Shown piece after piece: positions 1-64,000 of a DNA stretch of 64,000 nt (the stretch's first letter is position 1; the number at the start of each line of letters is the position of its first letter). A program made the translations under genes and the position numbers. The stretch comes from Catenuloplanes indicus (GTDB taxonomy: Bacteria; Actinomycetota; Actinomycetes; Mycobacteriales; Micromonosporaceae): NCBI RefSeq assembly GCF_030813715.1, contig NZ_JAUSUZ010000001.1, forward strand, positions 1,488,001 through 1,552,000, given 5' to 3'. The notes under the pieces were generated by a model that was given only the letters and a program-made list of their open reading frames with translations, had not been told where the DNA came from and did no database searches.

Positions 1-477
1 GTCCAGGCCGGTGGTGGGCTCGTCCAGAAAGATCAGTTCGGGTGCGCCCCAGACCGCGGTGGCGAAGTCGAGCCGGCGTTTCTCGCCGCCGGACAGCTGG
101 GACACCAGCGTGCCGGCCTTGGCGGTGAGGTCGACGATCGCGAGCACCCGGTCGACGGTGTCCTCGCGCCGGGTGAGCGCGCCGATCAGGCGGACCGACT
201 CCCGTACGGTCAGGTCCGGGGTGAAGCCGCTCTCCTGGAGCATGATGCCCATCCGGGGGCGGACGGCGGCCCGGTCGCGCGGGCTGTGGCCGAAGACCGT
301 GACCGTGCCGGACGTGGGCGTGCGGTGGCCTTCGATGATCTCCAGGGTCGATGTCTTGCCGGCGCCGTTCGTGCCGAGCAACGCGTAGAGCTCGCCGTGA
401 TCCACGTGGAAGGACAGGTCCTTGACGGCGTGGAAGTCGCCGTAGCGGAGGTTCAGGTTCTGCACGTCGATGACCAT
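1..477 (-). CDS. ABC transporter ATP-binding protein, C-terminus beyond window
   Basis: Nucleotide-binding subunit of an ABC exporter, hydrolysing ATP at the inner face of the membrane to drive a permease that is not in the window. The 159 visible residues start at ATG 477 and contain Walker A (GTNGAGKTS, about residue 38), the signature LSGGEKRR and Walker B with the D-loop (LIFLDEPTTGLD), after which the window ends. The family is the CcmA/DrrA-like drug or lipid exporter type, about 300 residues. It is divergent from a DesK/DesR-like two-component pair, an arrangement in which the pair often controls the exporter. That functional link is inferred; the ATPase assignment is firm. Confidence 0.93.
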   Translation of the reverse strand, partial: MVIDVQNLNLRYGDFHAVKDLSFHVDHGELYALLGTNGAGKTSTLEIIEGHRTPTSGTVTVFGHSPRDRAAVRPRMGIMLQESGFTPDLTVRESVRLIGALTRREDTVDRVLAIVDLTAKAGTLVSQLSGGEKRRLDFATAVWGAPELIFLDEPTTGLD

Positions 478-613
478 GCCGTCGATTTCACCGGTCCAGC
501 GGCGTCGCGGGCAGTGTGCTCACGTCACCGGCCGGACATGACGTGGTGTCACTGCCGGGCATCGCGGCGGAGCGCCGATACTGAGCGATGACTCCGACAC
601 CGAGGGAAGCCGC
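478..613. promoter_or_regulatory. Divergent promoter region between ABC gene and two-component operon
   Basis: 136 bp shared by the two divergent units. It holds an imperfect palindrome TGACGTGGTGTCA at 539-551 (TGAC and GTCA arms, 5-nt centre), a candidate operator for the response regulator encoded at 1714-2316. A GAGGGA sequence just before ATG 614 can serve as ribosome binding site. The operator role is inference. Confidence 0.4.
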
Positions 614-1717
614 ATGCGCATCACGTTCGATCGCGCCACCGCGACCCGGGGACAGCTGCGCACGCTCAACCTGATCACCGGGCTGCCGCCGATCGTGGGC
701 GCCGGGACGCTGACCCTGGCGCTGGACGCCACGTCCTGGTGGCAGGTGCTGATCCTGTCGACCGGGCTGGTCGCGGCCGTGGTGGCGTTCGAGCGGTGGG
801 CCGCGTACGACCTGTTCCGGGTGGCGGTGCCGTGCCTGGTGGTGACCGTGGTGCTGTGGCCGCTCGGCGTGCTGTGGCTGGACAGCCCGAGCGCGTACTT
901 CGGCCTGTGCGTCGTGGGTTCGCACCTGGTGCCGCGGCTGCCCCGGTTCCGGCGCGCGGCCGCGGTCGCGCTGCCGCTCTACATCGGCGTGGTCGGCGCC
1001 CTGTACCCGATCCTGTACGGCGGGGAGATGCCCGGCACGCTGATCCGGTACGTGCTGCTGCCGACCGTGGTGACCGCGGTGGTGGCCGGTTTCATGTTCC
1101 CGAACAAGCGGTTCTACGACGTGGTCGAGGAACTGGAGGAGTCACGTGAGCGGGACGCGGAACTGGCCGTGGCGCGGGAGCGGGTGCGGTTCGCCGGCGA
1201 CCTGCACGACATCCAGGGACACACGCTGCACGTGGTGAAGCTGAAGACCGCGCTGGCGCGGAAGCTGGTCCGGACCGATCCGGCGCGGGCCGAGGAGGAA
1301 CTGCGCGAGATCCACGCGCTGGTCAGCGACACGATCACGCAGACCCGGGAGCTGGTGTACGCGCAGCGCCGACTGAACCTGACGGTCGAGCTGCAGAACG
1401 CGAAGAACCTGTTCGAGGCGGCCGGTATCGCGGTCTCGGTGGACGGCGCGGTCTCGGCCGGCGCGCGACCGCTGCTCGGTCAGGTGCTCCGCGAGACGAC
1501 CACGAACATCCTGCGGCACGCACAGGCCACCACGGTACGGATCACGCTCACCGGGTCCGGCATCGCGATCGTGAACGACGGTGCGCCGCGGGAGCCGGCC
1601 GAGCCGCGTGGCCTGGCCGCACTGCGGCAGCGGGTGGCGGACGACGGCGGCGTGCTGCGCGCGCAACAGCGGGACGGTGTCTTCACCACCGCCGCCACCT
1701 GGGAGGACACGCGGTGA
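614..1717 (+). CDS. Sensor histidine kinase, NarL/DesK type
   Basis: Membrane sensor kinase of 367 residues. The N-terminal 170 residues are a run of hydrophobic segments (about five) without a recognisable extracellular domain, as in DesK-like kinases. The HisKA_3 dimerisation helix carries the phospho-acceptor motif DLHDIQGHTL near residue 200, and a short HATPase follows with the N-box-like LRETTTNILRHA near residue 295. The ATG at 614 is preceded by a purine-rich ribosome site. The stop overlaps the GTG start of the response regulator by 3 nt, so the two are translationally coupled. The likely target is the divergent ABC exporter; the signal sensed cannot be read from the sequence. Confidence 0.92.
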   Translation: MRITFDRATATRGQLRTLNLITGLPPIVGAGTLTLALDATSWWQVLILSTGLVAAVVAFERWAAYDLFRVAVPCLVVTVVLWPLGVLWLDSPSAYFGLCVVGSHLVPRLPRFRRAAAVALPLYIGVVGALYPILYGGEMPGTLIRYVLLPTVVTAVVAGFMFPNKRFYDVVEELEESRERDAELAVARERVRFAGDLHDIQGHTLHVVKLKTALARKLVRTDPARAEEELREIHALVSDTITQTRELVYAQRRLNLTVELQNAKNLFEAAGIAVSVDGAVSAGARPLLGQVLRETTTNILRHAQATTVRITLTGSGIAIVNDGAPREPAEPRGLAALRQRVADDGGVLRAQQRDGVFTTAATWEDTR

Positions 1718-2316
1718 CGACCGTGGTGCTGGCCGACGACGAGGCGTTGCTGCGCAAGGCGATGGCCGCGCTGCTGCCGATGGAGGGCGACATCACCGTG
1801 CTCGCGGAGGCGTCCGACGGCGCGTCCGCGATCGAACAGACGCTGCGGCACCGGCCGGACGTACTGGTCATCGACCTGGAGATGCCGGGCGTGGACGGGC
1901 TCGGCGCGGTCGCGGAGATCCGCCGGGCCCGGCCGGAGCAGGTGATCCTGATGCTGACCCGGCACGCCCGGCCGGGCGTGCTGCGCAAGGCGCTGCGGTT
2001 GGGCGTGCAGGGGTTCGTCAGCAAGTCCGCGGAGCCGGCGCACATCACCTCGGTGATCGCCACGCTGCACGCCGGGCGGCGCTGGATCGACCCGGACGTG
2101 TCCGCGATCGCGGTGATCGACGACTGCCCGCTCACCGACCGGGAGCTGGACGTGCTGCGCGAGACCGGCGGCGGCTGGTCGGTGGTGGAGATCGCGGCGC
2201 GGCTGCACCTGGCGCCCGGCACGGTCCGCAACTACCTGTCCAGCGCGATGCAGAAGACGCAGACGCAGACCCGCCACGAGGCCGCACGGTACGCCCGGGA
2301 GCACGACTGGCTCTGA
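1714..2316 (+). CDS. Response regulator, NarL/LuxR type
   Basis: DNA-binding response regulator of 200 residues. The receiver domain has the acidic pair D8-D9, phospho-acceptor D54 in VLVIDLEMPGVDG, a conserved Thr near residue 87 and the Lys in GFVSKSAEP. The C-terminal LuxR-type helix-turn-helix spans about residues 135-195 (LTDRELDVLRETGGG, then EIAARLHLAPGTVRNYL). The GTG start lies inside the stop of the kinase gene, so the pair is one operon. It probably controls the divergent ABC exporter, perhaps through the palindrome at 539-551 (inference). Confidence 0.94.
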   Translation: MTTVVLADDEALLRKAMAALLPMEGDITVLAEASDGASAIEQTLRHRPDVLVIDLEMPGVDGLGAVAEIRRARPEQVILMLTRHARPGVLRKALRLGVQGFVSKSAEPAHITSVIATLHAGRRWIDPDVSAIAVIDDCPLTDRELDVLRETGGGWSVVEIAARLHLAPGTVRNYLSSAMQKTQTQTRHEAARYAREHDWL

Positions 2317-2355
2317 GATGATCTGCCGGGAAACGGCCGTTTCCGGTGGTCGGGA

Positions 2356-2361
2356 TAGCGT
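2356..2361 (+). promoter_or_regulatory. -10 box TAGCGT, leaderless start of the cyclase-family gene
   Basis: TAGCGT is followed by 8 nt and then ATG 2370, with no purine-rich ribosome site in between. This fits a transcript starting at or next to the start codon, and argues against the upstream in-frame GTG at 2346, which would lie upstream of the -10. Confidence 0.6.
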
Positions 2362-2369
2362 CACCGGCC

Positions 2370-3239
2370 ATGGAGACGTTTCCCACCAACTGGGGGCGCT
2401 GGGGCGAGCACGACCAGCTCGGCGCCGTCAATCTGATCACCGACGAGGCGCGGGCGCGCGGCGCGGCGGAGGCCCGGACCGGGCGGACCGTGTCGCTGGC
2501 CCGGGTGTCGCCGATCGCGCCGCTGCACGGCGGGCCGATGGCGTCGATGACCGCGGCCTCGACCGGCGTGCAGACGATCATGACGTTCACCGGGGACGCG
2601 CCGATGGCGATGGCCGAGGTCATGATCGTGACGACGCACCACCCGGAGATCACCCACCTGGACGGGCTGTCGCACATGGTCGCCGACGGCCAGGTGTACC
2701 CGGGGATGCCACGCGCGGAGAGCTCCGGCCCGGCCGGGGTGCGGCACGGCGCCGCGGACGCGTTCGGCGACGGCATCCTCACCCGCGGCGTGCTGCTCGA
2801 CCTCGCGCCGGGCGGCGCGCTGCCGGACCACCACGCGGTGACCGCGGACGACCTGGACGCGGCCGCGAAGCGCGGCGGCGTCGAGGTGCGGTCCGGCGAC
2901 GCGCTGATCGTCCGCGGCGGCTGGGACCGGGTGACCGCCGGCGACCGCGCGCTGCCCGGCATGACGTCCGGCGCGGTCCGCTGGATGCACGACCACGAGA
3001 TCTCGCTGTACGGCGGCGACATCGGCGACGCGCGCCCGCCGCTGCCCGGCGACGTCCCGGGCGCGCTGCACCGCCTCGCGCTGACCCGGCTGGCCATCCC
3101 GCTGCTCGACGGCGTCGCCGCCGCCGAGCTGGCCCAGGTCTGCGCCGAGCTGGACCGCTACACGTTCATGCTGGTCGTCGCCGCCCCCCGGATCACCGGC
3201 ACGACCGGCCTGCCGGTCAACCCGATCGCGGTCTTCTGA
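2370..3239 (+). CDS. Cyclase/dehydratase family protein (kynurenine formamidase-like)
   Basis: 289-residue protein of the Cyclase superfamily (metal-dependent hydrolases related to kynurenine formamidase and isatin hydrolase). The family signature with metal-binding His and Asp is visible as ITHLDGLSHM near residue 90. A later GDALIVRGGWDR segment and the C-terminal stretch ending NPIAVF are typical of the long actinobacterial subfamily. Start ATG 2370 gives METFPTNWGRWG, the usual N-terminus of this group, and the -10 at 2356-2361 supports it. The true substrate is unknown; close homologues are only annotated as cyclase family. It stands alone, downstream of the two-component genes. Confidence 0.85.
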   Translation: METFPTNWGRWGEHDQLGAVNLITDEARARGAAEARTGRTVSLARVSPIAPLHGGPMASMTAASTGVQTIMTFTGDAPMAMAEVMIVTTHHPEITHLDGLSHMVADGQVYPGMPRAESSGPAGVRHGAADAFGDGILTRGVLLDLAPGGALPDHHAVTADDLDAAAKRGGVEVRSGDALIVRGGWDRVTAGDRALPGMTSGAVRWMHDHEISLYGGDIGDARPPLPGDVPGALHRLALTRLAIPLLDGVAAAELAQVCAELDRYTFMLVVAAPRITGTTGLPVNPIAVF

Positions 3240-3266
3240 GTCGCTCCGGGCCGTGTGCGTGACCGT

Positions 3267-3272
3267 TAGCAT
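3267..3272 (+). promoter_or_regulatory. -10 box TAGCAT, leaderless start
   Basis: TAGCAT lies 6 nt before ATG 3279 with no ribosome site between, predicting a leaderless transcript for the small gene that follows. Confidence 0.55.
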
Positions 3273-3278
3273 CAGGGC

Positions 3279-3743
3279 ATGCTGACGGCCACGAGGGCGA
3301 GCCTCTGGCGCGACCGGTACGAGATCGCTGCGGACGGCCGCGTGCTGACCACCTGGAGCGGCGCGTTCTGGCGGCAGGGCGGCGACTTCGAGCTGGACGG
3401 CCGGTCGTACCGGGTGCGCAGTTCCGTCCTGGGCCGCTCGTTCACGATGACCGACGGTGGCGGCGCGACGGTCGCCGAGGCGAGCCGGGTCGGCCGCAGA
3501 CGCTGGACCGTCACGGCCGGCGGCCGCACCTACCGCTTCCGCCGCACCTCGTTCTGGAGCGGTGACCAGGAGCTGCACGACGACGCGGGTCATCGGGGCT
3601 CGATCCGCCGCACCGGCTTCTGGCGCACCGGCATCGTCGCCGACCTGCCCGGCCTGCCGCCCCCGGTCCAGGTCTTCGTGCTCGGCGTCGTCATCTCGAT
3701 GTGGAACGCGGAACAGTCCGCCGCCGCGGCCGGCTCGGCCTGA
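3279..3743 (+). CDS. Uncharacterised 154-residue protein, possibly LURP-one/tubby-like fold
   Basis: I do not recognise a defined function. The protein is rich in short beta-type segments and aromatic residues (WSGAFWRQGGDFELDG, then RRTSFWSGDQELHDD) and ends in a hydrophobic helix (about residues 125-142). The pattern of alternating strands resembles the LURP-one/tubby-like beta-barrel found in actinobacterial proteins of this length, with the terminal helix as possible membrane contact; this is a weak impression. It has its own leaderless promoter and is followed by 430 bp without a gene, so it appears monocistronic. Confidence 0.6.
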   Translation: MLTATRASLWRDRYEIAADGRVLTTWSGAFWRQGGDFELDGRSYRVRSSVLGRSFTMTDGGGATVAEASRVGRRRWTVTAGGRTYRFRRTSFWSGDQELHDDAGHRGSIRRTGFWRTGIVADLPGLPPPVQVFVLGVVISMWNAEQSAAAAGSA

Positions 3744-4173
3744 TCCGGCGACGGTTGCTCTCGCCCGCGCGGCGGCGACCCGGGCGGCGAGTTCGCGTCC
3801 CGGCGTCACAAGGGCCAGCGCGGCGATCACGAGTACGCGGCCGGGGTCGCCTTCACCCGCCGCATCGGCTCGTCCGGCGCACCGGCCGCGCTGTTCTGCC
3901 GGCCACTCCGCCGATCCGGCGCGGCTTACGGAACGATCGCACGCGGCCGGAGAGATCGAAGCAGGCCCGGAGCCGTACGCGGACGGTGAGCCCGCGGTTC
4001 GGTGAACGCGAGCCGGTCACGGCACCGCGAGCGCGCATACGGGCCGTCCGGCCCGCGGCCCATCCGTCGTACGGACATTTTCCGCGCGTTTCCCGGTGGC
4101 GCAGCGAGCGGCCGGGCTGAGCTGTGAGAGCCGGGCCGGCGGGCCCGGCGGTCATCTGCGACAGGGGGACGAG
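3744..4173. other. Intergenic region, no gene seen
   Basis: 430 bp between the 154-residue gene and the small secreted protein. Reading frames here have proline/arginine-rich shadow composition and no domain. The only sites I can support are the ribosome site AGGGGGAC at the right end (before ATG 4174). No clear hairpin terminator was found. Confidence 0.5.
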
Positions 4174-4632
4174 ATGAGGGCCATCGCGGCAATCGCGGCG
4201 GGCGTACTGGCGGCATCATTGAGCGCTACGGCGGCGCAGGCGGTGCCGGTGCGGCCGCCGACCGCGAAGATCACCGAGCCGGCCGGGCCGCTGACCAGGC
4301 AGTCGCTGCACGGCAAGCCGGTCGAGATCGAGTTCGCGGGCAAGGGTGCGCAGGCCGGGAAGAAGGTGCCGGGCACCCGGTACCGGTGGACCGCGTACGG
4401 CACCGGCGGCGTCAAGAAGGTGCTGTGCACCGGCAGTTCGGTCCCACAGAAGGGACCGGTCAAGGACAAGATCGCCATCTATCGCGACTGCGCGGCGTTC
4501 ACCGCGGAGCTCGGCATGCTGTACGGCGACATCACGTCGACGACCTGGACGGTACGGCTGGAGGTCTTCGGCACGTCCGCCGTGCCCGGTGTCGACAAGG
4601 AGACGGTGAAGCTGGTCTACGTGGCACTCTGA
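4174..4632 (+). CDS. Small secreted protein, unknown function
   Basis: 152-residue protein with an evident Sec signal peptide (MRAIAAIAAGVLAASLSATA followed by AQA, cleavage likely near residue 23). The mature part carries two Cys (in VLCTGSS and YRDCAAF) that could form a disulphide, and Lys-rich turns (GKGAQAGKKVPGTRYRW). The sequence looks like a compact beta-sandwich and is without a family I know. ATG 4174 is chosen over an upstream in-frame ATG at 4096 because a strong ribosome site AGGGGGAC precedes it and the signal peptide starts there. Exported and monocistronic as far as can be seen. Confidence 0.75.
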   Translation: MRAIAAIAAGVLAASLSATAAQAVPVRPPTAKITEPAGPLTRQSLHGKPVEIEFAGKGAQAGKKVPGTRYRWTAYGTGGVKKVLCTGSSVPQKGPVKDKIAIYRDCAAFTAELGMLYGDITSTTWTVRLEVFGTSAVPGVDKETVKLVYVAL

Positions 4633-4715
4633 CGGTAGAGACATCGAACATGATCGTCATTTAGCCTGTCCGAGGCGGTCCTCTGTGGCGCGCGCCACAC
4701 CGCCGTACGGGGGTG

Positions 4716-5875
4716 ATGGACGTGCGATTCCTACGCCGTCTCGCCGCGACAGCGGCGCTGGCACCACTTCCCGCGGTCACCGCGGATCCGGCCGCCGCGG
4801 TGCCGCGGGACTCCGGCGACTGGCCGGCCTGGCAGGGTGACCTCCGCGGCTCCCGGCACAATCCGGACGAGCGGCGGATCACCCCGGCCACCGCCGGGAA
4901 ACTGAGGCTGAAGTGGGCGTTCGCCTAACCGGACAGCGAGATGCCGGCGAAGAGCCAGCCCGCGGTCGTAGACGGCGTCGTCTACTTCGGCGGGCCGGAC
5001 GGCATGTTCTACGCGCTGGACGCGCGGACCGGCGCGACCCGGCGGTCATCGATCCGAGAACCGGCACGCTGTACGTCGGGACGGGCCAGAACTACACCGG
5101 CAGCGCGGGCGACTTCGACTCGCTGCTGGCGCTGAACGCGCGGACCGGCGCGGTGCGGTGGAAGCAGCAGGTGACGGACGCGGACACCTGGCGGACGCTG
5201 TGCAACGAGCCGGACGCGGCCGGGTACTGCCCGGGACTGGCCGACGGCACCGCGCTGGACTACGACATCGGTGCCACGCCGAACCTGTTCCGGGCCGGTG
5301 GGCGCACCATGGTCGGCGTCGGCCAGAAGAGCGGCGTCTACCACGTGTTCGACGCGGCGACCGGCGCGGTGTCCTGGCGACGGCAGCTGTCCGAGCCGTT
5401 CCCGAGCGGCGGCATCTCCGGCATCCAGTGGGGCAGCAGCCACGACGGCCAGCGGCTGTACGTAGCCACCTGGTTCGCGGATCCGGGCACGCTGTTCGCG
5501 CTGAACCCGGCGGACGGCGCGTTGCTGTGGCAGACGCCGAACCCGGCGGACGGCTGCACCACCGGCGGCTCGGCCGCCTTCCCGGACGTGTGCGCGCTCG
5601 CCCACACACCGGCCGTGACGACCAGCCCGGGGCTGGTGTACGAGGGCAGCCAGGACGGCAAGATGCGGATCTACTCGGCCCGGACCGGCGCGGTGCTGTG
5701 GCAGTTCGACACGGTCCGCGAGTTCGCCGGCGTGAACGGGCTGACCGGCTTCGGCGGCGGCGTCTCCGGCAACGGCGGTGCCGTGGTGTCCAACGGCATG
5801 CTGTACGTGCAGGTCGGCTACTACCCGGCCTACGCCAGCCCGCACGGTCACGTATTGCTGGCATTCGGGTTGTAG
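4716..5875 (+). pseudogene. Decayed PQQ-type beta-propeller (polyvinyl alcohol dehydrogenase-like) gene
   Basis: Remnant of a secreted quinoprotein-like beta-propeller. An export signal and the first blade (WPAWQGDLRGSRHNPDE) read well from ATG 4716, but an in-frame TAA stands at 4926-4928. Reading resumes in the same frame (SQPAVVDGVVYFGGPDG, FYALDARTGA), then the frame changes near 5040 directly into AVIDPRTGTLYVGTGQNY, which in intact relatives lies well over 100 residues further on. From there to the TAG at 5873-5875 the propeller is good (tryptophan-docking repeats such as LNARTGAVRW). One stop plus an internal deletion with frame change makes function unlikely. About 388 codons remain; intact relatives are roughly 500. 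Confidence 0.85.
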
Positions 5876-5909
5876 GTCGCATTCGCCGGTGATCGCAACC
5901 CGGACGGCC

Positions 5910-5915
5910 GAGAAT
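5910..5915 (+). promoter_or_regulatory. -10-like box GAGAAT, probable leaderless start
   Basis: GAGAAT keeps the A at position 2 and T at position 6 of the TANNNT pattern and lies 7 nt before GTG 5923, the same geometry as the other leaderless starts in this window. No ribosome site is present. Confidence 0.45.
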
Positions 5916-5922
5916 CGTCCGG

Positions 5923-8097
5923 GTGAGCAACGCGCGGTGGGCCCTGCTCGCGGGGCTGCTCCTGGTCGCCGTCGCGCCATGGCTGCCCGCCTCCGGCCAG
6001 GAGGTGACGTACGCCGTGCTCGCCTCGGTCGCGTCCGGCACCGCGTTCCGCCGGGCACGCCGCGACCGAGCCCGCCCGGCCGCGTGGTGGCTGCTCGGTG
6101 CGGGCACGGCGATCGGCGCGGCGTGCGGTGCCGCCCGGGCGTTCGCGTTCCTGATCGGCGCGGAGCCGGCCGGGAAGTCCGTGCTCGACGCCGCGTACTT
6201 CGGCATGTACGGGCTGGTCGGCGCCGCGCTGCTGACGCTCGCCGCCGGGCGCGGCCCGCGGCTGGCCGGGGTGGTCGAAGCGGGCGTCGTGGTGTGCACC
6301 GCGGCGCTGCTCGGCTGGTTCGTGCTGTACGACCCACTGATCCACGAGGCGGGCAATTGGGACGGCATGCGCGCGGTCGTGGCGTACCCGCTGCTGGACC
6401 TGGTCCTGATCTTCTCGGTCGTGCGGCTGGTCACGGTCGTCGGCCGGATCACCGCGACACACGTGTTCCTGCTGGTCGCGATCGTGGCCGCGACGGTCGC
6501 GGACAGCGCGTACTTCATCTCGGTCTACCACGGCGGCGCGTGGCACGACCCGGCCATCAGCGCGGCCGGCTGGTCACTGTTCCACCTGATGCTGGGCACG
6601 GCCGCGGGCTACCCGGCGCCGCCGGACACCGGGCAGGGCCGGATCGCGCCCGGGCGCGGCGTCGGCGGGCTGTACGCCACGCTCGTGGTGATCAGCCCGG
6701 CCGTGACCGCGGTCGCGTTCCTGCTCGACATGAGCGAGCGGCAGTTCGACACGATCGACGTGGTGCTGCCGATGACGATCACCTCGGTGGTCGGCGCGCT
6801 GCTGGTGCTGCGGCTCAACCACACCCAGCACCGGATGACCCGGCTGGCGCTGCACGACCAGCTGACCGGCCTGCCGAACCGGGTCCAGCTGGAGCTGTGG
6901 CTGGCCCGTACCCGGCGCGGCAGCCTGCTGGTGCTCGACCTCGACGACTTCAAGCACGTCAACGACAGCCTCGGACACGCGGCCGGTGACGCGCTGCTGG
7001 TCACGCTGGCCGGCCGGCTGCGCGCGGTGGTGGACGGCCGCGGCCAGCTGGCCCGCCTCGGCGGCGACGAGTTCGCGATCCTGGCCGACGCGGCGGAGAG
7101 CGACCCGGCGGCGGGCGGGACCGGGCTCGCCGACCGGGTCCGGGACGCGGTGCGTGAGCCGGTCGACGTGGCCGGGCATCCGCTGCATCTCACGGCCAGC
7201 GTCGGCGTGCGGCGGCTGGACCGGTCCGCGGGCGCGCTCGGCGACGCCGATCTCGCGCTCTACGCGGCGAAGGCGGCCGGCAAGGACCGCGCGGTGGTGT
7301 ACGAGGCCGCGCTGCGCGAGACCCGGCTGCGGCGGCTGGCCGTCGTGGAGCGGCTGCGCACCGCGCTGGTCACCGACGAGATCACGGTGCACTACCAGCC
7401 GATCGTGACGCTGCGGACCGGCTGCGTGGACGCGGTGGAGGCGCTGGTGCGCTGGCAGTCGACGCCGCCGGACGCGTTCATCCCGGCGGCCGAGGACAGC
7501 GGCCTCATCGTGCCGCTCGGTGACCGGGTGCTGCGCGCCGCCTGCCGCGCGGCCGCGCCCTGGCACGACCGGCACGGCACGTCCGTCACCGTGAACGTGT
7601 CGCCGCGCCAGCTGCGCGAGCCGGACTTCGCGGTCATGGTCCGGCGCGCGCTGCTCGACTCCGGGCTGCCCGCGACCGCGCTGATCCTGGAGATCACCGA
7701 GGGCGTGCTGGTCGGCTCCGCGCTCGCCATCGCGCACCTGCACGAGTTGCGCCAGGACGGGGTCCGGGTGGCGGTCGACGACTTCGGCACCGGCTACTCG
7801 TCGCTGGCCTACCTGCGCGACCTGCCGATCGACATCCTGAAGATCGACCGCTCGTTCCTGCGCTCCGGCCCGGCCTCGCGGCCGATGGTCCGTTCGGTGG
7901 TCGATCTGGCGCACGGCCTGGGTCTGGTGACGGTGACCGAGGGTGTGGAGACCGCGGCGCAGGCGGCCATGCTGGTCGAGCTGGGCTGTGACAAGGGCCA
8001 GGGCTGGCACTTCGGCCGCCCGTCCCCGGCCGGTCAGATGTCCGCGCTGCTGGAGAACCGCACCGGCGCCTGGCTCACCGACCGGGAGACGCCGTGA
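5923..8097 (+). CDS. Membrane GGDEF-EAL protein (diguanylate cyclase/phosphodiesterase)
   Basis: 724-residue cyclic-di-GMP enzyme. Residues 1-290 hold about nine membrane segments with no known sensor family. The GGDEF domain follows with the intact motif GGDEF at residues 380-384 and the substrate-binding stretch VNDSLGHAAGD. The EAL domain has EAL at 506-508, the metal and catalytic elements ILEITEG, DDFGTGYSSLAYL, LKIDRSF and TEGVET. Both active sites look complete, so synthesis and hydrolysis are both possible. GTG 5923 is used because the -10-like box lies just upstream. It is transcribed away from the broken propeller gene and convergent with the exonuclease gene. Confidence 0.93.
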   Translation: MSNARWALLAGLLLVAVAPWLPASGQEVTYAVLASVASGTAFRRARRDRARPAAWWLLGAGTAIGAACGAARAFAFLIGAEPAGKSVLDAAYFGMYGLVGAALLTLAAGRGPRLAGVVEAGVVVCTAALLGWFVLYDPLIHEAGNWDGMRAVVAYPLLDLVLIFSVVRLVTVVGRITATHVFLLVAIVAATVADSAYFISVYHGGAWHDPAISAAGWSLFHLMLGTAAGYPAPPDTGQGRIAPGRGVGGLYATLVVISPAVTAVAFLLDMSERQFDTIDVVLPMTITSVVGALLVLRLNHTQHRMTRLALHDQLTGLPNRVQLELWLARTRRGSLLVLDLDDFKHVNDSLGHAAGDALLVTLAGRLRAVVDGRGQLARLGGDEFAILADAAESDPAAGGTGLADRVRDAVREPVDVAGHPLHLTASVGVRRLDRSAGALGDADLALYAAKAAGKDRAVVYEAALRETRLRRLAVVERLRTALVTDEITVHYQPIVTLRTGCVDAVEALVRWQSTPPDAFIPAAEDSGLIVPLGDRVLRAACRAAAPWHDRHGTSVTVNVSPRQLREPDFAVMVRRALLDSGLPATALILEITEGVLVGSALAIAHLHELRQDGVRVAVDDFGTGYSSLAYLRDLPIDILKIDRSFLRSGPASRPMVRSVVDLAHGLGLVTVTEGVETAAQAAMLVELGCDKGQGWHFGRPSPAGQMSALLENRTGAWLTDRETP

Positions 8098-8127
8098 CCC
8101 GGTGCGGGTGACGGCGTGGCGTGCCGG

Positions 8128-9132
8128 TCAGAACAGGGAGAGCTGGCCCGGGGTGGGCTCGCGGCGGTGGCGCACCGGGCGGCGGAAGACCGGCGGGTGC
8201 GGCTCAGCCGCGCGCGGCGCCGGTGTGCGGCGCGCGGTCAGCGACCAGAGCGCCGGGCCGAGCGTGAGCCCGCCACCGGTGCCGAGCGCGGTACGCACCC
8301 GCGCCGTGTCCAGCGGCAGCCGGGCGCCGTCCAGGTGCGGGATCGGCAGGTCCGCGCGCATGCGCATCAGGCGGCGGTTGCGGGCGACCACGTCGCGGGA
8401 CTCCGGCGCCGCGAGCCGGTCCGCCGCCACGTCGCCCACGGCCGCGCGGACCGCCTGACCGCCGTCGCCGTCCAGGTCGGCCCAGGCCGCGTCGACCGTG
8501 CCGAGCGCCGCGAGCAGCCGGGCGGAGATCGCGGCACCGAACCCGCGCACGCCGGGCAGGTTGTCGGACGGGTCGCCACGTAGCGCCGCGTAGTCGAGGT
8601 ACTGGTGCGGGTGCACGCCGCACAGCTCGTGCAGCGCGGCCGCGTCGATCAGCACGGCCTCGTCGAAGCCGCCGTTGCGCAACCGCAGCACCGACGTGGT
8701 GTCGTCGATCAGTGCGAACGCGTCCCGGTCGCTGGTCATCAGGATCGCGCGCCACCCGGCCCGGCGCGCGTGTGCGGCGGCGCTGGCCAGCACGTCGTCC
8801 GCCTCGAACCCGGCCGGGATCACGGTGCACAGCCCGGCCGCCGCGAGCAGCTCCGGCGCGGCCGCCAGCTGGGCGACGAGGTCACCCGGCTTGTCCGGCC
8901 GCTGCGCCTTGTAGGCCGGATAGTTCGCGCGGCGTTCCGAGGAGACCGGGCAGTCGAAGCCGACCACGATCGCGTCCGGCCGCAGCCGGGAGACGGCGCG
9001 TGCCGCGTACCGCGCGAAGCCGCGCAGCGCCCACGCCTCGAGGTCGCCGGGATCACCCGAGCCCGCGTGGTAGGTGCGGTGGATCAGACTGTTCCCGTCC
9101 AGCACGAGCAGCAGCGGGGACGGGTTCGGCAC
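8128..9132 (-). CDS. 5'-3' exonuclease (PolA N-terminal/FEN-like)
   Basis: 334-residue stand-alone 5' nuclease, the FEN-type domain otherwise fused to DNA polymerase I, acting on flap or 5' DNA ends. The N-terminal strand with metal ligand LLLVLDGNSLIHRTYHAG, the arch-side segment YKAQRPDKPGDLVAQL, the acidic cluster GFEADDVLA and the strand LMTSDRDAFALID are all present. The H3TH region (ALRGDPSDNLPGVRGFG) follows. The C-terminus is short and basic (RRPVRHRREPTPGQLSLF). GTG 9132 follows a leaderless-type -10. Actinobacteria commonly carry this extra exonuclease, where it backs up RNase H-like and repair functions. Confidence 0.9.
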   Translation of the reverse strand: MPNPSPLLLVLDGNSLIHRTYHAGSGDPGDLEAWALRGFARYAARAVSRLRPDAIVVGFDCPVSSERRANYPAYKAQRPDKPGDLVAQLAAAPELLAAAGLCTVIPAGFEADDVLASAAAHARRAGWRAILMTSDRDAFALIDDTTSVLRLRNGGFDEAVLIDAAALHELCGVHPHQYLDYAALRGDPSDNLPGVRGFGAAISARLLAALGTVDAAWADLDGDGGQAVRAAVGDVAADRLAAPESRDVVARNRRLMRMRADLPIPHLDGARLPLDTARVRTALGTGGGLTLGPALWSLTARRTPAPRAAEPHPPVFRRPVRHRREPTPGQLSLF

Positions 9133-9138
9133 CCGAAG

Positions 9139-9144
9139 AGCCTA
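9139..9144 (-). promoter_or_regulatory. -10 box TAGGCT for the exonuclease gene
   Basis: On the minus strand TAGGCT (9144 to 9139) lies 6 nt before GTG 9132. It has the same sequence as the -10 of the divergent hydrolase gene at 9190-9195, so the 70-bp gap holds two back-to-back leaderless promoters. Confidence 0.6.
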
Positions 9145-9189
9145 ACCCCTTTGCGCGTGTACGGCCCCCCGCACTCACCCGGGCGGACG

Positions 9190-9195
9190 TAGGCT
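9190..9195 (+). promoter_or_regulatory. -10 box TAGGCT for the hydrolase gene
   Basis: TAGGCT lies 7 nt before ATG 9203 without a ribosome site, consistent with a leaderless transcript. Confidence 0.6.
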
Positions 9196-9202
9196 CGGCG
9201 GC

Positions 9203-10075
9203 ATGACGACGCAGACGCGGACGCTCGCCGTGCCGGGCGCCGAACTGGCCTATGACGTGCGCGGGCCGCTGCCCACCGCGGACGGCCGGCCGGTACTGCT
9301 GATGATCGGCCAGCCGATGACGGCCGACGGCTTCGAGGCGCTTGCCGGTCACTTCCCGGACCGGACCGTGGTCACCTACGACCCGCGCGGGCTCGGCCGC
9401 AGCGTGCGCACCGACGGCGAGGTGACGCACACGCCGCAGCGGCAGGCGGCGGACCTGCACCTGCTGATCGAGGCGCTCGGCGCCGGGCCGGTCGAGATCT
9501 TCGCCAGCAGCGGCGGCGCGGTGACCGGGCTGGAGCTGGTCACCCGGTACCCCGGCGACGTGCGCACGCTGGTCGCCCACGAGCCACCGATCAACTCGGT
9601 GCTGCCGGACGCGGCCGCGGCCGAGCGGGCGCGGAACGGGTTCCACGACGCGTACCAGAAGAGCGGCTGGGGCGCCGGGATGGCCGCGTTCATACTGATG
9701 ACGTCCTGGCAGGGCGAGTTCACCGAGGACTACTTCGCCCAGCCCGCGCCGGACCCGGCCGCGTTCGGCATGCCGGCCGAGGACGACGGCACCCGGGAGG
9801 ACCCGCTGCTGTCCGCGGCGTCGTGGGCGATCACCGACTACCGGCCGGACGTGGCCGCGCTGACCGCCGCGCCGGCCCGGGTGGTGATCGCGGTCGGCGA
9901 GGAGACCGGTGACACGTACACCGGCCGGACCGCGCTGGCCACCGCGGCGCTGCTCGGCCAGGGCGCGACCGTGTTCCCGAGCCACCACGGCGGCTTCCTC
10001 GGCGGCGAGTTCGGCTACGCCGGCAAGCCACCGGAGTTCGCCGCCCGGCTGCGCGAGGTCCTCGACAACGCCTGA
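9203..10075 (+). CDS. Alpha/beta hydrolase
   Basis: 290-residue alpha/beta-hydrolase fold enzyme, cytoplasmic (no signal). The oxyanion region is LLMIGQPMTADGF, and the strand YDPRGLGRS is typical of the esterase/haloperoxidase branch. The nucleophile elbow reads FASSGGAVTGLE near residue 100, with Ser as nucleophile. The C-terminal catalytic His is probably in FPSHHGGFLGGEF near residue 260, and the acid residue is likely in VIAVGEETGD. The substrate is not predictable. It is convergent with the SDR gene and separated from it by a strong hairpin at 10094-10119. Confidence 0.88.
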   Translation: MTTQTRTLAVPGAELAYDVRGPLPTADGRPVLLMIGQPMTADGFEALAGHFPDRTVVTYDPRGLGRSVRTDGEVTHTPQRQAADLHLLIEALGAGPVEIFASSGGAVTGLELVTRYPGDVRTLVAHEPPINSVLPDAAAAERARNGFHDAYQKSGWGAGMAAFILMTSWQGEFTEDYFAQPAPDPAAFGMPAEDDGTREDPLLSAASWAITDYRPDVAALTAAPARVVIAVGEETGDTYTGRTALATAALLGQGATVFPSHHGGFLGGEFGYAGKPPEFAARLREVLDNA

Positions 10076-10093
10076 CGTGCACGGACGGGTCGC

Positions 10094-10119
10094 GGCCTGC
10101 CCGCCACCGCGGGCAGGCC
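10094..10119. terminator. Bidirectional terminator hairpin
   Basis: Perfect 11-bp stem GGCCTGCCCGC / GCGGGCAGGCC with a CACC loop, between the convergent hydrolase and SDR genes. There is no T-run, as is usual in these genomes. Confidence 0.75.
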
Positions 10120-10129
10120 GGATGCCGGC

Positions 10130-10954
10130 TCAGCGGACCGGGTACAGCTCGCGGCGCCATTCGTCGTACTCCGCGTCGGTGGCCTGGCGTGCGCGGGCGA
10201 AGTCGTGCGCGTCCCCGCCCACCCGCCAGCGGAACCGGCCGGTGTCGTCCACGGCCGCCTCGTGCACCGCGGCGGCCACCTCGGCGTCCGTCGCGAGGTA
10301 GCCGGGCGGCGGCGCGACCTCGAAGGACGCCACCCGCTGCGCGACGTATCCGGCGTACGGCGGCGGGACCTCGGCGGCGCCGAACCGCGCGGTGGTCTGT
10401 GCCATGAAGCCGGTGGTGGTCACCATGCCCGGCTCGACCACGGTGACCACCACGTTCTGCGTGGCCAGCTCGTAGCTGACGCCCTCGGAGAACGCCTGCA
10501 GCGCGCTCTTGGACGCGCCGTACGCGGCCATCAGCGGGGTCGGGACGGTGGCGGCGCTGGAGGTGACGTTGACGACCCGGCCGCCGCCCTGCCGGCGGAA
10601 ATGCGGCAGCGCGGCGCGGATGACACGCATCGGCCCGTACAGGTTCGTCGCGAAGACGTCCTCGATGACGGACTCCGGCGTGCCCTCGAAGACCGCGAAC
10701 AGACCCGCGCCGGCGTTGTTGACCACGCAGTCCAGCCGGTCGAAACGGTCGACCGCCGCGGTCACGGCCGCCTCGGCCGAGGCGGCGTCGCGGACGTCGA
10801 GCGCGGTGACGAGCAGCCGCTCGTGCGGCGCCTCGTCCCACCGGGACGGGTCCCGCAGCGTGGCGACGACGTTCCACCCCTCGGCGAGGAACCGGCGGAC
10901 CGCGGCGCGGCCGAAGCCGGACGAGCTGCCGGTGATGAGCACGGTCTGGGACAT
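10130..10954 (-). CDS. Short-chain dehydrogenase/reductase
   Basis: 274-residue classical SDR using NAD(P)H. The cofactor loop TGSSSGFG sits at residues 8-15, the NNAGAG motif near residue 85, the catalytic Ser in VTSSAAT and the pair YGASKSAL (Tyr/Lys) near residue 155. ATG 10954 has a good ribosome site (GGAGG, 6-nt spacing); an upstream in-frame start would run through the operator and is rejected. It is divergent from a TetR regulator, with a palindromic operator covering its promoter, so TetR-controlled expression is likely. The substrate is unknown; this subgroup acts on small ketones or alcohols. Confidence 0.9.
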   Translation of the reverse strand: MSQTVLITGSSSGFGRAAVRRFLAEGWNVVATLRDPSRWDEAPHERLLVTALDVRDAASAEAAVTAAVDRFDRLDCVVNNAGAGLFAVFEGTPESVIEDVFATNLYGPMRVIRAALPHFRRQGGGRVVNVTSSAATVPTPLMAAYGASKSALQAFSEGVSYELATQNVVVTVVEPGMVTTTGFMAQTTARFGAAEVPPPYAGYVAQRVASFEVAPPPGYLATDAEVAAAVHEAAVDDTGRFRWRVGGDAHDFARARQATDAEYDEWRRELYPVR

Positions 10955-10973
10955 GGCTGACCTCCGTCGATAA

Positions 10974-11035
10974 CTGTACGCCGTAAATGTACGGCGTACA
11001 GGAGAGGACTGTAGAGCACATTCCTGTACGGTGTA
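10974..11035. promoter_or_regulatory. TetR operator: perfect 12-4-12 palindrome plus second half-site
   Basis: Arms CTGTACGCCGTA (10974-10985) and TACGGCGTACAG (10990-11001) are perfect inverted repeats with a 4-nt centre. A near-copy of the arm, CTGTACGGTGTA at 11024-11035, overlaps the -10 (11034-11039) of the tetR gene. The palindrome also contains TACAGT on the minus strand (10979 to 10974), a plausible -10 for the SDR gene. One repressor could thus shut both divergent promoters. Confidence 0.8.
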
Positions 11036-11039
11036 AAGT
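11034..11039 (+). promoter_or_regulatory. -10 box TAAAGT of the tetR gene
   Basis: TAAAGT lies 6 nt before GTG 11046, giving a leaderless transcript. It overlaps the second operator-like half-site, which implies autorepression. Confidence 0.65.
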
Positions 11040-11045
11040 GATTCC

Positions 11046-11684
11046 GTGAGTCCACGACCGCCCGCCGCCGAACGCCTCGACCGCGGCCAGATCCTCAGCG
11101 GCGCGATGGCGATCGCCGACCGGGACGGCGTCGACGCGCTGTCCCTGCGCAAGCTCGCCGCCGACCTCAAGGTCACGCCGATGGCGCTCTACTGGCACTT
11201 CAAGGACAAGGACGCGCTGCTCGACGCGCTGGTCGAGGCGGTGCTCGCCGAGGTCGACACGCCGACCGGCGGCGATCTGCGGGCGACCGCGACCGCGCTG
11301 CTGCGAGGGCTGCGCGCGCACCCGGGACTGGCCGCGATCACCGCGATCCGGTTCATGCGGACGGACTCCGGGATCGCGCTGTCCGAGCGCACCATCGGCC
11401 TGCTCCGCGCCGCGGGCCACTCCCCGGTCGCGGCGGCACAGCTGAGCACGTTCCTGCTCAACGGCATCGTCGGGCTGGCCATGAACCGCCCCGGCGACCT
11501 GGCCGAGCCCGACCCGGTGATCCGGGAACGACTGATCACCGCGAAACGGGGCCGGCTCAAGTCGCTGGACCCGGCCGCCTTCCCGAATCTCACCGAGACC
11601 GCGGACCACTTCCTCGCCCTGGACGACGAGGAGGGCTACTACGCACGTGGCCTCGATTACGTGCTGGCCGGCACCCGGCGGTAG
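11046..11684 (+). CDS. TetR family transcriptional regulator
   Basis: 212-residue one-component repressor. The N-terminal helix-turn-helix spans residues 15-60 (DGVDALSLRKLAADLKVTP, then MALYWHFKDKDALLDAL), a textbook TetR DNA-binding domain. The C-terminal ligand domain is of the TetR_C type seen in regulators of small-molecule detoxification genes. GTG 11046 is fixed by the -10 at 11034-11039. It is divergent from the SDR gene and its likely operator lies between them, so it probably represses the SDR gene and itself. The ligand may be the SDR substrate (inference). Confidence 0.92.
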   Translation: MSPRPPAAERLDRGQILSGAMAIADRDGVDALSLRKLAADLKVTPMALYWHFKDKDALLDALVEAVLAEVDTPTGGDLRATATALLRGLRAHPGLAAITAIRFMRTDSGIALSERTIGLLRAAGHSPVAAAQLSTFLLNGIVGLAMNRPGDLAEPDPVIRERLITAKRGRLKSLDPAAFPNLTETADHFLALDDEEGYYARGLDYVLAGTRR

Positions 11685-11695
11685 TCGGCGGCCGA

Positions 11696-11701
11696 TACGG
11701 T
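11696..11701 (+). promoter_or_regulatory. -10 box TACGGT, leaderless start
   Basis: TACGGT lies 7 nt before ATG 11709, only 12 nt after the tetR stop, so the next gene has its own promoter. Confidence 0.55.
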
Positions 11702-11708
11702 GCTGCGC

Positions 11709-12653
11709 ATGGATCTGGACGACATCGCGGGCCGGCTGGGCGTGCCGGCCGAGGAGATCGCACGGGTGGACCGGCTCGCCGGCGGCCGTCCGTCCGCGCC
11801 GCTGCCGGACCGAGCGGACGCGCCCGCGCTGCTGGACCGGCTCGCGGTGCGGCCGGACGACGCCGAGGAGATCATGGCGGGCTGGCCGGATCCCGGCTCG
11901 GAGCTGTGGACGCCGGAGCTGCGCTGGCTGCTGGACCGGTCGATCGCGCTGGTTCGCGCGGATCTCGGCGGCTACGAGTGGCTGACCCCCGGTCCGGAGC
12001 TGCCGCGCGACCGGGGCCCGGCCTGGCGGCACCTGTACGTGTACGCCTACCTGGCGCTGACCGGCGTCGTCCTGGACTACCACCGCGCGCACGGCGTACC
12101 CGAGGCGGTGTCCTGGGCGACGCTGGCCGACCTGGGCCGCAACCTCGCCGTCGACCGGCGGATGAACCGGGAGGGCTGGCCGGTGATGCAGGCCTGGCTG
12201 ACGCTGCACGTGCGCGGCGGCCTCTACGAGCTGGGCCGGCTGCAGCACCACCGCGGCGACGGCACGATCGGCCTGCACATCCCGGACGCGGGACCGCTCA
12301 CCCCGGAGGCGATCTCGGCGTCGCTGGACGAGGGCCGCGCGTTCTTCCCACGGCACTTCCCGGACGAGACGTACACCGCGTTCTCCTGCGGCTCCTGGCT
12401 GCTCGACCCGCAGCTGCGCGAGTACCTGCCGGCGGACTCGAACATCATCCGGTTCCAGGACCGGTTCACGCTCGACGCGTACGAGGAGCCGGAGGGCGTG
12501 GACGCGGATCTCGAGGTGCGCCGCTTCGTGTTCCGCACGCTGACCACGCCGCTGGACCGGCTGCCGCGCGACACCGTCCTGCAACGCGCGATCGTCGACC
12601 ACCTGAGGTCCGGCCGGCACTGGCAGTGGCGCCGCGGCACCTTCCCGATCTGA
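11709..12653 (+). CDS. Acyltransferase domain-containing protein (DUF5596-like)
   Basis: 314-residue protein of the actinobacterial group annotated as acyltransferase domain-containing, with an N-terminal helical domain and a GNAT-like C-terminal half. Recognisable family stretches are SWATLADLGRNLAVDRRMN (about residue 138), LHVRGGLYELGRLQ (about 160) and CGSWLLDPQLREYLPADSN (about 230), ending in RFVFRT. The biochemical reaction is not established. No signal peptide or membrane segment is visible, so it is cytoplasmic. ATG 11709 follows a leaderless-type -10. It lies between tetR and the hybrid kinase gene without an obvious link to either. Confidence 0.8.
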   Translation: MDLDDIAGRLGVPAEEIARVDRLAGGRPSAPLPDRADAPALLDRLAVRPDDAEEIMAGWPDPGSELWTPELRWLLDRSIALVRADLGGYEWLTPGPELPRDRGPAWRHLYVYAYLALTGVVLDYHRAHGVPEAVSWATLADLGRNLAVDRRMNREGWPVMQAWLTLHVRGGLYELGRLQHHRGDGTIGLHIPDAGPLTPEAISASLDEGRAFFPRHFPDETYTAFSCGSWLLDPQLREYLPADSNIIRFQDRFTLDAYEEPEGVDADLEVRRFVFRTLTTPLDRLPRDTVLQRAIVDHLRSGRHWQWRRGTFPI

Positions 12654-12675
12654 TCGGAAGGGTCGCTAGTCCGGA

Positions 12676-12681
12676 TAAAAT
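12676..12681 (+). promoter_or_regulatory. -10 box TAAAAT, leaderless start
   Basis: TAAAAT, the most AT-rich -10 in the window, lies 7 nt before ATG 12689. It sets the start of the hybrid kinase. Confidence 0.65.
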
Positions 12682-12688
12682 TTCGCAC

Positions 12689-14011
12689 ATGTCGGATTTG
12701 TCGGCACAGACGCCGCCGAAGATCGACTTTGAGTCGCTCTTCGGCGCGCTGCCCGCGCTGTTCCTGGTCCTCGATCCGCAGTTCCGGATCATCGCGGTCA
12801 ACGACGCCTACCTGGCGGCCACACTGACCCAGCGGGCGAAGATCCTGGGCCGCTACATCTTCGACGCGTTCCCGGACAACCCCGGCGATCCGGAGGCGAC
12901 CGGCGTCGCGAACCTCCGCGCCTCGCTGGAACGCGCCGCGCGGACGCTCCGGCCGGACAGCATGGCCGTGCAGAAGTACGACGTGGCCGACCCGGACGGG
13001 AACGGCTTCGTGGAACGCTACTGGAGCCCGCGCAACGTGCCGATCACCGACGCGCACGGCAGGCTCGCGTACATCGTCCACCAGGTCGAGGACGTAACCG
13101 AGTTCGTCCAGCTCCAGCGGCAGGGCGTGCGGCAGACCGTGGAGCTGGAGGAGTGGGCCGGGCAGATGCAGGCGGTGATCCTGCGCCGCTCGCAGGATCT
13201 GCACGAGGCGAACCGGCTGCTGCGCGCGGCCGACGACGCGAAGAACGACTTCCTGTCCCGGGTCAGCCACGAGCTGCGTACGGGTACGGCCAGCATCTCC
13301 ATCGGCCGGCGCCCCGGCGGCACGCTGCGCATCCGGGTGGTGGACACCGGCCGCGGCATTCCGCCGGACGCGGTCGGCAAGCTGTTCACGCCGTTCGAGC
13401 GCCTGGACGCGGCCCGGGCCGGCTTCGAGGGCACCGGGCTCGGCCTCGCGCTCTCCCGCCACCTGGCCCTCGGCATGGGCGGCACGCTGGACGTGTCCAG
13501 CATCCCCGGGCGCGGCAGCACGTTCCGGATCGACCTGCCGATCACCACCGCGACCGGCCGCGAGGCCCAGCAGGTGAGCGCGGCGAGCCTGGAGACCCGG
13601 TCGTATGACGGCCCGTGCACCGTGCTCTACGTCGAGGACGTCGCGGAGAACCTGACCCTGGTCGAGCAGATGCTCGCCCGCCGCCCGTCGGTGACGCTGA
13701 TCGGCGCGATGCTGGCGCAGACCGGGCTCGACCTGGCGCACGCGCACCGGCCGGACCTGATCCTGCTGGACCTGCATCTGCCGGACATGCCCGGCGAGGC
13801 GCTGCTGGAGCTGCTGCGCGCCGACCCGGCCACCCGCGACATCCCGGTCGTGGTGCTCAGCGCGGACGCCACCCAGCACCACGTCGACGCGCTGCACGCG
13901 TGCGGCGTCGCCGCCTACCTCACCAAGCCGATCGCGATGCGCGACCTGCTGGACACGCTCGACACGCTGCTCGCCGCGCCGACCGGTGCAGCGCCCGCGA
14001 TCCCGGTGTGA
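12689..14011 (+). CDS. PAS hybrid histidine kinase with internal deletion, receiver domain intact
   Basis: 440-residue cytoplasmic signalling protein. A PAS domain (about 15-135; LFGALPALFLVLDPQFRI) is followed by a coiled segment and the H-box FLSRVSHELRT (about 190-200). Directly after this the sequence jumps to SIGRRPGGTLRIRVVDTGRGIP, the G1-box region of an HATPase. The second HisKA helix and the N-box part of the ATPase, about 130 residues, are missing while the frame is kept. G2 (FEGTGLGLALSRH) is present. The C-terminal receiver (about 312-430) looks complete, with phospho-acceptor Asp in LILLDLHLPDMPG, VVVLSADAT and YLTKPI. ATP binding and autokinase activity are therefore doubtful, while the receiver may still work. 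The junction contains a GTACGGGTACGG tandem. Confidence 0.85.
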   Translation: MSDLSAQTPPKIDFESLFGALPALFLVLDPQFRIIAVNDAYLAATLTQRAKILGRYIFDAFPDNPGDPEATGVANLRASLERAARTLRPDSMAVQKYDVADPDGNGFVERYWSPRNVPITDAHGRLAYIVHQVEDVTEFVQLQRQGVRQTVELEEWAGQMQAVILRRSQDLHEANRLLRAADDAKNDFLSRVSHELRTGTASISIGRRPGGTLRIRVVDTGRGIPPDAVGKLFTPFERLDAARAGFEGTGLGLALSRHLALGMGGTLDVSSIPGRGSTFRIDLPITTATGREAQQVSAASLETRSYDGPCTVLYVEDVAENLTLVEQMLARRPSVTLIGAMLAQTGLDLAHAHRPDLILLDLHLPDMPGEALLELLRADPATRDIPVVVLSADATQHHVDALHACGVAAYLTKPIAMRDLLDTLDTLLAAPTGAAPAIPV

Positions 14012-14012
14012 G

Positions 14013-14579
14013 TCACTGACCGGTACGGCCGTCGACGCACTCGCGGAGCAGGTCCGCGTGGCCGCAGTGGCGGGCGTACTCCTCGATCATGTGGATCAGG
14101 ACGTCGCGGACCGCGACCGGGTCGCCGTGCGCGGTGGTCTTCTCGGTGCCGAGGTCGGCCTCGGTGATCGCGTCCAGCCAGGCGTCCGCGTCGGCGACCT
14201 GCGCACGCCAGGACGCGAACGCGTCCGCGACCGCCTCCGGCGTGCCGGCCGCGTCGTTGAAGTCGAGGTCGTCGTCGTCCGGGCTCCAGTAGATCCGCGG
14301 TACGTCGCGGTGGCCGCGCAGCACCCGGTGGAACCAGTTGTGCTCCACCCGGGCCATGTGCCGGACCAGGCCGAGCAGGCTCATCGTGGACGGCGGCACG
14401 GAACGCGTGGCCAGCTGCTCCGGCGTCAGGTCGCGGCACTTGAGGTCCAGCGTGAGCCGGTAGTTCGTCAGGTACTCCCGGATCGTGGCCAGCTCACCGA
14501 CCGGGTTGCCCTGGGTGCGCGGATCGTCCGCCGGCTCGGCCCACATCCCGCCGAAGCCCACCACATGCTGTTCCGCCAT
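14013..14579 (-). CDS. DinB/DUF664 family protein
   Basis: 188-residue member of the DinB four-helix superfamily (DUF664 branch), usually a metal-binding protein and sometimes a mycothiol- or bacillithiol-dependent S-transferase. The predicted metal-site histidines are in LVRHMARVEHNWFHRVL (about 65-80) and EEYARHCGHADLLREC (about 165-180). ATG 14579 gives MAEQHVVGFGG; a longer upstream frame is arginine/proline-rich and rejected. It is convergent with the hybrid kinase gene, with one base between the two stops. A CATCGT sequence 6 nt upstream could be a weak -10. The substrate is unknown. Confidence 0.85.
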   Translation of the reverse strand: MAEQHVVGFGGMWAEPADDPRTQGNPVGELATIREYLTNYRLTLDLKCRDLTPEQLATRSVPPSTMSLLGLVRHMARVEHNWFHRVLRGHRDVPRIYWSPDDDDLDFNDAAGTPEAVADAFASWRAQVADADAWLDAITEADLGTEKTTAHGDPVAVRDVLIHMIEEYARHCGHADLLRECVDGRTGQ

Positions 14580-14703
14580 CCCGCCACGATGCCGCGTCCG
14601 TTCCGCGTACACAACGGGATTTCGCGGTCCTGGAAGCGACCACCCACCGGCCGGTGCCCGCGGGAGCACCGGAACTCAGCCACGCCGGAAGCGGGACCAT
14701 GAA

Positions 14704-16401
14704 TCAGAAGGCGGTTCTTCGCACCAGCGCCCACTCGTGGTCGTCGTCCGGCGTGCAGGGGAAGAGCGTGAGGCGCGGGCCGGCGCCGGAGACGTCGAGG
14801 CACATGCCGGTCGCGGTGTTGCGCAGCCAGTAGTGACGGCGCCCGCCCGAGTCCAGCCGCGGCTCCAACCGGAAGTGCTGGTTGTCCTGCTCGAAGCAGG
14901 TCATCTCGCTGACCTCGGCGCCCGGGTCGACCCCGCCGGCGCCGGGCACGTCGACGCACAGGTCGTCGGCCACGTTCTGGATCCAGTAGCGGTGGTAGCC
15001 GTCACCGTCGACGCCGCGCGGGACGAACCGCCACTCCTGGTTGTCGGCCTCGGCCGGCCGGCAGGTATAGCGTTCGACCGGCCCGTCCATCGCGCCGGGC
15101 CCGCCGAACGGGATGTCCACGCAGTCGCCGGTGCGCAGGTTGACGATGAAGTACGGACCGGAGACCATGGCCGGCCCGTCCGCCGCGGTGATCACCGGCT
15201 GATCGGCCGCCGCCTCCGTCGGCCGGGGCGGCGCGGACGTGGCCGGCTGCGGCGCGACCGCCAGCGGCCGCACCGCCAGCGTCGCGGACGGCGTGGGCGA
15301 CGCGGCCGTCCCGATGGGCGCGGGCAGGCGCACCGGGCCGGCCTCGGTCCGCGACGGCGGTGGCGGCCCGGCCTGCGGTGTGTCGTCCGTTCCGGAACCC
15401 CGGCCGGACAGCAGCAACGTGCCGGCCGCTCCGCCGATCAGGGCCACCAGCACCACGGCCAGCACCGACTCCAGGATGCGGCCCCGATCGCGGCGCGGCG
15501 CACGCGCCCCGAGCGCGGCCGTGGCCCGGCGCGGCTCCGGCCCGGCCGGCACGGTAGTGGCACCGTCCTCGGCGTCCGGCGGAAGCTGAGCCAGCAGGTC
15601 CAGCAGTTCGGGCGCGGACGGGCGGGCGTCCGGGTCCTTGGCCAGCGCGCGGGCGACGACCGGGCGCAGCGACTCCGGCAGCGCGCGCAGGTCCGGCTCG
15701 CCGGTGAGGACGCGCGCCGCGACCACACCGGCGGGCCCGGCACCGAACACCGCCCGGCCGGTCGCCGCGTACGCGATCACCGCGCCCCAGGAGAACACGT
15801 CCGCGGCCGGCCCGGCCACCCGCCCGGTGCCGTCGAAGCGTTCCGGCGCCAGGTACGCAACCGACCCGGCGACCTGCCCGCTGCCGGTCTGGTCACCCGG
15901 CGCCCCGAGCGGCCGCGCGACCCCGAAGTCGATCACCCTGGGCGTACCGCGCGCGAAGAGCACATTGGACGGTTTCAGATCCCGGTGCACGACCCCGGCG
16001 CCGTGGATCGCCGCGAGCGCGGTGGCCACACCGACCGCGACGCCGTGCAGCTGCGCGCCGGTCAGCGGCCCGCGCCCGGCCACCACGCCGGCCAGGCTCG
16101 GCCCGTCCACGAACTCGACCACCAGGTACGGCGTGGTGTGCTCCGGATCCGCGTCCAGCACCGCCGCGGTGCAGAACGACGGCACCTGCCGCGCCCGCGC
16201 CACCTCACCGCGGAACCGCGCCCGGAACTCCTCCTGCCCCGCCAGCTCCGGCCGGATCACCTTCACCGCGACCGGCTCCCCCGCCGGGTCCCGCGCGAGG
16301 AAGACCGTGCCCATGCCACCCTCGCCGAGCCGCCCCTCGATCCGGTAGCCGCCCAGCTCCCGCGGGTCGTCGGGACGGAGCTGTCCGAGGCGGTCCGGCA
16401 T
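14704..16401 (-). CDS. Membrane Ser/Thr protein kinase with extracellular ricin-type lectin domain
   Basis: 565-residue Hanks-type receptor kinase. The kinase domain spans residues 20-275: glycine loop LGEGGMGTV, Lys in VAVKVI, catalytic HRDLKPSN near residue 138, DFG in VIDFGVARP and LAPERF. A Pro/Ala-rich juxtamembrane stretch leads to one membrane helix (ILESVLAVVLVALIGG, about 309-330), then a Pro/Thr-rich linker. The outside end (about 425-565) is a ricin B-like trefoil with repeats containing GDCVDIPFG, LCVDVPGAGG and MCLDVSGAG. A carbohydrate could therefore be the signal (inference). ATG 16401 follows a -10 at 16410-16415 that overlaps the stop codon of the upstream P450. Confidence 0.93.
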   Translation of the reverse strand: MPDRLGQLRPDDPRELGGYRIEGRLGEGGMGTVFLARDPAGEPVAVKVIRPELAGQEEFRARFRGEVARARQVPSFCTAAVLDADPEHTTPYLVVEFVDGPSLAGVVAGRGPLTGAQLHGVAVGVATALAAIHGAGVVHRDLKPSNVLFARGTPRVIDFGVARPLGAPGDQTGSGQVAGSVAYLAPERFDGTGRVAGPAADVFSWGAVIAYAATGRAVFGAGPAGVVAARVLTGEPDLRALPESLRPVVARALAKDPDARPSAPELLDLLAQLPPDAEDGATTVPAGPEPRRATAALGARAPRRDRGRILESVLAVVLVALIGGAAGTLLLSGRGSGTDDTPQAGPPPPSRTEAGPVRLPAPIGTAASPTPSATLAVRPLAVAPQPATSAPPRPTEAAADQPVITAADGPAMVSGPYFIVNLRTGDCVDIPFGGPGAMDGPVERYTCRPAEADNQEWRFVPRGVDGDGYHRYWIQNVADDLCVDVPGAGGVDPGAEVSEMTCFEQDNQHFRLEPRLDSGGRRHYWLRNTATGMCLDVSGAGPRLTLFPCTPDDDHEWALVRRTAF

Positions 16402-16409
16402 GGAACGCG

Positions 16410-16415
16410 AGACTA
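16410..16415 (-). promoter_or_regulatory. -10 box TAGTCT of the Ser/Thr kinase, overlapping the P450 stop
   Basis: On the minus strand TAGTCT (16415 to 16410) lies 8 nt before ATG 16401. Its first three bases are the TAG stop codon of the P450 gene, so the kinase has a promoter built on the end of the preceding gene. Confidence 0.6.
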
Positions 16416-17588
16416 CCGGACGTCCCACTCCACGATCAGCCGGTCGAGCCCGCGGAAGTTGAGGCTGGGCCGCCAGGCCGGTTCTTCCCCGGATTCGGCC
16501 AGCCGTAGGCCGGGCAGGCGGTCGAACAGCGCGCGGAGCACGATGTCGCCCTCCAGCCGGGCCAGCCCGGAGCCGATGCAGAAATGCCGCCCGTGCCCGA
16601 ACGCGAGGTGCCGGGCCTGGCCGGTGCGCGTGAGGTCGAGCGTGTGCGGGTCCGGGAACGCGGCCGCGTCGCGGTTCGCCGCGCCGCAGACCAGCAGGAT
16701 CGGCTGCCCCTTCTCGATAGTCTTGCCGCCGAACTCCAGGTCCTCGGTGGCACGGCGCAGGATCATCGGGAGTGGGCTGTCGTACCGCAGCAGTTCCTCG
16801 ATCGCGGTCGCCGGGTCCTTCTCCAGCTTCGGCACCTCGCCGGGATGCCGCAGCAGCGCGAGCAGCGCGTTGCCGAGGAAGTGCGTGGTGGTCTCGTGCC
16901 CGGCCAGCAGCAGCAGGATCGTGTTCGCGATCGCCTCGTCCCGATCCAGGTCGCCGGGCCGCAGCAGCGCCTCCGGCCGGTCGATCAGCGAGTCGAAGTA
17001 GGTGACCATGCCGGTCACCCCACGGTCCGTGGCCGCCTTCTCCGCCGCGGTCAGCCGCGCGTTGCCGAACGCCACGGCCACGTCGTTCGACCAGGCGAGC
17101 AACCGCTCACGATCCTCCACGGGTACGTGGACGAGCGCGCAGATCGCGTTGAACGGCAACGGCACCGCGAGGTCGGCCACCATGTCCATCCGGCCACGCG
17201 GCAGCACGTCGTCGATGATGTCGTGGACCGCCTGGGTGATCATCGGCCGCAACGCCTCGACGGACCGGGCCGTGAAGGTGCGGCTGGCCGCCTTGCGCAG
17301 GCGGGTGTGCTCCAGCGCGTCCCGGTAGAGCATGGTCCGGGAGATCACGGTGGCGAACCGCTGGAGGTCGCCGGTGACCGCGTCCGGGTCCGGGAAGCGG
17401 ACGGAGGAGAGGCGGGGGTCACCGGCGCCGGCGCTGACCAGTTCGTGGCTGGTGACGACCCAGGCGCTGAGCGCACGATCCCAGTAGCACGGGTCTGCTT
17501 CACGCAGCCGGTCATAGAACCCGTAGATGTCCCGCTGCACCTCCGGCCGCACAGCGGCAAGCAACGTCCGGGGTCGGTCGGTCACCAC
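16413..17588 (-). CDS. Cytochrome P450
   Basis: 391-residue soluble bacterial P450 mono-oxygenase needing ferredoxin partners, which are not encoded nearby. The I-helix oxygen-binding motif is AGHETTTHFLG (about 228-238), the K-helix ExxR is in EELLRYD (about 265) and the heme-binding loop is FGHGRHFCIGSGLARLE with the thiolate Cys at residue 337. All catalytic elements are intact. GTG 17588 is the most upstream start; GTG 17585 is equally possible. The substrate is not predictable. It is same-strand and immediately upstream of the Ser/Thr kinase, and 33 kb from the PTM cluster, so a tailoring role there is not supported. Confidence 0.92.
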   Translation of the reverse strand: MVTDRPRTLLAAVRPEVQRDIYGFYDRLREADPCYWDRALSAWVVTSHELVSAGAGDPRLSSVRFPDPDAVTGDLQRFATVISRTMLYRDALEHTRLRKAASRTFTARSVEALRPMITQAVHDIIDDVLPRGRMDMVADLAVPLPFNAICALVHVPVEDRERLLAWSNDVAVAFGNARLTAAEKAATDRGVTGMVTYFDSLIDRPEALLRPGDLDRDEAIANTILLLLAGHETTTHFLGNALLALLRHPGEVPKLEKDPATAIEELLRYDSPLPMILRRATEDLEFGGKTIEKGQPILLVCGAANRDAAAFPDPHTLDLTRTGQARHLAFGHGRHFCIGSGLARLEGDIVLRALFDRLPGLRLAESGEEPAWRPSLNFRGLDRLIVEWDVR

Positions 17589-17820
17589 AGAACCTGCTTT
17601 CCAATACTCGGACGGGCGGATGAACGCTATCGTATCGATCCGACAAAAACGGCCCGAGACCCCGCAGTAACGGACAACCGGCGACAGCCATCGATGCCTG
17701 GCCGAGGACTGCCGCTACATCAATTGCAAAATGCAATCACAAGCGGTTCAGAGTTCTCAGCCAGGTAAAAGTGACCGAGGGCCGGACGTACGGCCGATCT
17801 CGAGCACGGAGGCAAATCTA

Positions 17821-17958
17821 CTATACGGGGCCGGATCCCTCGATTTCAAGATCGATACGCCCCTCGCCGCTTCGCAGCACCTCACCCAGTCCGAGCAATT
17901 CGGCCGAGGTACCGCCCAGTTCAATCTCGGCGAACAAATCCGACACCCGAACCCGCAT
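17821..17958 (-). pseudogene. Fragment of an immunity-like gene
   Basis: A 45-codon frame from ATG 17958 reads MRVRVSDLFAEIELGG, then TSAELLGLGEVLRSGEG and RIDLEIEGSG before a TAG. The amphipathic strand-helix-strand pattern looks like the start of a small soluble protein, and I have the impression of an immunity-type family, but it stops where a longer protein would be expected. I cannot name the family. Same strand as the RHS toxin and its immunity gene. Confidence 0.4.
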
Positions 17959-18406
17959 CAACACCCCAATAACGCCGACACCAGAGCAAACAATTGCTAT
18001 TCCGCATTGCAATCACACCGGCAACAACGATCACCACCTTTTCTTGGATCGTTCCAGTTGACACCCCCAATGGTCGACGAATCAGCAGGTGTGCGGATCG
18101 GCAAGCAGGCCAGAGCGAATCGGTCGGCCGCTCACTTTAGTCTCAAGGTTCATGCGAGCTATTGAAATTTATATCAAATCGCGCAAGCCCGAACGTATGG
18201 CCGGAGTTGCAATCGACCCTGCTTCCATCGGGGTCCAGGACGACACATCAGCGTACAACCATTACGAAACGTGAATCACCGACACACGTTACAAACGGCC
18301 GAGCTTGTGAATAACGATCGCGACCGAACCAAAAACCGACGCCAAATACGCCGACTACGAAGCCAGAGCCGAATGCATCGCGGCCGCATATTCCCTAAAT
18401 CGCCGA

Positions 18407-18633
18407 CTACCCCAGAATTGATAGCTCATCTCCACTGGAGTTCCAAATCCGCGACATCCGCCCACTCGGCTCGCTGACCGCAAGCCCGGTGGGCGAGTGC
18501 CTAATCGCACCTAACACCGACCCATCGACATCCGGCCATTCGACGATCATGTGATCACCGGGGTTGATCACATATTCGGCACCAGACGGCTCAAGGCAAC
18601 AGAAACGGAAGCATCTTTATTAGCCAATCTCAT
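18407..18633 (-). pseudogene. Frameshifted immunity-like gene remnant
   Basis: From ATG 18633 the frame reads MRLANKDASVSVALSRLVP and then hits a stop. A one-base frame change near 18577 continues with EYVINPGDHMIVEWPDVDG, then AIRHSPTGLAVSEPSG and RIWNSSGDELSILG to a TAG at 18409-18407. The second half has convincing protein character. A GGGGAGG ribosome-like sequence lies about 18 nt before the ATG, so the original N-terminus may differ. I read this as a small decayed gene of the toxin-immunity neighbourhood; its family is not identified. Confidence 0.5.
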
Positions 18634-18863
18634 AAACTTCAATCAGCTCAACCTCCCCAGCTCTCGAGATGGAAACTCATCAGTTCGGCTCTCGGCTGGG
18701 CGCTCGGACTGTTCGGCGAAATCTTCCGAACTTCATCGAGCCTTTTCATCCCGGCTTTGCAGGTGGCGGCGGGTATGACGGCCCCGGAGATCGATAGGCG
18801 CGAGGCTCCGGGCAAGACAGCAGCCGACCAAGATCCGACGGCCCGACCAGGGAAGCCCCACAC

Positions 18864-19140
18864 GTGCTGTCTTACCCCGCCACGCTCTCGTTATGGGCCT
18901 CACCCGCCCCGCCCGGCAGCACCCACGACCTCGCCGCCGCGCGCACCCACGGCACCATCGACGCCCTGGCCAGTGCCAACATCACCGTTCTCGCCGACAA
19001 GGCCTGCCTCGGCGCCCCCGACAACGCACACGTCCCGTACCGCGGCAGCCGCTGGCGCGCACTCTCCACCGCAGAGAAAACCGCCGACAAAGCACACGCA
19101 CGCCTACGAGCCATTGACCCGGAAGTCATTGCGACGTCCG
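18864..19140 (+). pseudogene. IS5-type transposase fragment
   Basis: About 90 codons resembling the central-to-C-terminal part of DDE transposases of the IS5/DDE_Tnp_4 type: GSTHDLAAARTHGTIDAL, then VLADKACLGAPDNAHVPY and STAEKTADKAHARLRA, matching the usual pattern of Asp in GSxHD, ADKGYxG and the AHARLR helix. The N-terminal half, the final Glu region and the inverted repeats are missing, so it is a dead remnant. It is the only mobile-element trace in the window and sits in the low-GC debris. Confidence 0.7.
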
Positions 19141-19243
19141 GCGAACCAGCACCGTCCCATATGACGTAGTTGGAAGATGAGGAGCACCGACGGTCATGCA
19201 CGGAGCGCTTCTCACGCCCATGCGGGCCAGCCAACTCCTGCCT

Positions 19244-19666
19244 CTACAACTCGAACGCAACCACACGGCCCCGAACACCTTCCAATACGGCTGCCGGCCC
19301 CAGAGAATCACCCTTGACGCAGCGCACGGAGTCATTAACGCCAGTGACGACCGACCGAGAAAAAACTACAGCCAGGAATTCGGAGGTTACAGCATTCGGA
19401 CCACCTTGCCTAAATGGCATCAGCCGTTCGAACACCTCTACCTCATTGTCGCCCAGCCAGTCAATCTCTGCAGAGATGCAAATCCAGCCTTCCATGAGCC
19501 GAATTCGGACATCATTCGCCCCGCAAAGCATCGCCTCAAGCGCGACCATCGAACCCAACTCCGAAGGATCATATCGACCCCCTCGAAAGAATCGGGCCTG
19601 CCCTCTCAAAATAAATTCGCGAGAATCGATAGGATTGAGGGGATTGATATTTTCAGGGCGAGACAC
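19244..19666 (-). CDS. Putative immunity protein for the RHS toxin tip
   Basis: 140-residue small soluble protein, no signal and no membrane segment. It starts MSRPENINPLNPIDSREFIL and contains SMVALEAMLCGANDVRIRL and WICISAEIDWLGDNEVEVF, a strand/helix mix typical of single-domain immunity proteins; I cannot name its family. GTG 19666 is preferred over GTG 19678 because GTGGGGAA stands just upstream. It overlaps the last 14 nt of the RHS gene, so toxin and partner are co-translated. GC is clearly below that of neighbouring genes and equal to the toxin tip, as expected when tip and immunity gene move together. The role is inferred from position and composition. Confidence 0.65.
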   Translation of the reverse strand: MSRPENINPLNPIDSREFILRGQARFFRGGRYDPSELGSMVALEAMLCGANDVRIRLMEGWICISAEIDWLGDNEVEVFERLMPFRQGGPNAVTSEFLAVVFSRSVVTGVNDSVRCVKGDSLGPAAVLEGVRGRVVAFEL

Positions 19667-22600
19667 TGATTTCCCCACTCGCTCTCAAACTGTTGAAGAG
19701 GTCAAACGCCCCGGTCGGGACATGAAACTCGTGACCTACGAAAGCCGGCGACTTCGGACCGATCGGAATCGGGCCGGATACCGCACCGGCATCACGCAGT
19801 TGAGCCATCGCGGCATCCGATATCCTCACCTTGATCACCGCACCAGTACCATTGCGAACCGCGAAGAACTCGGCATCGTCAATGTGTGTCGCCATGAAAA
19901 AACCACCTGGACCGTCGGTATGCTTAGCAGCCGCAGCGCTGGCATCGAGACCATTATTTAGAACATTCACTAGAGACTCTATGTCCGCACCATGATACAG
20001 CTCCGTGATGCCACAACCACCCGTATTGTGTACGAGCACCGGAGCGTTACCGGCGAATACATAGTACGTGTGAAGGTGGTCGACGGTCAGGTTGTAAGCC
20101 ATGGCGGTGCGCTTGGACCTGGCAACGGTGCCGATGACTTCTGATGTGCCACCGTCAGCGACTCGTAGGTGATCGCCCTGCGGGAGTTCGCCGGCGTGCC
20201 GCCACTGCTGATCGCGCTCGCTCCAGAAGGGATGATCCGCTGTCGTCGTGACCGTTCCGTCGGTGAGGCGGAGGTCCAGGAGATCGTCCTCGTGAGCCCA
20301 GACGCCGGTGACGGTGTACGCCCCTGCCTCCCCGGTTACCGGATCCTCCGCGTAGACGAGGTCTCCGACGCGAATCTCGGAGATCGGCTTACTGGAACCG
20401 TCCGCCATCAGGACCGGCGTCCCGGCAGAGAAGCTCCTCAGCACCGTGCAGGCCTCGCCGATTACGTCGGCAGCGTCATCTGCGACCTTGGTCGAGGCCT
20501 TCTCCCCGCCACGGAGCAGATCGAGGATTTTGCTGACCTTGGCAGCCTTGCCGACCGGAATCATGCCGGCGATCTCGAGGCCCGCGCCGACGTAGTTGCC
20601 GTTCTCTACCGCGTCCTTGGCGAGGGCGGCGCTGAACGGGATGCCGACGACCGGGATCCAGCTCATGAGTTCGGCGCCCTCGATGAAGGACTCATGGAGG
20701 ATCTGGTCGCTGACTTCGCACTCGTTGTGGTACTGACAGAGCCAGAAGGCGACAGCCTCGACGATCTCCTCGGGCTCGCGGACGGAGATGTGGCACCGGT
20801 TGTAGATGCCGGGGTTCCACATCTCACAGTTGTAGGACTCGATGTACTCGACGACGGTGGGGACGCGGTTCTTGGCGTTGGTGCCGATCGGGGTGTAGCG
20901 GGCGCCGTTGTTGACGACGCGGCCGCCGCCGGGGCGGCCCCAGCCGAGGGCGGCGCCGTCGGTCTGCTGGTCGCCGTCCCGGTCGCCCTTGCTCTCGCCG
21001 CCGCTGCCGCAGTCTGCGTAGTCGCAGTCGCGCAGGCCGGTGGGGTCGCTGAACGAGATCGGGTTGTTGTGGGCGTAGGCGTACGCGTTCCACTGCTGCG
21101 GGTCGGTCAGGTCCATGATCGGGTCGACGGAGATAAACCGGCCCAGTGCCGGGTCGTACTCGCGGGCGCCGATGTGGGTCAGGCCGGTCGGGTCGATGTC
21201 GCCGCCGACGAAGCCCTTGCCGTTCGGCCAGGTGACCGCCGCGCCACGGGTGCCGCCGTAGGGGTTCTGGCGGCGGACCGTCACGGCCTGGCTGCCGGCC
21301 GCGATCGCGATGCTCTGGGTGCCTTGGTGGTCGCTGAACAGCCAGGTCAGGCCGCTGATTTCATTCGTGGTGCGGGACGCGACGGTCTGGCCGCCGAACG
21401 AGTAGTACCGGGTGGCGACCTTGGTGTTGTCCGGGTTGAGGCGGACCTCCATGCCCGGGAGGTAAAGCGTTCGGCCGGTGCCGTCGCGACGGATCAGGCG
21501 GGTGCCGTCCGCGTCGTAGACGTACGACGTGGTGGTGTTGCCCTCGATCGTGGTGTACGCGCGGTTCTCCGCGTCCCAGGTGACGGTCTGGGTCCCGGCC
21601 ACGCCCGGCCGGCTGGTGGTGTTACCGGCCTGGTCGTAGCCGTAGGCGCGGTTGACCGGTGCCGCCACTCCGGAGGTGACCGTGCTGCTGCCGGTCACCG
21701 CGTGCGGGCGGACCGATTCCGGGCCGGACGGCGGGATCGCGTACGTGGTGGTGGCGTCGCCCGCGGCGGAGTGGTTCGTCTCGGTCTTGCGGTTGCCGAT
21801 CGCGTCGAACGTCCAGTCGGTCCAGTACGGTGCCGGGCCGCCGAGGTTCGCCAGGCTCGGTGCGGTGCCGCACGCGACGCCGGCCTTCGGGGTCCAGGCG
21901 GAGGTGAGCCGGCGCAGCTTGTCGTACCCGAAGCACTGGGTGTCACCCTTGTCCGATATGGACTGGACGTTGCCGGCCGCGTCCCAGACGTAGGTGCTGT
22001 CCGAGACGGTACCGGTGCCGGTCTCCGTGAGGATTTTCGAGCCCTGGAAACGCCGGGTGCCGTCCTCATAGTACGAGTTCGTGCTCTCGACGTAGACACC
22101 GGATCCGGTCTTGCGCCGGGTCAGGGTCGGCTCGCCCAGTGCCGTGTACTCCTGCAGCGTGACGTAGCTGCTGGCGGTCAGCTCGATGTTCGTCGTCAGC
22201 CCGGACGGCAGGCCGTTCACGGCGTCGTACACCGTCGTGACCTGCTCCGTGGTGAGGCTGCCCGCCTCCGGGTACGTCACCGTGGTCGGCGAGCCGTCCG
22301 CGCCCGCGTACCCGTAGACGAAGTTGTACGACCCGGCGAGCGCGCCCTCGGCGGCCGGGATGACGTAGTTGACCGACAGCGGCTGGTAGCGCACGTTGTA
22401 GGTGCGCATCTGCACCCGGTATTCGCTGCCGTTGTCGTACCGGATCGCTTGCGACAGCACGCCGCGCAGCGTGGGTCCGCCGGCCAGCCGGTCGTAGATC
22501 CACTCCGCGCGCTTGTTGCCGCTGGTGGAATCGTCGTACGTGGCCGTCTTCCGGCCGAGTACGTCGTACGAGTACGCGAGCACCTCACCGCGCGCGTCGG

Positions 22601-25600
22601 TCGTCTCGACAACGTCGCCGTATGCGTTGTACTTCGTGGTCATCGGCCCGCGGTCCGGGTCGTCGGCGCTGGTCTGGCGGCCCTTGATGTCGTAGCCGTA
22701 GGTCCACTCGTTCCCGGCCGGGTCGGTGACCTTCGCCAGGTGGCCCTTGCGGTCGTACGCGTACTTCGTGGCCAGGTAGTCACCGGCGACGCCCGCGTCC
22801 GTGGTGTGCTGCCGCAACTCGACCGGGCGGCCGCGGAAGTCGTTGATCGTGGTGGTCGGCACGTCACCGCGCGGCGGCGTCACGATCTTGCGGTCGCCGC
22901 CGTAGACGATGGTGCTGCGCCACTTCTCGACCTGGTTCGTCTGCCCCTCACCGGCCAGGAAAATCGTGTCCGTGCCCCGGCCGGCCAGGTCGTAGACGGT
23001 ACGGGTGACCGCCGGCACCGACCACTGCGGCTCACCCCACAGCACACCGGACGGATCGCCGAGCTCCGCGTGCGCGCCGTAGACGGTGGAGACCCGGCCC
23101 CACTCGTCGTAGTTCGTGTCCGCGACCACCCGATCGGCGCCGGTCGCGGTGCTCGTCTGGATCTGCCGGGCGCGCAGAAAACCGTCAAGGATCTCGTACG
23201 AGGCCAGGTAGTTGCCGCGGGCGTTCAGCGTCTCCGTCTTCGTGTACGGGTACGCGTTGCGGCCCGACGCGAAGCCGTACGTGTAGCGGGCGGACGGCTT
23301 GTCCTTCTTGTCCGCGTCCGCCTCGGCCCAGCCGACCTCCCACACCTTCGACACCCGGCCGAGCGCGTCGTACCTGATCGTCGCAACGCGTCCGTTGGGG
23401 TCCGTGGTCTTGGTCGTGACACCCCAGTACGGGCTCTTCTCCGTGGTCGTCGACCAGCCGAGCACGTTCGTGGTCTTCTCGGCGGTGATCGGGCCACCGG
23501 AGGCCGGGGTGTACACAGTCGTGATCGCGTTACCGCGCGAGTCGGTGACGCTGAGCGCCCGGCCGAACGCGTCCAGCGTGCCGATGGTGCCACTGACCTG
23601 CCACTGGGTGCCACCGGCGGCGGTCCAGCCATCGAGCACCTCGGTCTTCGTGATAGCACCGTAGGTGGGAACCGTATCCGGACTGCTTGCGCCGTCATAG
23701 TAGGTACGCGTGTCCGACACGATGTCGTCCGCGGAGGCCGGGTTCTTGCCGCACGCCAGAGCCGTCTTCGTGATCTGCTTCGGCAGCGCCACGATGTGCT
23801 TGACCGTGTTCCGGTTGTACGTGTTCACCGTGCACGACTCGTCGCCGGTCACCGCGGTGTCGCCGTCGTCCTGCACCTGGGTGATCGACCCGTAGGTGCC
23901 CTCGATCGTCGACTCGACCCGCCCGACCCGCCAGCCCGTGCCGACCGCCTCGCCACTGTGCACGACCCGGATGCCGGTGAACCGCGCGTGGACGGTGTCG
24001 GTGCCGATGGTCCGGGACGCGGTCGGCTCCGACTGCCACGGCACGTTGACCGTCTTGGCCAGCGGCTTGTCCTCGGTCCCGTTGTACATGACCGACTCGC
24101 GGATCATCCCGGCGAACGCCTTCTGATCGGTGACGTCCTCACCGAGGCTGGCCTTCGAGACCCGGCCTTCGATACCCCGCAGATACGTGGTCCGGGACAG
24201 CGTCATCGCCGCGCCACTGCCGACGCGCGTCTCGACCGTCTCGTACCCCCGGAACTGGCTCCAAGTCCGGCGCTTCGGCTTCGTGAAGCCGTTGTCGTCC
24301 GCGAACGCCCAGTACGGATCGCCCTTGTACGCGTACCGGGTCACCATCGACGGCGACCGGTGGTCCGCGAGCGGTGTGTCGTTCTCGACGACCTTGGTGA
24401 CCAGGTACTTGTGCCAATACTCGGTGATGTCCGCCCCGTCCGGATCCAGCGGGTTCGGGCCGATCACCGGATAGCACAGCTTCGTGTTCGACTGCGGCGA
24501 CGCGGGCAGGTTGCCGGCCTTGCACTCCGGCAGCGTGTACTCGATGTCGGTGGACGCGCCGGTCTCCGTGGTCAGCCGGGTCAGCCGCTGCCACGAGTTG
24601 GTCTGGTTGACGTCGGTCAGCACCCGGTTCGGCATCGGCGCCGGCGTGAACGTGATCGGCGGCATCGCGATCGCCTCACCGACCAGGCCGGTCTTCACGA
24701 TCGAGTCCAGCCACAGGCCCGCGTTCGTGCCGTCGTGCGGGCTCGGGAACGAGTGCGCGAACGTCCACGACGTGACCGGCTGGTACTTCGCCGGCGACAC
24801 CGTCGTGTCCCACACCTGCGTCGTGATCGACGCCAAACGCTTCGTCGACCAGAACGTCGGCGCGTAGTTCGTGCCGCAGTCGGTCGCGTCGAGCTTGCAC
24901 TCGCTGTCCCACGGCACGTCCGGCCAGCGCTCCGCGTTGTGGGTGCCGCAGTCGGCCAGGCACCGGTCCGCAGTGGCGAACAGCACCTGCCCGACCGGCT
25001 TGACCGACCGGTCAGACGTGCCGCGGTCCCAGGTGCCGTAGTCGATGCGCGCCAGCGTGCCGCCGCGCACGTAGTCGACGTTCTCGCTGCTCGTCGCCCG
25101 CGTGGCGTACTGGTTCTTCTCCTGCTCGTACCAGTAGGAGAGCGTGTTGCCCCGGGTGTCGACGACGTAGTCGAGGTTCCACCGCCACGCCTGGTCACAA
25201 CTCGACGCCGCGAACGTGGCCTGGTGGCACTCCTCACCGGAGTGGTTGCCGTACACCGGCACCGTGTAGACCGAGTTCGTCGCCGCACTCTGGCCCGGCA
25301 GATTGTTCTGGCCGAAGTAGTAGCGGGTGCCGTCGGTGCCGGTCAGCTCCCAGTATTCGCCGTTGTTGTCGCCGTTCGTGCCGTTGTTGAGACGCTTGAT
25401 GGTCCAGCCGGCCTCGGACCGGCCGTGCCAGCCCTTGCCCTCCTGGTAGATCAGCTCCGTCGACGAACCCTGGAAACTGATCGTCGCGTTGTCCGACCGC
25501 CAGCACAGATCCCCGGTCCGCATCGACTCCGGGTTGTTCGCCCCGTTCTCGGTATCCGCGTTACAGCCGATGTACTGCCGCTCGATATAGCCGGTCTCCA

Positions 25601-26573
25601 GGTCGAAACCCTCACCCAGCCACGACGGCTGATTGTTCGACGCCGACGTACGGCCGTCCACACTCGACGACGAGTAACCCAGCTCCAGCTTCGGCGCCGG
25701 ACCGGCGTGCACCGGCGGCGTACCCATCCCGTACGACCAGGAAAACCCACCCGAATTCCCGCCCGCGCTCCACGTCGACGTCGCGGCCAGCGACGTCGCG
25801 CCGAAGTCACCCGACGAACCCTTGTTGTCCGCGGCCAGCAGCAGCAGCGTCCCGCTCGTCCTCGCGGTCGGCACGTCACCGGCCAGCTCTGCCCGGCTGT
25901 TCGCCGCCTGCGCCACACCCACCGGCTGCACCTCGGCCAGCGCACTCACCGTGCCGGCGACCCCGTCGTTCACCGACTCCAGCGGCACCGCGGAACAACC
26001 GGCACGCTCCGGCGTGGTCAACGCGCACTCGGGCAGCCGCCACAACCGCAGCCGGGAGGCCCAGTCACCGCCGTAGGCGTACTCGAACGAGGTGTAGTCC
26101 ACCGTGACCGTCGCCCTACCGGCGACCGAGGTCTGCTTACCACCGACGCGCAGCACCACACCGTCACGCAACGCCTCCGGCACCGCCGCCCGGTCCAGAA
26201 CCTCGACCCCGACCTTCGTCGGAAGCGCATCGTCCGCGCGGGCCACGGACATCGACAGACCTGCCGCGGAGACCGTGCCGGCCCCGGTCGCGGGTACCGT
26301 CGCGGTGACCGCACCGGCACCCGGCCACACCGGATCGGGCAGCTCCACCGCGGGCGCGCTGACCGTGGGAGCCGTGCCGGGCGCGACCTCCGCGCCGGTC
26401 CGGCCGATCTCGACCTGCTGGCCGGTCAGGTGCGGCGGGGACGCGGGCACGGCCGCGGCCGGTGGGACCGCGAGCAGCGGGCCGCACACCGCGGCGGCCA
26501 ACGCCACCGCGAGGACGCGGGCCTGCCGTTTCGCGAGCCGGGCGGGAATGACGGACGCGCGTCGCCGGTCCAC
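19653..26573 (-). CDS. Secreted RHS-repeat polymorphic toxin with HINT domain and C-terminal toxin tip
   Basis: 2306-residue exported toxin carrier. GTG 26573 has a GGAGGA ribosome site and a signal peptide (VLAVALAAAVCGPLLAVPPA). An SpvB-like N-terminal part (to about 750) is followed by many YD repeats and the RHS core (FISVDPIMD and PISFSDPTGL, ending about residue 1850). A pre-toxin segment with hydrophobic helices (SWIPVVGIPFSAALAKDA) and a HINT protease domain follow (about 2045-2180; GTPVLMADGSSKPI, ending YNLTVDHLHTYYVFAGNAPV then LVHN). The last 118 residues are the toxin tip, beginning ITELYHGADIESLVNVLNNG with GGFFMATHIDDAEFFA, a pattern like ADP-ribosyltransferase-fold tips. The tip has lower GC than the body. 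The cognate immunity gene overlaps the 3' end. Confidence 0.88.
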   Translation of the reverse strand: MDRRRASVIPARLAKRQARVLAVALAAAVCGPLLAVPPAAAVPASPPHLTGQQVEIGRTGAEVAPGTAPTVSAPAVELPDPVWPGAGAVTATVPATGAGTVSAAGLSMSVARADDALPTKVGVEVLDRAAVPEALRDGVVLRVGGKQTSVAGRATVTVDYTSFEYAYGGDWASRLRLWRLPECALTTPERAGCSAVPLESVNDGVAGTVSALAEVQPVGVAQAANSRAELAGDVPTARTSGTLLLLAADNKGSSGDFGATSLAATSTWSAGGNSGGFSWSYGMGTPPVHAGPAPKLELGYSSSSVDGRTSASNNQPSWLGEGFDLETGYIERQYIGCNADTENGANNPESMRTGDLCWRSDNATISFQGSSTELIYQEGKGWHGRSEAGWTIKRLNNGTNGDNNGEYWELTGTDGTRYYFGQNNLPGQSAATNSVYTVPVYGNHSGEECHQATFAASSCDQAWRWNLDYVVDTRGNTLSYWYEQEKNQYATRATSSENVDYVRGGTLARIDYGTWDRGTSDRSVKPVGQVLFATADRCLADCGTHNAERWPDVPWDSECKLDATDCGTNYAPTFWSTKRLASITTQVWDTTVSPAKYQPVTSWTFAHSFPSPHDGTNAGLWLDSIVKTGLVGEAIAMPPITFTPAPMPNRVLTDVNQTNSWQRLTRLTTETGASTDIEYTLPECKAGNLPASPQSNTKLCYPVIGPNPLDPDGADITEYWHKYLVTKVVENDTPLADHRSPSMVTRYAYKGDPYWAFADDNGFTKPKRRTWSQFRGYETVETRVGSGAAMTLSRTTYLRGIEGRVSKASLGEDVTDQKAFAGMIRESVMYNGTEDKPLAKTVNVPWQSEPTASRTIGTDTVHARFTGIRVVHSGEAVGTGWRVGRVESTIEGTYGSITQVQDDGDTAVTGDESCTVNTYNRNTVKHIVALPKQITKTALACGKNPASADDIVSDTRTYYDGASSPDTVPTYGAITKTEVLDGWTAAGGTQWQVSGTIGTLDAFGRALSVTDSRGNAITTVYTPASGGPITAEKTTNVLGWSTTTEKSPYWGVTTKTTDPNGRVATIRYDALGRVSKVWEVGWAEADADKKDKPSARYTYGFASGRNAYPYTKTETLNARGNYLASYEILDGFLRARQIQTSTATGADRVVADTNYDEWGRVSTVYGAHAELGDPSGVLWGEPQWSVPAVTRTVYDLAGRGTDTIFLAGEGQTNQVEKWRSTIVYGGDRKIVTPPRGDVPTTTINDFRGRPVELRQHTTDAGVAGDYLATKYAYDRKGHLAKVTDPAGNEWTYGYDIKGRQTSADDPDRGPMTTKYNAYGDVVETTDARGEVLAYSYDVLGRKTATYDDSTSGNKRAEWIYDRLAGGPTLRGVLSQAIRYDNGSEYRVQMRTYNVRYQPLSVNYVIPAAEGALAGSYNFVYGYAGADGSPTTVTYPEAGSLTTEQVTTVYDAVNGLPSGLTTNIELTASSYVTLQEYTALGEPTLTRRKTGSGVYVESTNSYYEDGTRRFQGSKILTETGTGTVSDSTYVWDAAGNVQSISDKGDTQCFGYDKLRRLTSAWTPKAGVACGTAPSLANLGGPAPYWTDWTFDAIGNRKTETNHSAAGDATTTYAIPPSGPESVRPHAVTGSSTVTSGVAAPVNRAYGYDQAGNTTSRPGVAGTQTVTWDAENRAYTTIEGNTTTSYVYDADGTRLIRRDGTGRTLYLPGMEVRLNPDNTKVATRYYSFGGQTVASRTTNEISGLTWLFSDHQGTQSIAIAAGSQAVTVRRQNPYGGTRGAAVTWPNGKGFVGGDIDPTGLTHIGAREYDPALGRFISVDPIMDLTDPQQWNAYAYAHNNPISFSDPTGLRDCDYADCGSGGESKGDRDGDQQTDGAALGWGRPGGGRVVNNGARYTPIGTNAKNRVPTVVEYIESYNCEMWNPGIYNRCHISVREPEEIVEAVAFWLCQYHNECEVSDQILHESFIEGAELMSWIPVVGIPFSAALAKDAVENGNYVGAGLEIAGMIPVGKAAKVSKILDLLRGGEKASTKVADDAADVIGEACTVLRSFSAGTPVLMADGSSKPISEIRVGDLVYAEDPVTGEAGAYTVTGVWAHEDDLLDLRLTDGTVTTTADHPFWSERDQQWRHAGELPQGDHLRVADGGTSEVIGTVARSKRTAMAYNLTVDHLHTYYVFAGNAPVLVHNTGGCGITELYHGADIESLVNVLNNGLDASAAAAKHTDGPGGFFMATHIDDAEFFAVRNGTGAVIKVRISDAAMAQLRDAGAVSGPIPIGPKSPAFVGHEFHVPTGAFDLFNSLRASGEISVSP

Positions 26574-26777
26574 TGAGTCCTCCGCGTTCACGCATCGACG
26601 TCCGCCACCGGCGGCGCCGGAAGGGCATCGATGATCAGGGTGAGCCGGCGGAACTCTATGGGCCGGCGACCCACCGTGTAAAGCACGCACACGAGATGTG
26701 AGCGAATCGCTTTACGTGTGCGGGCCGGATCTCTAGAGTGCGGCGCGGCCATCACATGTCAATCACGGGAGCCCCTG
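26574..26777. promoter_or_regulatory. Divergent promoter region of the RHS and LamG genes, with inverted repeats
   Basis: 204 bp between the two large divergent genes. It holds interleaved inverted repeats: GTAAAGC (26678-26684) with GCTTTAC (26709-26715), and CGCACACG (26686-26693) with CGTGTGCG (26715-26722). A TAGAGT -10-like box is at 26733-26738 for the LamG gene. The repeats could be a shared operator coordinating both genes (inference). Confidence 0.45.
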
Positions 26778-29700
26778 GTGACATCACCGTCCTGGCCGCG
26801 TGCGCACCGCAGATCGCGCCGCGGCACGGCATCATCCATAGTTCTGCTGGTCACGGCCGGCGTCCTGCCACTGTGGACGCCACCGGCCGCCGCCGCGCCG
26901 ACGGCGCCGGCGGCGTATCCGCGCTCGGAGGAGGCGACCGCGCTGGCCACGGCCGTGAAGTCCGGGCAGCGGGTCGAGGTGGCGTCGGAGCGGACCGCGT
27001 ACGCGCAGGTGTTCGCGGACCCGTCGGGGAAGCTGGTGATGGAGTCGTCCGCGGTGCCGCAGCGGGTGCGCAACGACGACGGCAGCTGGTCCGCGCGGGA
27101 TCTCGCGCTGGCACCGGCGGCCGACGGCACGCTGCGGCCGGCCGCGTCGGTCGCCGATGTGCGGTTCTCCCCCGGTGGTACGGGACCGGCCGTGACCGCG
27201 GTCGCGGACGGCAAGCGCCTGGAGCTGTCCTGGCCCGGCGCGCTGCCGAAGCCGGCCGTCACCGGCGACTCGGCCGTCTACGCCGGTGTGCTGTCCGGTG
27301 TGGACCTGGTGCTGCGCGCCACGCCGACCGGGTTCACGCACGTGCTGGTGGTCAGGACGCCGGAGGCCGCGGACGACGCGCGGGTGCGGCAGGTGGGCTT
27401 CACGGTCGGCGGTGACGCACGGCTGGTCGAGGACCCGGACGGCGGCCTGCGGGCGATCGCGGGGGACGTGGAGATCGCGTCCGCGGACAAGCCGATCATG
27501 TGGGACTCGGCCGCACCGGCCGCCGCCGCGACCGCGCGCGCGGCCCGGTCGAACACGCCGGCCGGGTCGACGCACGCGCAGCCCGGTGAGGCGGCGACGG
27601 TCCGGGAGATGGCGGCGGAGGTCACCGCCGGCGGTGACCTCCGGCTGGTGCCGGACGCGAGCCTGCTGGACGCGCCGAAGGAGCGGTTCCCGCTCTACAT
27701 CGACCCGGCGTGGAGCACCGGCAAGTCCCGGTGGGCGTACGCGACGAGCAACAACTCGAACAACAACGTGCACAACGTCTGGGTGGGGCTGAACCCGTCC
27801 ACCGGCGTGACCCACAGGTCGTTCTTCGTCTTCCCGACGAGCGCGATCAAGGGCAAGCACATCGAGTCCGCGTACGTGCAGATGAAGCTGGAGCACTCCT
27901 GGTCCTGCTCGGACGAGCCGACCAGCATGTACTGGGCCGGCGGGCTGAGCGGCGCGCCGCGTACCGCGTGGGCGACCGGCCTGAAGGGCTGGATGGCGAC
28001 GGTCTCCTCGCATGCGAACGAGGCGGGCGGCTGCGGCACGATCCAGCCGGACCCGTGGAACAACTTCCAGGGCAGCGCGGTCACCAGCCGCATCCAGGCG
28101 ATCGCGTCCGGCGGCGCGTCGGACATCACGATCGCGTTCACCGGCCAGGCACAGAACGGCACGCTGGAGCACGCGCAGGCGCGGTGGAAGCGCTTCTCGA
28201 TGAACGACGCGAAGCTGATCGTCGACTTCGACACGCCACCGGCTGAGCCGACCGGCCTGCGACCGGCCGGCAACGGTTCCGGCTGCGGCACGATCGGCAC
28301 GCTCAACGCCACGTTCCAGGCCGTCCCGCAGGACGCGGACGGGCACGCGCAGTCGGTCGAGTGGGAGTGGGCGGAGGTCAGCGCGTCCGGTGCGTACACC
28401 ACGCAGCCCGCGCCGGGACGGACGACCGCGTCCGCCGGCGGCCTGGCCCAGGCCGCATCGGTCCGGCTCACCGAGGGCCGCAAGTACGCGTTCCGGGCCC
28501 GGTCGACCGACCCGGCGCCGTACAGCATCACCGGACCGTGGTCGGCATGGTGCGAGTTCGTCGCGGACATCAGCCGGCCGGCGCAGCCGACGATCACCAT
28601 GACCACGCCGCCGACCGGGCCGGGCACACCGGTCGTCTACACGATCACCAGCACCGAGAGCGACGTGACGAAGTTCCGGTTCGGCTGGGCGCAGACCGCG
28701 GTCGCGGAGGTCACGGCGACCACGTCGGGCGCGCTGAAGACCGCCACGGTCAAGCTGACCGCGCCGAAGTACGGGCTGATCAACCTGTACGCGTACGCGG
28801 TCGACGCCACGCTGAACGACGGTGTGCTCGGCAAGAGCGAGGACTTCATCGTCGACCGGAAGCGGCCCGCGGTCGCCCGGTTCGGCCTCGAGACGTACCC
28901 GGGCATCAACGAGTCGGCCGCGCTCGCCGACCAGCAGGCCGCGCTCGCCGGTGACACGCCGCTGACCACCGTGAACACCACGTGGACCGACAACGGCCGG
29001 CTGGTCAACGGCCGTACGCTGACGTTCGGCAACACGGCCGCGCAGGCGACCGCGCCCGGGCTGGTCCCGGACATGACCAAGTCGTTCTCCGTCGCCGCCT
29101 GGGTGAAGCTCAACGACCTCAACGGTTTCCAGACCGTCGTGGCCAAGGACGCCGCGGCCGGTCAGTGGAGTCCGTTCCGGTTGCAGATGCGCACCGACAC
29201 CGGCGGGCCGTCGTGGTGCATGACGCTGAACGCGCGCGTCGACCACGGCTCCGCACTGAGCGTGTGCTCACCGGTCAAGCCGGTCGCGGCCCGCTGGATG
29301 CACGTCGCCGGTGCCTGGGACGCGACCGACGGCAAGATCCGCGTCTGGGTCGACGGCTCCGAGACGAACGACACGTTCCTGACGCCGGTCAGCACCACGG
29401 GCGCACTGGTGGTCGGCCGGGCCACGAACGCCGGTGCCGCCGCGGACCAGCTGCGCGGCAGCGTCGCCGACGTGCAGTTCTTCGACCGGGTACTGGTCAA
29501 GGGCGACTTCACCGGCGTGCTCCCGGACGACCCCGAGTCCGGCGGCGTCGCCGAGCCGGGCATGCTGACCCCGCTCGAGGTCGGTAACTGGGACTTCGAG
29601 GGCGCCGGCTGGTGCTACGAGGAGGGGGCCTACCAGTCCGCCGACCGAGCCTGCCAGGCTCCGGACGCCACCGCGTTCAACCGCCGGCTGTCCATGACCA

Positions 29701-30398
29701 CCGGTGCGGGCCTGGTCGCCGGCCGGGACGGCAGCAACGCGCTTCAGCTCAACGACGTGCACTTCGTCGACGACCCGTCCGACCCGCGGTACGGCACCGG
29801 CACGGCGGAACGGGCGCACGCGCAGTGGAACACCGCGGCCGCCGGGCAGCCGGAGACCTGGGTGCACAGCCCGGTCGCCCGCACCGACCAGTCGTTCACG
29901 GTCGCCGCGTGGCTGCGGCCGGACCAGCTGCCGTACGGCACGCACACCGCCATCTCGCTCCCCGGTAACGTCCAGGCGACCGGATACATCGGTATCCGCA
30001 CCTACACCGTCGACGGCGTCACCCAGCGCCGCTGGGCGATCTCGACCCAGGACGCGGACGCGGTCACCGGCCGGAGCGGCGGCGTGTCCGCGACCACCAA
30101 CCTGATCGACGAGGACGACCTGGGCGCGGTCTGGACCCACGTCACCGCGGTCTTCGACGCGTCCACGAAGACGGTCCGGCTGTACCTCAACGGCGACCTC
30201 GCCGGCACCGGCACGTGGGCCGGCCCGTGGCCCACCGCCGGCCCGTTCACGCTCGGCGCCGGCCGGTACTCGGCCACCGCCGGGGCCACCACCGGCCAGT
30301 GGGTCGACCAGTGGCGCGGCGCCATCGACGACGTCCACGTCTTCCAGGGCGCGGCGACGGACAGTGCGGTGCGGACGCTCTTCGACGCGGAGAGCTGA
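26778..30398 (+). CDS. Secreted LamG-domain protein, 1206 residues
   Basis: Large exported protein with a long basic signal sequence (SSIVLLVTAGVLPLW) and cleavage near APTAPA. The central region (about 330-500) has DNRLRE-like character (FFVFPTSAIKGKHIESAYVQ). Two LamG/concanavalin-like jellyrolls follow, at about 765-920 (SFSVAAWVKLNDL) and 1035-1200 (SFTVAAWLRPDQL), with a fibronectin-like stretch before them. GTG 26778 is chosen for its GGGAG site and the signal peptide. Such proteins often neighbour RHS toxins in actinobacteria and may act as surface adhesins or help delivery; that role is inferred from the divergent position. Confidence 0.88.
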   Translation: MTSPSWPRAHRRSRRGTASSIVLLVTAGVLPLWTPPAAAAPTAPAAYPRSEEATALATAVKSGQRVEVASERTAYAQVFADPSGKLVMESSAVPQRVRNDDGSWSARDLALAPAADGTLRPAASVADVRFSPGGTGPAVTAVADGKRLELSWPGALPKPAVTGDSAVYAGVLSGVDLVLRATPTGFTHVLVVRTPEAADDARVRQVGFTVGGDARLVEDPDGGLRAIAGDVEIASADKPIMWDSAAPAAAATARAARSNTPAGSTHAQPGEAATVREMAAEVTAGGDLRLVPDASLLDAPKERFPLYIDPAWSTGKSRWAYATSNNSNNNVHNVWVGLNPSTGVTHRSFFVFPTSAIKGKHIESAYVQMKLEHSWSCSDEPTSMYWAGGLSGAPRTAWATGLKGWMATVSSHANEAGGCGTIQPDPWNNFQGSAVTSRIQAIASGGASDITIAFTGQAQNGTLEHAQARWKRFSMNDAKLIVDFDTPPAEPTGLRPAGNGSGCGTIGTLNATFQAVPQDADGHAQSVEWEWAEVSASGAYTTQPAPGRTTASAGGLAQAASVRLTEGRKYAFRARSTDPAPYSITGPWSAWCEFVADISRPAQPTITMTTPPTGPGTPVVYTITSTESDVTKFRFGWAQTAVAEVTATTSGALKTATVKLTAPKYGLINLYAYAVDATLNDGVLGKSEDFIVDRKRPAVARFGLETYPGINESAALADQQAALAGDTPLTTVNTTWTDNGRLVNGRTLTFGNTAAQATAPGLVPDMTKSFSVAAWVKLNDLNGFQTVVAKDAAAGQWSPFRLQMRTDTGGPSWCMTLNARVDHGSALSVCSPVKPVAARWMHVAGAWDATDGKIRVWVDGSETNDTFLTPVSTTGALVVGRATNAGAAADQLRGSVADVQFFDRVLVKGDFTGVLPDDPESGGVAEPGMLTPLEVGNWDFEGAGWCYEEGAYQSADRACQAPDATAFNRRLSMTTGAGLVAGRDGSNALQLNDVHFVDDPSDPRYGTGTAERAHAQWNTAAAGQPETWVHSPVARTDQSFTVAAWLRPDQLPYGTHTAISLPGNVQATGYIGIRTYTVDGVTQRRWAISTQDADAVTGRSGGVSATTNLIDEDDLGAVWTHVTAVFDASTKTVRLYLNGDLAGTGTWAGPWPTAGPFTLGAGRYSATAGATTGQWVDQWRGAIDDVHVFQGAATDSAVRTLFDAES

Positions 30399-30404
30399 CG
30401 TCCG

Positions 30405-30443
30405 GGACAGATCCGGCCTCCGCACCGGGGGCCGGATCTGTCC
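30405..30443 (+). terminator. Terminator hairpin after the LamG gene
   Basis: Perfect 14-bp stem GGACAGATCCGGCC / GGCCGGATCTGTCC with an 11-nt loop, 7 nt after the LamG stop codon. It isolates this gene from uppP. Confidence 0.8.
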
Positions 30444-30498
30444 TACGGCGGGGGCGTTCCCTTACCAAAGTCGCATCCGCCGGGGCGGGGCCGCCCCA

Positions 30499-30504
30499 TA
30501 GCGT
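30499..30504 (+). promoter_or_regulatory. -10 box TAGCGT of uppP
   Basis: TAGCGT lies 8 nt before GTG 30513 without a ribosome site, a leaderless-type start identical in sequence to the -10 at 2356. Confidence 0.6.
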
Positions 30505-30512
30505 CATCGCCC

Positions 30513-31346
30513 GTGAACATCCTCGAAGCGATCCTGCTCGGTGCCGTCGAAGGCTTCACCGAGTTCCTGCCCGTCTCCAGCACCGGGCATCTGACCATCC
30601 TGGAGAAGCTGCTCGGCTACCGGATCGACGCGCCGGACGTGACCGCGTTCACGGCGATCATCCAGTTCGGTGCGGTACTGGCCACGGTCATCTATCTGCG
30701 GGCGGACATCGCGCGGATCGTGCCGGCCTGGTGCCGTGGGCTGAGCGATCCGGCGCGGCGCGGGGGCGACTACCGGTTCGGGTGGGCGGTGATCCTCGGG
30801 TCGGTGCCGATCGCGATCGTCGGGCCGCTGTTCAAGGATCAGGTCGAGACGACGCTGCGCAGCCTGTGGTTCGTCGGGGGCGCCCTGATCGTGTGGAGCG
30901 GGGTGCTGTGGTTCGCCGACCGGGCGGCCACCCAGCGCCGACACGAGGGCGACGTGACCTGGAAGGACACCCTGATCATCGGTACGGCGCAGTGCCTGGC
31001 GCTGATCCCGGGCGTGTCCCGGTCCGGCGCCACCATGTCCGCCGGTCTGCTGCGTGACCTGGACCGGGTGACCGTGACCCGGCTGTCGTTCTTCCTGTCC
31101 GTCCCGGCGCTGACCGCGGCCAGCATCCTGCAGGGCGTCACCCGGTACGACACGATCGCGGCCGGGATCGGCTGGGTGCCGACGCTGGTCGCCACCGTGG
31201 TCAGCTTCGCCGTGGCGTACGCGTCGGTGACCTGGCTGTTGCGGTTCGTCGCCCGGCACACGTACACGGTGTTCATCGTCTACCGCGTCGTCCTCGGCGT
31301 GGTCGTGCTCACGCTGGTCGCGACGAACACGATCCCGGCCACGTAG
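30513..31346 (+). CDS. uppP: Undecaprenyl-diphosphatase
   Basis: 277-residue polytopic membrane phosphatase (BacA/UppP family) that recycles undecaprenyl diphosphate to the monophosphate carrier for cell-wall synthesis; loss sensitises cells to bacitracin. Both conserved active-site regions are intact: GFTEFLPVSSTGHLT (residues 10-25) with catalytic Glu and Ser, and GVSRSGATMSAGLL (about 170) with the conserved Arg. Several hydrophobic helices follow. Length is normal for the family. The leaderless-type GTG start matches. The two-component genes downstream have their own promoter, but their proximity suggests a shared cell-envelope theme. Confidence 0.96.
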   Translation: MNILEAILLGAVEGFTEFLPVSSTGHLTILEKLLGYRIDAPDVTAFTAIIQFGAVLATVIYLRADIARIVPAWCRGLSDPARRGGDYRFGWAVILGSVPIAIVGPLFKDQVETTLRSLWFVGGALIVWSGVLWFADRAATQRRHEGDVTWKDTLIIGTAQCLALIPGVSRSGATMSAGLLRDLDRVTVTRLSFFLSVPALTAASILQGVTRYDTIAAGIGWVPTLVATVVSFAVAYASVTWLLRFVARHTYTVFIVYRVVLGVVVLTLVATNTIPAT

Positions 31347-31354
31347 GCGGGCCG

Positions 31355-31371
31355 TTCAGCTGCGTTTCAGC
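31355..31371. promoter_or_regulatory. Direct repeat TTCAGC-N5-TTCAGC, candidate response-regulator site
   Basis: TTCAGC at 31355-31360 and 31366-31371, start to start 11 bp (one helical turn), just upstream of the -10 of the OmpR-type regulator gene. The same layout recurs at 33601-33617 before the PepSY gene. Direct repeats of 11 bp are the usual target of OmpR/PhoB-type regulators, so this is a likely autoregulatory site. Confidence 0.65.
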
Positions 31372-31381
31372 GGCGAGGCGG

Positions 31382-31387
31382 GACAAT
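31382..31387 (+). promoter_or_regulatory. -10 box GACAAT fixing the response regulator start
   Basis: GACAAT lies 7 nt before GTG 31395. An in-frame ATG at 31386 overlaps this box, so the GTG is the better start and a leaderless transcript is likely. Confidence 0.55.
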
Positions 31388-31394
31388 GGCGGGC

Positions 31395-32060
31395 GTGCGT
31401 GTGCTGGTCGTCGACGATGAGGTGCGGTTCACCCGGACGCTGCGGGCCGGGCTGGAGGCCGCGGGGTTCGCGGTCGACGTGGCCCACGACGGCGTGGACG
31501 CGCTGTGGCTGGCGCGGGAGAACACGTACGACGCGATCGTTCTTGATCTGATGCTGCCGAAGCTGAACGGCTACCGGGTGTGCGCCACGCTGCGCGAGGA
31601 GCGGAACTGGACGCCGATCCTGATGCTGACCGCGAAGGACGGCGAGTGGGACCAGGTCGAGGGCCTGGACACCGGCGCGGACGACTACCTGACCAAGCCG
31701 TTCTCGTTCCCGGTGCTGGTCGCGCGGCTGCGCGCGGTGACCCGGCGCGGACCCCGGGAGCGGCCGGTGCTGATCGAGGCGGGCGACGTGCGGCTCGATC
31801 CGGCCGCGCACCGGGTGTGGCGTGGCGACGCCGAGGTGGAGCTGACCGCGCGGGAGTTCGCACTGCTCAGCCACCTGGCCCGACACAAGGGGGACGTGCT
31901 GTCCAAACGCGACATCCTGGACACCGTGTGGGGTTTCGACTTCGACGGCGACCCGAACATCGTCGAGGTCTACGTCCGCCACCTCAGGAACAAGATCGGC
32001 CGAGACACCATCCAGACGGTACGCGGTGCGGGTTACCGACTCGGGACCGACGGTGGCTGA
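31395..32060 (+). CDS. Response regulator, OmpR/PhoB type
   Basis: 221-residue regulator. The receiver has acidic residues D7-D8, phospho-acceptor D51 in IVLDLMLPKLNGY, then MLTAKDGEWDQVEG and the Lys of YLTKPFSFPVL. The C-terminal winged helix spans about 125-218 (ELTAREFALLSHLARHKGD, then PNIVEVYVRHLRNKIG). GTG 31395 gives the canonical MRVLVVDDE. It overlaps the sensor kinase gene by 8 nt. TTCAGC direct repeats precede both this gene and the PepSY gene, suggesting that it controls its own operon and that secreted protein (inference). Confidence 0.95.
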   Translation: MRVLVVDDEVRFTRTLRAGLEAAGFAVDVAHDGVDALWLARENTYDAIVLDLMLPKLNGYRVCATLREERNWTPILMLTAKDGEWDQVEGLDTGADDYLTKPFSFPVLVARLRAVTRRGPRERPVLIEAGDVRLDPAAHRVWRGDAEVELTAREFALLSHLARHKGDVLSKRDILDTVWGFDFDGDPNIVEVYVRHLRNKIGRDTIQTVRGAGYRLGTDGG

Positions 32061-33594
32061 CGACCGGCCGGCCCGGGATCCGGCGTCGCGGCCGGCGCGG
32101 GACTCGACGTCGCGGCCGACTCAGGATCCGGCGTCGCGGCCGGCCCGGGGTCCGGCTGGGAGGCCGGCCGCCTCCGTGAAGGTGCGGGCGACCGCCGGTG
32201 CGGTGCTGGTGGTGGCGGTCGCGCTGATCGCCGGCGCGGCCGCGCTGGTCCTGATGGTCCGGGAGTCGCTGCGCGACGGCCTGGAGACCCGGGCGGAGCA
32301 GCAGATCGCCACGCTGATCACCCAGCTCGGCCCGGCCGCGCCCGGCACGCCGGGCCCGGCCCCGTCGCAGACGCCCGGCCGGACGGCGCCGCCGGCACCG
32401 GACGGCACAGCAGCGCAGACGCCCGACGGCACAGCATCGCCGGACGCCACAGCAGCGCGGGCCCCGGACACCACGGCAGCGCGGGCGCCGGACGAGGACG
32501 ACGACGAGGACGAGCCCGAGGACGTCGTCTGGCAGGTGATCGACGCGAGCGGCGCCGTGGCCGGCGCGTCCCAGCCGCTCGCGCGGGCGCTGCCGGCCGA
32601 GGACACCGCCCGGTTCACGCTGCCCGGCGCCGACCACGCCTACCTGGTGCGCACCGAGCGGGACGACGGGCGCACGATCGCGGTCGCCGTCTCGCTGGAG
32701 GAGGTCGACAACGGCACCGAGGCGCTGGTCACGCCGCTGGTCACCGGCATCCCGCTGCTGCTGATCGTCTGCGCGGCCGTCACCTGGATCGTGGTCGCGC
32801 GGGCGCTGGCGCCGATCGAGCGGATCCGCCGCGAGGCCGAGGAGATCACCGGTGACCGGCTGGACCGCCGGGTGCCGGAGCCTGCGTCGCGCGACGAGGT
32901 GCACCGGATGGCCCGCACGATGAACCGCATGCTGGCCCGGCTGCAGGCCTCGCGGGAACGGCAGCAGCGGTTCGTCGCGGACGCGTCGCACGAGCTGCGG
33001 TCGCCGCTGACCAGCATGCGGCAGGCCGCGGAGGTGGCGGACGCGCTGCCGGACGGCTACCTTGCGGAGACCGTGCTGGAGGAGTCGGCCCGGATGTCCC
33101 GGCTCGTCGACCAGCTGCTGCTGCTGACCCGGGCCGGGGAGGGCGCGGTCACCCGTACCCGCGAGGACGTTGATCTTGATGATCTGCTCCTGGCCGAGGC
33201 CGCGCGCGTGCGCCGCGCCGGGCTCACCGTCGACACCACCGGCGTGGCCGCCGGACGGGTGCGCGCGGACCGGGTGGCGATGGGCCAGGTGGTCCGGAAC
33301 CTGGCCGACAACGCGGCCCGGCACGCCACCTCGCGCGTCGCGGTCGCGTTGCGTGAGACCCCCGGCGGCGTCACGCTGACGGTCGACGACGACGGCCACG
33401 GCATCCCCGCGGACCAGCGGGAACGCGTCTTCGATCGATTCGTCCGCCTGGACGAGGCGCGGGCCCGCGACGACGGCGGCAGCGGCCTCGGCCTGGCGAT
33501 CGTCAAGGAGATCATCAACGGGTACGGCGGGAGCGTAACCGCCACGGACTCGCCGCTGGGCGGCGCCCGCCTGGTCGTGCACCTGCCCGCCTGA
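32053..33594 (+). CDS. Sensor histidine kinase with HAMP domain
   Basis: 513-residue membrane kinase, partner of the preceding regulator. Its order is: a repetitive cytoplasmic N-terminus of four 8-residue units (RPARDPAS type), a membrane helix (AGAVLVVAVALIAGAAALVL), an extracellular domain with a low-complexity Asp/Thr/Ala-rich stretch, a second helix (LVTGIPLLLIVCAAVTWIVV), and HAMP. The HisKA box is RFVADASHELRSPLTSM, followed by an HATPase with VVRNLADNAARH, DDDGHGIP and GGSGLGLAIVKEI. All kinase boxes are intact. GTG 32053 inside the regulator's end is preferred to GTG 32026, which would overlap more. Signal unknown. Confidence 0.93.
   Translation: MADDRPARDPASRPARDSTSRPTQDPASRPARGPAGRPAASVKVRATAGAVLVVAVALIAGAAALVLMVRESLRDGLETRAEQQIATLITQLGPAAPGTPGPAPSQTPGRTAPPAPDGTAAQTPDGTASPDATAARAPDTTAARAPDEDDDEDEPEDVVWQVIDASGAVAGASQPLARALPAEDTARFTLPGADHAYLVRTERDDGRTIAVAVSLEEVDNGTEALVTPLVTGIPLLLIVCAAVTWIVVARALAPIERIRREAEEITGDRLDRRVPEPASRDEVHRMARTMNRMLARLQASRERQQRFVADASHELRSPLTSMRQAAEVADALPDGYLAETVLEESARMSRLVDQLLLLTRAGEGAVTRTREDVDLDDLLLAEAARVRRAGLTVDTTGVAAGRVRADRVAMGQVVRNLADNAARHATSRVAVALRETPGGVTLTVDDDGHGIPADQRERVFDRFVRLDEARARDDGGSGLGLAIVKEIINGYGGSVTATDSPLGGARLVVHLPA
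32065..32160 (+). repeat. Four 24-bp tandem repeats in the kinase N-terminus
   Basis: Four in-frame 24-bp units encode RPARDPAS, RPARDSTS, RPTQDPAS and RPARGPAG, followed by a partial fifth (RPA). They give an arginine-rich cytoplasmic tail before the first membrane helix. Copy number is probably variable between strains. Confidence 0.85.
32401..32490 (+). repeat. Imperfect 24-bp tandem repeats in the kinase sensor domain
   Basis: Units of 24, 18, 24 and 24 bp encode DGTAAQTP, DGTASP, DATAARAP and DTTAARAP and run into an acidic EDDDEDEPED stretch. This low-complexity segment lies in the predicted extracellular part of the kinase. Confidence 0.8.
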
Positions 33595-33600
33595 TTCTTC

Positions 33601-33617
33601 TTCAGCCAGGATTCAGG
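33601..33617. promoter_or_regulatory. Direct repeat TTCAGC-N5-TTCAGG before the PepSY gene
   Basis: TTCAGC at 33601-33606 and TTCAGG at 33612-33617, 11 bp start to start, the same pattern as at 31355-31371. It lies 50 bp upstream of the PepSY gene and just after the kinase stop. Likely binding site of the adjacent response regulator. Confidence 0.65.
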
Positions 33618-33666
33618 CGGCCCGGCGCACGATGTGTCCGGTAACCACACCGGAAGGGCACATCAC

Positions 33667-34239
33667 ATGAACATCGCCAGGCTCCGCAGCAAGCGCGTGA
33701 TCGTCTCCACCGTCGCGGTGGTCGCCGCCCTCGGCATCGGTGGCGGCGTCTGGGCCACCGCGGCCGGTGCCGACGTCGGCCAGGCCGAACGGGACCGTGC
33801 GGGCACCGCGGCCGTCCAGGCCGTCGGCGGCGGCACCGTGGTCGACGTGGAGGGCGACGACGAGGACGGCGCCGCCTTCGAGGTCGAGGTCCGCAAGGAC
33901 GACGGCACCGAGGTGGACGTCGCACTGGACAAGAACTTCGCGGTCCTGACCCAGGAGACCGATACGCCCGGCACCGACGAAGACCCGGACGGGACCGGCG
34001 CGGACGGCACCGACGCGGGCGACCGTGCGCTGACCGGCGCCGAGCGCACCTCGGCCGAGCAGGCCGCGATCGCCGCGGTCGGCGCCGGCAGCACGGTCCT
34101 CTCCGTCGAGGCGAGCGACGGCACCGGTGACGACGCCGGTGTCGCCTACGAGGCCGACGTGCGCGACAGCGCCGGAGCCGAGTGGGACGTCGCCCTGGAC
34201 GCGTCGTTCAAGGTCCTCACCAAGACCGAGGACAGGTAA
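33667..34239 (+). CDS. Secreted or membrane-anchored protein with two PepSY-like modules
   Basis: 190-residue protein. A signal or anchor helix (VIVSTVAVVAALGIGGGVWA) is followed by two copies of a PepSY-like unit: ERDRAGTAAVQAVGGGTVVD with FEVEVRKDDGTEVDVALD, and ERTSAEQAAIAAVGAGSTVL with YEADVRDSAGAEWDVALD. They are separated by an acidic Gly/Asp-rich linker. PepSY domains are found in proteins that modulate peptidases or sense envelope state. ATG 33667 is supported by GGAAGGG upstream. It follows the two-component genes and has the same TTCAG repeats, so it is probably their main target. Confidence 0.85.
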   Translation: MNIARLRSKRVIVSTVAVVAALGIGGGVWATAAGADVGQAERDRAGTAAVQAVGGGTVVDVEGDDEDGAAFEVEVRKDDGTEVDVALDKNFAVLTQETDTPGTDEDPDGTGADGTDAGDRALTGAERTSAEQAAIAAVGAGSTVLSVEASDGTGDDAGVAYEADVRDSAGAEWDVALDASFKVLTKTEDR

Positions 34240-34252
34240 CCGGCATTCTCGT

Positions 34253-34289
34253 GATCGGGGCGTTCCGGCGCATGCGGCATGCCCTGATC
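34253..34289 (+). terminator. Weak hairpin after the PepSY gene
   Basis: GATCGGGGC / GCCCTGATC, a 9-bp stem with one G-T pair and a 19-nt loop that itself contains a small GCATGC-type palindrome. Possible terminator. Confidence 0.4.
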
Positions 34290-34324
34290 GCGGTTGATGC
34301 CCCCTCGATCGCGGCGGATTCTGC

Positions 34325-34330
34325 GAGAAT
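34325..34330 (+). promoter_or_regulatory. -10-like box GAGAAT of the small lipoprotein gene
   Basis: GAGAAT lies 6 nt before ATG 34337, the same hexamer as before GTG 5923. Leaderless-type start. Confidence 0.45.
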
Positions 34331-34336
34331 GCGGGC

Positions 34337-34495
34337 ATGGGCGACTCCGAGGAGAAGATCGGCCGGCGTGCGCTGTTCGGCCGGACCACGCTGCTGGCCG
34401 CGGGTGCCGCGGTCGCGCTGCTCGGGCTGACCGGCTGTCCCGGCGGCGAGCAGGACGACGATGACGGTGACGACGACGGCGGCGATGACGACTGA
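34337..34495 (+). CDS. Small lipoprotein with acidic tail (52 residues)
   Basis: Short gene reading MGDSEEKIGRRALFG, a hydrophobic helix (TLLAAGAAVALLG) and a lipobox-like LTGC, then PGGEQ and a tail almost entirely of Asp and Gly. The Arg-Arg pair before the helix suggests Tat or Sec export, and the Cys suggests lipid anchoring, leaving a strongly acidic surface peptide of about 20 residues that could bind cations. It is followed by a strong bidirectional terminator and has a -10-like box. No family known to me; the gene call rests on the start signals, the signal architecture and the terminator. Confidence 0.6.
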   Translation: MGDSEEKIGRRALFGRTTLLAAGAAVALLGLTGCPGGEQDDDDGDDDGGDDD

Positions 34496-34501
34496 CGCGA
34501 C

Positions 34502-34535
34502 GACGCGGCCCCCGGCCTGAGCCGGGGGCCGCGTC
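34502..34535. terminator. Strong bidirectional terminator
   Basis: Perfect 15-bp stem GACGCGGCCCCCGGC / GCCGGGGGCCGCGTC with a CTGA loop, between the small lipoprotein gene and the convergent broken glycoside hydrolase. Confidence 0.85.
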
Positions 34536-34540
34536 CCGCC

Positions 34541-36376
34541 TCAGCGCGTGACGGTGAACTGTGAGCCGGGCTGGATGACGATGTCGCCGTCCGCCGAGTT
34601 CGTGATGGTCACGTTCGTCAGCACCGCGTTGCCGCGCGCGCCGCTCATCGCGAGGATGCCGGCGCCGTTGTTCGAACGGTCGATCCGGACGTTCGTGATC
34701 GCCACGTTAGGCATGGTCCCGCCGCCGGTCTTGAACTGGATGCCGTCGTAGGTGGAGTCGGTGATCTCGGTGTCCCGGATGACCACGCCGGTGATGTCGC
34801 GCCCCTGCGGGAAGAGCGTGATCGCGCCGAACTCCTGGTCCTCGTTCCAGAACGCGCCGCCCGTACGGTGCAGGCCGTTGTTCGCGATCAGCGTGGTGCC
34901 GCCGAACGGCAGCGGATTGTGGTCGGTGGCCAGCATGATCCCCGGGTAGTTGGCCGTATCGGAGATCAGGTTGCCCTCGATCGCGTTGTTCGCGCCGCCG
35001 TAGATGGCGATGCCGTTCGCCCGCCACGGCAGCTGAACCGTGTTGTTCAGGAAGCGGTTGCCGGACCCGATGTCCACGCTCTGGTCGCGCACGTACGGGT
35101 TCGCCCACACCGCCAGCGCGTCGTCGCCCGTGGTCCGGAACGACGAGTTGACCACGCGCGAGTTCCTCGTACCGTTGCTGAGGTTGATGCCGTCCGCGTA
35201 CGTGTTCCGGATCCGCATGTTCTCGAAGGAGACGTTGGTGCCCGGGTTCCAGTAGGCGGGCGTGTCCGAATAGTCGCGGCCGACCCAGGCGCCCACGTTG
35301 ACGTGCTCGATCCACACGTTGCTGATCCGGGTGTCCCGCCCGAACCGCCCGTTGAGCCCGTGCCCACGGTTCGCCCGGTTCTGCGTGTTGCCGAAGATCG
35401 CCAGGTCGGAGATCTGCGTGTTGTCGTCGATCTCGAAGCCGACGTTGCCCTCGTGCGGGTGGTTGATGCCGCCCACCGCCTGGTGCGGCTGGGTGTCGGA
35501 GTAGAGCACGGTGTGCCACATGCCGGCGCCGCGGACCACCACGTTGCGAAGGCCGCGCTGGTTGTACTGGCCGCGGTTCGGGTCCGGTGAGAGGATCTTG
35601 GCTTCCTGCCGCCAGCGACCGGCCGGGATCCAGACGCACGGGATCACGCCGTTCTCGTCGTCGGTGACCGCGCGCTGGATCGCCGCGGTGTCGTCCTGCC
35701 CGTCGTCCGGCACCGCGCCGTACGCGGTGATCGAGGTGCAGCCGGCCGGTGCGGACGCGGCCGGTGCGACCTGCTCCAGATCGATCAGATCGATGACGTG
35801 GAACGCCGCGGTGTCACCGGCGTCGCGTTACAGCCGGAACCGGGTGCCGGCCGGGTACGACGTGCCGAGCAGCGCGCTGGTCTCGTCGAAGAGCCGGCGG
35901 GCGTCCGCGGACGGCGTGTTCGACAGGCTCTCCGTGTCGTCCGTGGTGCCGTAGAGCCAGCTGTTCCGCGACGACAGTGTCAGCTTGCGGTGGAACTGGT
36001 CGTTGACGTACAGGCTGATGGTGTGGTCCTGCCCGCCGCCGCCGGGCGCGTCCGGCACCGAGTTGCGGACCACGATCGAGTTCGCCGGGGCCGTGGACGT
36101 GAACTCGACGAACTGGCCGGTGCCGGTCAGCCGCACCGACCTGCGGCCGGAGGACTCGGAGCCGAAGTTGGTGTGCCCGAACGTACGCAGCGGGTCCGCC
36201 TCCAGCAGCGTGCCGTTGTGCCGCGCGGCCTCGGCCTCGTACTCGGTGTACGGCAGGGCGGCGCCGCGGCCGACCGCGACCGGTACGGACAGCGCGTTGT
36301 CGGTCTCGTCCAGCTCGGTGACCACGCCGGTCGCGTCCGCGGTGGCGGTCGCGGTGGCGGGTCTCCGTTTCGTCAA
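34541..36376 (-). pseudogene. Broken CBM6 + beta-helix glycoside hydrolase (mycodextranase-like)
   Basis: Remnant of a secreted polysaccharide hydrolase. The frame starts abruptly in the end of a CARDB-like domain (VVTELDETDNALSVPVAVG) with no signal peptide. It continues through a CBM6/35-like module (YEAEAARHNGTLLE, then SSGRRSVRLTGTGQFVEF) and ends at a TAA (35828-35826) in TRFRL-stop-RDAGDTAAFHVIDL, where relatives have Gln; CAA to TAA is the simplest change. The same frame then continues through a pectin-lyase-like parallel beta-helix (TSITAYGAVPDDGQDDTAAI to the TGA at the left end). The 5' loss and the nonsense codon make it non-functional, although GTG/ATG codons within could allow a fragment. 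Confidence 0.8.
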
Positions 36377-36420
36377 CGGGGGGGGTGCGCTGCACCCAGG
36401 CCGGTCCGCACGATCCGGCC

Positions 36421-36426
36421 TACAGT
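36421..36426 (+). promoter_or_regulatory. -10 box TACAGT of the XRE regulator
   Basis: TACAGT lies 6 nt before ATG 36433, giving a leaderless transcript and excluding an in-frame start at 36385. Confidence 0.65.
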
Positions 36427-36432
36427 GATCAC

Positions 36433-37260
36433 ATGGCTTCCTCACCGCTCGGCGACTTCCTGCGGCGCAGCCGGGACCAGGTCTCCCCCGCCGACGTCGG
36501 CCTGCACAGCACCGGTACGCGCCGGGTGGCCGGCCTGCGCCGCGAGGAGGTCGCGATGCTGGCCGGCGTCAGCGTGGACTACTACGTGCGCCTGGAGCAG
36601 GGCCGCGAGCGCACGCCGTCCGCGCAGATGCTGGACGCGCTGAGCAGCGCGCTGCTGCTCGGCGAGGACGCCCGCATGCACCTGTTCCGGCTGGCCGGCC
36701 TGGCACCGCGCGGCGGCGTCGACGCCGGTCCGGAGCGCGCCGACCCGTCGCTGCTCGCGCTGATGGACGCGTGGCCGGGCAACCCCGCGCTGCTGTACGG
36801 CCGCGCCTACGACGTGCTCGCCGCGAACCCGCTGGCCGAGGCGCTGTTCGACGGCTTCCCCTTCTCCCGCAACCTGATGCTGACGCTGTTCCTCGCGCCC
36901 GGCGCGCGCACGTTCTACCGCGACTGGCCCACGGCCGCCGCGAACGCGGTCGCCGGGTTCCGGCTCGCGTTCGGCGCCGCGCCGCACCACCCGCGGGTCC
37001 GCGACGTGCTGGCCACGCTCACCGAGCACAGCCCGGACTTCCGCACGCTGTGGGCCGACCACCGGGCCCGCGGCAAGTCGATGGACGTCAAGGCGTTCCA
37101 CCACGCCGAGGTCGGCGACCTCACGCTGCGCATGCACACGTTCGACGTGCGTGCCGCGCCCGGGCAGGAGCTGGTCGTCTACCACGCCGACCCGGGCACG
37201 CCGTCCGCCGACGCGCTGCGCCTGCTCACCATGGTCAAGGACGCAGCGGGTACGGAATGA
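36433..37260 (+). CDS. XRE-type regulator with MmyB-like ligand domain
   Basis: 275-residue transcription factor. The Cro/CI helix-turn-helix covers residues 8-70 (LGDFLRRSRDQVSPADVG, then RRVAGLRREEVAMLAGVSVD and YYVRLEQGRE). The C-terminal MmyB-like domain (about 100-270) is the PAS-like fold that in relatives binds fatty acid or a small hydrophobic ligand (NPLAEALFDGFP, RDWPTAAANAVAGFRLA, then DLTLRMHTFDVRAAPGQELV). It lies next to the truncated end of the glycoside hydrolase remnant and overlaps the RamB-type gene tail to tail by 26 bp. The genes it controls are not evident; many relatives repress an adjacent SDR or oxidoreductase. Confidence 0.92.
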   Translation: MASSPLGDFLRRSRDQVSPADVGLHSTGTRRVAGLRREEVAMLAGVSVDYYVRLEQGRERTPSAQMLDALSSALLLGEDARMHLFRLAGLAPRGGVDAGPERADPSLLALMDAWPGNPALLYGRAYDVLAANPLAEALFDGFPFSRNLMLTLFLAPGARTFYRDWPTAAANAVAGFRLAFGAAPHHPRVRDVLATLTEHSPDFRTLWADHRARGKSMDVKAFHHAEVGDLTLRMHTFDVRAAPGQELVVYHADPGTPSADALRLLTMVKDAAGTE

Positions 37261-38620
37261 ACGTGCTGCGGTTCTCGTCCAGGTCGAGCCGGCCGTTGAT
37301 CGGGGCCGCGGCGCGCTGCGGGCAGTTCGACCGCGCGCACGTCTTGCAGCCGGGGCCGATCGGCGTCGCCGCGGCCACGTCGTGCAGGTCCGTCCCGGCC
37401 GAGTAGACCAGCCGGCCCGCGTGCCGGATCTCGCAGCCCAGCCCGATCGCGTAGACCTTGCCGGGCTGGCCGTACCCGCCGTGGTGCCGGGTGATGGTCC
37501 GGGCGATCCACAGGTAGCGCTGCCCGTCCGGCATCGCGGCCACCTGCGTCACCACCCGGCCCGGGGCGCCGAACGCCTCGTAGACGTTCCACAGCGGACA
37601 GGTGCCGCCGGTGCGGGAGAACGGGAAGCCGGTCGCGGACTGCCGTTTGGACAGGTTGCCGGCCCGGTCGACGCGCACGAACGAGAACGGCACGCCCCGG
37701 GCCCGCGGCCGTTGCAGCGTGCTCAGCCGGTGGCAGATGCTCTCCCACCCCATGCCGAAGTGCTCGGTGAGCAGCTCGATGTCGTACCGGCGCTGCTCCG
37801 CCGCGGCCAGGAACCGCTCGTAGGGCAGGATCAGCGCGGCCGCGAAGTAGTTGGCCAGCCCGACCCGGGTGAGGATCTGCGTCTGCACGTCGTCGAAGCG
37901 CTCCTCCTCGACGATCTCGTCGATCACGTCCGCGTACTCCAGCAGCGCCAGCTGGGCCGCCATCCGCATCGCCTCCTGCCCGGCCCGCAGCGATGTGGAC
38001 AGGTGCAGCGTGCGGGTCTGCGGCCGGTACCGGTGCAGGTCGCCGCCGAGCGCACCGGCGTCGTCGTGCGCGATGCCGATGCCGTGCCGCTCGGCCAGGT
38101 GCTCGCGCAGCCGGGTGCGGACCTCGCCGCGGCGCAGTCCCATCGCGCCGGCCAGCCGCTCGGCCGCCTCGTCCAGGTCCGGCACGTAGTTCTGCCGCCG
38201 GTAGAAGAACTCGGTCACCTGGTCGTGCGGGGTCCGGCCGAGCTGCTCCCGGTCGCCGACCAGCTCGGTCAGCTGATCCGCGACCTGCCGATAGCGGCGG
38301 TGCAGGTCGATCACGGCCTCCGCGACGTCCGGCAGCCGGCCGGCGAACTCGGTCAGCGCCGCGACGCCACCCGCGCCGTCCAGCGCCTCGCGCAGCGCCG
38401 CGGCCAGCTGCGGCGTGGCGTGCGGGGAGAACACGCCCGGGTCGACGCCGAACAGCTCGGTCGCGCGGATCAGCACCGGCGCGGTCAGCGGCCGCACGTC
38501 GTGCTCGATCTGGTTCAGGTAGCTGGGCGAGATGCCGAGGTGCCGGGCCAGCTCGGTCTGGCTCAGCCCGCGGTCCTCCCGCAGCCGGCGCAGCCGCGCC
38601 CCGGCGAAGATCTTCGTCAT
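37235..38620 (-). CDS. ramB: RamB/ScfR-type regulator of acetate metabolism
   Basis: 461-residue regulator of the short-chain fatty-acyl family. The XRE helix-turn-helix (LRRLREDRGLSQTELARHLG, then ISPSYLNQIEHDVRPLT) is at residues 8-65, followed by an ImmA/IrrE-like middle and the C-terminal DUF2083 with CPLWNVYEAFGAPGRV. In Corynebacterium and Mycobacterium such proteins (RamB) repress or adjust aceA and aceB according to acetate. Here the gene is divergent from isocitrate lyase, which supports orthology. ATG 38620 has GGAGG at 7 nt; a longer start at 38680 would enter the promoter. Motifs resembling RamB boxes lie in the intergenic region. Confidence 0.9.
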   Translation of the reverse strand: MTKIFAGARLRRLREDRGLSQTELARHLGISPSYLNQIEHDVRPLTAPVLIRATELFGVDPGVFSPHATPQLAAALREALDGAGGVAALTEFAGRLPDVAEAVIDLHRRYRQVADQLTELVGDREQLGRTPHDQVTEFFYRRQNYVPDLDEAAERLAGAMGLRRGEVRTRLREHLAERHGIGIAHDDAGALGGDLHRYRPQTRTLHLSTSLRAGQEAMRMAAQLALLEYADVIDEIVEEERFDDVQTQILTRVGLANYFAAALILPYERFLAAAEQRRYDIELLTEHFGMGWESICHRLSTLQRPRARGVPFSFVRVDRAGNLSKRQSATGFPFSRTGGTCPLWNVYEAFGAPGRVVTQVAAMPDGQRYLWIARTITRHHGGYGQPGKVYAIGLGCEIRHAGRLVYSAGTDLHDVAAATPIGPGCKTCARSNCPQRAAAPINGRLDLDENRSTFIPYPLRP

Positions 38621-38665
38621 CGACGGCCTCCGAGCGTTGGCAGTGCTGTAAATATGCCGGTTAAC

Positions 38666-38697
38666 AAGTTGGCAAGCCACCGCCGAAACTTCGCAGT
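38666..38697. promoter_or_regulatory. Two candidate RamB-type boxes between ramB and aceA
   Basis: AAGTTGGCAAG (38666-38676) and AAACTTCGCAGT (38686-38697) each resemble the corynebacterial RamB box (AAACTTTGCAAA type) with two to three changes, in the same orientation. They lie about 80-110 bp before aceA and 45-75 bp before ramB, well placed to act on both. Confidence 0.5.
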
Positions 38698-38778
38698 AAT
38701 TGGCTTCTTGCGTGCCTCGACCGCCGGTCCGCGACCGTGTGACCGTGTGCTTCCGGCCTTCGACGAAGGAGTGGCGTG

Positions 38779-40037
38779 ATGACGGCGGAAGACCTACGGC
38801 GCGAATGGGACACCGACCCGCGATGGAACGGCGTCGAGCGCTCGTACACCGCGGCGGACGTGATCCGGCTGCGCGGCGTGGTGCGCGAGGAGCACACGCT
38901 CGCCCGGCGCGGCGCGCAGCGGCTGTGGCAACTGTTGCACGACGAGGACTACGTGCCCGCGCTCGGCGCGCTGACCGGCAACCAGGCGGTGCAGATGGTC
39001 CGCGCCGGGCTGAAGGCGATCTACCTGTCCGGCTGGCAGGTCGCGGCGGACGCGAACCTGGCCGGGCACACCTACCCCGACCAGAGCCTCTACCCGGCCA
39101 ACTCGGTGCCCGCGGTGGTCCGCCGGATCAACAACGCGTTGCTGCGGGCCGGGCAGATCTCCGCGGCCGAGGGCGACCAGGGCACCGACTGGCTCGCGCC
39201 GATCGTCGCGGACGCGGAGGCCGGGTTCGGCGGCGTGCTCAACGCGTACGAGCTGATGACCGCGATGATCGTGGCGGGCGCGGCCGGCGTGCACTGGGAG
39301 GACCAGCTCGCCGCCGAGAAGAAGTGCGGTCACCTCGGCGGCAAGGTGCTGGTCCCGACCGGTCAGCACGTGCGGACGCTGGAGGCGGCCCGGCTCGCCG
39401 CGGACGTCGCCGGTGTGCCGTCGGTGATCATCGCGCGGACCGACGCGCAGGCCGCCACGTTGCTGACCACGGACGTCGACGAGCGGGACGCGCCGTTCGT
39501 CACCGGCGACCGTACCGCCGAGGGTTTCTACCGGTTCCGCAACGGCATCGACGCGTGCGTGGCCCGCGGGCTCGCCTACGCGCCGCACGCGGATCTGCTG
39601 TGGATGGAGACCAGCACGCCGGACCTGGAGGTCGCGCGCCGGTTCGCCACCGCGATCAAGGAGCGGTACCCGGACCAGCTGCTGGCCTACAACTGCTCGC
39701 CGTCGTTCAACTGGCGCCGGCACCTGGACGAGACCACGATCGCGAAGTTCCAGCGCGAGCTCGGCCACATGGGCTACCGGTTCCAGTTCATCACGCTGGC
39801 CGGTTTCCACGCGCTGAACTACTCGATGTTCGACCTCGCGCACGGCTACGCCGCCGACGGCATGCCCGCCTACGTGGAGCTGCAGGAACGCGAGTTCGCC
39901 GCGGAGGCGCGCGGCTACACCGCGGTCAAGCACCAGCGAGAGGTCGGCACCGGCTACTTCGACCTGATCAGCACCGTGCTCAACCCGGCCGCGGAGACCA
40001 CGGCGCTGCACGGCTCGACCGAGGCGGAGCAGTTCGC

Positions 40038-40041
<4 letters not shown>
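38779..40041 (+). CDS. aceA: Isocitrate lyase
   Basis: 420-residue enzyme splitting isocitrate to succinate and glyoxylate, first step of the glyoxylate shunt used on acetate or fatty acids. The catalytic loop KKCGHLGGK with the active-site Cys is at about residues 181-189; [18 protein letters not shown] carries Mg ligands, and YNCSPSFNW the conserved substrate-binding segment. Length matches the compact actinobacterial type. ATG 38779 has GAAGGAG at 7 nt. The stop overlaps the ATG of the malate synthase gene (ATGA), so both shunt enzymes are co-translated. Control by the divergent RamB-type regulator is likely. Confidence 0.97.
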
Positions 40042-41624
<1,583 letters not shown>

Positions 41625-41950
41625 AGTGCGACTCCATGATCGCGGCCACCCCCTCCAGGTGCCGGTCCAGCTCCGCGGACGGGGCGGCCCGGTCCACGGC
41701 GGCCTGAAGACCAGCCAGCAGGTAGGCGATCATGGAGTGGTCCTGTCCCAGCGACCGCAGCGTGTCACGCAGGCCCGGGTGCTGCTCCGCGATCGCCGGG
41801 AACAGCAGGCGGTCCTCACCCTCGTGACGGGCGGTCAGCGCGGCGCAGAACCCTGCCTCCATGCCTGACACGGTCTGCCACCGGCACGCGACGCTGCACC
41901 GAAGCCTGCGCGACCCCGGCCCGGCGCCGGAAGCCACGGGGACCGTGGCG

Positions 41951-42610
41951 TCAGGGGGTGCGGCCGGTGGCGTAGCGGAGACCGCCGAGCAGGTGGGCGC
42001 GCATGGCGGGCTCGGCGTAGGAGGCGTCGGTGTGGCCGAGCGCGGTGTAGAACGAGCGGCCGCCGAGCGTGTCGTGGCACCAGGCCAGCGGGTGGTCGGC
42101 GCCCATCCTCCCGCCGGAGTAGGACGTCTCGTCGGCGCGCAGCAGCACGTGCACGGCGTCGCGCGGGTTGGTGCGGAAGTCGTACCACTCGTCGGTCCGG
42201 GGCCACGTCTCCGGCAGGTGCGCGGTGGCCGGGTGGGTGCGATCCTCGACCAGGACCCGGGCCGGCTGCACCTCGGGGTGGGTGTCGAACCGGGCGCCGA
42301 CCAGCGTGCCGAAGAACGGCCAGTCGTACTCGGTGGTGGCGGCCGCGTGGATGCCGGCGAAACCGCCGCCGCCGCGCACGTAGCCCTCCAGGGCGTCGCG
42401 CGCGGCGGGGTCGTCGGAGATCGTGCCGCTCGTGCTGAGGAACGTGACGGCGGCGAAACCGGCCAGCTCCGCCCGGGTCAGCACCGCGGGGTCCTCGGTC
42501 GCCACGACCTCGAAACCGTGCTCCCGGCCGAGCGCGGTCAGCGCCGCCACCCCGGCCGGGATCGAGTCGTGCCGGAAGCCCGTCGTCCGGCTGTACACCA
42601 GGATTCGCAC
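41951..42610 (-). CDS. ThuA-like domain protein
   Basis: 219-residue class I glutamine-amidotransferase-like (ThuA) protein, a family tied to sugar and trehalose utilisation and to secreted glycosidases, without a defined reaction. Family stretches are MRILVYSRTTGFRHDSIPAG, then GGGFAGIHAAATTEYDWPFF, and WCHDTLGGRSFYTALGHTD near residue 185. GTG 42610 follows a leaderless-type -10 (42617-42622). The hemerythrin-like gene 13 bp downstream may share the transcript. Confidence 0.92.
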   Translation of the reverse strand: MRILVYSRTTGFRHDSIPAGVAALTALGREHGFEVVATEDPAVLTRAELAGFAAVTFLSTSGTISDDPAARDALEGYVRGGGGFAGIHAAATTEYDWPFFGTLVGARFDTHPEVQPARVLVEDRTHPATAHLPETWPRTDEWYDFRTNPRDAVHVLLRADETSYSGGRMGADHPLAWCHDTLGGRSFYTALGHTDASYAEPAMRAHLLGGLRYATGRTP

Positions 42611-42616
42611 CCGGCG

Positions 42617-42622
42617 AGCCTA
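42617..42622 (-). promoter_or_regulatory. -10 box TAGGCT of the ThuA gene
   Basis: On the minus strand TAGGCT (42622 to 42617) lies 6 nt before GTG 42610. Third occurrence of exactly this hexamer at a start codon in the window. Confidence 0.6.
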
Positions 42623-42699
42623 ACCGGGGGTGCCGCCGGCCGGCGGTCCGGCAGCGACACACGAGGTCGTCCGGGCTGCGGGTCTCCGGCGTCGTCGCC

Positions 42700-42760
42700 G
42701 CGTGTCCGGAGCCGCGGGCGAGCCGCTGATCAGGTCGTTGCCGGTGCCGCCGCGGATGAG
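42700..42760 (-). pseudogene. Fragment of an RTX (haemolysin-type calcium-binding) repeat
   Basis: A 20-codon stretch on the minus strand reads LIRGGTGNDLISGSP, matching the RTX nonapeptide pattern GGxGxDxLx, followed by Ala/Pro/Arg-rich nonsense. No start or rest of the protein is present. It lies just beyond the terminator of the protease gene and may be the last trace of a secreted RTX protein. Confidence 0.45.
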
Positions 42761-42762
42761 CG

Positions 42763-42804
42763 GGCCGGGCCCGGCACGGACATGGATCCGTGCCGGGCCC
42801 GGCC
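42763..42804 (-). terminator. Very strong terminator of the protease gene
   Basis: Perfect 18-bp stem GGCCGGGCCCGGCACGGA / TCCGTGCCGGGCCCGGCC with a CATGGA loop, 18 bp after the protease stop codon on the minus strand. Confidence 0.85.
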
Positions 42805-42821
42805 GCAGGGGGAACGTGCGG

Positions 42822-45800
42822 TTACTGCACCGACGCCACGGTCACCACCGCGGTGCCGACGACCGCGCCCTGATCCGTGACCACCTGCATCTCACCGGTC
42901 AGCGAGCGGCCCGCCGGCGGCACGGTGGCCGCCGTGACGGTGCCGTTCACCGTCAGCGTCGCGCCGTTGGCCAGCGTCGTGAACGCCTGCGGCGCCGCGA
43001 GCGAGCCGAGCGCCGGCGAGTAGTACGCGTCCCGGTAGTCGAACGTGGTCGTGCCGGCCGGGACCGCGTACCCGTCGATCTCCACCCGGTAGGTGCCGGC
43101 CGGCGGGTTCGCCAACGACACCGACTCCTCCGAGTCACCGTCCGCGCTGCGGGCGATGTACGTGGTGGAGCTGCCCAGGTAGAGGAACAGGTCCAGGTCC
43201 GCGATCGGGTCGCTGGTGCCGCCGATCGCCACGTCCAGGCGGGTGGTGCCGGCCGGGACCTCGATCGTGTACTCCAGCGTCTCGCCGTTCGCGATGGTCG
43301 GCCGGGTCTGGAGCACGCTACCCAGCGCACCGCCCTGCCCGCTCGCCTTGATCGGCCCGAACGTGTTCTTCGCGGTCCAGGTCAGCGGCGTGCCGACACC
43401 GGCCTTGACCGAGGCCAGCTCGGTGAGCGCCGGGGTCAGCGTGACGCCCTGCGCCGCCGCCGTGATCGTGTACGGGTTGGACAGCATCGGCGACGTGCGC
43501 CGCGACTCGACCTCGATCTCCCAGATGCCCGGCGCCGGGTTCCGGTAGTCGCGCTCGATGCCCTTGCACGGCGAGACCGGCTCGTAGTTGGTGTAGCAGT
43601 CGACCGACGACGTCGAGTCGCGCGGCACACCGGACGGGTCGATCGCGATGAACCGGGTCTGCGAACCGGCCGCCAGACCGGACAGGTTGACCTGCAGCGC
43701 ACCGGCACCGGCCGGCACGTTGACGAAGTACGACTGGGTGTCGTTCCGGTCGACCTTGCCGGAGGCGGAGAACGAGTAGTTCTTCGCCGGCAGCTCGGCC
43801 GCGGCGACCACGGTGGTCATCACCTCGTAGTCGATGACCGGGGTCGCCGGGTCGTCGACCTTCAGCAGCGCCGCGTGCGCACCGGCGGACGGCTTCGCCG
43901 TGACCGACACCGTGATCGTCTTGTTCAGCGGCACGGAGACGAACGTCGGCGCGTTGAACGTACCGTCGTTGCCGACCCAGCTGAGCTTGTGCGTGATCGC
44001 CCGGGCCGGCCCGGACGTCCGCGTGATCTTGATCTGGTAGGTCTTCGCCTGGCCCGGCTTGTGGCCACCCTCGGACGCGGCGCACCGGTTGTAGATGCCC
44101 GGGCCCTGGTGCGGCGTCGGCTCGTCGTCGATGCCGATCAGGCCGGACAGCGGCGTGCAGACCGGCGCCGTGGACGTGTACGTCCGCGTCTCCAGGTCGG
44201 TCTTCAGCAGCTTCCAGGCCGCCTGCACGTCGAACAGGCCGTAGCCCTGCTCGTACGCGGTGACGCCCTTGATGAACGACGCCGTGGTGTAGATGCCGCG
44301 GCGCAGCTGCGCCGGGGTCAGCCCGCGGTCGTTCGCGCGAGCCGCGGAGAGCAGCAGCGCGGCCGCACCGGCGGCCTGCGGGGACGCCATCGACGTACCG
44401 TTGAACATGGCGTAGCCCGGCGGCAGCGAGTAGCCGGCCTGCGCGCCCGGCTGGCCCGGCTGCCAGGTCGGCACCGAGGAGATGGCGGAGCCCGGCGCCA
44501 CGATGTTCGGCTTGAAGCCGCCGTCCTCACGCGGCCCGCGGGAGGAGTACGGGTGCATGCCGTACGCCGTGTTCACGACCGAGCCGTAGTTGGCCAGCCA
44601 GGTCTCCTTGCTGATGCTGGAGCCGACCGAGATCACGTCCGCCGCGGTCGACGGGTCGCCGAGCGTGTTCAGGCCGGGGCCGGAGTTGCCCGCGGAGATG
44701 AACATCTGCACGCCGTAGTCGTTGATCAGGCGGTTGTAGAGCATGGTCCACGCGTTCCGGCCGTCGTTCAGGCCGGAGAGCCCGCCGATCGACATGTTGA
44801 TCACGTCGACCCGGCGGTTGACCACCATGTCCACCATGCCGTCGGTCAGCGCGGCGTAGGTGCAACCACCGCCCCAGTTGCAGGCGCGGCCGGAGACGAT
44901 CTTCGCACCCGGCGCCTGGCCGTCGAAGGCCTCGTTGCCGAACATGTTGCTGCCCGCGGCGATGCCGGCCACGTGCGTGCCGTGCGCGCTCTCCACGATG
45001 CCGACGTTCACCCAGTCGTAGCCCTGGTAGTCCTCGCGGTACTCCACGACGAACGGCATGTGCTCGGCGATCGCGGTGGCCGGGTTGTCCGTACCGAAGT
45101 GGCCGACCTGGAACTTCTCCTTGTACGGCCGCATCACGGTCTCGTCGGTGAAGCTGCGGTCGAGGTCGGTGTCGACCCGGACGTCGTGCGTCACCGGGTC
45201 GTAGAGCACGCCGAACGCGTCCGTGGTGTCGCCGTCGCGGTTGACGTCGCCGGCCGGCTCGCTACCGGCGGTGACCGACTCACGGAACACGCTGATGTAG
45301 TGGTTGCCCGCCGGCAGCGTCCAGGTGACGCCGAGGTAGGCGACGCTCGGCCCGGCGGCCGGCTGCACCATCGGGCGCCAGGTCGCGTCCTCCAGCGGGT
45401 CGGTCGCGGTGAACCAGTCGACGATCTTGCGTTCGCCGGTGGACGTGGTCTGCAGCGCCGGGTGGTCCAGGTCCACGCCGGAGTCCATCACGCCGATCGT
45501 GATGCCGCGGCCGTCGTACGCCGGATTCTTCTTCTTGAAGTCCACCGACCCGGTGTCGCCGGTCGGCATGTACGGGTTCTTGGCCGGCGTGGTGGCCCCG
45601 GGACCGGCGGCCGCCTTCGCCGCCGCGCCCGCGGACAGCCCTTCGGCCGGGTCCGGCAGCGTGAGCGTCCGGTCCAGGTCGAGCGCGGCGACGCTCGGCA
45701 GCTGGGCCGCGCGCACCACCGCGCCGGTGGGGACCTTGGCCAGCACGTAGCCGAGCTTGTCGACGCTGCGCGAGACGGTGGCGCCGAGTGCCGTCAGCTC

Positions 45801-46058
45801 ACCGGCGACTGCGCCGGCCCGCCCGGTGTCGGTGGCGACCAGCACGGTCACCGTGGGCTTGCCGCTGGCCTCGGCCTCGGCGAGCAGCTTCGCGTCCTCG
45901 GCGCCGAGCGCCTCGGCCGGTGAGGCCTTGGGTATCTCGGTCTCTATCGGATCCGCGCTGGCCGGGCTCGCGCCCGGCAGCATGACGGCGCCGGCCGTGA
46001 GGCCGGACGCCAGGAGTGTGGCGAGACTCCGCCGCCCCCTGCTGGAGAGGTGACTCAC
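42822..46058 (-). CDS. Secreted S8 family (subtilisin-like) serine peptidase
   Basis: 1078-residue exported protease. The signal peptide (SLATLLASGLTAGAVMLPGA) is followed by a propeptide-like region (about 60-150) and the catalytic domain: Asp in TIGVMDSGVDLDHP (about 192), His in SAHGTHVAGIAAG (about 359) and Ser in GTSMASPQAAGAA (about 555). The 165-residue spacing between Asp and His reflects a large insert, as in lactocepin or vpr-like enzymes. The remaining 450 residues are beta-sandwich modules, probably pre-peptidase C-terminal-like. GTG 46058 has GGAGGA at 5 nt. Extracellular protein degradation is expected. It is divergent from the TetR-MMPL operon. Confidence 0.94.
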   Translation of the reverse strand: MSHLSSRGRRSLATLLASGLTAGAVMLPGASPASADPIETEIPKASPAEALGAEDAKLLAEAEASGKPTVTVLVATDTGRAGAVAGELTALGATVSRSVDKLGYVLAKVPTGAVVRAAQLPSVAALDLDRTLTLPDPAEGLSAGAAAKAAAGPGATTPAKNPYMPTGDTGSVDFKKKNPAYDGRGITIGVMDSGVDLDHPALQTTSTGERKIVDWFTATDPLEDATWRPMVQPAAGPSVAYLGVTWTLPAGNHYISVFRESVTAGSEPAGDVNRDGDTTDAFGVLYDPVTHDVRVDTDLDRSFTDETVMRPYKEKFQVGHFGTDNPATAIAEHMPFVVEYREDYQGYDWVNVGIVESAHGTHVAGIAAGSNMFGNEAFDGQAPGAKIVSGRACNWGGGCTYAALTDGMVDMVVNRRVDVINMSIGGLSGLNDGRNAWTMLYNRLINDYGVQMFISAGNSGPGLNTLGDPSTAADVISVGSSISKETWLANYGSVVNTAYGMHPYSSRGPREDGGFKPNIVAPGSAISSVPTWQPGQPGAQAGYSLPPGYAMFNGTSMASPQAAGAAALLLSAARANDRGLTPAQLRRGIYTTASFIKGVTAYEQGYGLFDVQAAWKLLKTDLETRTYTSTAPVCTPLSGLIGIDDEPTPHQGPGIYNRCAASEGGHKPGQAKTYQIKITRTSGPARAITHKLSWVGNDGTFNAPTFVSVPLNKTITVSVTAKPSAGAHAALLKVDDPATPVIDYEVMTTVVAAAELPAKNYSFSASGKVDRNDTQSYFVNVPAGAGALQVNLSGLAAGSQTRFIAIDPSGVPRDSTSSVDCYTNYEPVSPCKGIERDYRNPAPGIWEIEVESRRTSPMLSNPYTITAAAQGVTLTPALTELASVKAGVGTPLTWTAKNTFGPIKASGQGGALGSVLQTRPTIANGETLEYTIEVPAGTTRLDVAIGGTSDPIADLDLFLYLGSSTTYIARSADGDSEESVSLANPPAGTYRVEIDGYAVPAGTTTFDYRDAYYSPALGSLAAPQAFTTLANGATLTVNGTVTAATVPPAGRSLTGEMQVVTDQGAVVGTAVVTVASVQ

Positions 46059-46258
46059 GAAGGTCCTCCGTGAACGGGGCCCTGGGGTACAGGGCTCGAC
46101 ATGAATCTTCTAGTGGCTTGAAGATCCATATGTCAATGCGATCACCATCGTTTTCTGAAGTGGATTTCAACACCGATTCACATTCGCTTACGAACCGGTT
46201 TCCCTCCTGTTTCGCCTGTGAGCAGCAACAATGCGAAAGAGGGGGTACGTCACACGAA

Positions 46259-46290
46259 GTTGCACCGAGTGCAACGGTGCACTTAGTGTA
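46259..46290. promoter_or_regulatory. Tandem palindromic operator of the tetR-mmpL operon
   Basis: Two palindromes with 3-nt centres in series: GTTGCAC-CGA-GTGCAAC (46259-46275, perfect) and TGCAC-TTA-GTGTA (46278-46290, one mismatch). The second covers the -10 box at 46284-46289. This is a clear candidate for self-repression by the TetR protein encoded just downstream. Confidence 0.8.
46284..46289 (+). promoter_or_regulatory. -10 box TAGTGT of the tetR-mmpL operon
   Basis: TAGTGT lies 7 nt before GTG 46297 and within the second operator palindrome. Leaderless-type start; it excludes the longer in-frame start at 46231. Confidence 0.65.
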
Positions 46291-46296
46291 AGGATC

Positions 46297-46920
46297 GTGC
46301 TGCCCACCGACCGTCGCGCCGCACTCAAGGCGCGCCACCGCCGCGCGATCATCGAGGCGGCCACCGCGCTGATCTCGGAGAGCGGCGCGGCCCGGTTCAG
46401 CGTGGACCAGCTGGCCGCGCGCGCGGACGTCTCCCGGCGCACGGTCTTCAACCACTTCGCCTCGATCGACGACATCGTCACCACCGCGTGCACCGACGTG
46501 CTCCGCGTCGTGGTCGACAACTTCCGCGCGGTCTTCACCGCCAGCCCGATAGAGCCCGGCAACCGCGCGTCGATGTTCGCCGCGGTCGCCGCCGCGCTGC
46601 GCGCCTCCGACGTGCCGAGCGTGATCGCGTTCATCTGGCAGGCGCTCGGCGGCTTCGGTCCCGGCGACCCACGACCGCAGCAGATCTTCCAGGCCACGTT
46701 CTCCCGTACCACCGACGAATTGGCTCGTGAACTGGCCGAGCGCAACGCGGCCGAGGATTCTCTCGACGCGGAATTGCTGGTCAGCTCCCTCATGCACGGC
46801 GTCGAGGTGATCGCGCACCACTGGATCGCCGAGACCGGCGCCGCGACCGACGAGGCCGCGCTCGCGCTCTGGGCCCGGCTGCTCGACCGGCTCATCGACA
46901 ACATCCGCACCGGCTACTGA
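46297..46920 (+). CDS. TetR family regulator of the MMPL transporter
   Basis: 207-residue repressor. The helix-turn-helix spans residues 12-57 (RRAIIEAATALISESGAARF, then DQLAARADVSRRTVFNHFAS). The C-terminal domain is of the kind found with RND/MMPL exporters. It lies 26 bp before the MMPL gene in the same direction, so the two form an operon. Its likely operator is the tandem palindrome at 46259-46290, which covers its own promoter. The ligand is probably a substrate of the pump (inference). Confidence 0.92.
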   Translation: MLPTDRRAALKARHRRAIIEAATALISESGAARFSVDQLAARADVSRRTVFNHFASIDDIVTTACTDVLRVVVDNFRAVFTASPIEPGNRASMFAAVAAALRASDVPSVIAFIWQALGGFGPGDPRPQQIFQATFSRTTDELARELAERNAAEDSLDAELLVSSLMHGVEVIAHHWIAETGAATDEAALALWARLLDRLIDNIRTGY

Positions 46921-46946
46921 CCGTACGATCGGAAAGCAAAGGGACC

Positions 46947-49445
46947 ATGGCAGAGATGCTGTATCGCCTGGGACGCTTCAGCGCCCGGCGAGCGTGGGCA
47001 GTCCTGATCACCTGGCTGGTGATCCTGGGCCTGTCCGTCACCGCCTACTTCGTCGCGGGCGGCGCGCTGTCGTCGCAGGTGACCATCCCGGGCACGGAGA
47101 CCGCCAAGGTCACCGACCAGCTCGCGGAGCGGTTCCCGGTGGCCAGCGGCGGCACCGGCACTATCGTCTTCCACACCGCGGACGGCTCGCCGTTCACCGC
47201 GGAGCAGCAGGCCGCGATCGGCGCGCTGCTGACCTCCACCGGTGAGCTGGACGGCGTCTCCGCCACCCGCGACCCGTTCGCCACCGCACAGCAGATCGCG
47301 GCGCAGAGCCAGCAGCTCGCCGCGGGCCAGCAGCAGATCGACACCGAGCGCGGCAAGCTCGACGCCGGCCAGGCGCAGCTGGACGCGGGCCGCCAGCAGC
47401 TGGAGTCCGCGAAGGCGCAGGCACCGCCCGCGGCCGCGGCCCAGTTCGCCGCGCAGGAGGCGCAGCTGGCCGAGCAGCAGGCCCAGCTGGACGCGGGCCG
47501 CACCCGGCTGGACGCGGAGGCCGCGAAGCTCGACATCGGCCGCCAGCTGCTGGAGATGTCGTCCGGGATCCGCACGGTCTCCGAGGACAACACCACCGCG
47601 GTCGCCGCGGTCGTCTTCGCCGAGGCGCAGATGGACGTCACGCCGGAGACCAAGGAGCGCGTGGTCGACCACGTCACCGAGGGCGTCCCGGCCGGTGTCG
47701 AGGCGGACTTCTCCAACGAGATCACCCAGACCGTGCCGCAGGTCTTCGGCGTCGGCGAGGCGGTCGGCCTGGTGGTCGCCGCGATCACGCTGATCGTCAT
47801 GCTCGGCACGCTGATCGCGGCCGCGCTGCCGCTGATCGGCGCGCTGGTCGGCGTGGGCGTCGGCGTCACCGTGTCGCTGGCCATGTCCGGCGTCATCGAC
47901 ATGCTCTCCATCACGCCGGTGCTCGGCGTGATGCTCGGCCTCGCGGTCGGCATCGACTACAGCCTGTTCATCCTGAACCGGCACCGCCGCCAGTTGCTGG
48001 CCGGCATGGACGTGCACGAGTCGATCGGCCTGGCCAACGGCACCTCCGGCAACGCGGTCGTGTTCGCCGGCTCCACCGTGCTGGTCGCGCTGCTCGCGCT
48101 GAACATCACCGGCATCGGCTTCCTCGGCCTGATGGGCACGGTCGGCGCGATCTGCGTCGCGGTTGCCGTGATCATCGCGGTCACGCTCACCCCGGCGCTG
48201 CTCGGACTGCTCGGCCTGCGCGTGCTCACCAGGAAGGCGCGCGCCACGATCGGGCAGCCGCACCACGACACCACCCCGACCGCGCCGATGGGCACCGGGC
48301 GCGCGATCCTGACCGTGATCGCGTCGCTGGCCGTGCTGATCGTGGTCGCGATCCCGGCACTGTCCATGCGGCTCGGCCTGCCGGACGGCTCGTCGGAGTC
48401 CGAGGACTCCACCCAGTACCAGGCGTACACCATCACCGAGCGCGCGTTCGGCGCCGGCGTCAACGGCCCGCTGCTGGTCGTGGCGGAGCTGCCGGCCGCG
48501 GTCGCGGACGAGGAGGCCGCCCGCCCCGAGCAGGTCCGGATCGGCAACCTGCTGCTCGGCCACGCGGACGTCACCGCGGTCGCGCCGATCGGCCTCTCCG
48601 ACGACAAGCAGCTGCTCGCGTTCCAGGTCATCCCGGCCGAGGGCCCGAACAGCGTCTCCACCGGCCAGCTCGTCCGCGACCTGCGCGCCATGTCCCCGAT
48701 CGAGGGCGACGTGACGCTCGGCGTGGCCGGCAGCGCCAGCGGCAACATCGACGTCTCCGAGCAGCTCTCCGACGCGCTCCCGCGCTACCTCGCGGTCGTC
48801 GTCGGCCTGTCCCTGATCATCCTGATCTTCGTGTTCCGCTCGATCCTGGTCCCGGTCACCGCCACGCTCGGCTTCGTGCTGTCGCTGTTCGCCACGTTCG
48901 GCGGCATCACCGCGATCTTCCAGTGGGGCTGGCTCGGCCAGATCTTCGACGTGCACGACCCGGGCCCGATCCTGAGCTTCCTGCCCACCATCCTGATCGG
49001 CATCCTGTTCGGCCTCGCCATGGACTACCAGCTCTTCCTGGTCTCCGGCATGCGCGAGGCCTACGCGCACGGCGCTCCCGCCCGGCTCGCCGTCCGCCAG
49101 GGCGTACACGCCGGCCGCGTCGTGGTCACCGCCGCCGCGATCATCATGATCTCCGTCTTCGGCGGCTTCATCTTCAGCCACACCACGATGATCCGCTCGA
49201 TCGGCTTCGGCCTCGCCTTCGGCGTCCTCGCCGACGCGTTTCTGGTCCGCATGCTGCTCATCCCGGCCGTCATGCACCTGCTCGGCACGTCCGCCTGGTG
49301 GATCCCGCGCTGGCTCGACCGCATCCTGCCCAACGTCGACGTCGAGGGTGCCGCCCTCGAACGCCGCCACCCCACCGCACCGCACGAGACCCCGGAGAAC
49401 ACGGCCAGCACGGCCGAGGAGACTCCCGCCGCGAAACCGATCTGA
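46947..49445 (+). CDS. MMPL/RND family transporter
   Basis: 832-residue inner-membrane exporter of the MMPL branch of the RND superfamily (proton-driven export of lipids or hydrophobic compounds). Twelve membrane helices are expected in two halves. The first external loop contains a long Gln/Ala-rich coiled coil (QQLAAGQQQIDTERGKLDAG, then AEQQAQLDAGRTRLDA), and helix 4 has the proton-relay-type segment LAVGIDYSLFILNRHRR, matched in the second half by FGLAMDYQLFLVSGMREA. ATG 46947 has AAAGGGA upstream. Co-transcribed with tetR and followed by two hairpins. Export of the nearby PTM product is possible but unproven. Confidence 0.94.
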   Translation: MAEMLYRLGRFSARRAWAVLITWLVILGLSVTAYFVAGGALSSQVTIPGTETAKVTDQLAERFPVASGGTGTIVFHTADGSPFTAEQQAAIGALLTSTGELDGVSATRDPFATAQQIAAQSQQLAAGQQQIDTERGKLDAGQAQLDAGRQQLESAKAQAPPAAAAQFAAQEAQLAEQQAQLDAGRTRLDAEAAKLDIGRQLLEMSSGIRTVSEDNTTAVAAVVFAEAQMDVTPETKERVVDHVTEGVPAGVEADFSNEITQTVPQVFGVGEAVGLVVAAITLIVMLGTLIAAALPLIGALVGVGVGVTVSLAMSGVIDMLSITPVLGVMLGLAVGIDYSLFILNRHRRQLLAGMDVHESIGLANGTSGNAVVFAGSTVLVALLALNITGIGFLGLMGTVGAICVAVAVIIAVTLTPALLGLLGLRVLTRKARATIGQPHHDTTPTAPMGTGRAILTVIASLAVLIVVAIPALSMRLGLPDGSSESEDSTQYQAYTITERAFGAGVNGPLLVVAELPAAVADEEAARPEQVRIGNLLLGHADVTAVAPIGLSDDKQLLAFQVIPAEGPNSVSTGQLVRDLRAMSPIEGDVTLGVAGSASGNIDVSEQLSDALPRYLAVVVGLSLIILIFVFRSILVPVTATLGFVLSLFATFGGITAIFQWGWLGQIFDVHDPGPILSFLPTILIGILFGLAMDYQLFLVSGMREAYAHGAPARLAVRQGVHAGRVVVTAAAIIMISVFGGFIFSHTTMIRSIGFGLAFGVLADAFLVRMLLIPAVMHLLGTSAWWIPRWLDRILPNVDVEGAALERRHPTAPHETPENTASTAEETPAAKPI

Positions 49446-49454
49446 CCTCGCCCG

Positions 49455-49492
49455 GCCGGAAGCGCGGAGCCCTTGATGCTCGCGCTTCCGGC
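49455..49492 (+). terminator. Terminator directly after the MMPL gene
   Basis: 12-bp perfect stem GCCGGAAGCGCG / CGCGCTTCCGGC with a 14-nt loop, starting 10 bp after the stop codon. Confidence 0.75.
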
Positions 49493-49579
49493 GTGGTCAC
49501 CGTCCGTACGCTCCCGCGGCACCGGTCGTCGCCGGTGCTCCTCCCCGCGGGAGCCGAGGGTGGCATGGACGCACAACCC

Positions 49580-49612
49580 GCGATGCCCGCCGCTTCCAGC
49601 GGCGGGCATCGC
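49580..49612 (+). terminator. Second hairpin downstream of the MMPL gene
   Basis: 14-bp perfect stem GCGATGCCCGCCGC / GCGGCGGGCATCGC with a TTCCA loop. With the preceding hairpin it separates the MMPL operon from the PTM cluster. Confidence 0.7.
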
Positions 49613-50364
49613 CGTTCACCACCGCACCCGTGGCCGCCGCGCGACGCGGGGAGTGACCGCCGGGCCCCGGACGAGCCGCTCGGCAGCGGGAAGGCGGGCA
49701 TGGGAATCCACGCCTCCCCCCGTCCCGCGGGAACGCACCCCGGCGGCTCGGCGAACGGAGCCGTGGCCGCGCCCGGACCGGCGGGCTGACGGGCCGCGGC
49801 GTCCGGCCGGCACTCCGCGCATGACGAGCTGGGCGATCGCGATTTCAAATATTCGCGCCCGGCGGATTACCTTTCAAATTGGCGCCAATTCAAATTGGCG
49901 CTATTCTCGATCTCCGCAACGCGCCTTTCAGCGGCTGGACGCATCGGCTTAATACCGCGCGCCGCACATGGGATTTTCGCGTCGATCGAAAGCCGTTTCG
50001 CACAAGCCGGCACGTATCCCATCGGTGCGTCATCCGCAATACTTCGACCCACTCCAATACGCGCCCCATCTGTCAACTTCCTGACGGCCGGAACCGAACG
50101 CGAGGTATTCCGATCTTGGGAACGCTTCCGGTTGACTGTGCGTCGTGTTTTCGTCACGCCGAGGAGTGGCGTAATCCGTACGGGGCGGATTCGCTGAGAC
50201 GACCCGGGTGACACCCCTTTTTGCCGTCGGCAGTAGAGAAAGTGGGATTCGGCCAACCGGGAAACACGCCCCAATTCATAAGCATCGCCGCCGCTCTGAG
50301 CCAACGGCTCACTGCGCCATTCGGCCTGCCCCGGATCTGTATTCACGTCGCTAATGGAGGCGAT
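49613..50364. other. Gene-free upstream region of the PTM cluster
   Basis: 750 bp without a convincing gene. GC drops markedly from about 49830 to 50360, unlike the neighbours. It holds the perfect palindrome AATTGGCGCCAATT at 49877-49890, with its half repeated directly after it (CAAATTGGCGC, 49891-49901), and the ribosome site GGAGG before ATG 50365. It is probably the regulatory region of the cluster; reading frames here on both strands have no protein character. Confidence 0.55.
49877..49901. promoter_or_regulatory. Palindrome AATTGGCGCCAATT with repeated half, candidate cluster operator
   Basis: Perfect 14-bp palindrome followed immediately by another copy of its left arm (CAAATTGGCGC). 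It stands in the low-GC gap about 470 bp before the first cluster gene. No regulator gene lies within the cluster, so an external factor would have to bind here. Confidence 0.5.
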
Positions 50365-51273
50365 ATGGACACCTCAGCTCAGCCCGGCCCGGCACCCGTC
50401 GTGGCCGCGCCGGCGATCCTCGCCACCGGGGCCGGCGCGGCCCTGCGCGTGCTGGCCTACCCCGTGCTCCTCGCGGCCATGGTGGTGACCGGTGTGGCAG
50501 CCCCGAGGCTCGGGTGGGACCTCGGCATCGCGAACTTCCTCTTCCTGCTCGGCACGATCGCCTACTTCGCCACCCTCGAACGCCTGATCCCGTACGAACC
50601 GGCCTGGCATCCGAGCCGGCGGGAGTGGCGCTCGTACGGCATCTACTTCCTGCTCACCCTGCTCGGCGGCGGCATCGCCCAGTTCGGGGTGTCCTGGCTG
50701 GTGAACGCGGTAGCGGCGCCCGTGCCGGCCCTGCCGCCGGCCGCCGAGATCCCGCTGGCCCTGCTCGCCGGATCGCTGGGCAGCTACGTGATGCACCGCC
50801 TCGGGCACACCAACCGCTGGCTGTGGAAACTGCACGGCATCCACCACCTGCCGGACAAGGTCAACGTCGGCAACAACGGCGTCTCGCACGTCCTCGACAT
50901 CGTGCTGGCCCAGGGCGCGGTGCAACTGGCACTCGCGCTGGCCGGGTTCTCCGAGCCGTCCGTCTTCCTCGTCGGCCTGTTCGTGGTCGTGCAGGGCTAC
51001 TTCACGCACGCCAACATCGACGTGCGCATCGGCTGGCTGAACCGCGTGCTGGCCAGCCCGGAACAGCACCGGCTGCACCACAGCACGGATCTCGCCGAGG
51101 CCGGCAACTACGGCTCCGACCTGTCCATCTGGGACCAGCTGTTCGGCAGTTTCACCTGGCGGCCGGGCCGCCGCCCGGCCGGGATCGGCGTGACCGACCC
51201 GGGCTCGTTCCCGCCGGTCGGCGCGATCGGCGCGACCCTGCTGCACCCCCTGCGCGGCGACCGCCGCTACTAG
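50365..51273 (+). CDS. Sterol desaturase/fatty acid hydroxylase family enzyme (PTM C-3 hydroxylase candidate)
   Basis: 302-residue integral membrane di-iron hydroxylase. Hydrophobic helices precede the histidine clusters: HRLGHTNRWLWKLHGIHH (about 150-168), a single His in YFTHANIDVR, and HRLHHSTDLAEAGNYG (about 234-250), the eight-His pattern of the family. In PTM clusters the homologue (FtdA, and SD of the HSAF cluster) hydroxylates the ornithine-derived C-3 of the tetramate. ATG 50365 has GGAGG at 5 nt. It is 34 bp before the PKS-NRPS gene and same strand, so it should be the first gene of the PTM operon. The specific role is inferred from family and context. Confidence 0.88.
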   Translation: MDTSAQPGPAPVVAAPAILATGAGAALRVLAYPVLLAAMVVTGVAAPRLGWDLGIANFLFLLGTIAYFATLERLIPYEPAWHPSRREWRSYGIYFLLTLLGGGIAQFGVSWLVNAVAAPVPALPPAAEIPLALLAGSLGSYVMHRLGHTNRWLWKLHGIHHLPDKVNVGNNGVSHVLDIVLAQGAVQLALALAGFSEPSVFLVGLFVVVQGYFTHANIDVRIGWLNRVLASPEQHRLHHSTDLAEAGNYGSDLSIWDQLFGSFTWRPGRRPAGIGVTDPGSFPPVGAIGATLLHPLRGDRRY

Positions 51274-51307
51274 CGCCCGCGCCCCGACCTCACCCCCAAG
51301 GATGACA

Positions 51308-54300
51308 ATGAGCCACTCCCTTGACGCCACGTCCCCGGAGCAGGCCGAGAAGATCGCCATCGTCGGCATCGGCTGCCGGCTGCCGGGCGGGGCCTCGGAC
51401 CACCGGTCGTTCTGGAGCAACCTGATCGACGGAAAGGACTGCATCACCGACACTCCCGCGGACCGGTACGACGTCGGCACGCTCGGCAGCCGGGACAAGA
51501 CCAAACCGGGCCGGCTGGTCGGCGGGCGAGGCGGCTACATCGACGGGATGGCCGAGTTCGACCCGGCCTTCTTCGGGATCAGCCCGCGCGAGGCCGAGCA
51601 CATGGATCCGCAGCAGCGCAAGCTGCTGGAGGTCGCCTGGGAGGCGCTGGAGGACGGCGGGCAGATCCCGGGCGAGCTGGCCGGCACGGACGTGGGCGTC
51701 TTCGTCGGCGCGTTCACGCTGGACTACAAGATCCTCCAGTTCGCCGACCTCAGCTTCGAGACGCTGGCGGCGCACACCGCGACCGGCACGATGATGACGA
51801 TGGTCTCGAACCGGATCTCGTACTGCTTCGACTTCCGCGGGCCCAGCCTGTCGATCGACACCGCGTGCAGCTCCTCCCTCGTCGCGGTGCACCTGGCCCG
51901 GCAGAGCCTGCTGCGCGGCGAGAGCCGGGTCGCGCTGGCCGGCGGCACGCTGCTGCACCTGACTCCGCAGTACACGATCGCCGAGACCAAGGGCGGATTC
52001 CTGTCACCGGAGGGCCGCTCGCGCACCTTCGACGCGTCCGCGAACGGCTACGTACGGGCGGAGGGGGTCGGGGTCGTGGTGCTGAAACGACTGTCCGACG
52101 CGCTGCGTGACGGCGACCCGATCCACGCGGTGATCACCGGCAGCGGCGTCAACCAGGACGGCCACAGCAACGGCATCACGGTCCCGAACGCGGACGCCCA
52201 GACCGCGCTGATCGAGCGGGTCTGCGCCGAGGCCGGCATCACCCCGGGAAACCTGCAGTACATCGAGGCGCACGGCACCTCCACCCCGGTCGGTGATCCG
52301 ATCGAGGCGAACGCGCTCAGCCGCGCGCTGTCCATCGGCCGGGCCCCGGGCGAGCGCTGCTACGTGGGCTCGGTCAAGACGAACATCGGGCACACCGAGT
52401 CGGCCGCGGGCGTCGCCGGTCTGATCAAGACCGCACTGGCGCTCAAGCACCGGGTCATCCCGCCGCACATCAACCTCGAGCGGCTCAACCCCGCGATCGA
52501 CGAGGCGTCCCTGTCGTTCGAGATCCCCACCGCGCCGGTCCCCTGGCCGGCGCACACGGGACCGGCCCGCGCCGGGGTCAACTCGTTCGGCTTCGGCGGC
52601 ACCAATGCGCACGTGCTGCTGGAGGAGGCCCCGGAGCGCGCCGTCCCCGCCCCGGCCGCGGTGCCGCCGGGCCACACGATCCTGCCGCTGACCGCCCGCG
52701 ACCCGGCCGTGCTGCCGCGACTCGCCGCCGACATCCACGCAGAACTGGCCGGCGGCACCGACCTGGCCGGCCTCGGCTACACGCTGGCCCGCCGCCGTCA
52801 GCACCACGACGCCCGGCTGTCGATCGTCTACTCCTCCCGCGAGTCGCTGGACGAGGCGCTGGGCGCGTACGTGCGCGGCGAGCCGCATCCCCGGGTCCTC
52901 ACCGGCCAGCGCCGCGACCCGGCGGACCAGCGCCTGGTGTGGGTGTTCACCGGCATGGGCCCGCAGTGGTGGGCGATGGGCCGCGAGCTGTTCGAGACCG
53001 AGTCCGTCTACCGGGCCACCGTCGAGCGGTGCGACTGGGTGTTCCGGCGGCTGACCGGCTGGTCGCTGGTGGACGAGCTGAACGCGGACGAGGCCGACTC
53101 GAACATGGCGGAGACCTGGCTGGCCCAGCCGGCGAACTTCGCGGTCCAGATCGGGCTCGCCGCGCTGTGGCGCAGCTACGGCATCCGCCCGGACGCCGTC
53201 GTCGGGCACAGCACCGGCGAGGTGGCCGCGTTCTACGAGGCCGGCGTCTACTCGCTGGAGGACGCGGTGCGGGTGGTCGTGCACCGCAGCCGGCTGCAGC
53301 AGAAGCTGGTCGGCACCGGCACCATGCTCGCGGCCGGCCTGACCGAGGCGGAGGCGCGGGCGCGGGTGCTGCCCTACGGCGACCGGATCTCGGTGGCCGC
53401 GGTCAACAGCCCCGGCGCGGTCACGCTCGCCGGCGACGAGGACGCCCTGGCCGAGCTGGCCGGCGCGCTCCAGGCGGAGCAGACCTTCGCCAAGTTCCTC
53501 TCGGTCCGGGTGCCGTACCACAGCGCGCGGATGGAGGCGATCAAGGACGAGCTGCTCTCCTCGCTCGCCGGGCTGGCACCGCGCCCGGCCCGGGTGCCGC
53601 TCTACCTGACCGGGACGGACGGCATCGCCGACGGCCCGGAGCTCGACGCCGATTACTGGTGGCGGAACGTGCGCGACACCGTTCGCTTCGGCGCCGCGGC
53701 CGACCGGCTGATCGGCGACGGGTACCGGCTCTTCCTGGAGATCGGCCCGCATCCGGTGCTCGGCCACTCGATCCAGGAGTGCCTGGCCGCGCGCGACACC
53801 CACGGCCGGACGCTGCCGTCGATCCGGCGTGCCGAGAACGAGCCGGAACGGATGCTCACGTCACTGGCCGCGCTGCACAACGAGGGTTTCCCGATCGCCT
53901 GGGACGTCCTCCAGCCGGCCGGCACGCAGGTGCCGCTGCCCCGGTACCCGTTCAAGACCGACCGCTACTGGGTGGAGCCGGCCCCGGTCGCCCAGATCCG
54001 GCTCGGCCGGCGCGACCACCAGCTGCTCGGCCGGCGGATGGCCACCACCGGTCCGGTCTGGGAGGCGAAGCTGGACACCGAGGCCGCGCCCTACCTCGAC
54101 GATCACCGTATCCAGGGCAACGTCGTCTTCCCGGCCGCCGGCTACCTGGAGATGGCGGTGCAGGCGGCCCGCGCGATCACCGGCGGGGGCCGGGCCACGC
54201 TGACCGGCGTCGAGCTGCGCAAGGCGCTGTTCCTGCCCGGCGGCGAGACCCGGACCGTGCAGACCAGCGTCGCCGCGGAGGACGGCGGATTCACGGTGGC

Positions 54301-57300
54301 CTCGCTCACCGCGGACGGCGCCGAACCCGCGGTGCACGCCACCGGGGTGCTGACCGCCGGCCGGCCGCACGACGGCACACCGCCGCTGGACGTCGCGGCC
54401 GTCCGCGGGCGCACCACGACGCACCTGCACGCCGCGGAGTGCTACGCCGGGCTCGCCGCGCACGGTTACCAGTACGGCCCGGCGTTCCAGGCCATCGCGG
54501 AGGTGTGGATCGGCCCGGACGAGGCGTTGGCACGGCTCCGGCCACCCGCCGCGCTGGACGGCACCGCGGCGGATTTCCACGCACATCCGGCGCTGCTCGA
54601 CGCCGCGTTCCAGACGCTGCTGACCCCGCAACTGCTGGAGTCCGGCGCGGACGGCGAGCGGCGGACCGGCATCCGGCTGCCGTTGTCCATCGGCGAGGTC
54701 AGCCTGGACGCGTTCGGCGACCGCGAGCTGTGGGTGCACGCCACGATCGTCCGGCATGACGCCGACGAGCTGGTCGGCGACCTGGGGATCTACGCGGCGG
54801 ACGGCACGCCGCTGGGCACGGTCGGCGCCTTCCGGGCCGCGGACGTGGAGAAGGCGTCGTCGGCGGTGAGCGTCGCCACGATCGACGGCTGGCTGACCGA
54901 ACCGGTGTGGCTGCCGCTGCCGGAGCTGCCCGACGCGGCACCGGTGACCGGCGACCGGTGGCTGGTCCTGGCCGACGGCACCGGCCTGGCGGAGGAGTTC
55001 GCCGGCCTGGTCACCGCGCGGGGCGGGCACTGCCACCTGGTCCGGCCCGGCACCGCCTTCCGGACCGATCACGATCATTCGGTGGTACGGCCGGACTCCG
55101 CCGAGGACCTGCGCCGCGTGCTCGACGGCCTGCGTGCCGGCGGCGGACCGGCCGGGCACGTCCTGCACCTGTGGAACCTGGACCTGCCGGACTTCGGCAC
55201 GAGCACCGCCGCGGACCTGCCCGGCGGCGGCGCGCTCGGCGCCTACTCGCTCGTCGCGCTCGCCCAGGCACTGTCCGGCGAGGAGCCCGGTGGCCGGTTG
55301 CACGTCGTGACCCGGGGCAGCCAGCCGGTGGACGGCACCGGCGTGACGCAGCCGGCCGGCGCGCCGGCCTGGGGCGTCGCCCGGGTCCTGCGGGATCAGG
55401 AGCTGACCGGGCACCGCGGGAAGCTCGTGGATCTCGGCGCCGCGGGTGCGGGCCCGCGCGCCGAGGCGGCGGCGCTGCTGCGCGAGCTCGCCCACGACGA
55501 CGAGGACGAGGTCGCGCTGCGCGGCGAGCACCGGTTCACCAGCCGGCTGCGGCCGGCGGACGGGCTGCACCGCCCGCTGCCGCTACGACTGCGCCCGGAC
55601 GGCGCCTACCTGGTCACCGGCGCGTTCGGTGCGCTCGGCCGGCTGCTGTGCCGGACGCTCGTCCGCCGCGGCGCCCGCCGCCTCGTCCTGGCCGGCCGCA
55701 CGCCGGTGCCGCCCCGCGAGCAGTGGGACGACGCCGGGTGGGACGACGCGACCCGGGACCGGATCGCGTTCCTGACCGGCCTGGAGGAGCTCGGCTGCCA
55801 GCCGGTGGTGGCCCGGGTGGACGTCACCGACGAGCGGGCGCTGACCGGCTGGCTGGACGAGTACCGGCGGCGGCGATCCGCACCGATCCGCGGCGTGTTC
55901 CACCTCGCCGGCCAGGTCCGCGACGTCCGCGTCGGGCAGATGGACCGGGACGCGTTCGACGCCGCGTACGACCCGAAGGTGATCGGCGCCTACCTGCTGC
56001 ACCGGCACCTCGGCGACGAGCCGCTCGACCACTTCGTGCTGTTCGCGTCCGTCGCGTCGCTGCTGACCACGGCCGGCCAGACGAACTACGCCGCCGGCAA
56101 CGCGTTCCTCGACGCGCTCGCCCACCACCGGCGGGCGACCGGCCGCCCGGCGCTGAGCCTGGACTGGGGGCCGTGGGCCACCGGCATGATCGAGGAGCTG
56201 GGCCTCGTCGACCACTACCGGAACAGCCGCGGCATGCACTCGCTGTCGCCGGCCGCCGGGATGGCGGTGCTCGAGCGGGTCGCGGGAGCGGACCGCGCGC
56301 AGTTGCTGGTCGCGACGGTGGTCAACTGGCCGGTCTTCCTGTCCTGGTACGACCGCCCGCCCGCGCTCGTGGCCGAGCTGGCCGCGAGCGCCGCCCAGAC
56401 GCCGGCCACCGACCACGGCGGCTTCCTGGAGGAGTTCCGCGACGCAGGCGACGAGGACCGGCGGCGGATGCTCACCGAGCGGTTCGTCGCGGTGGTGGCC
56501 GACGTGCTCCGCACCCCCGCGGACGCGATCGACCTGTCGGCCGGCGTCACCGCGCTCGGCCTCGACTCGCTGCTCGCGATGGAGCTGCGCGCCCGGATCA
56601 CGGCCGAGCTGCACGTCGCCCTGCCGGTGGTCGCGCTGCTCAGCGGCGCCTCGGTCACCGACCTGATCGGGCAGGCGCACCAGGGCCTGATCGAGGTGCT
56701 GGACGCCGGGGACGTCACCGCCGCGGACGTGACCGTCCACGCGGACGAGGCCAGATATCCGCTCACGCAGAACCAGAACGCGCTGTGGTTCCTCAAGCAG
56801 CTCGACCCGGACGGTTTCGCCTACAACATCGGCGGGGCGGTCGAGGTCCGGGTGGCGATCGAGCCGGACCTGATGTTCGAGGCGGTGCGGGTGCTCATCG
56901 CCCGGCACCCCAGCCTGCGGGCGAACTTCCTGATGGAGCAGGGCCGGCCGGTGCAGCGCATCTCCGTGGAGCCGCGGGCCGACGTGGCCCTGTTCGACGT
57001 ACGGGACGCGGAGTGGGACGACGTCTACCAGGCGATCATCCGGGAGTACCGGCGCCCGTACGACCTGGAGCACGACCCGCTGCTGCGCTTCCGGCTGTTC
57101 CGGCGCGACGACGACCGGTGGATCATCATGAAGGCCGTCCACCACATCATCTCGGACGCCATCTCCACGTTCACGTTCATCGAGGAGCTGCTGGCCGTCT
57201 ACGAGGGACTGCGCCGCAAGGAGCCGGTGACGCTGCCGCCGGTGCGGTCCTCGTACCTCGGCTTCCTGAACTGGCAGTCCCGGTTCCTGGCGAGCCCGCA

Positions 57301-60300
57301 GGCGAAGCGCTCGCTCGACTACTGGACGGCGCACCTGCCGGCCGAGGTGCCGGCGCTCAACCTGACCACCGACCATCCGCGGCCGGCCGTGCAGACCCAC
57401 AACGGCGCGTCCGAGTTCTTCACGCTCGACCCGGAGCTCAGCGCGCGGGTGCACGCCACCGCGCGGGAGCACAACGTCACGCCGTTCATGGTGCTGCTCT
57501 CCGCCTACTACGTGCTGCTGCACCGGTACAGCGGGCAGGACGACGTGATCGTGGGCAGCCCGGTGACCGGCCGTACCCAGGAGGAGTTCGCCTCGGTCTA
57601 CGGCTACTTCGTCAACCCGCTGCCGCTGCGGGCGAATCTGGCCGGTGACCCGTCCGTCGGTGAGCTGCTGGCCCAGGTGCGCTCGACCGTCCTCAACGGA
57701 CTGGACAATCAGGAGTACCCGTTCGTGCTGCTGGTGGAGCAGCTCGGCCTGCAGCACGACCCGAGCCGGTCGGCCGTCTTCCAGGCGATGTTCATCCTGC
57801 TCACGCACAAGGTCGCGACGGAGAAGTACGGATACCGGCTGGAGTACATCGAGCTGCCGGAGGAGGAGGGCCAGTTCGACCTGACGCTGTCCGTCTACGA
57901 GGAGGAGGCGGACGGGCGGTTCCACTGCGTGTTCAAGTACAACACCGACCTGTTCCGGCCGGAGACGATCGCGCGGATCTCCGGGCACTACGTGCGGCTG
58001 CTGGACTCGCTGACCGCCGCGCCCGCGGGCACGCCGATCACCGCGCTGGACATGCTCGCGGACGACGAACGGGAGCGGATCCTCGACCGCTGGAGCGGCG
58101 CCGGCCGGCGGGCCGGGTACGACCGGCCGGTGCACGAGCTGGTGGTCGCGGCCGCCGCGGCCCGGCCCGAGGCGGAGGCGGTCGTGTCCGGTCCGGCGGA
58201 GCGGCTGACCTACGCGGCGCTGGAGCGCCGGTCCCGGGCGCTCGCCCATCGGCTGCGCGACCTCGGCGTCCGGACCGGCACGGTGGTCGCGCTGTGCCAG
58301 GACAAGTCCGCGGACCTGATCACGTCGATCCTCGCGGTTCTCCGGGCCGGCGGCGCCTACCTGCCGCTGGACCCCGGATACCCGGCGGAGCGCCTCGCCT
58401 ACATGGTGGAGCACGCCGGTGCGGCGCTCGTGCTCGCCGACGAGGCCGGCCGGGAGCACCTGACCGGCCCGGCGCTGGACGTGTCCGCGCTGCTGGCCGA
58501 GGCGGAGACCGGCGCACCACTCGACGTGCGGGTGGGACTGGACGATCCGGCCTACGTCATCTACACCTCCGGGTCGACGGGCGTGCCGAAACCGGTCCGG
58601 GTCACCCACCGCAACCTGGCCGCCGTGTACGCCGGCTGGCGCGACGAGTACCGGCTGGCCGACGACGTCCGGGTGCACCTGCAGATGGCCGGCGTCGCGT
58701 TCGACGTCTTCACCGGCGACCTGGTCCGCGCGCTCTGCTCCGGCGGCAGCCTGGTGCTGGCCGGCCGGGATCTGCTGCTCGACACCGCCCGCCTGTACCG
58801 CACGATGACCGAGGAACGGGTCGACTGCGGCGAGTTCGTGCCCGCGGTCGTCCGCGGCCTGCTCGCCCACTGCGAGCGGGAGGGGCTGCGGCTGGACTTC
58901 ATGCGCCTGCTGGTGGTCGGCTCGGACGTCTGGAAGGTGGAGGAGTACGAGCGGCTGCGCGCGGTCTGCGGTACCGGCACCCGGGTGGTCAACTCGTACG
59001 GGCTGACCGAGGCGACGATCGACACCACCTGCTTTGAGGGCCCGGCGGACGGGCTGGAGCCGGGCCGGATGGTGCCGATCGGCCGCCCCTTCCCGAACAG
59101 CGCGGTCTACCTGCTCGACCCGCACGGTGAGCCGGTGCCGCCCGGCGTCCCCGGTGAGCTCTGGGTCGGCGGGGACGGCGTGTCGGACGGCTATCCGGGC
59201 GACCAGGAGCAGACCGCGCGGCGCTTCGTCACCCGGACGCTGAGCCGTCGCCCGGGCGCGGCCGCGGTGCGCCTCTACCGCACCGGTGACCTGGGCCGGT
59301 GGGACGCCGACGGGGTCCTGCACCTGCTCGGCCGCGCCGACAACCAGGTGAAGGTGCGCGGCCACCGGATCGAGACCGGCGAGGTGGAGTCACACCTGCT
59401 GAGCCGGCCGGAGGTGGCGGACGCGGTGGTCGTGGTCCGGCCGGACGCCACCGGCGAGCCCGCGCTGTGCGCCTACTGGGTGCCGGCGGCCGGCGGGTCC
59501 GTGGCCGGCGCGCGGCAGGTGCGGCGATGGCTCGCCGACCGGCTGCCGAACTTCATGATCCCCACGCACGTCATGGCGCTGGACGTGCTGCCGCTGACCC
59601 CGAACGGCAAGGTCGACACGGCCGCGCTGCCGGCACCGCGCGCGGAGATCGGGGACGGCGAGCCGGAGCCGCCGGTCACGCTGTACGAGGTGCGGATGGC
59701 CGCGCACTGGCGGGAGATGCTCGGCTGCGAGCCCGATCTGCGGCTGGACTTCTTCGAGGCCGGCGGCACGTCGATCAAGCTCGTCGAGCTGATCTACCGG
59801 CTCCGGCAGGAGTTCAACATCGAGATCCAGGTGAGCCGGCTGTTCCGGATCACCACGCTGCGCGGCATGGCCGGCACGGTCGAGCAGATCGTCACCGGGC
59901 GGCTCAGCGGCGGGCAGCCGTACCTGACGTTCAATCCCGAGGCCGGCCCGGCGCTGTTCTGCTTCCCGCCGGCCGGTGGGCACGGGCTGGTGTACCGCCA
60001 GCTCGCGGCGCAGTTGCCGGAACTGGGCATCGTCGGGTTCAACCACCTGGGCGGGGACGACCGGGTGGCCCGCTACGCGGATCTGGTGGAGCGGCTCCGG
60101 CCGGACGGCCCGTGCCCGCTCCTCGGCTACTCGCTCGGCGGGAACCTGGCCTTCGAGGTGGCGAAGGAGCTGGAGGGCCGGGGCCGGACCGTACCGCACG
60201 TGATCATCGTCGACTCGTACCGGGTCGCGGAGACGTTCGAGTTCGGGCCGGAACAGTTCGCGGCGTTCGAGCGCGAGCTCGCCGAGCACCTGTTCCGGCA

Positions 60301-60589
60301 CACCGGGTCGGAGATCGTGGCGCGCGAGACCCGGGAGCAGGCCCGCGAGTACATCGAGTTCTGCAGCCGCACGCCGAACACCGGCACGGTGGCGGCGACC
60401 GTCACGGTGCTCAGCGACCAGGACAAGACCGCGTTCTACGCGGCCGGCGAGCGGGGTAGCTGGGCCGGCGCGTCGGCACACCGGGACGAGTTGCTGACCG
60501 GGTCCGGTACGCACGCCGAGATGCTCGACCTGGAGCACGCCGCCCGCAACGCCGCACTGATCCGCCAGGTCCTGGGCGCCCCCAGCTGA
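51308..60589 (+). CDS. Iterative type I PKS-NRPS of polyene tetramate macrolactam type
   Basis: 3093-residue megasynthase with one PKS and one NRPS module. KS (about 10-440; Cys187 in DTACSSS, EAHGTSTPVGD, NIGHTES), AT (540-860; Ser635 in GHSTGE), DH (900-1160; H933 in DDHRIQGNVVFP, HPALLDAAFQ), KR (about 1440-1650; TGAFGALG, Y1594), ACP (Ser1754 in GLDSL), C (1810-2260; H1945-H1946 and D1950 in HHIISDA), A (2270-2780; YTSGSTG at 2419), PCP (Ser2822 in GGTSIKL), TE (Ser2942 in GYSLGG, H3069). No ER or MT. The A-domain code reads D-V-G-E-L-V-S-I-D-K, close to the ornithine code. PTM synthases build two polyenes on both amines of ornithine and close the tetramate with the TE. ATG 51308 has AAGGA at 5 nt. 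Confidence 0.93.
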   Translation: MSHSLDATSPEQAEKIAIVGIGCRLPGGASDHRSFWSNLIDGKDCITDTPADRYDVGTLGSRDKTKPGRLVGGRGGYIDGMAEFDPAFFGISPREAEHMDPQQRKLLEVAWEALEDGGQIPGELAGTDVGVFVGAFTLDYKILQFADLSFETLAAHTATGTMMTMVSNRISYCFDFRGPSLSIDTACSSSLVAVHLARQSLLRGESRVALAGGTLLHLTPQYTIAETKGGFLSPEGRSRTFDASANGYVRAEGVGVVVLKRLSDALRDGDPIHAVITGSGVNQDGHSNGITVPNADAQTALIERVCAEAGITPGNLQYIEAHGTSTPVGDPIEANALSRALSIGRAPGERCYVGSVKTNIGHTESAAGVAGLIKTALALKHRVIPPHINLERLNPAIDEASLSFEIPTAPVPWPAHTGPARAGVNSFGFGGTNAHVLLEEAPERAVPAPAAVPPGHTILPLTARDPAVLPRLAADIHAELAGGTDLAGLGYTLARRRQHHDARLSIVYSSRESLDEALGAYVRGEPHPRVLTGQRRDPADQRLVWVFTGMGPQWWAMGRELFETESVYRATVERCDWVFRRLTGWSLVDELNADEADSNMAETWLAQPANFAVQIGLAALWRSYGIRPDAVVGHSTGEVAAFYEAGVYSLEDAVRVVVHRSRLQQKLVGTGTMLAAGLTEAEARARVLPYGDRISVAAVNSPGAVTLAGDEDALAELAGALQAEQTFAKFLSVRVPYHSARMEAIKDELLSSLAGLAPRPARVPLYLTGTDGIADGPELDADYWWRNVRDTVRFGAAADRLIGDGYRLFLEIGPHPVLGHSIQECLAARDTHGRTLPSIRRAENEPERMLTSLAALHNEGFPIAWDVLQPAGTQVPLPRYPFKTDRYWVEPAPVAQIRLGRRDHQLLGRRMATTGPVWEAKLDTEAAPYLDDHRIQGNVVFPAAGYLEMAVQAARAITGGGRATLTGVELRKALFLPGGETRTVQTSVAAEDGGFTVASLTADGAEPAVHATGVLTAGRPHDGTPPLDVAAVRGRTTTHLHAAECYAGLAAHGYQYGPAFQAIAEVWIGPDEALARLRPPAALDGTAADFHAHPALLDAAFQTLLTPQLLESGADGERRTGIRLPLSIGEVSLDAFGDRELWVHATIVRHDADELVGDLGIYAADGTPLGTVGAFRAADVEKASSAVSVATIDGWLTEPVWLPLPELPDAAPVTGDRWLVLADGTGLAEEFAGLVTARGGHCHLVRPGTAFRTDHDHSVVRPDSAEDLRRVLDGLRAGGGPAGHVLHLWNLDLPDFGTSTAADLPGGGALGAYSLVALAQALSGEEPGGRLHVVTRGSQPVDGTGVTQPAGAPAWGVARVLRDQELTGHRGKLVDLGAAGAGPRAEAAALLRELAHDDEDEVALRGEHRFTSRLRPADGLHRPLPLRLRPDGAYLVTGAFGALGRLLCRTLVRRGARRLVLAGRTPVPPREQWDDAGWDDATRDRIAFLTGLEELGCQPVVARVDVTDERALTGWLDEYRRRRSAPIRGVFHLAGQVRDVRVGQMDRDAFDAAYDPKVIGAYLLHRHLGDEPLDHFVLFASVASLLTTAGQTNYAAGNAFLDALAHHRRATGRPALSLDWGPWATGMIEELGLVDHYRNSRGMHSLSPAAGMAVLERVAGADRAQLLVATVVNWPVFLSWYDRPPALVAELAASAAQTPATDHGGFLEEFRDAGDEDRRRMLTERFVAVVADVLRTPADAIDLSAGVTALGLDSLLAMELRARITAELHVALPVVALLSGASVTDLIGQAHQGLIEVLDAGDVTAADVTVHADEARYPLTQNQNALWFLKQLDPDGFAYNIGGAVEVRVAIEPDLMFEAVRVLIARHPSLRANFLMEQGRPVQRISVEPRADVALFDVRDAEWDDVYQAIIREYRRPYDLEHDPLLRFRLFRRDDDRWIIMKAVHHIISDAISTFTFIEELLAVYEGLRRKEPVTLPPVRSSYLGFLNWQSRFLASPQAKRSLDYWTAHLPAEVPALNLTTDHPRPAVQTHNGASEFFTLDPELSARVHATAREHNVTPFMVLLSAYYVLLHRYSGQDDVIVGSPVTGRTQEEFASVYGYFVNPLPLRANLAGDPSVGELLAQVRSTVLNGLDNQEYPFVLLVEQLGLQHDPSRSAVFQAMFILLTHKVATEKYGYRLEYIELPEEEGQFDLTLSVYEEEADGRFHCVFKYNTDLFRPETIARISGHYVRLLDSLTAAPAGTPITALDMLADDERERILDRWSGAGRRAGYDRPVHELVVAAAAARPEAEAVVSGPAERLTYAALERRSRALAHRLRDLGVRTGTVVALCQDKSADLITSILAVLRAGGAYLPLDPGYPAERLAYMVEHAGAALVLADEAGREHLTGPALDVSALLAEAETGAPLDVRVGLDDPAYVIYTSGSTGVPKPVRVTHRNLAAVYAGWRDEYRLADDVRVHLQMAGVAFDVFTGDLVRALCSGGSLVLAGRDLLLDTARLYRTMTEERVDCGEFVPAVVRGLLAHCEREGLRLDFMRLLVVGSDVWKVEEYERLRAVCGTGTRVVNSYGLTEATIDTTCFEGPADGLEPGRMVPIGRPFPNSAVYLLDPHGEPVPPGVPGELWVGGDGVSDGYPGDQEQTARRFVTRTLSRRPGAAAVRLYRTGDLGRWDADGVLHLLGRADNQVKVRGHRIETGEVESHLLSRPEVADAVVVVRPDATGEPALCAYWVPAAGGSVAGARQVRRWLADRLPNFMIPTHVMALDVLPLTPNGKVDTAALPAPRAEIGDGEPEPPVTLYEVRMAAHWREMLGCEPDLRLDFFEAGGTSIKLVELIYRLRQEFNIEIQVSRLFRITTLRGMAGTVEQIVTGRLSGGQPYLTFNPEAGPALFCFPPAGGHGLVYRQLAAQLPELGIVGFNHLGGDDRVARYADLVERLRPDGPCPLLGYSLGGNLAFEVAKELEGRGRTVPHVIIVDSYRVAETFEFGPEQFAAFERELAEHLFRHTGSEIVARETREQAREYIEFCSRTPNTGTVAATVTVLSDQDKTAFYAAGERGSWAGASAHRDELLTGSGTHAEMLDLEHAARNAALIRQVLGAPS

Positions 60590-60620
60590 CCGGCCCGACT
60601 TCGAGGGGATGTCGACGCAC

Positions 60621-62324
60621 ATGTCAGAAGAGGTTTCCCGGCGGGAAACAATGATCATCATCGGCGGTGGCCTGGCCGGTCTCGCCACGGGCAGCTATGC
60701 CCGGATGAACGGGTACCGGACCCGGATCCTGGAGATGCACGAACTGCCCGGCGGCTGCTGCACCTCGTGGGAGCAGGGCAGGTTCACCTTCGACTGGTGC
60801 GTGAGCTGGCTGCTCGGCAGCGGGCCGGGCAACGACATGTACCAGATCTGGCTCGAACTGGGCGCGTTGCAGGGCAAGCAGATGCGTACCTTCGAGACGT
60901 TCAACAACGTACGGGGACGGGACGGCCGGACCGTCTACTTCTACTCCGACCCGGACCGGCTGGAGGCGCACCTGCTGGAGCACTCGCCCGCGGACGCGCG
61001 GCTGATCCGCGAGTTCTGCGATGGCGTGCGCACGTTCAAGAAGCTGCTCAACGCGTACCCGTTCCTCAAGCCCCCGGGTCTGATGGGCCGGCTGGAACGC
61101 TGGCGGATGCTCGCCGTCTTCCTCCCGCACTGGAACACCGTGCGCAAGGCGCTCACCACGCTGATGACCGACTACTCCGCGAGGTTCAAGGACCCGCTGC
61201 TGCGCGAGGCGTTCAACTTCATCCTGTACGAGCGGCACCCCGCCTTCCCGCTGCTGCCGTTCTACTTCCAGCTCGGCGCGCACGCCGGGCAGACCGCCGG
61301 CGTGCCCGAGGGCGGGTCGCTGGAACTGGCCCGCTCGATCGAACGGCGCTACCAGCGGCTCGGCGGCGAGATCACCTACAACGCGAAGGTGGAGGAGATC
61401 CTGGTCGAGGACGACCGGGCGGTCGGGGTGCGGCTCAGCGACGGGCGCGAGTACCACGCGGACATCGTGGTCGCGGCCTGCGACGGCCACACCGCGGTGA
61501 CCCGGATGCTGAAGGGCCGCTACGTCAACGAGACCTACCGGCGGCTCTACGAGGAGACGATCAACGAGCCCGGGCAGACCTACCCCGGTTACGTCAGCGC
61601 GTTCTTCGCCCTCGACCGGCCGTTCCCGGACGAGGACCCGTGCACCACGCACCTGCTCACCGCGGAGGAGTCCACCGGCCTGCTGGGGATGGGCGAGCAT
61701 CCCAGCATCAACGTGCAGTTCCGCAGCAAGCACTACCCCGAGCACTCGCCGGACCGGACCACCGTCGTCTTCGTGACGTACTTCTCCGACGTCGCGGCCT
61801 GGCGGGCGCTGGCCGACGGCCCCGAGCAGGCCAGCCGGGTCCGCAAGGGCGAAGAGCTGCACACCCTGCGGGTACGCCGGGGCCGCGCCTACTACACGGC
61901 CAAGCGCGAGATCCGGGACGCGCTGATGGAGCTGCTGGACAAGCGTTTCCCCGGGTTCCGCGACGCGGTCGTGACCTACGACGTCTCCACGCCGCTCACC
62001 CAGATCCGCTACACCGCGAACCACGACGGCTCGATCGCCGGCTGGCTGCCGTTCGTCGACGGTGGCGAGGACATGGAGAAGGAGCTGGAGAAGAACGGGC
62101 CGGTGCTGCCCGGACTGTCCAACTTCTACCTCGCCGGCGTCTGGACCACGATCGGCGGCCTGATCCGCGCGGTCGCCAGCGGGCGGCACGTCGTCCAGTT
62201 CATCTGCCGTGACGACGGCCGGCCGTTCACCGCGAGCATCGACGACACCGCACCGGAGCCGACGCAACTCATGGTTCCCGTGCCCCCCGCGCGTACATCC
62301 GCCCTCACCAGCCAAGGAGCATGA
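60621..62324 (+). CDS. FAD-dependent phytoene-dehydrogenase-like oxidoreductase (PTM ring formation)
   Basis: 567-residue flavoprotein of the phytoene desaturase/carotenoid isomerase family. The dinucleotide motif IIIGGGLAGLATGSYARM sits near the N-terminus (about 13-30), followed by LPGGCCTSWEQG, and the C-terminal FAD segment is FYLAGVWTTIGGLIRAVASG. In PTM clusters such enzymes (IkaB, OX1-3) reductively cyclise the polyene to the carbocycles. Only one is encoded here. ATG 60621 is preferred; ATG 60609 is possible, but its ribosome site is too close. It starts 31 bp after the PKS-NRPS stop and overlaps or abuts the next gene, so it is in the same operon. Confidence 0.9.
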   Translation: MSEEVSRRETMIIIGGGLAGLATGSYARMNGYRTRILEMHELPGGCCTSWEQGRFTFDWCVSWLLGSGPGNDMYQIWLELGALQGKQMRTFETFNNVRGRDGRTVYFYSDPDRLEAHLLEHSPADARLIREFCDGVRTFKKLLNAYPFLKPPGLMGRLERWRMLAVFLPHWNTVRKALTTLMTDYSARFKDPLLREAFNFILYERHPAFPLLPFYFQLGAHAGQTAGVPEGGSLELARSIERRYQRLGGEITYNAKVEEILVEDDRAVGVRLSDGREYHADIVVAACDGHTAVTRMLKGRYVNETYRRLYEETINEPGQTYPGYVSAFFALDRPFPDEDPCTTHLLTAEESTGLLGMGEHPSINVQFRSKHYPEHSPDRTTVVFVTYFSDVAAWRALADGPEQASRVRKGEELHTLRVRRGRAYYTAKREIRDALMELLDKRFPGFRDAVVTYDVSTPLTQIRYTANHDGSIAGWLPFVDGGEDMEKELEKNGPVLPGLSNFYLAGVWTTIGGLIRAVASGRHVVQFICRDDGRPFTASIDDTAPEPTQLMVPVPPARTSALTSQGA

Positions 62325-62325
62325 C

Positions 62326-63381
62326 ATGAGGATCGAGAAGTGGGTCGTCCGCCGGCACCTGGACGGGCTGCCGAACACCGAGAAGATCTACGAGAAGGTC
62401 GTCGAGGACGTGCCGGTCACGCTCCGGGCCGACGAGATGCTGTTCCGGACGAGGTACGTGTCGGTCGACCCGTACCTGCACGGGCTCGCGCTGGAGACCC
62501 CGATCGGCGAGCACATGATCGCCGACTCGATCATGGAGGTGGTCGAGGCCGGGCCGGACGCCGCGTTCCGGGCCGGCGACCTCGTCCAGGGCTACGGCGG
62601 GTGGCGCAGCCACGTCATCGGCACCGGCGGCGAGGTGCTCTGGCAGGGCGAGTCCTTCCCGATGGTGTTCCCGGCGTACCGCCTGCTGAACCCGGCGCAC
62701 TACGACGACGTGCTGCCGGTGGCGACCGCCCTCGGCGTGATGGGCGGCCCGGGGATCACGGCCTGGGGTACGCTCGCGCACTTCATGACGATCCGGCCGG
62801 ACGACACGCTGGTGATCAGCGGTGCCTCGGGCGCGGTCGGCACGATCGTCGGCCAGCTGGCGAAGCGGGCCGGTGCCCGGGTGGTGGGGACGACCTCGTC
62901 GCCGGAGAAGGCCGGCTTCCTCACCGACCTCGGGTTCGACGCGGTGGTGCCGTTCCGGCACGGCGACGACCCGGACCGGGTCCGGGAGGAGCTGCTCAAG
63001 GCCGCGCCGAACGGTGTCGACCGGTACTTCGACAACCTGGGGGGCACGATCACCGACGTGGTCTTCGGCATGCTCACCGTGCACAGTCAGGTCGCCGTCT
63101 GCTGGCAGTGGGCGACCCAGGTGAACCGCGACTACACCGGGCCGCGGCTGCTGCCGTACATCATGCAGCCGCGCACCACCATCCGCGGCATCTTCGCGCA
63201 CGAGTGGTTCACGGAGGAGAACCTCACGGCGATGCGGGACGAGCTGGGCGGCATGATCCGCCGGGGCGAGCTGCGCTTCCGGCAGACGATCTACCGCGGT
63301 TTCGACGAGATCCCGGCCGCGTACCAGAGCCTCTACGTGGACCGCTCCGGCAATCGCGGCAAGGTCCTGGTGGAACTCTGA
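62326..63381 (+). CDS. NADP-dependent MDR family reductase (PTM inner-ring closure candidate)
   Basis: 351-residue zinc-independent medium-chain reductase (curcumin/alkenal double-bond reductase type). The N-terminal GroES-like domain ends near GITAWGTLAHF, and the Rossmann fold has SGASGAVGTIVGQLAKRAGA near residue 165; catalytic Zn-binding Cys are absent. In PTM biosynthesis the corresponding enzyme (IkaC, OX4, FtdE) closes the inner five-membered ring by reduction and Michael addition. ATG 62326 has AAGGAG at 6 nt, one base after the FAD gene stop. It is the last cluster gene and is followed by a strong terminator. Confidence 0.9.
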   Translation: MRIEKWVVRRHLDGLPNTEKIYEKVVEDVPVTLRADEMLFRTRYVSVDPYLHGLALETPIGEHMIADSIMEVVEAGPDAAFRAGDLVQGYGGWRSHVIGTGGEVLWQGESFPMVFPAYRLLNPAHYDDVLPVATALGVMGGPGITAWGTLAHFMTIRPDDTLVISGASGAVGTIVGQLAKRAGARVVGTTSSPEKAGFLTDLGFDAVVPFRHGDDPDRVREELLKAAPNGVDRYFDNLGGTITDVVFGMLTVHSQVAVCWQWATQVNRDYTGPRLLPYIMQPRTTIRGIFAHEWFTEENLTAMRDELGGMIRRGELRFRQTIYRGFDEIPAAYQSLYVDRSGNRGKVLVEL

Positions 63382-63406
63382 TCGCCGGCTCCCGGGCCAC
63401 GGGACG

Positions 63407-63440
63407 GGGGTGCCCGGCCGGACTGGCGGCCGGGCACCCC
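63407..63440. terminator. Bidirectional terminator at the end of the PTM cluster
   Basis: Perfect 13-bp stem GGGGTGCCCGGCC / GGCCGGGCACCCC with an 8-nt loop, between the reductase gene and the convergent LamG gene. Confidence 0.8.
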
Positions 63441-63445
63441 GCGGG

Positions 63446-64000
63446 TCAGCGGCGTCCGGCGGTGACGAGCGCGGCCACCTCGGCCTCGGTGAGGGCGCGG
63501 CCGTAGGCGTGGACGTCGTCGATGCTGCCGGACCACCAGTCGGTCTCGGTGCCGGCGTACTTCGCTCGGCCGACCGCCAGTGCGCCGGTGCTGACCGTGA
63601 CCGGGCCGGCCGTGGTGGTGGCGACCCGGACGCCGTCGACGTAGAGGTGGATCTGGTTGCCGTCGCGGACGCCGGCCAGGTGGTACCAGCGGTGCAGGTC
63701 CGGCGTGACGACGTGCCGGGCCCGGTTGCCGCCGGGGGTGCTGAACGCGAACGCGCCCTGGCCGTACTGCAGGTAGAACGGGCTCTCCGTGCGGCGCCCG
63801 TCCTGGCTGAGCGCCGAGGCGTAGTTGCCGGGCAGCTCGTCCAGGGAGACCCAGGCCGCGACCGTGTACGAACCGGAGGTGTCCAGGACCGGGCCGGCGG
63901 TCTCGGCCGCGTCGCCGTCGCCGTCGAACGCGAGCGCGGAGCCGGACACGCCCGGCACCCACCGGGTGTCGCCGGTCAGCGTCAGGTCGGCCCGGCTGCC
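63446..64000 (-). CDS. LamG-domain protein, N-terminus beyond window
   Basis: C-terminal 184 residues of a protein that continues past the right edge. They form one LamG/concanavalin-like jellyroll: GSALAFDGDGDAAETAG, then SYTVAAWVSLDELPGN, YHLAGVRDGNQIHLYVDGVR and WSGSIDDVHAYGRALTEAEV, the typical end of such domains in secreted actinobacterial proteins. Start, signal peptide and upstream domains cannot be seen. It is convergent with the PTM cluster and not part of it. Confidence 0.88.
   Translation of the reverse strand, partial: GSRADLTLTGDTRWVPGVSGSALAFDGDGDAAETAGPVLDTSGSYTVAAWVSLDELPGNYASALSQDGRRTESPFYLQYGQGAFAFSTPGGNRARHVVTPDLHRWYHLAGVRDGNQIHLYVDGVRVATTTAGPVTVSTGALAVGRAKYAGTETDWWSGSIDDVHAYGRALTEAEVAALVTAGRR

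Follow-up and report, generated by a model that had tools for sequence, protein, structure and literature searches.

A probable ikarugamycin-type polyene tetramate macrolactam gene cluster with its own hydroxylase gene in Catenuloplanes indicus

Introduction

All polyene tetramate macrolactam (PTM) synthases are described as making the same precursor, with the ring type of the final product being set by phytoene-dehydrogenase-like FAD enzymes (PhyDHs) together with an MDR reductase (PMC11724479). The same paper reports that the lone PKS module of IkaA acts iteratively, that IkaABC gives ikarugamycin, and that the addition of PtmD leads to butremycin through hydroxylation of the ornithine part at C-3. 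According to PMC8399814, the 5/6 ring system goes with a single FAD enzyme, the inner five-membered ring is installed by IkaC, and the SD/FtdA hydroxylases, a type reported there to be promiscuous, act on C-25 in the numbering of that paper. A 2026 paper describes the part of IkaC in cyclisation as only indirect (PMC13027431). Butremycin was first isolated from Micromonospora sp. K310, in a paper whose main text contains neither the term “gene cluster” nor the word “genome” (PMC3944527).

Here we describe a locus from Catenuloplanes indicus that sits within a 64,000-nucleotide stretch of contig NZ_JAUSUZ010000001.1 (positions 1,488,001 to 1,552,000), which we call the window and to which all coordinates below refer unless another sequence is named. 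The ikaABC clusters of Streptomyces sp. Tu6239 and S. xiamenensis 318, and that of S. harbinensis (L049), share with the window an iterative PKS/NRPS, a single PhyDH and a single MDR reductase in the same order. However, the window has an additional hydroxylase gene upstream, lacks an ikaD-like P450 gene beside the cluster, and has a synthase that belongs to a different branch of the PTM tree. The engineered butremycin route, in which ptmD is combined with ikaABC (PMC11724479), has the same enzyme complement as the window, whereas in the window the hydroxylase gene sits with ika-type genes in one native locus. The HSAF, frontalamide, pactamide and alteramide clusters resemble the window in having a hydroxylase gene before the synthase gene, a synthase of the same type and the MDR gene last, but differ in their two or more PhyDH genes and their other ring systems, as described in part in PMC8399814. 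Two further clusters, those of S. eurythermus (L089) and Streptomyces sp. 150FB (L098), have the order of the window, hydroxylase, synthase, single PhyDH and MDR reductase; both differ in a P450 gene that follows the cluster and is absent beside that of the window.

Results

The four genes lie head to tail on the forward strand. They encode a hydroxylase (50365-51273, +), an iterative PKS/NRPS of the IkaA/FtdB type (51302-60589, +; 3095 aa), a PhyDH (60609-62324, +) and an MDR reductase (62326-63381, +). The original prediction of four head-to-tail genes with gaps of 1-34 bp is confirmed, as the gaps measure 28, 19 and 1 bp, the second being 34 bp if the alternative PhyDH start at 60624 is used. 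Start codons were picked with the help of gene order and relatives: the hydroxylase gene is given an ATG start within a longest open reading frame that begins at 50221 and spans 350 aa, and the MDR gene is given a start within a longer GTG frame that runs from 62209 and overlaps the PhyDH gene. GC content per codon position backs the coding nature of all four genes. Pfam families bear out the predicted sterol desaturase-type hydroxylase, phytoene-dehydrogenase-like FAD enzyme and MDR reductase, with FA_hydroxylase (PF04116, 8.8e-28) in the first gene, Amino_oxidase/NAD_binding_8 in the third (its top NCBIfam match, crtI_fam, fell under that family's cut-off) and ADH_N_2/ADH_zinc_N in the fourth. 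Because the same kinds of gene recur in the same order across many genomes, a chance origin of the arrangement is excluded.

Directly upstream of the cluster lie a TetR gene (46231-46920, +) and an MMPL transporter gene (46947-49445, +). Neither had a match in the loci of the four relatives from the same family, which reach about 4.7 kb upstream in one case (L122) and 1.5-1.9 kb in the other three, so that in these three short loci just the proximal part of the MMPL gene, and nothing of the TetR gene, could have come into view. Three weak or partial matches to the MMPL gene were found among the other loci searched. Given the lack of matches in the four relatives, over this uneven upstream reach, we lean towards leaving both genes out of the cluster; the MMPL transporter could still export the product. 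The downstream neighbour is a convergent GH2-type hydrolase gene, which had no match in the loci of the four relatives. No P450 was found in the four cluster genes, in four of the first six genes called downstream or in the six scanned upstream, and one encoded elsewhere in the genome could alter the product further.

Two features lie elsewhere in the window. A gene at 19653-26690 (-), in and beside the stretch of lowest GC content in the window (0.635 at 16-20 kb and 0.68 at 20-24 kb), encodes an RHS-repeat protein of 2345 aa that has a pretoxin HINT domain and resembles a polymorphic toxin-type gene product. An isocitrate lyase family gene (38776-40041, +) adjoins a divergent gene for a ScfRs-type regulator, a short-chain acyl-CoA regulator (37235-38680, -).

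The synthase had been predicted as a PKS-NRPS of about 3100 residues with the order KS-AT-DH-KR-ACP-C-A-PCP-TE, and the Pfam order (ketoacyl-synt, Acyl_transf_1, PKS_DH_N/PS-DH, KR, PP-binding, Condensation, AMP-binding, Thioesterase) and the order of motifs both agree with this. All domains are on the forward strand. The KS domain (51347-52480) has the active-site motifs DTACSSS, EAHGTST and NIGHTE, the AT domain (52937-53887) has GHSTGE, the DH domain (54017-54850) has HRIQGNVVFP, the KR domain (55601-56179) has GAFGALGR and ASVASLLTTAGQTNYAAGN, the ACP (56480-56668) has LGLDSLLA and the C domain (56750-58084) has HHIISDAIS. Pfam counted a second PP-binding stretch in the synthase, and the position of the PCP was set by its phosphopantetheine motif, EAGGTSIKL (59756-59782). 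The TE domain (59951-60403), expected to carry out tetramate release, has GYSLGG, a motif found in 83 of the 86 PTM synthases compared, the other three being gapped. The catalytic residues and motifs are thus intact throughout: the KS Cys and two His, AT GHSTGE, DH HRIQG, the KR motifs, the Ser of both ACP and PCP, the HHxxxD of the C domain and TE GYSLGG.

The A domain (58151-59611) carries the specificity code DVGELVSIDK, which is shared by 69 of the 86 synthases, the window, Lysobacter, S. griseus and S. harbinensis among them. We take this to be the ornithine code, and the A domain, also by analogy with other family members, is predicted to select L-ornithine. A separate observation concerns the AT domain, where the specificity position is occupied by VPYHS (synthase residues 737-741), a motif presumably unlike those usual for malonyl and methylmalonyl AT domains. 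Both VPYHS and GHSTGE are invariant in all 86 synthases.

For comparison, PTM loci were gathered with a profile of eight C domains; 274 stretches matched the pattern, 155 of them encode relatives, and the best 80 of the 155 were used. Together with the window and four of seven further clusters (L033, L035 and L037 were left out) these make 85 loci, and with the four family relatives 89, from which 86 synthases were obtained (L084, L094 and L100 have no synthase stretch longer than 2000 aa). The window synthase is 64.6-87.9% identical, over aligned length, to the 85 others, and its partner genes occur in the same order, which upholds the original assignment to the PTM clusters. Its KS is 77.2-94.8% identical to 83 PTM KS domains, and the three best other KS domains of the same genome reach 44.5, 42.1 and 32.4% (47, 46 and 40% over shorter matches). 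Similarly, its C domain is 68.6-92.2% identical to 85 PTM C domains, and the five best others reach 32.2-36.6%. The original prediction had named grouping outside the PTM clade as its refutation; run for KS and C, trees of both domains have a branch that separates the PTM rows from outgroups of the same genome (support 96 and 100; the KS tree lacks two synthases missing their N-terminus). These results support the assignment of the four-gene locus as a PTM cluster. The class and its enzymes are already known, and the product probably is too.

The hydroxylase shares 84% identity with its counterpart in the closest family relative and 62-74% with those in the three others. Of the ten His residues at positions 192-287 of the 350-aa frame, nine are fully conserved across the 69 aligned PTM hydroxylases and the remaining one is conserved in 68. 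No solved structural relative was found by sequence at E up to 1. By analogy with FtdA, SD and PtmD, whose genes it resembles in lying upstream of the synthase, it is expected to act on C-3 of the ornithine part.

A whole-genome search returned one strong PhyDH match (1339.5 bits), followed by two of 29.6 and 23.7 bits. Among the 85 loci, 67 have at least two PhyDH genes, 13 have one and five have none in view, four of these five stopping at or inside the synthase. In trees of the quick kind, with SH-aLRT support only, that include the four family relatives, all 17 single-PhyDH rows fall on one side of a branch for PhyDH (support 96) and likewise for MDR (support 95). S. avicenniae and S. caelestis fall in both clades, as does S. 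harbinensis (L049, duplicated by L036 with identical PhyDH and MDR). The title of Liu et al. 2013 (cited in PMC6092505) names S. harbinensis as an ikarugamycin producer, and aviABCD of S. avicenniae is shown next to ikaABCD as a PTM cluster (PMC5241641). Before the family relatives were included, the window PhyDH formed a long branch (0.75), the single-PhyDH clade had a support of only 91, and a tree that kept the 12 remaining single rows together, without the window, could not be rejected (p 0.113). For MDR, a constrained tree beat the free tree by 5 log units in one test, so the quick search was not optimal there. The structure predicted for the MDR reductase with 31 sequences (pLDDT 88.5, compared with 41.3 from the single sequence) matches 9ji7 and 9jp8 (62% and 70% identity), which are deposited merely as NADP-dependent oxidoreductases.

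Exactly one PhyDH, and the grouping of PhyDH and MDR with S. harbinensis, support placing the cluster in the ikarugamycin (5-6-5) subtype. The original prediction had likened the cluster to those of ikarugamycin, frontalamide and HSAF alike; the PTM assignment stands, but the equal likeness does not, as there is one PhyDH gene and its product and the MDR both fall with the ikarugamycin type. By analogy, we expect the PhyDH to be an IkaB-type cyclase that would form the two outer rings and the MDR/ADH reductase to be of the IkaC type and to form the inner ring. It is unlikely that the cluster instead makes another PTM ring type (5-5, 5-5-6 or 5-6 only) through a divergent PhyDH or MDR of changed regiochemistry. 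Two observations would fit such a product: the window PhyDH is merely 63-73% identical to PhyDHs of the same type outside the family, and among loci outside the family it is the multi-PhyDH clusters that hold the closest matches to the synthase and to the hydroxylase (for the hydroxylase, in a tree without the four family relatives). Against it, both PhyDH and MDR fall with the single type, and the second, distinct PhyDH of multi-PhyDH clusters (the FADa type) is absent, with no separate gene for it in the four relatives.

Several other loci deserve mention in their own right. Streptomyces sp. ISL-100 (L092, 3073-21025 of its sequence) has a PTM hydroxylase gene and a full-length synthase gene without adjoining cyclases; the 7.5 kb downstream of that synthase gene, a sequence without N, matched neither PhyDH nor MDR at E 1e-5. 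A subgroup with a single PhyDH (L099, L107, L103, L091, L094 and L031) leaves enough space between the synthase and PhyDH genes for one more gene, which is a P450 gene in L099 and L107; the scanned piece of L031 matched no family. Distant PhyDH-like proteins (L005-L016 and L018; 34-47% identity) occur elsewhere in the phylum, in other classes, and several of them come from small genomes.

The ikarugamycin-type assignment of the cyclases has no counterpart in the ancestry of the synthases. With the split into single- and multi-PhyDH rows set by gene content before the trees, again of the quick kind, were built, holding the single-PhyDH synthases together as one clade was rejected for KS-AT (16 single and 31 multi rows; a cost of 93 log units, p-AU 2.8e-7) and for C-A (15 single rows, L091 being lost, and 31 multi rows; 171 log units, p-AU 1.4e-5), the 31 multi rows being a hand-picked subset of the 86. 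Well-supported synthase branches force at least two (KS-AT) or at least three (C-A) changes between single and multi types. In the C-A tree the synthases of the window and its family relatives adjoin those of Actinophytocola, Actinokineospora and Saccharothrix (support 94), all of which have several PhyDHs. This grouping of the family with Pseudonocardiaceae was rejected by the PhyDH data (nine rows held, p-AU 0.004) and not by the MDR data (eight rows held, p-AU 0.266); it was picked after the synthase tree had been viewed, which makes its test weaker than its p value.

At E up to 1e-120, PhyDH matches were found in 8 of 394 genomes of the class and in 5 of 354 genomes of the family (probably Micromonosporaceae), the window included in both counts, and in 3 of 44 genera of the family. 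All four family relatives have the hydroxylase, synthase, PhyDH and MDR together; identities across the four proteins are 84-91% for the closest relative, which belongs to the same genus, and 62-80% for the other three. This bears on whether the cluster might be silent, giving no product under ordinary conditions. Many PTM clusters are reported to be silent in culture (PMC11724479) and no cluster regulator was identified here, but four intact, coding-biased frames with their motifs kept, and the identity retained in all four proteins by the same-genus relative, make silence quite improbable.

Discussion

We propose that this locus is very probably a complete four-gene ikarugamycin-type (5-6-5) PTM cluster with a C-3 hydroxylase, giving butremycin. 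What can be seen directly is which genes are present, how the domains are ordered, that the motifs are intact, that the locus belongs to the PTM family and that PhyDH and MDR fall among those of the single-PhyDH type; for iteration, ring chemistry, the site of hydroxylation and the product we rely on the literature. Hypothetically, the synthase would act iteratively to make two polyene chains and would attach both at the two amino groups of L-ornithine; the tetramate polyene released would be lysobacterene A. The single IkaB-like PhyDH would then make the outer rings, and the IkaC-like MDR reductase would close the inner ring to give ikarugamycin. Oxidation of C-3 of the ornithine part by the hydroxylase would finally yield butremycin, with an expected [M+H]+ of about 495.285. 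Because the enzyme set is that of ikaABC with a hydroxylase added, the likeliest product is butremycin, a relative of ikarugamycin that carries an added hydroxyl group. We give almost no credence to an ordinary, non-iterative PKS-NRPS that makes a linear or differently cyclised lipopeptide with the oxidoreductases unrelated to it, as the domain order by itself fits one-module use but the full-length identity to PTM synthases and the conservation, gene order included, of its cyclase and hydroxylase partners speak against it.

As for the history of the cluster, the discord between the synthase and PhyDH trees suggests, as its simplest reading, that the PhyDH cyclase gene has been exchanged between synthase backgrounds. 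We tentatively hypothesize, at a little less than an even chance, that the cluster is a natural chimera, in which a PTM synthase, and probably the hydroxylase, of a lineage related to multi-PhyDH clusters gained an ikarugamycin-type PhyDH and perhaps the MDR. In such a history the ring type would have been switched, on no fewer than two or three occasions across the PTM family, by exchange of the cyclase genes that follow a synthase making the common precursor.

The window thus probably holds a hydroxylated ikarugamycin-type cluster that is both complete and minimal and occupies a single native locus; it would offer a cheap test, outside Streptomyces, of the rule that links genes to ring type. 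The mismatch between synthase and PhyDH trees, in turn, bears on the origin of PTM diversity, which may lie in the exchange of cyclases behind a uniform precursor.
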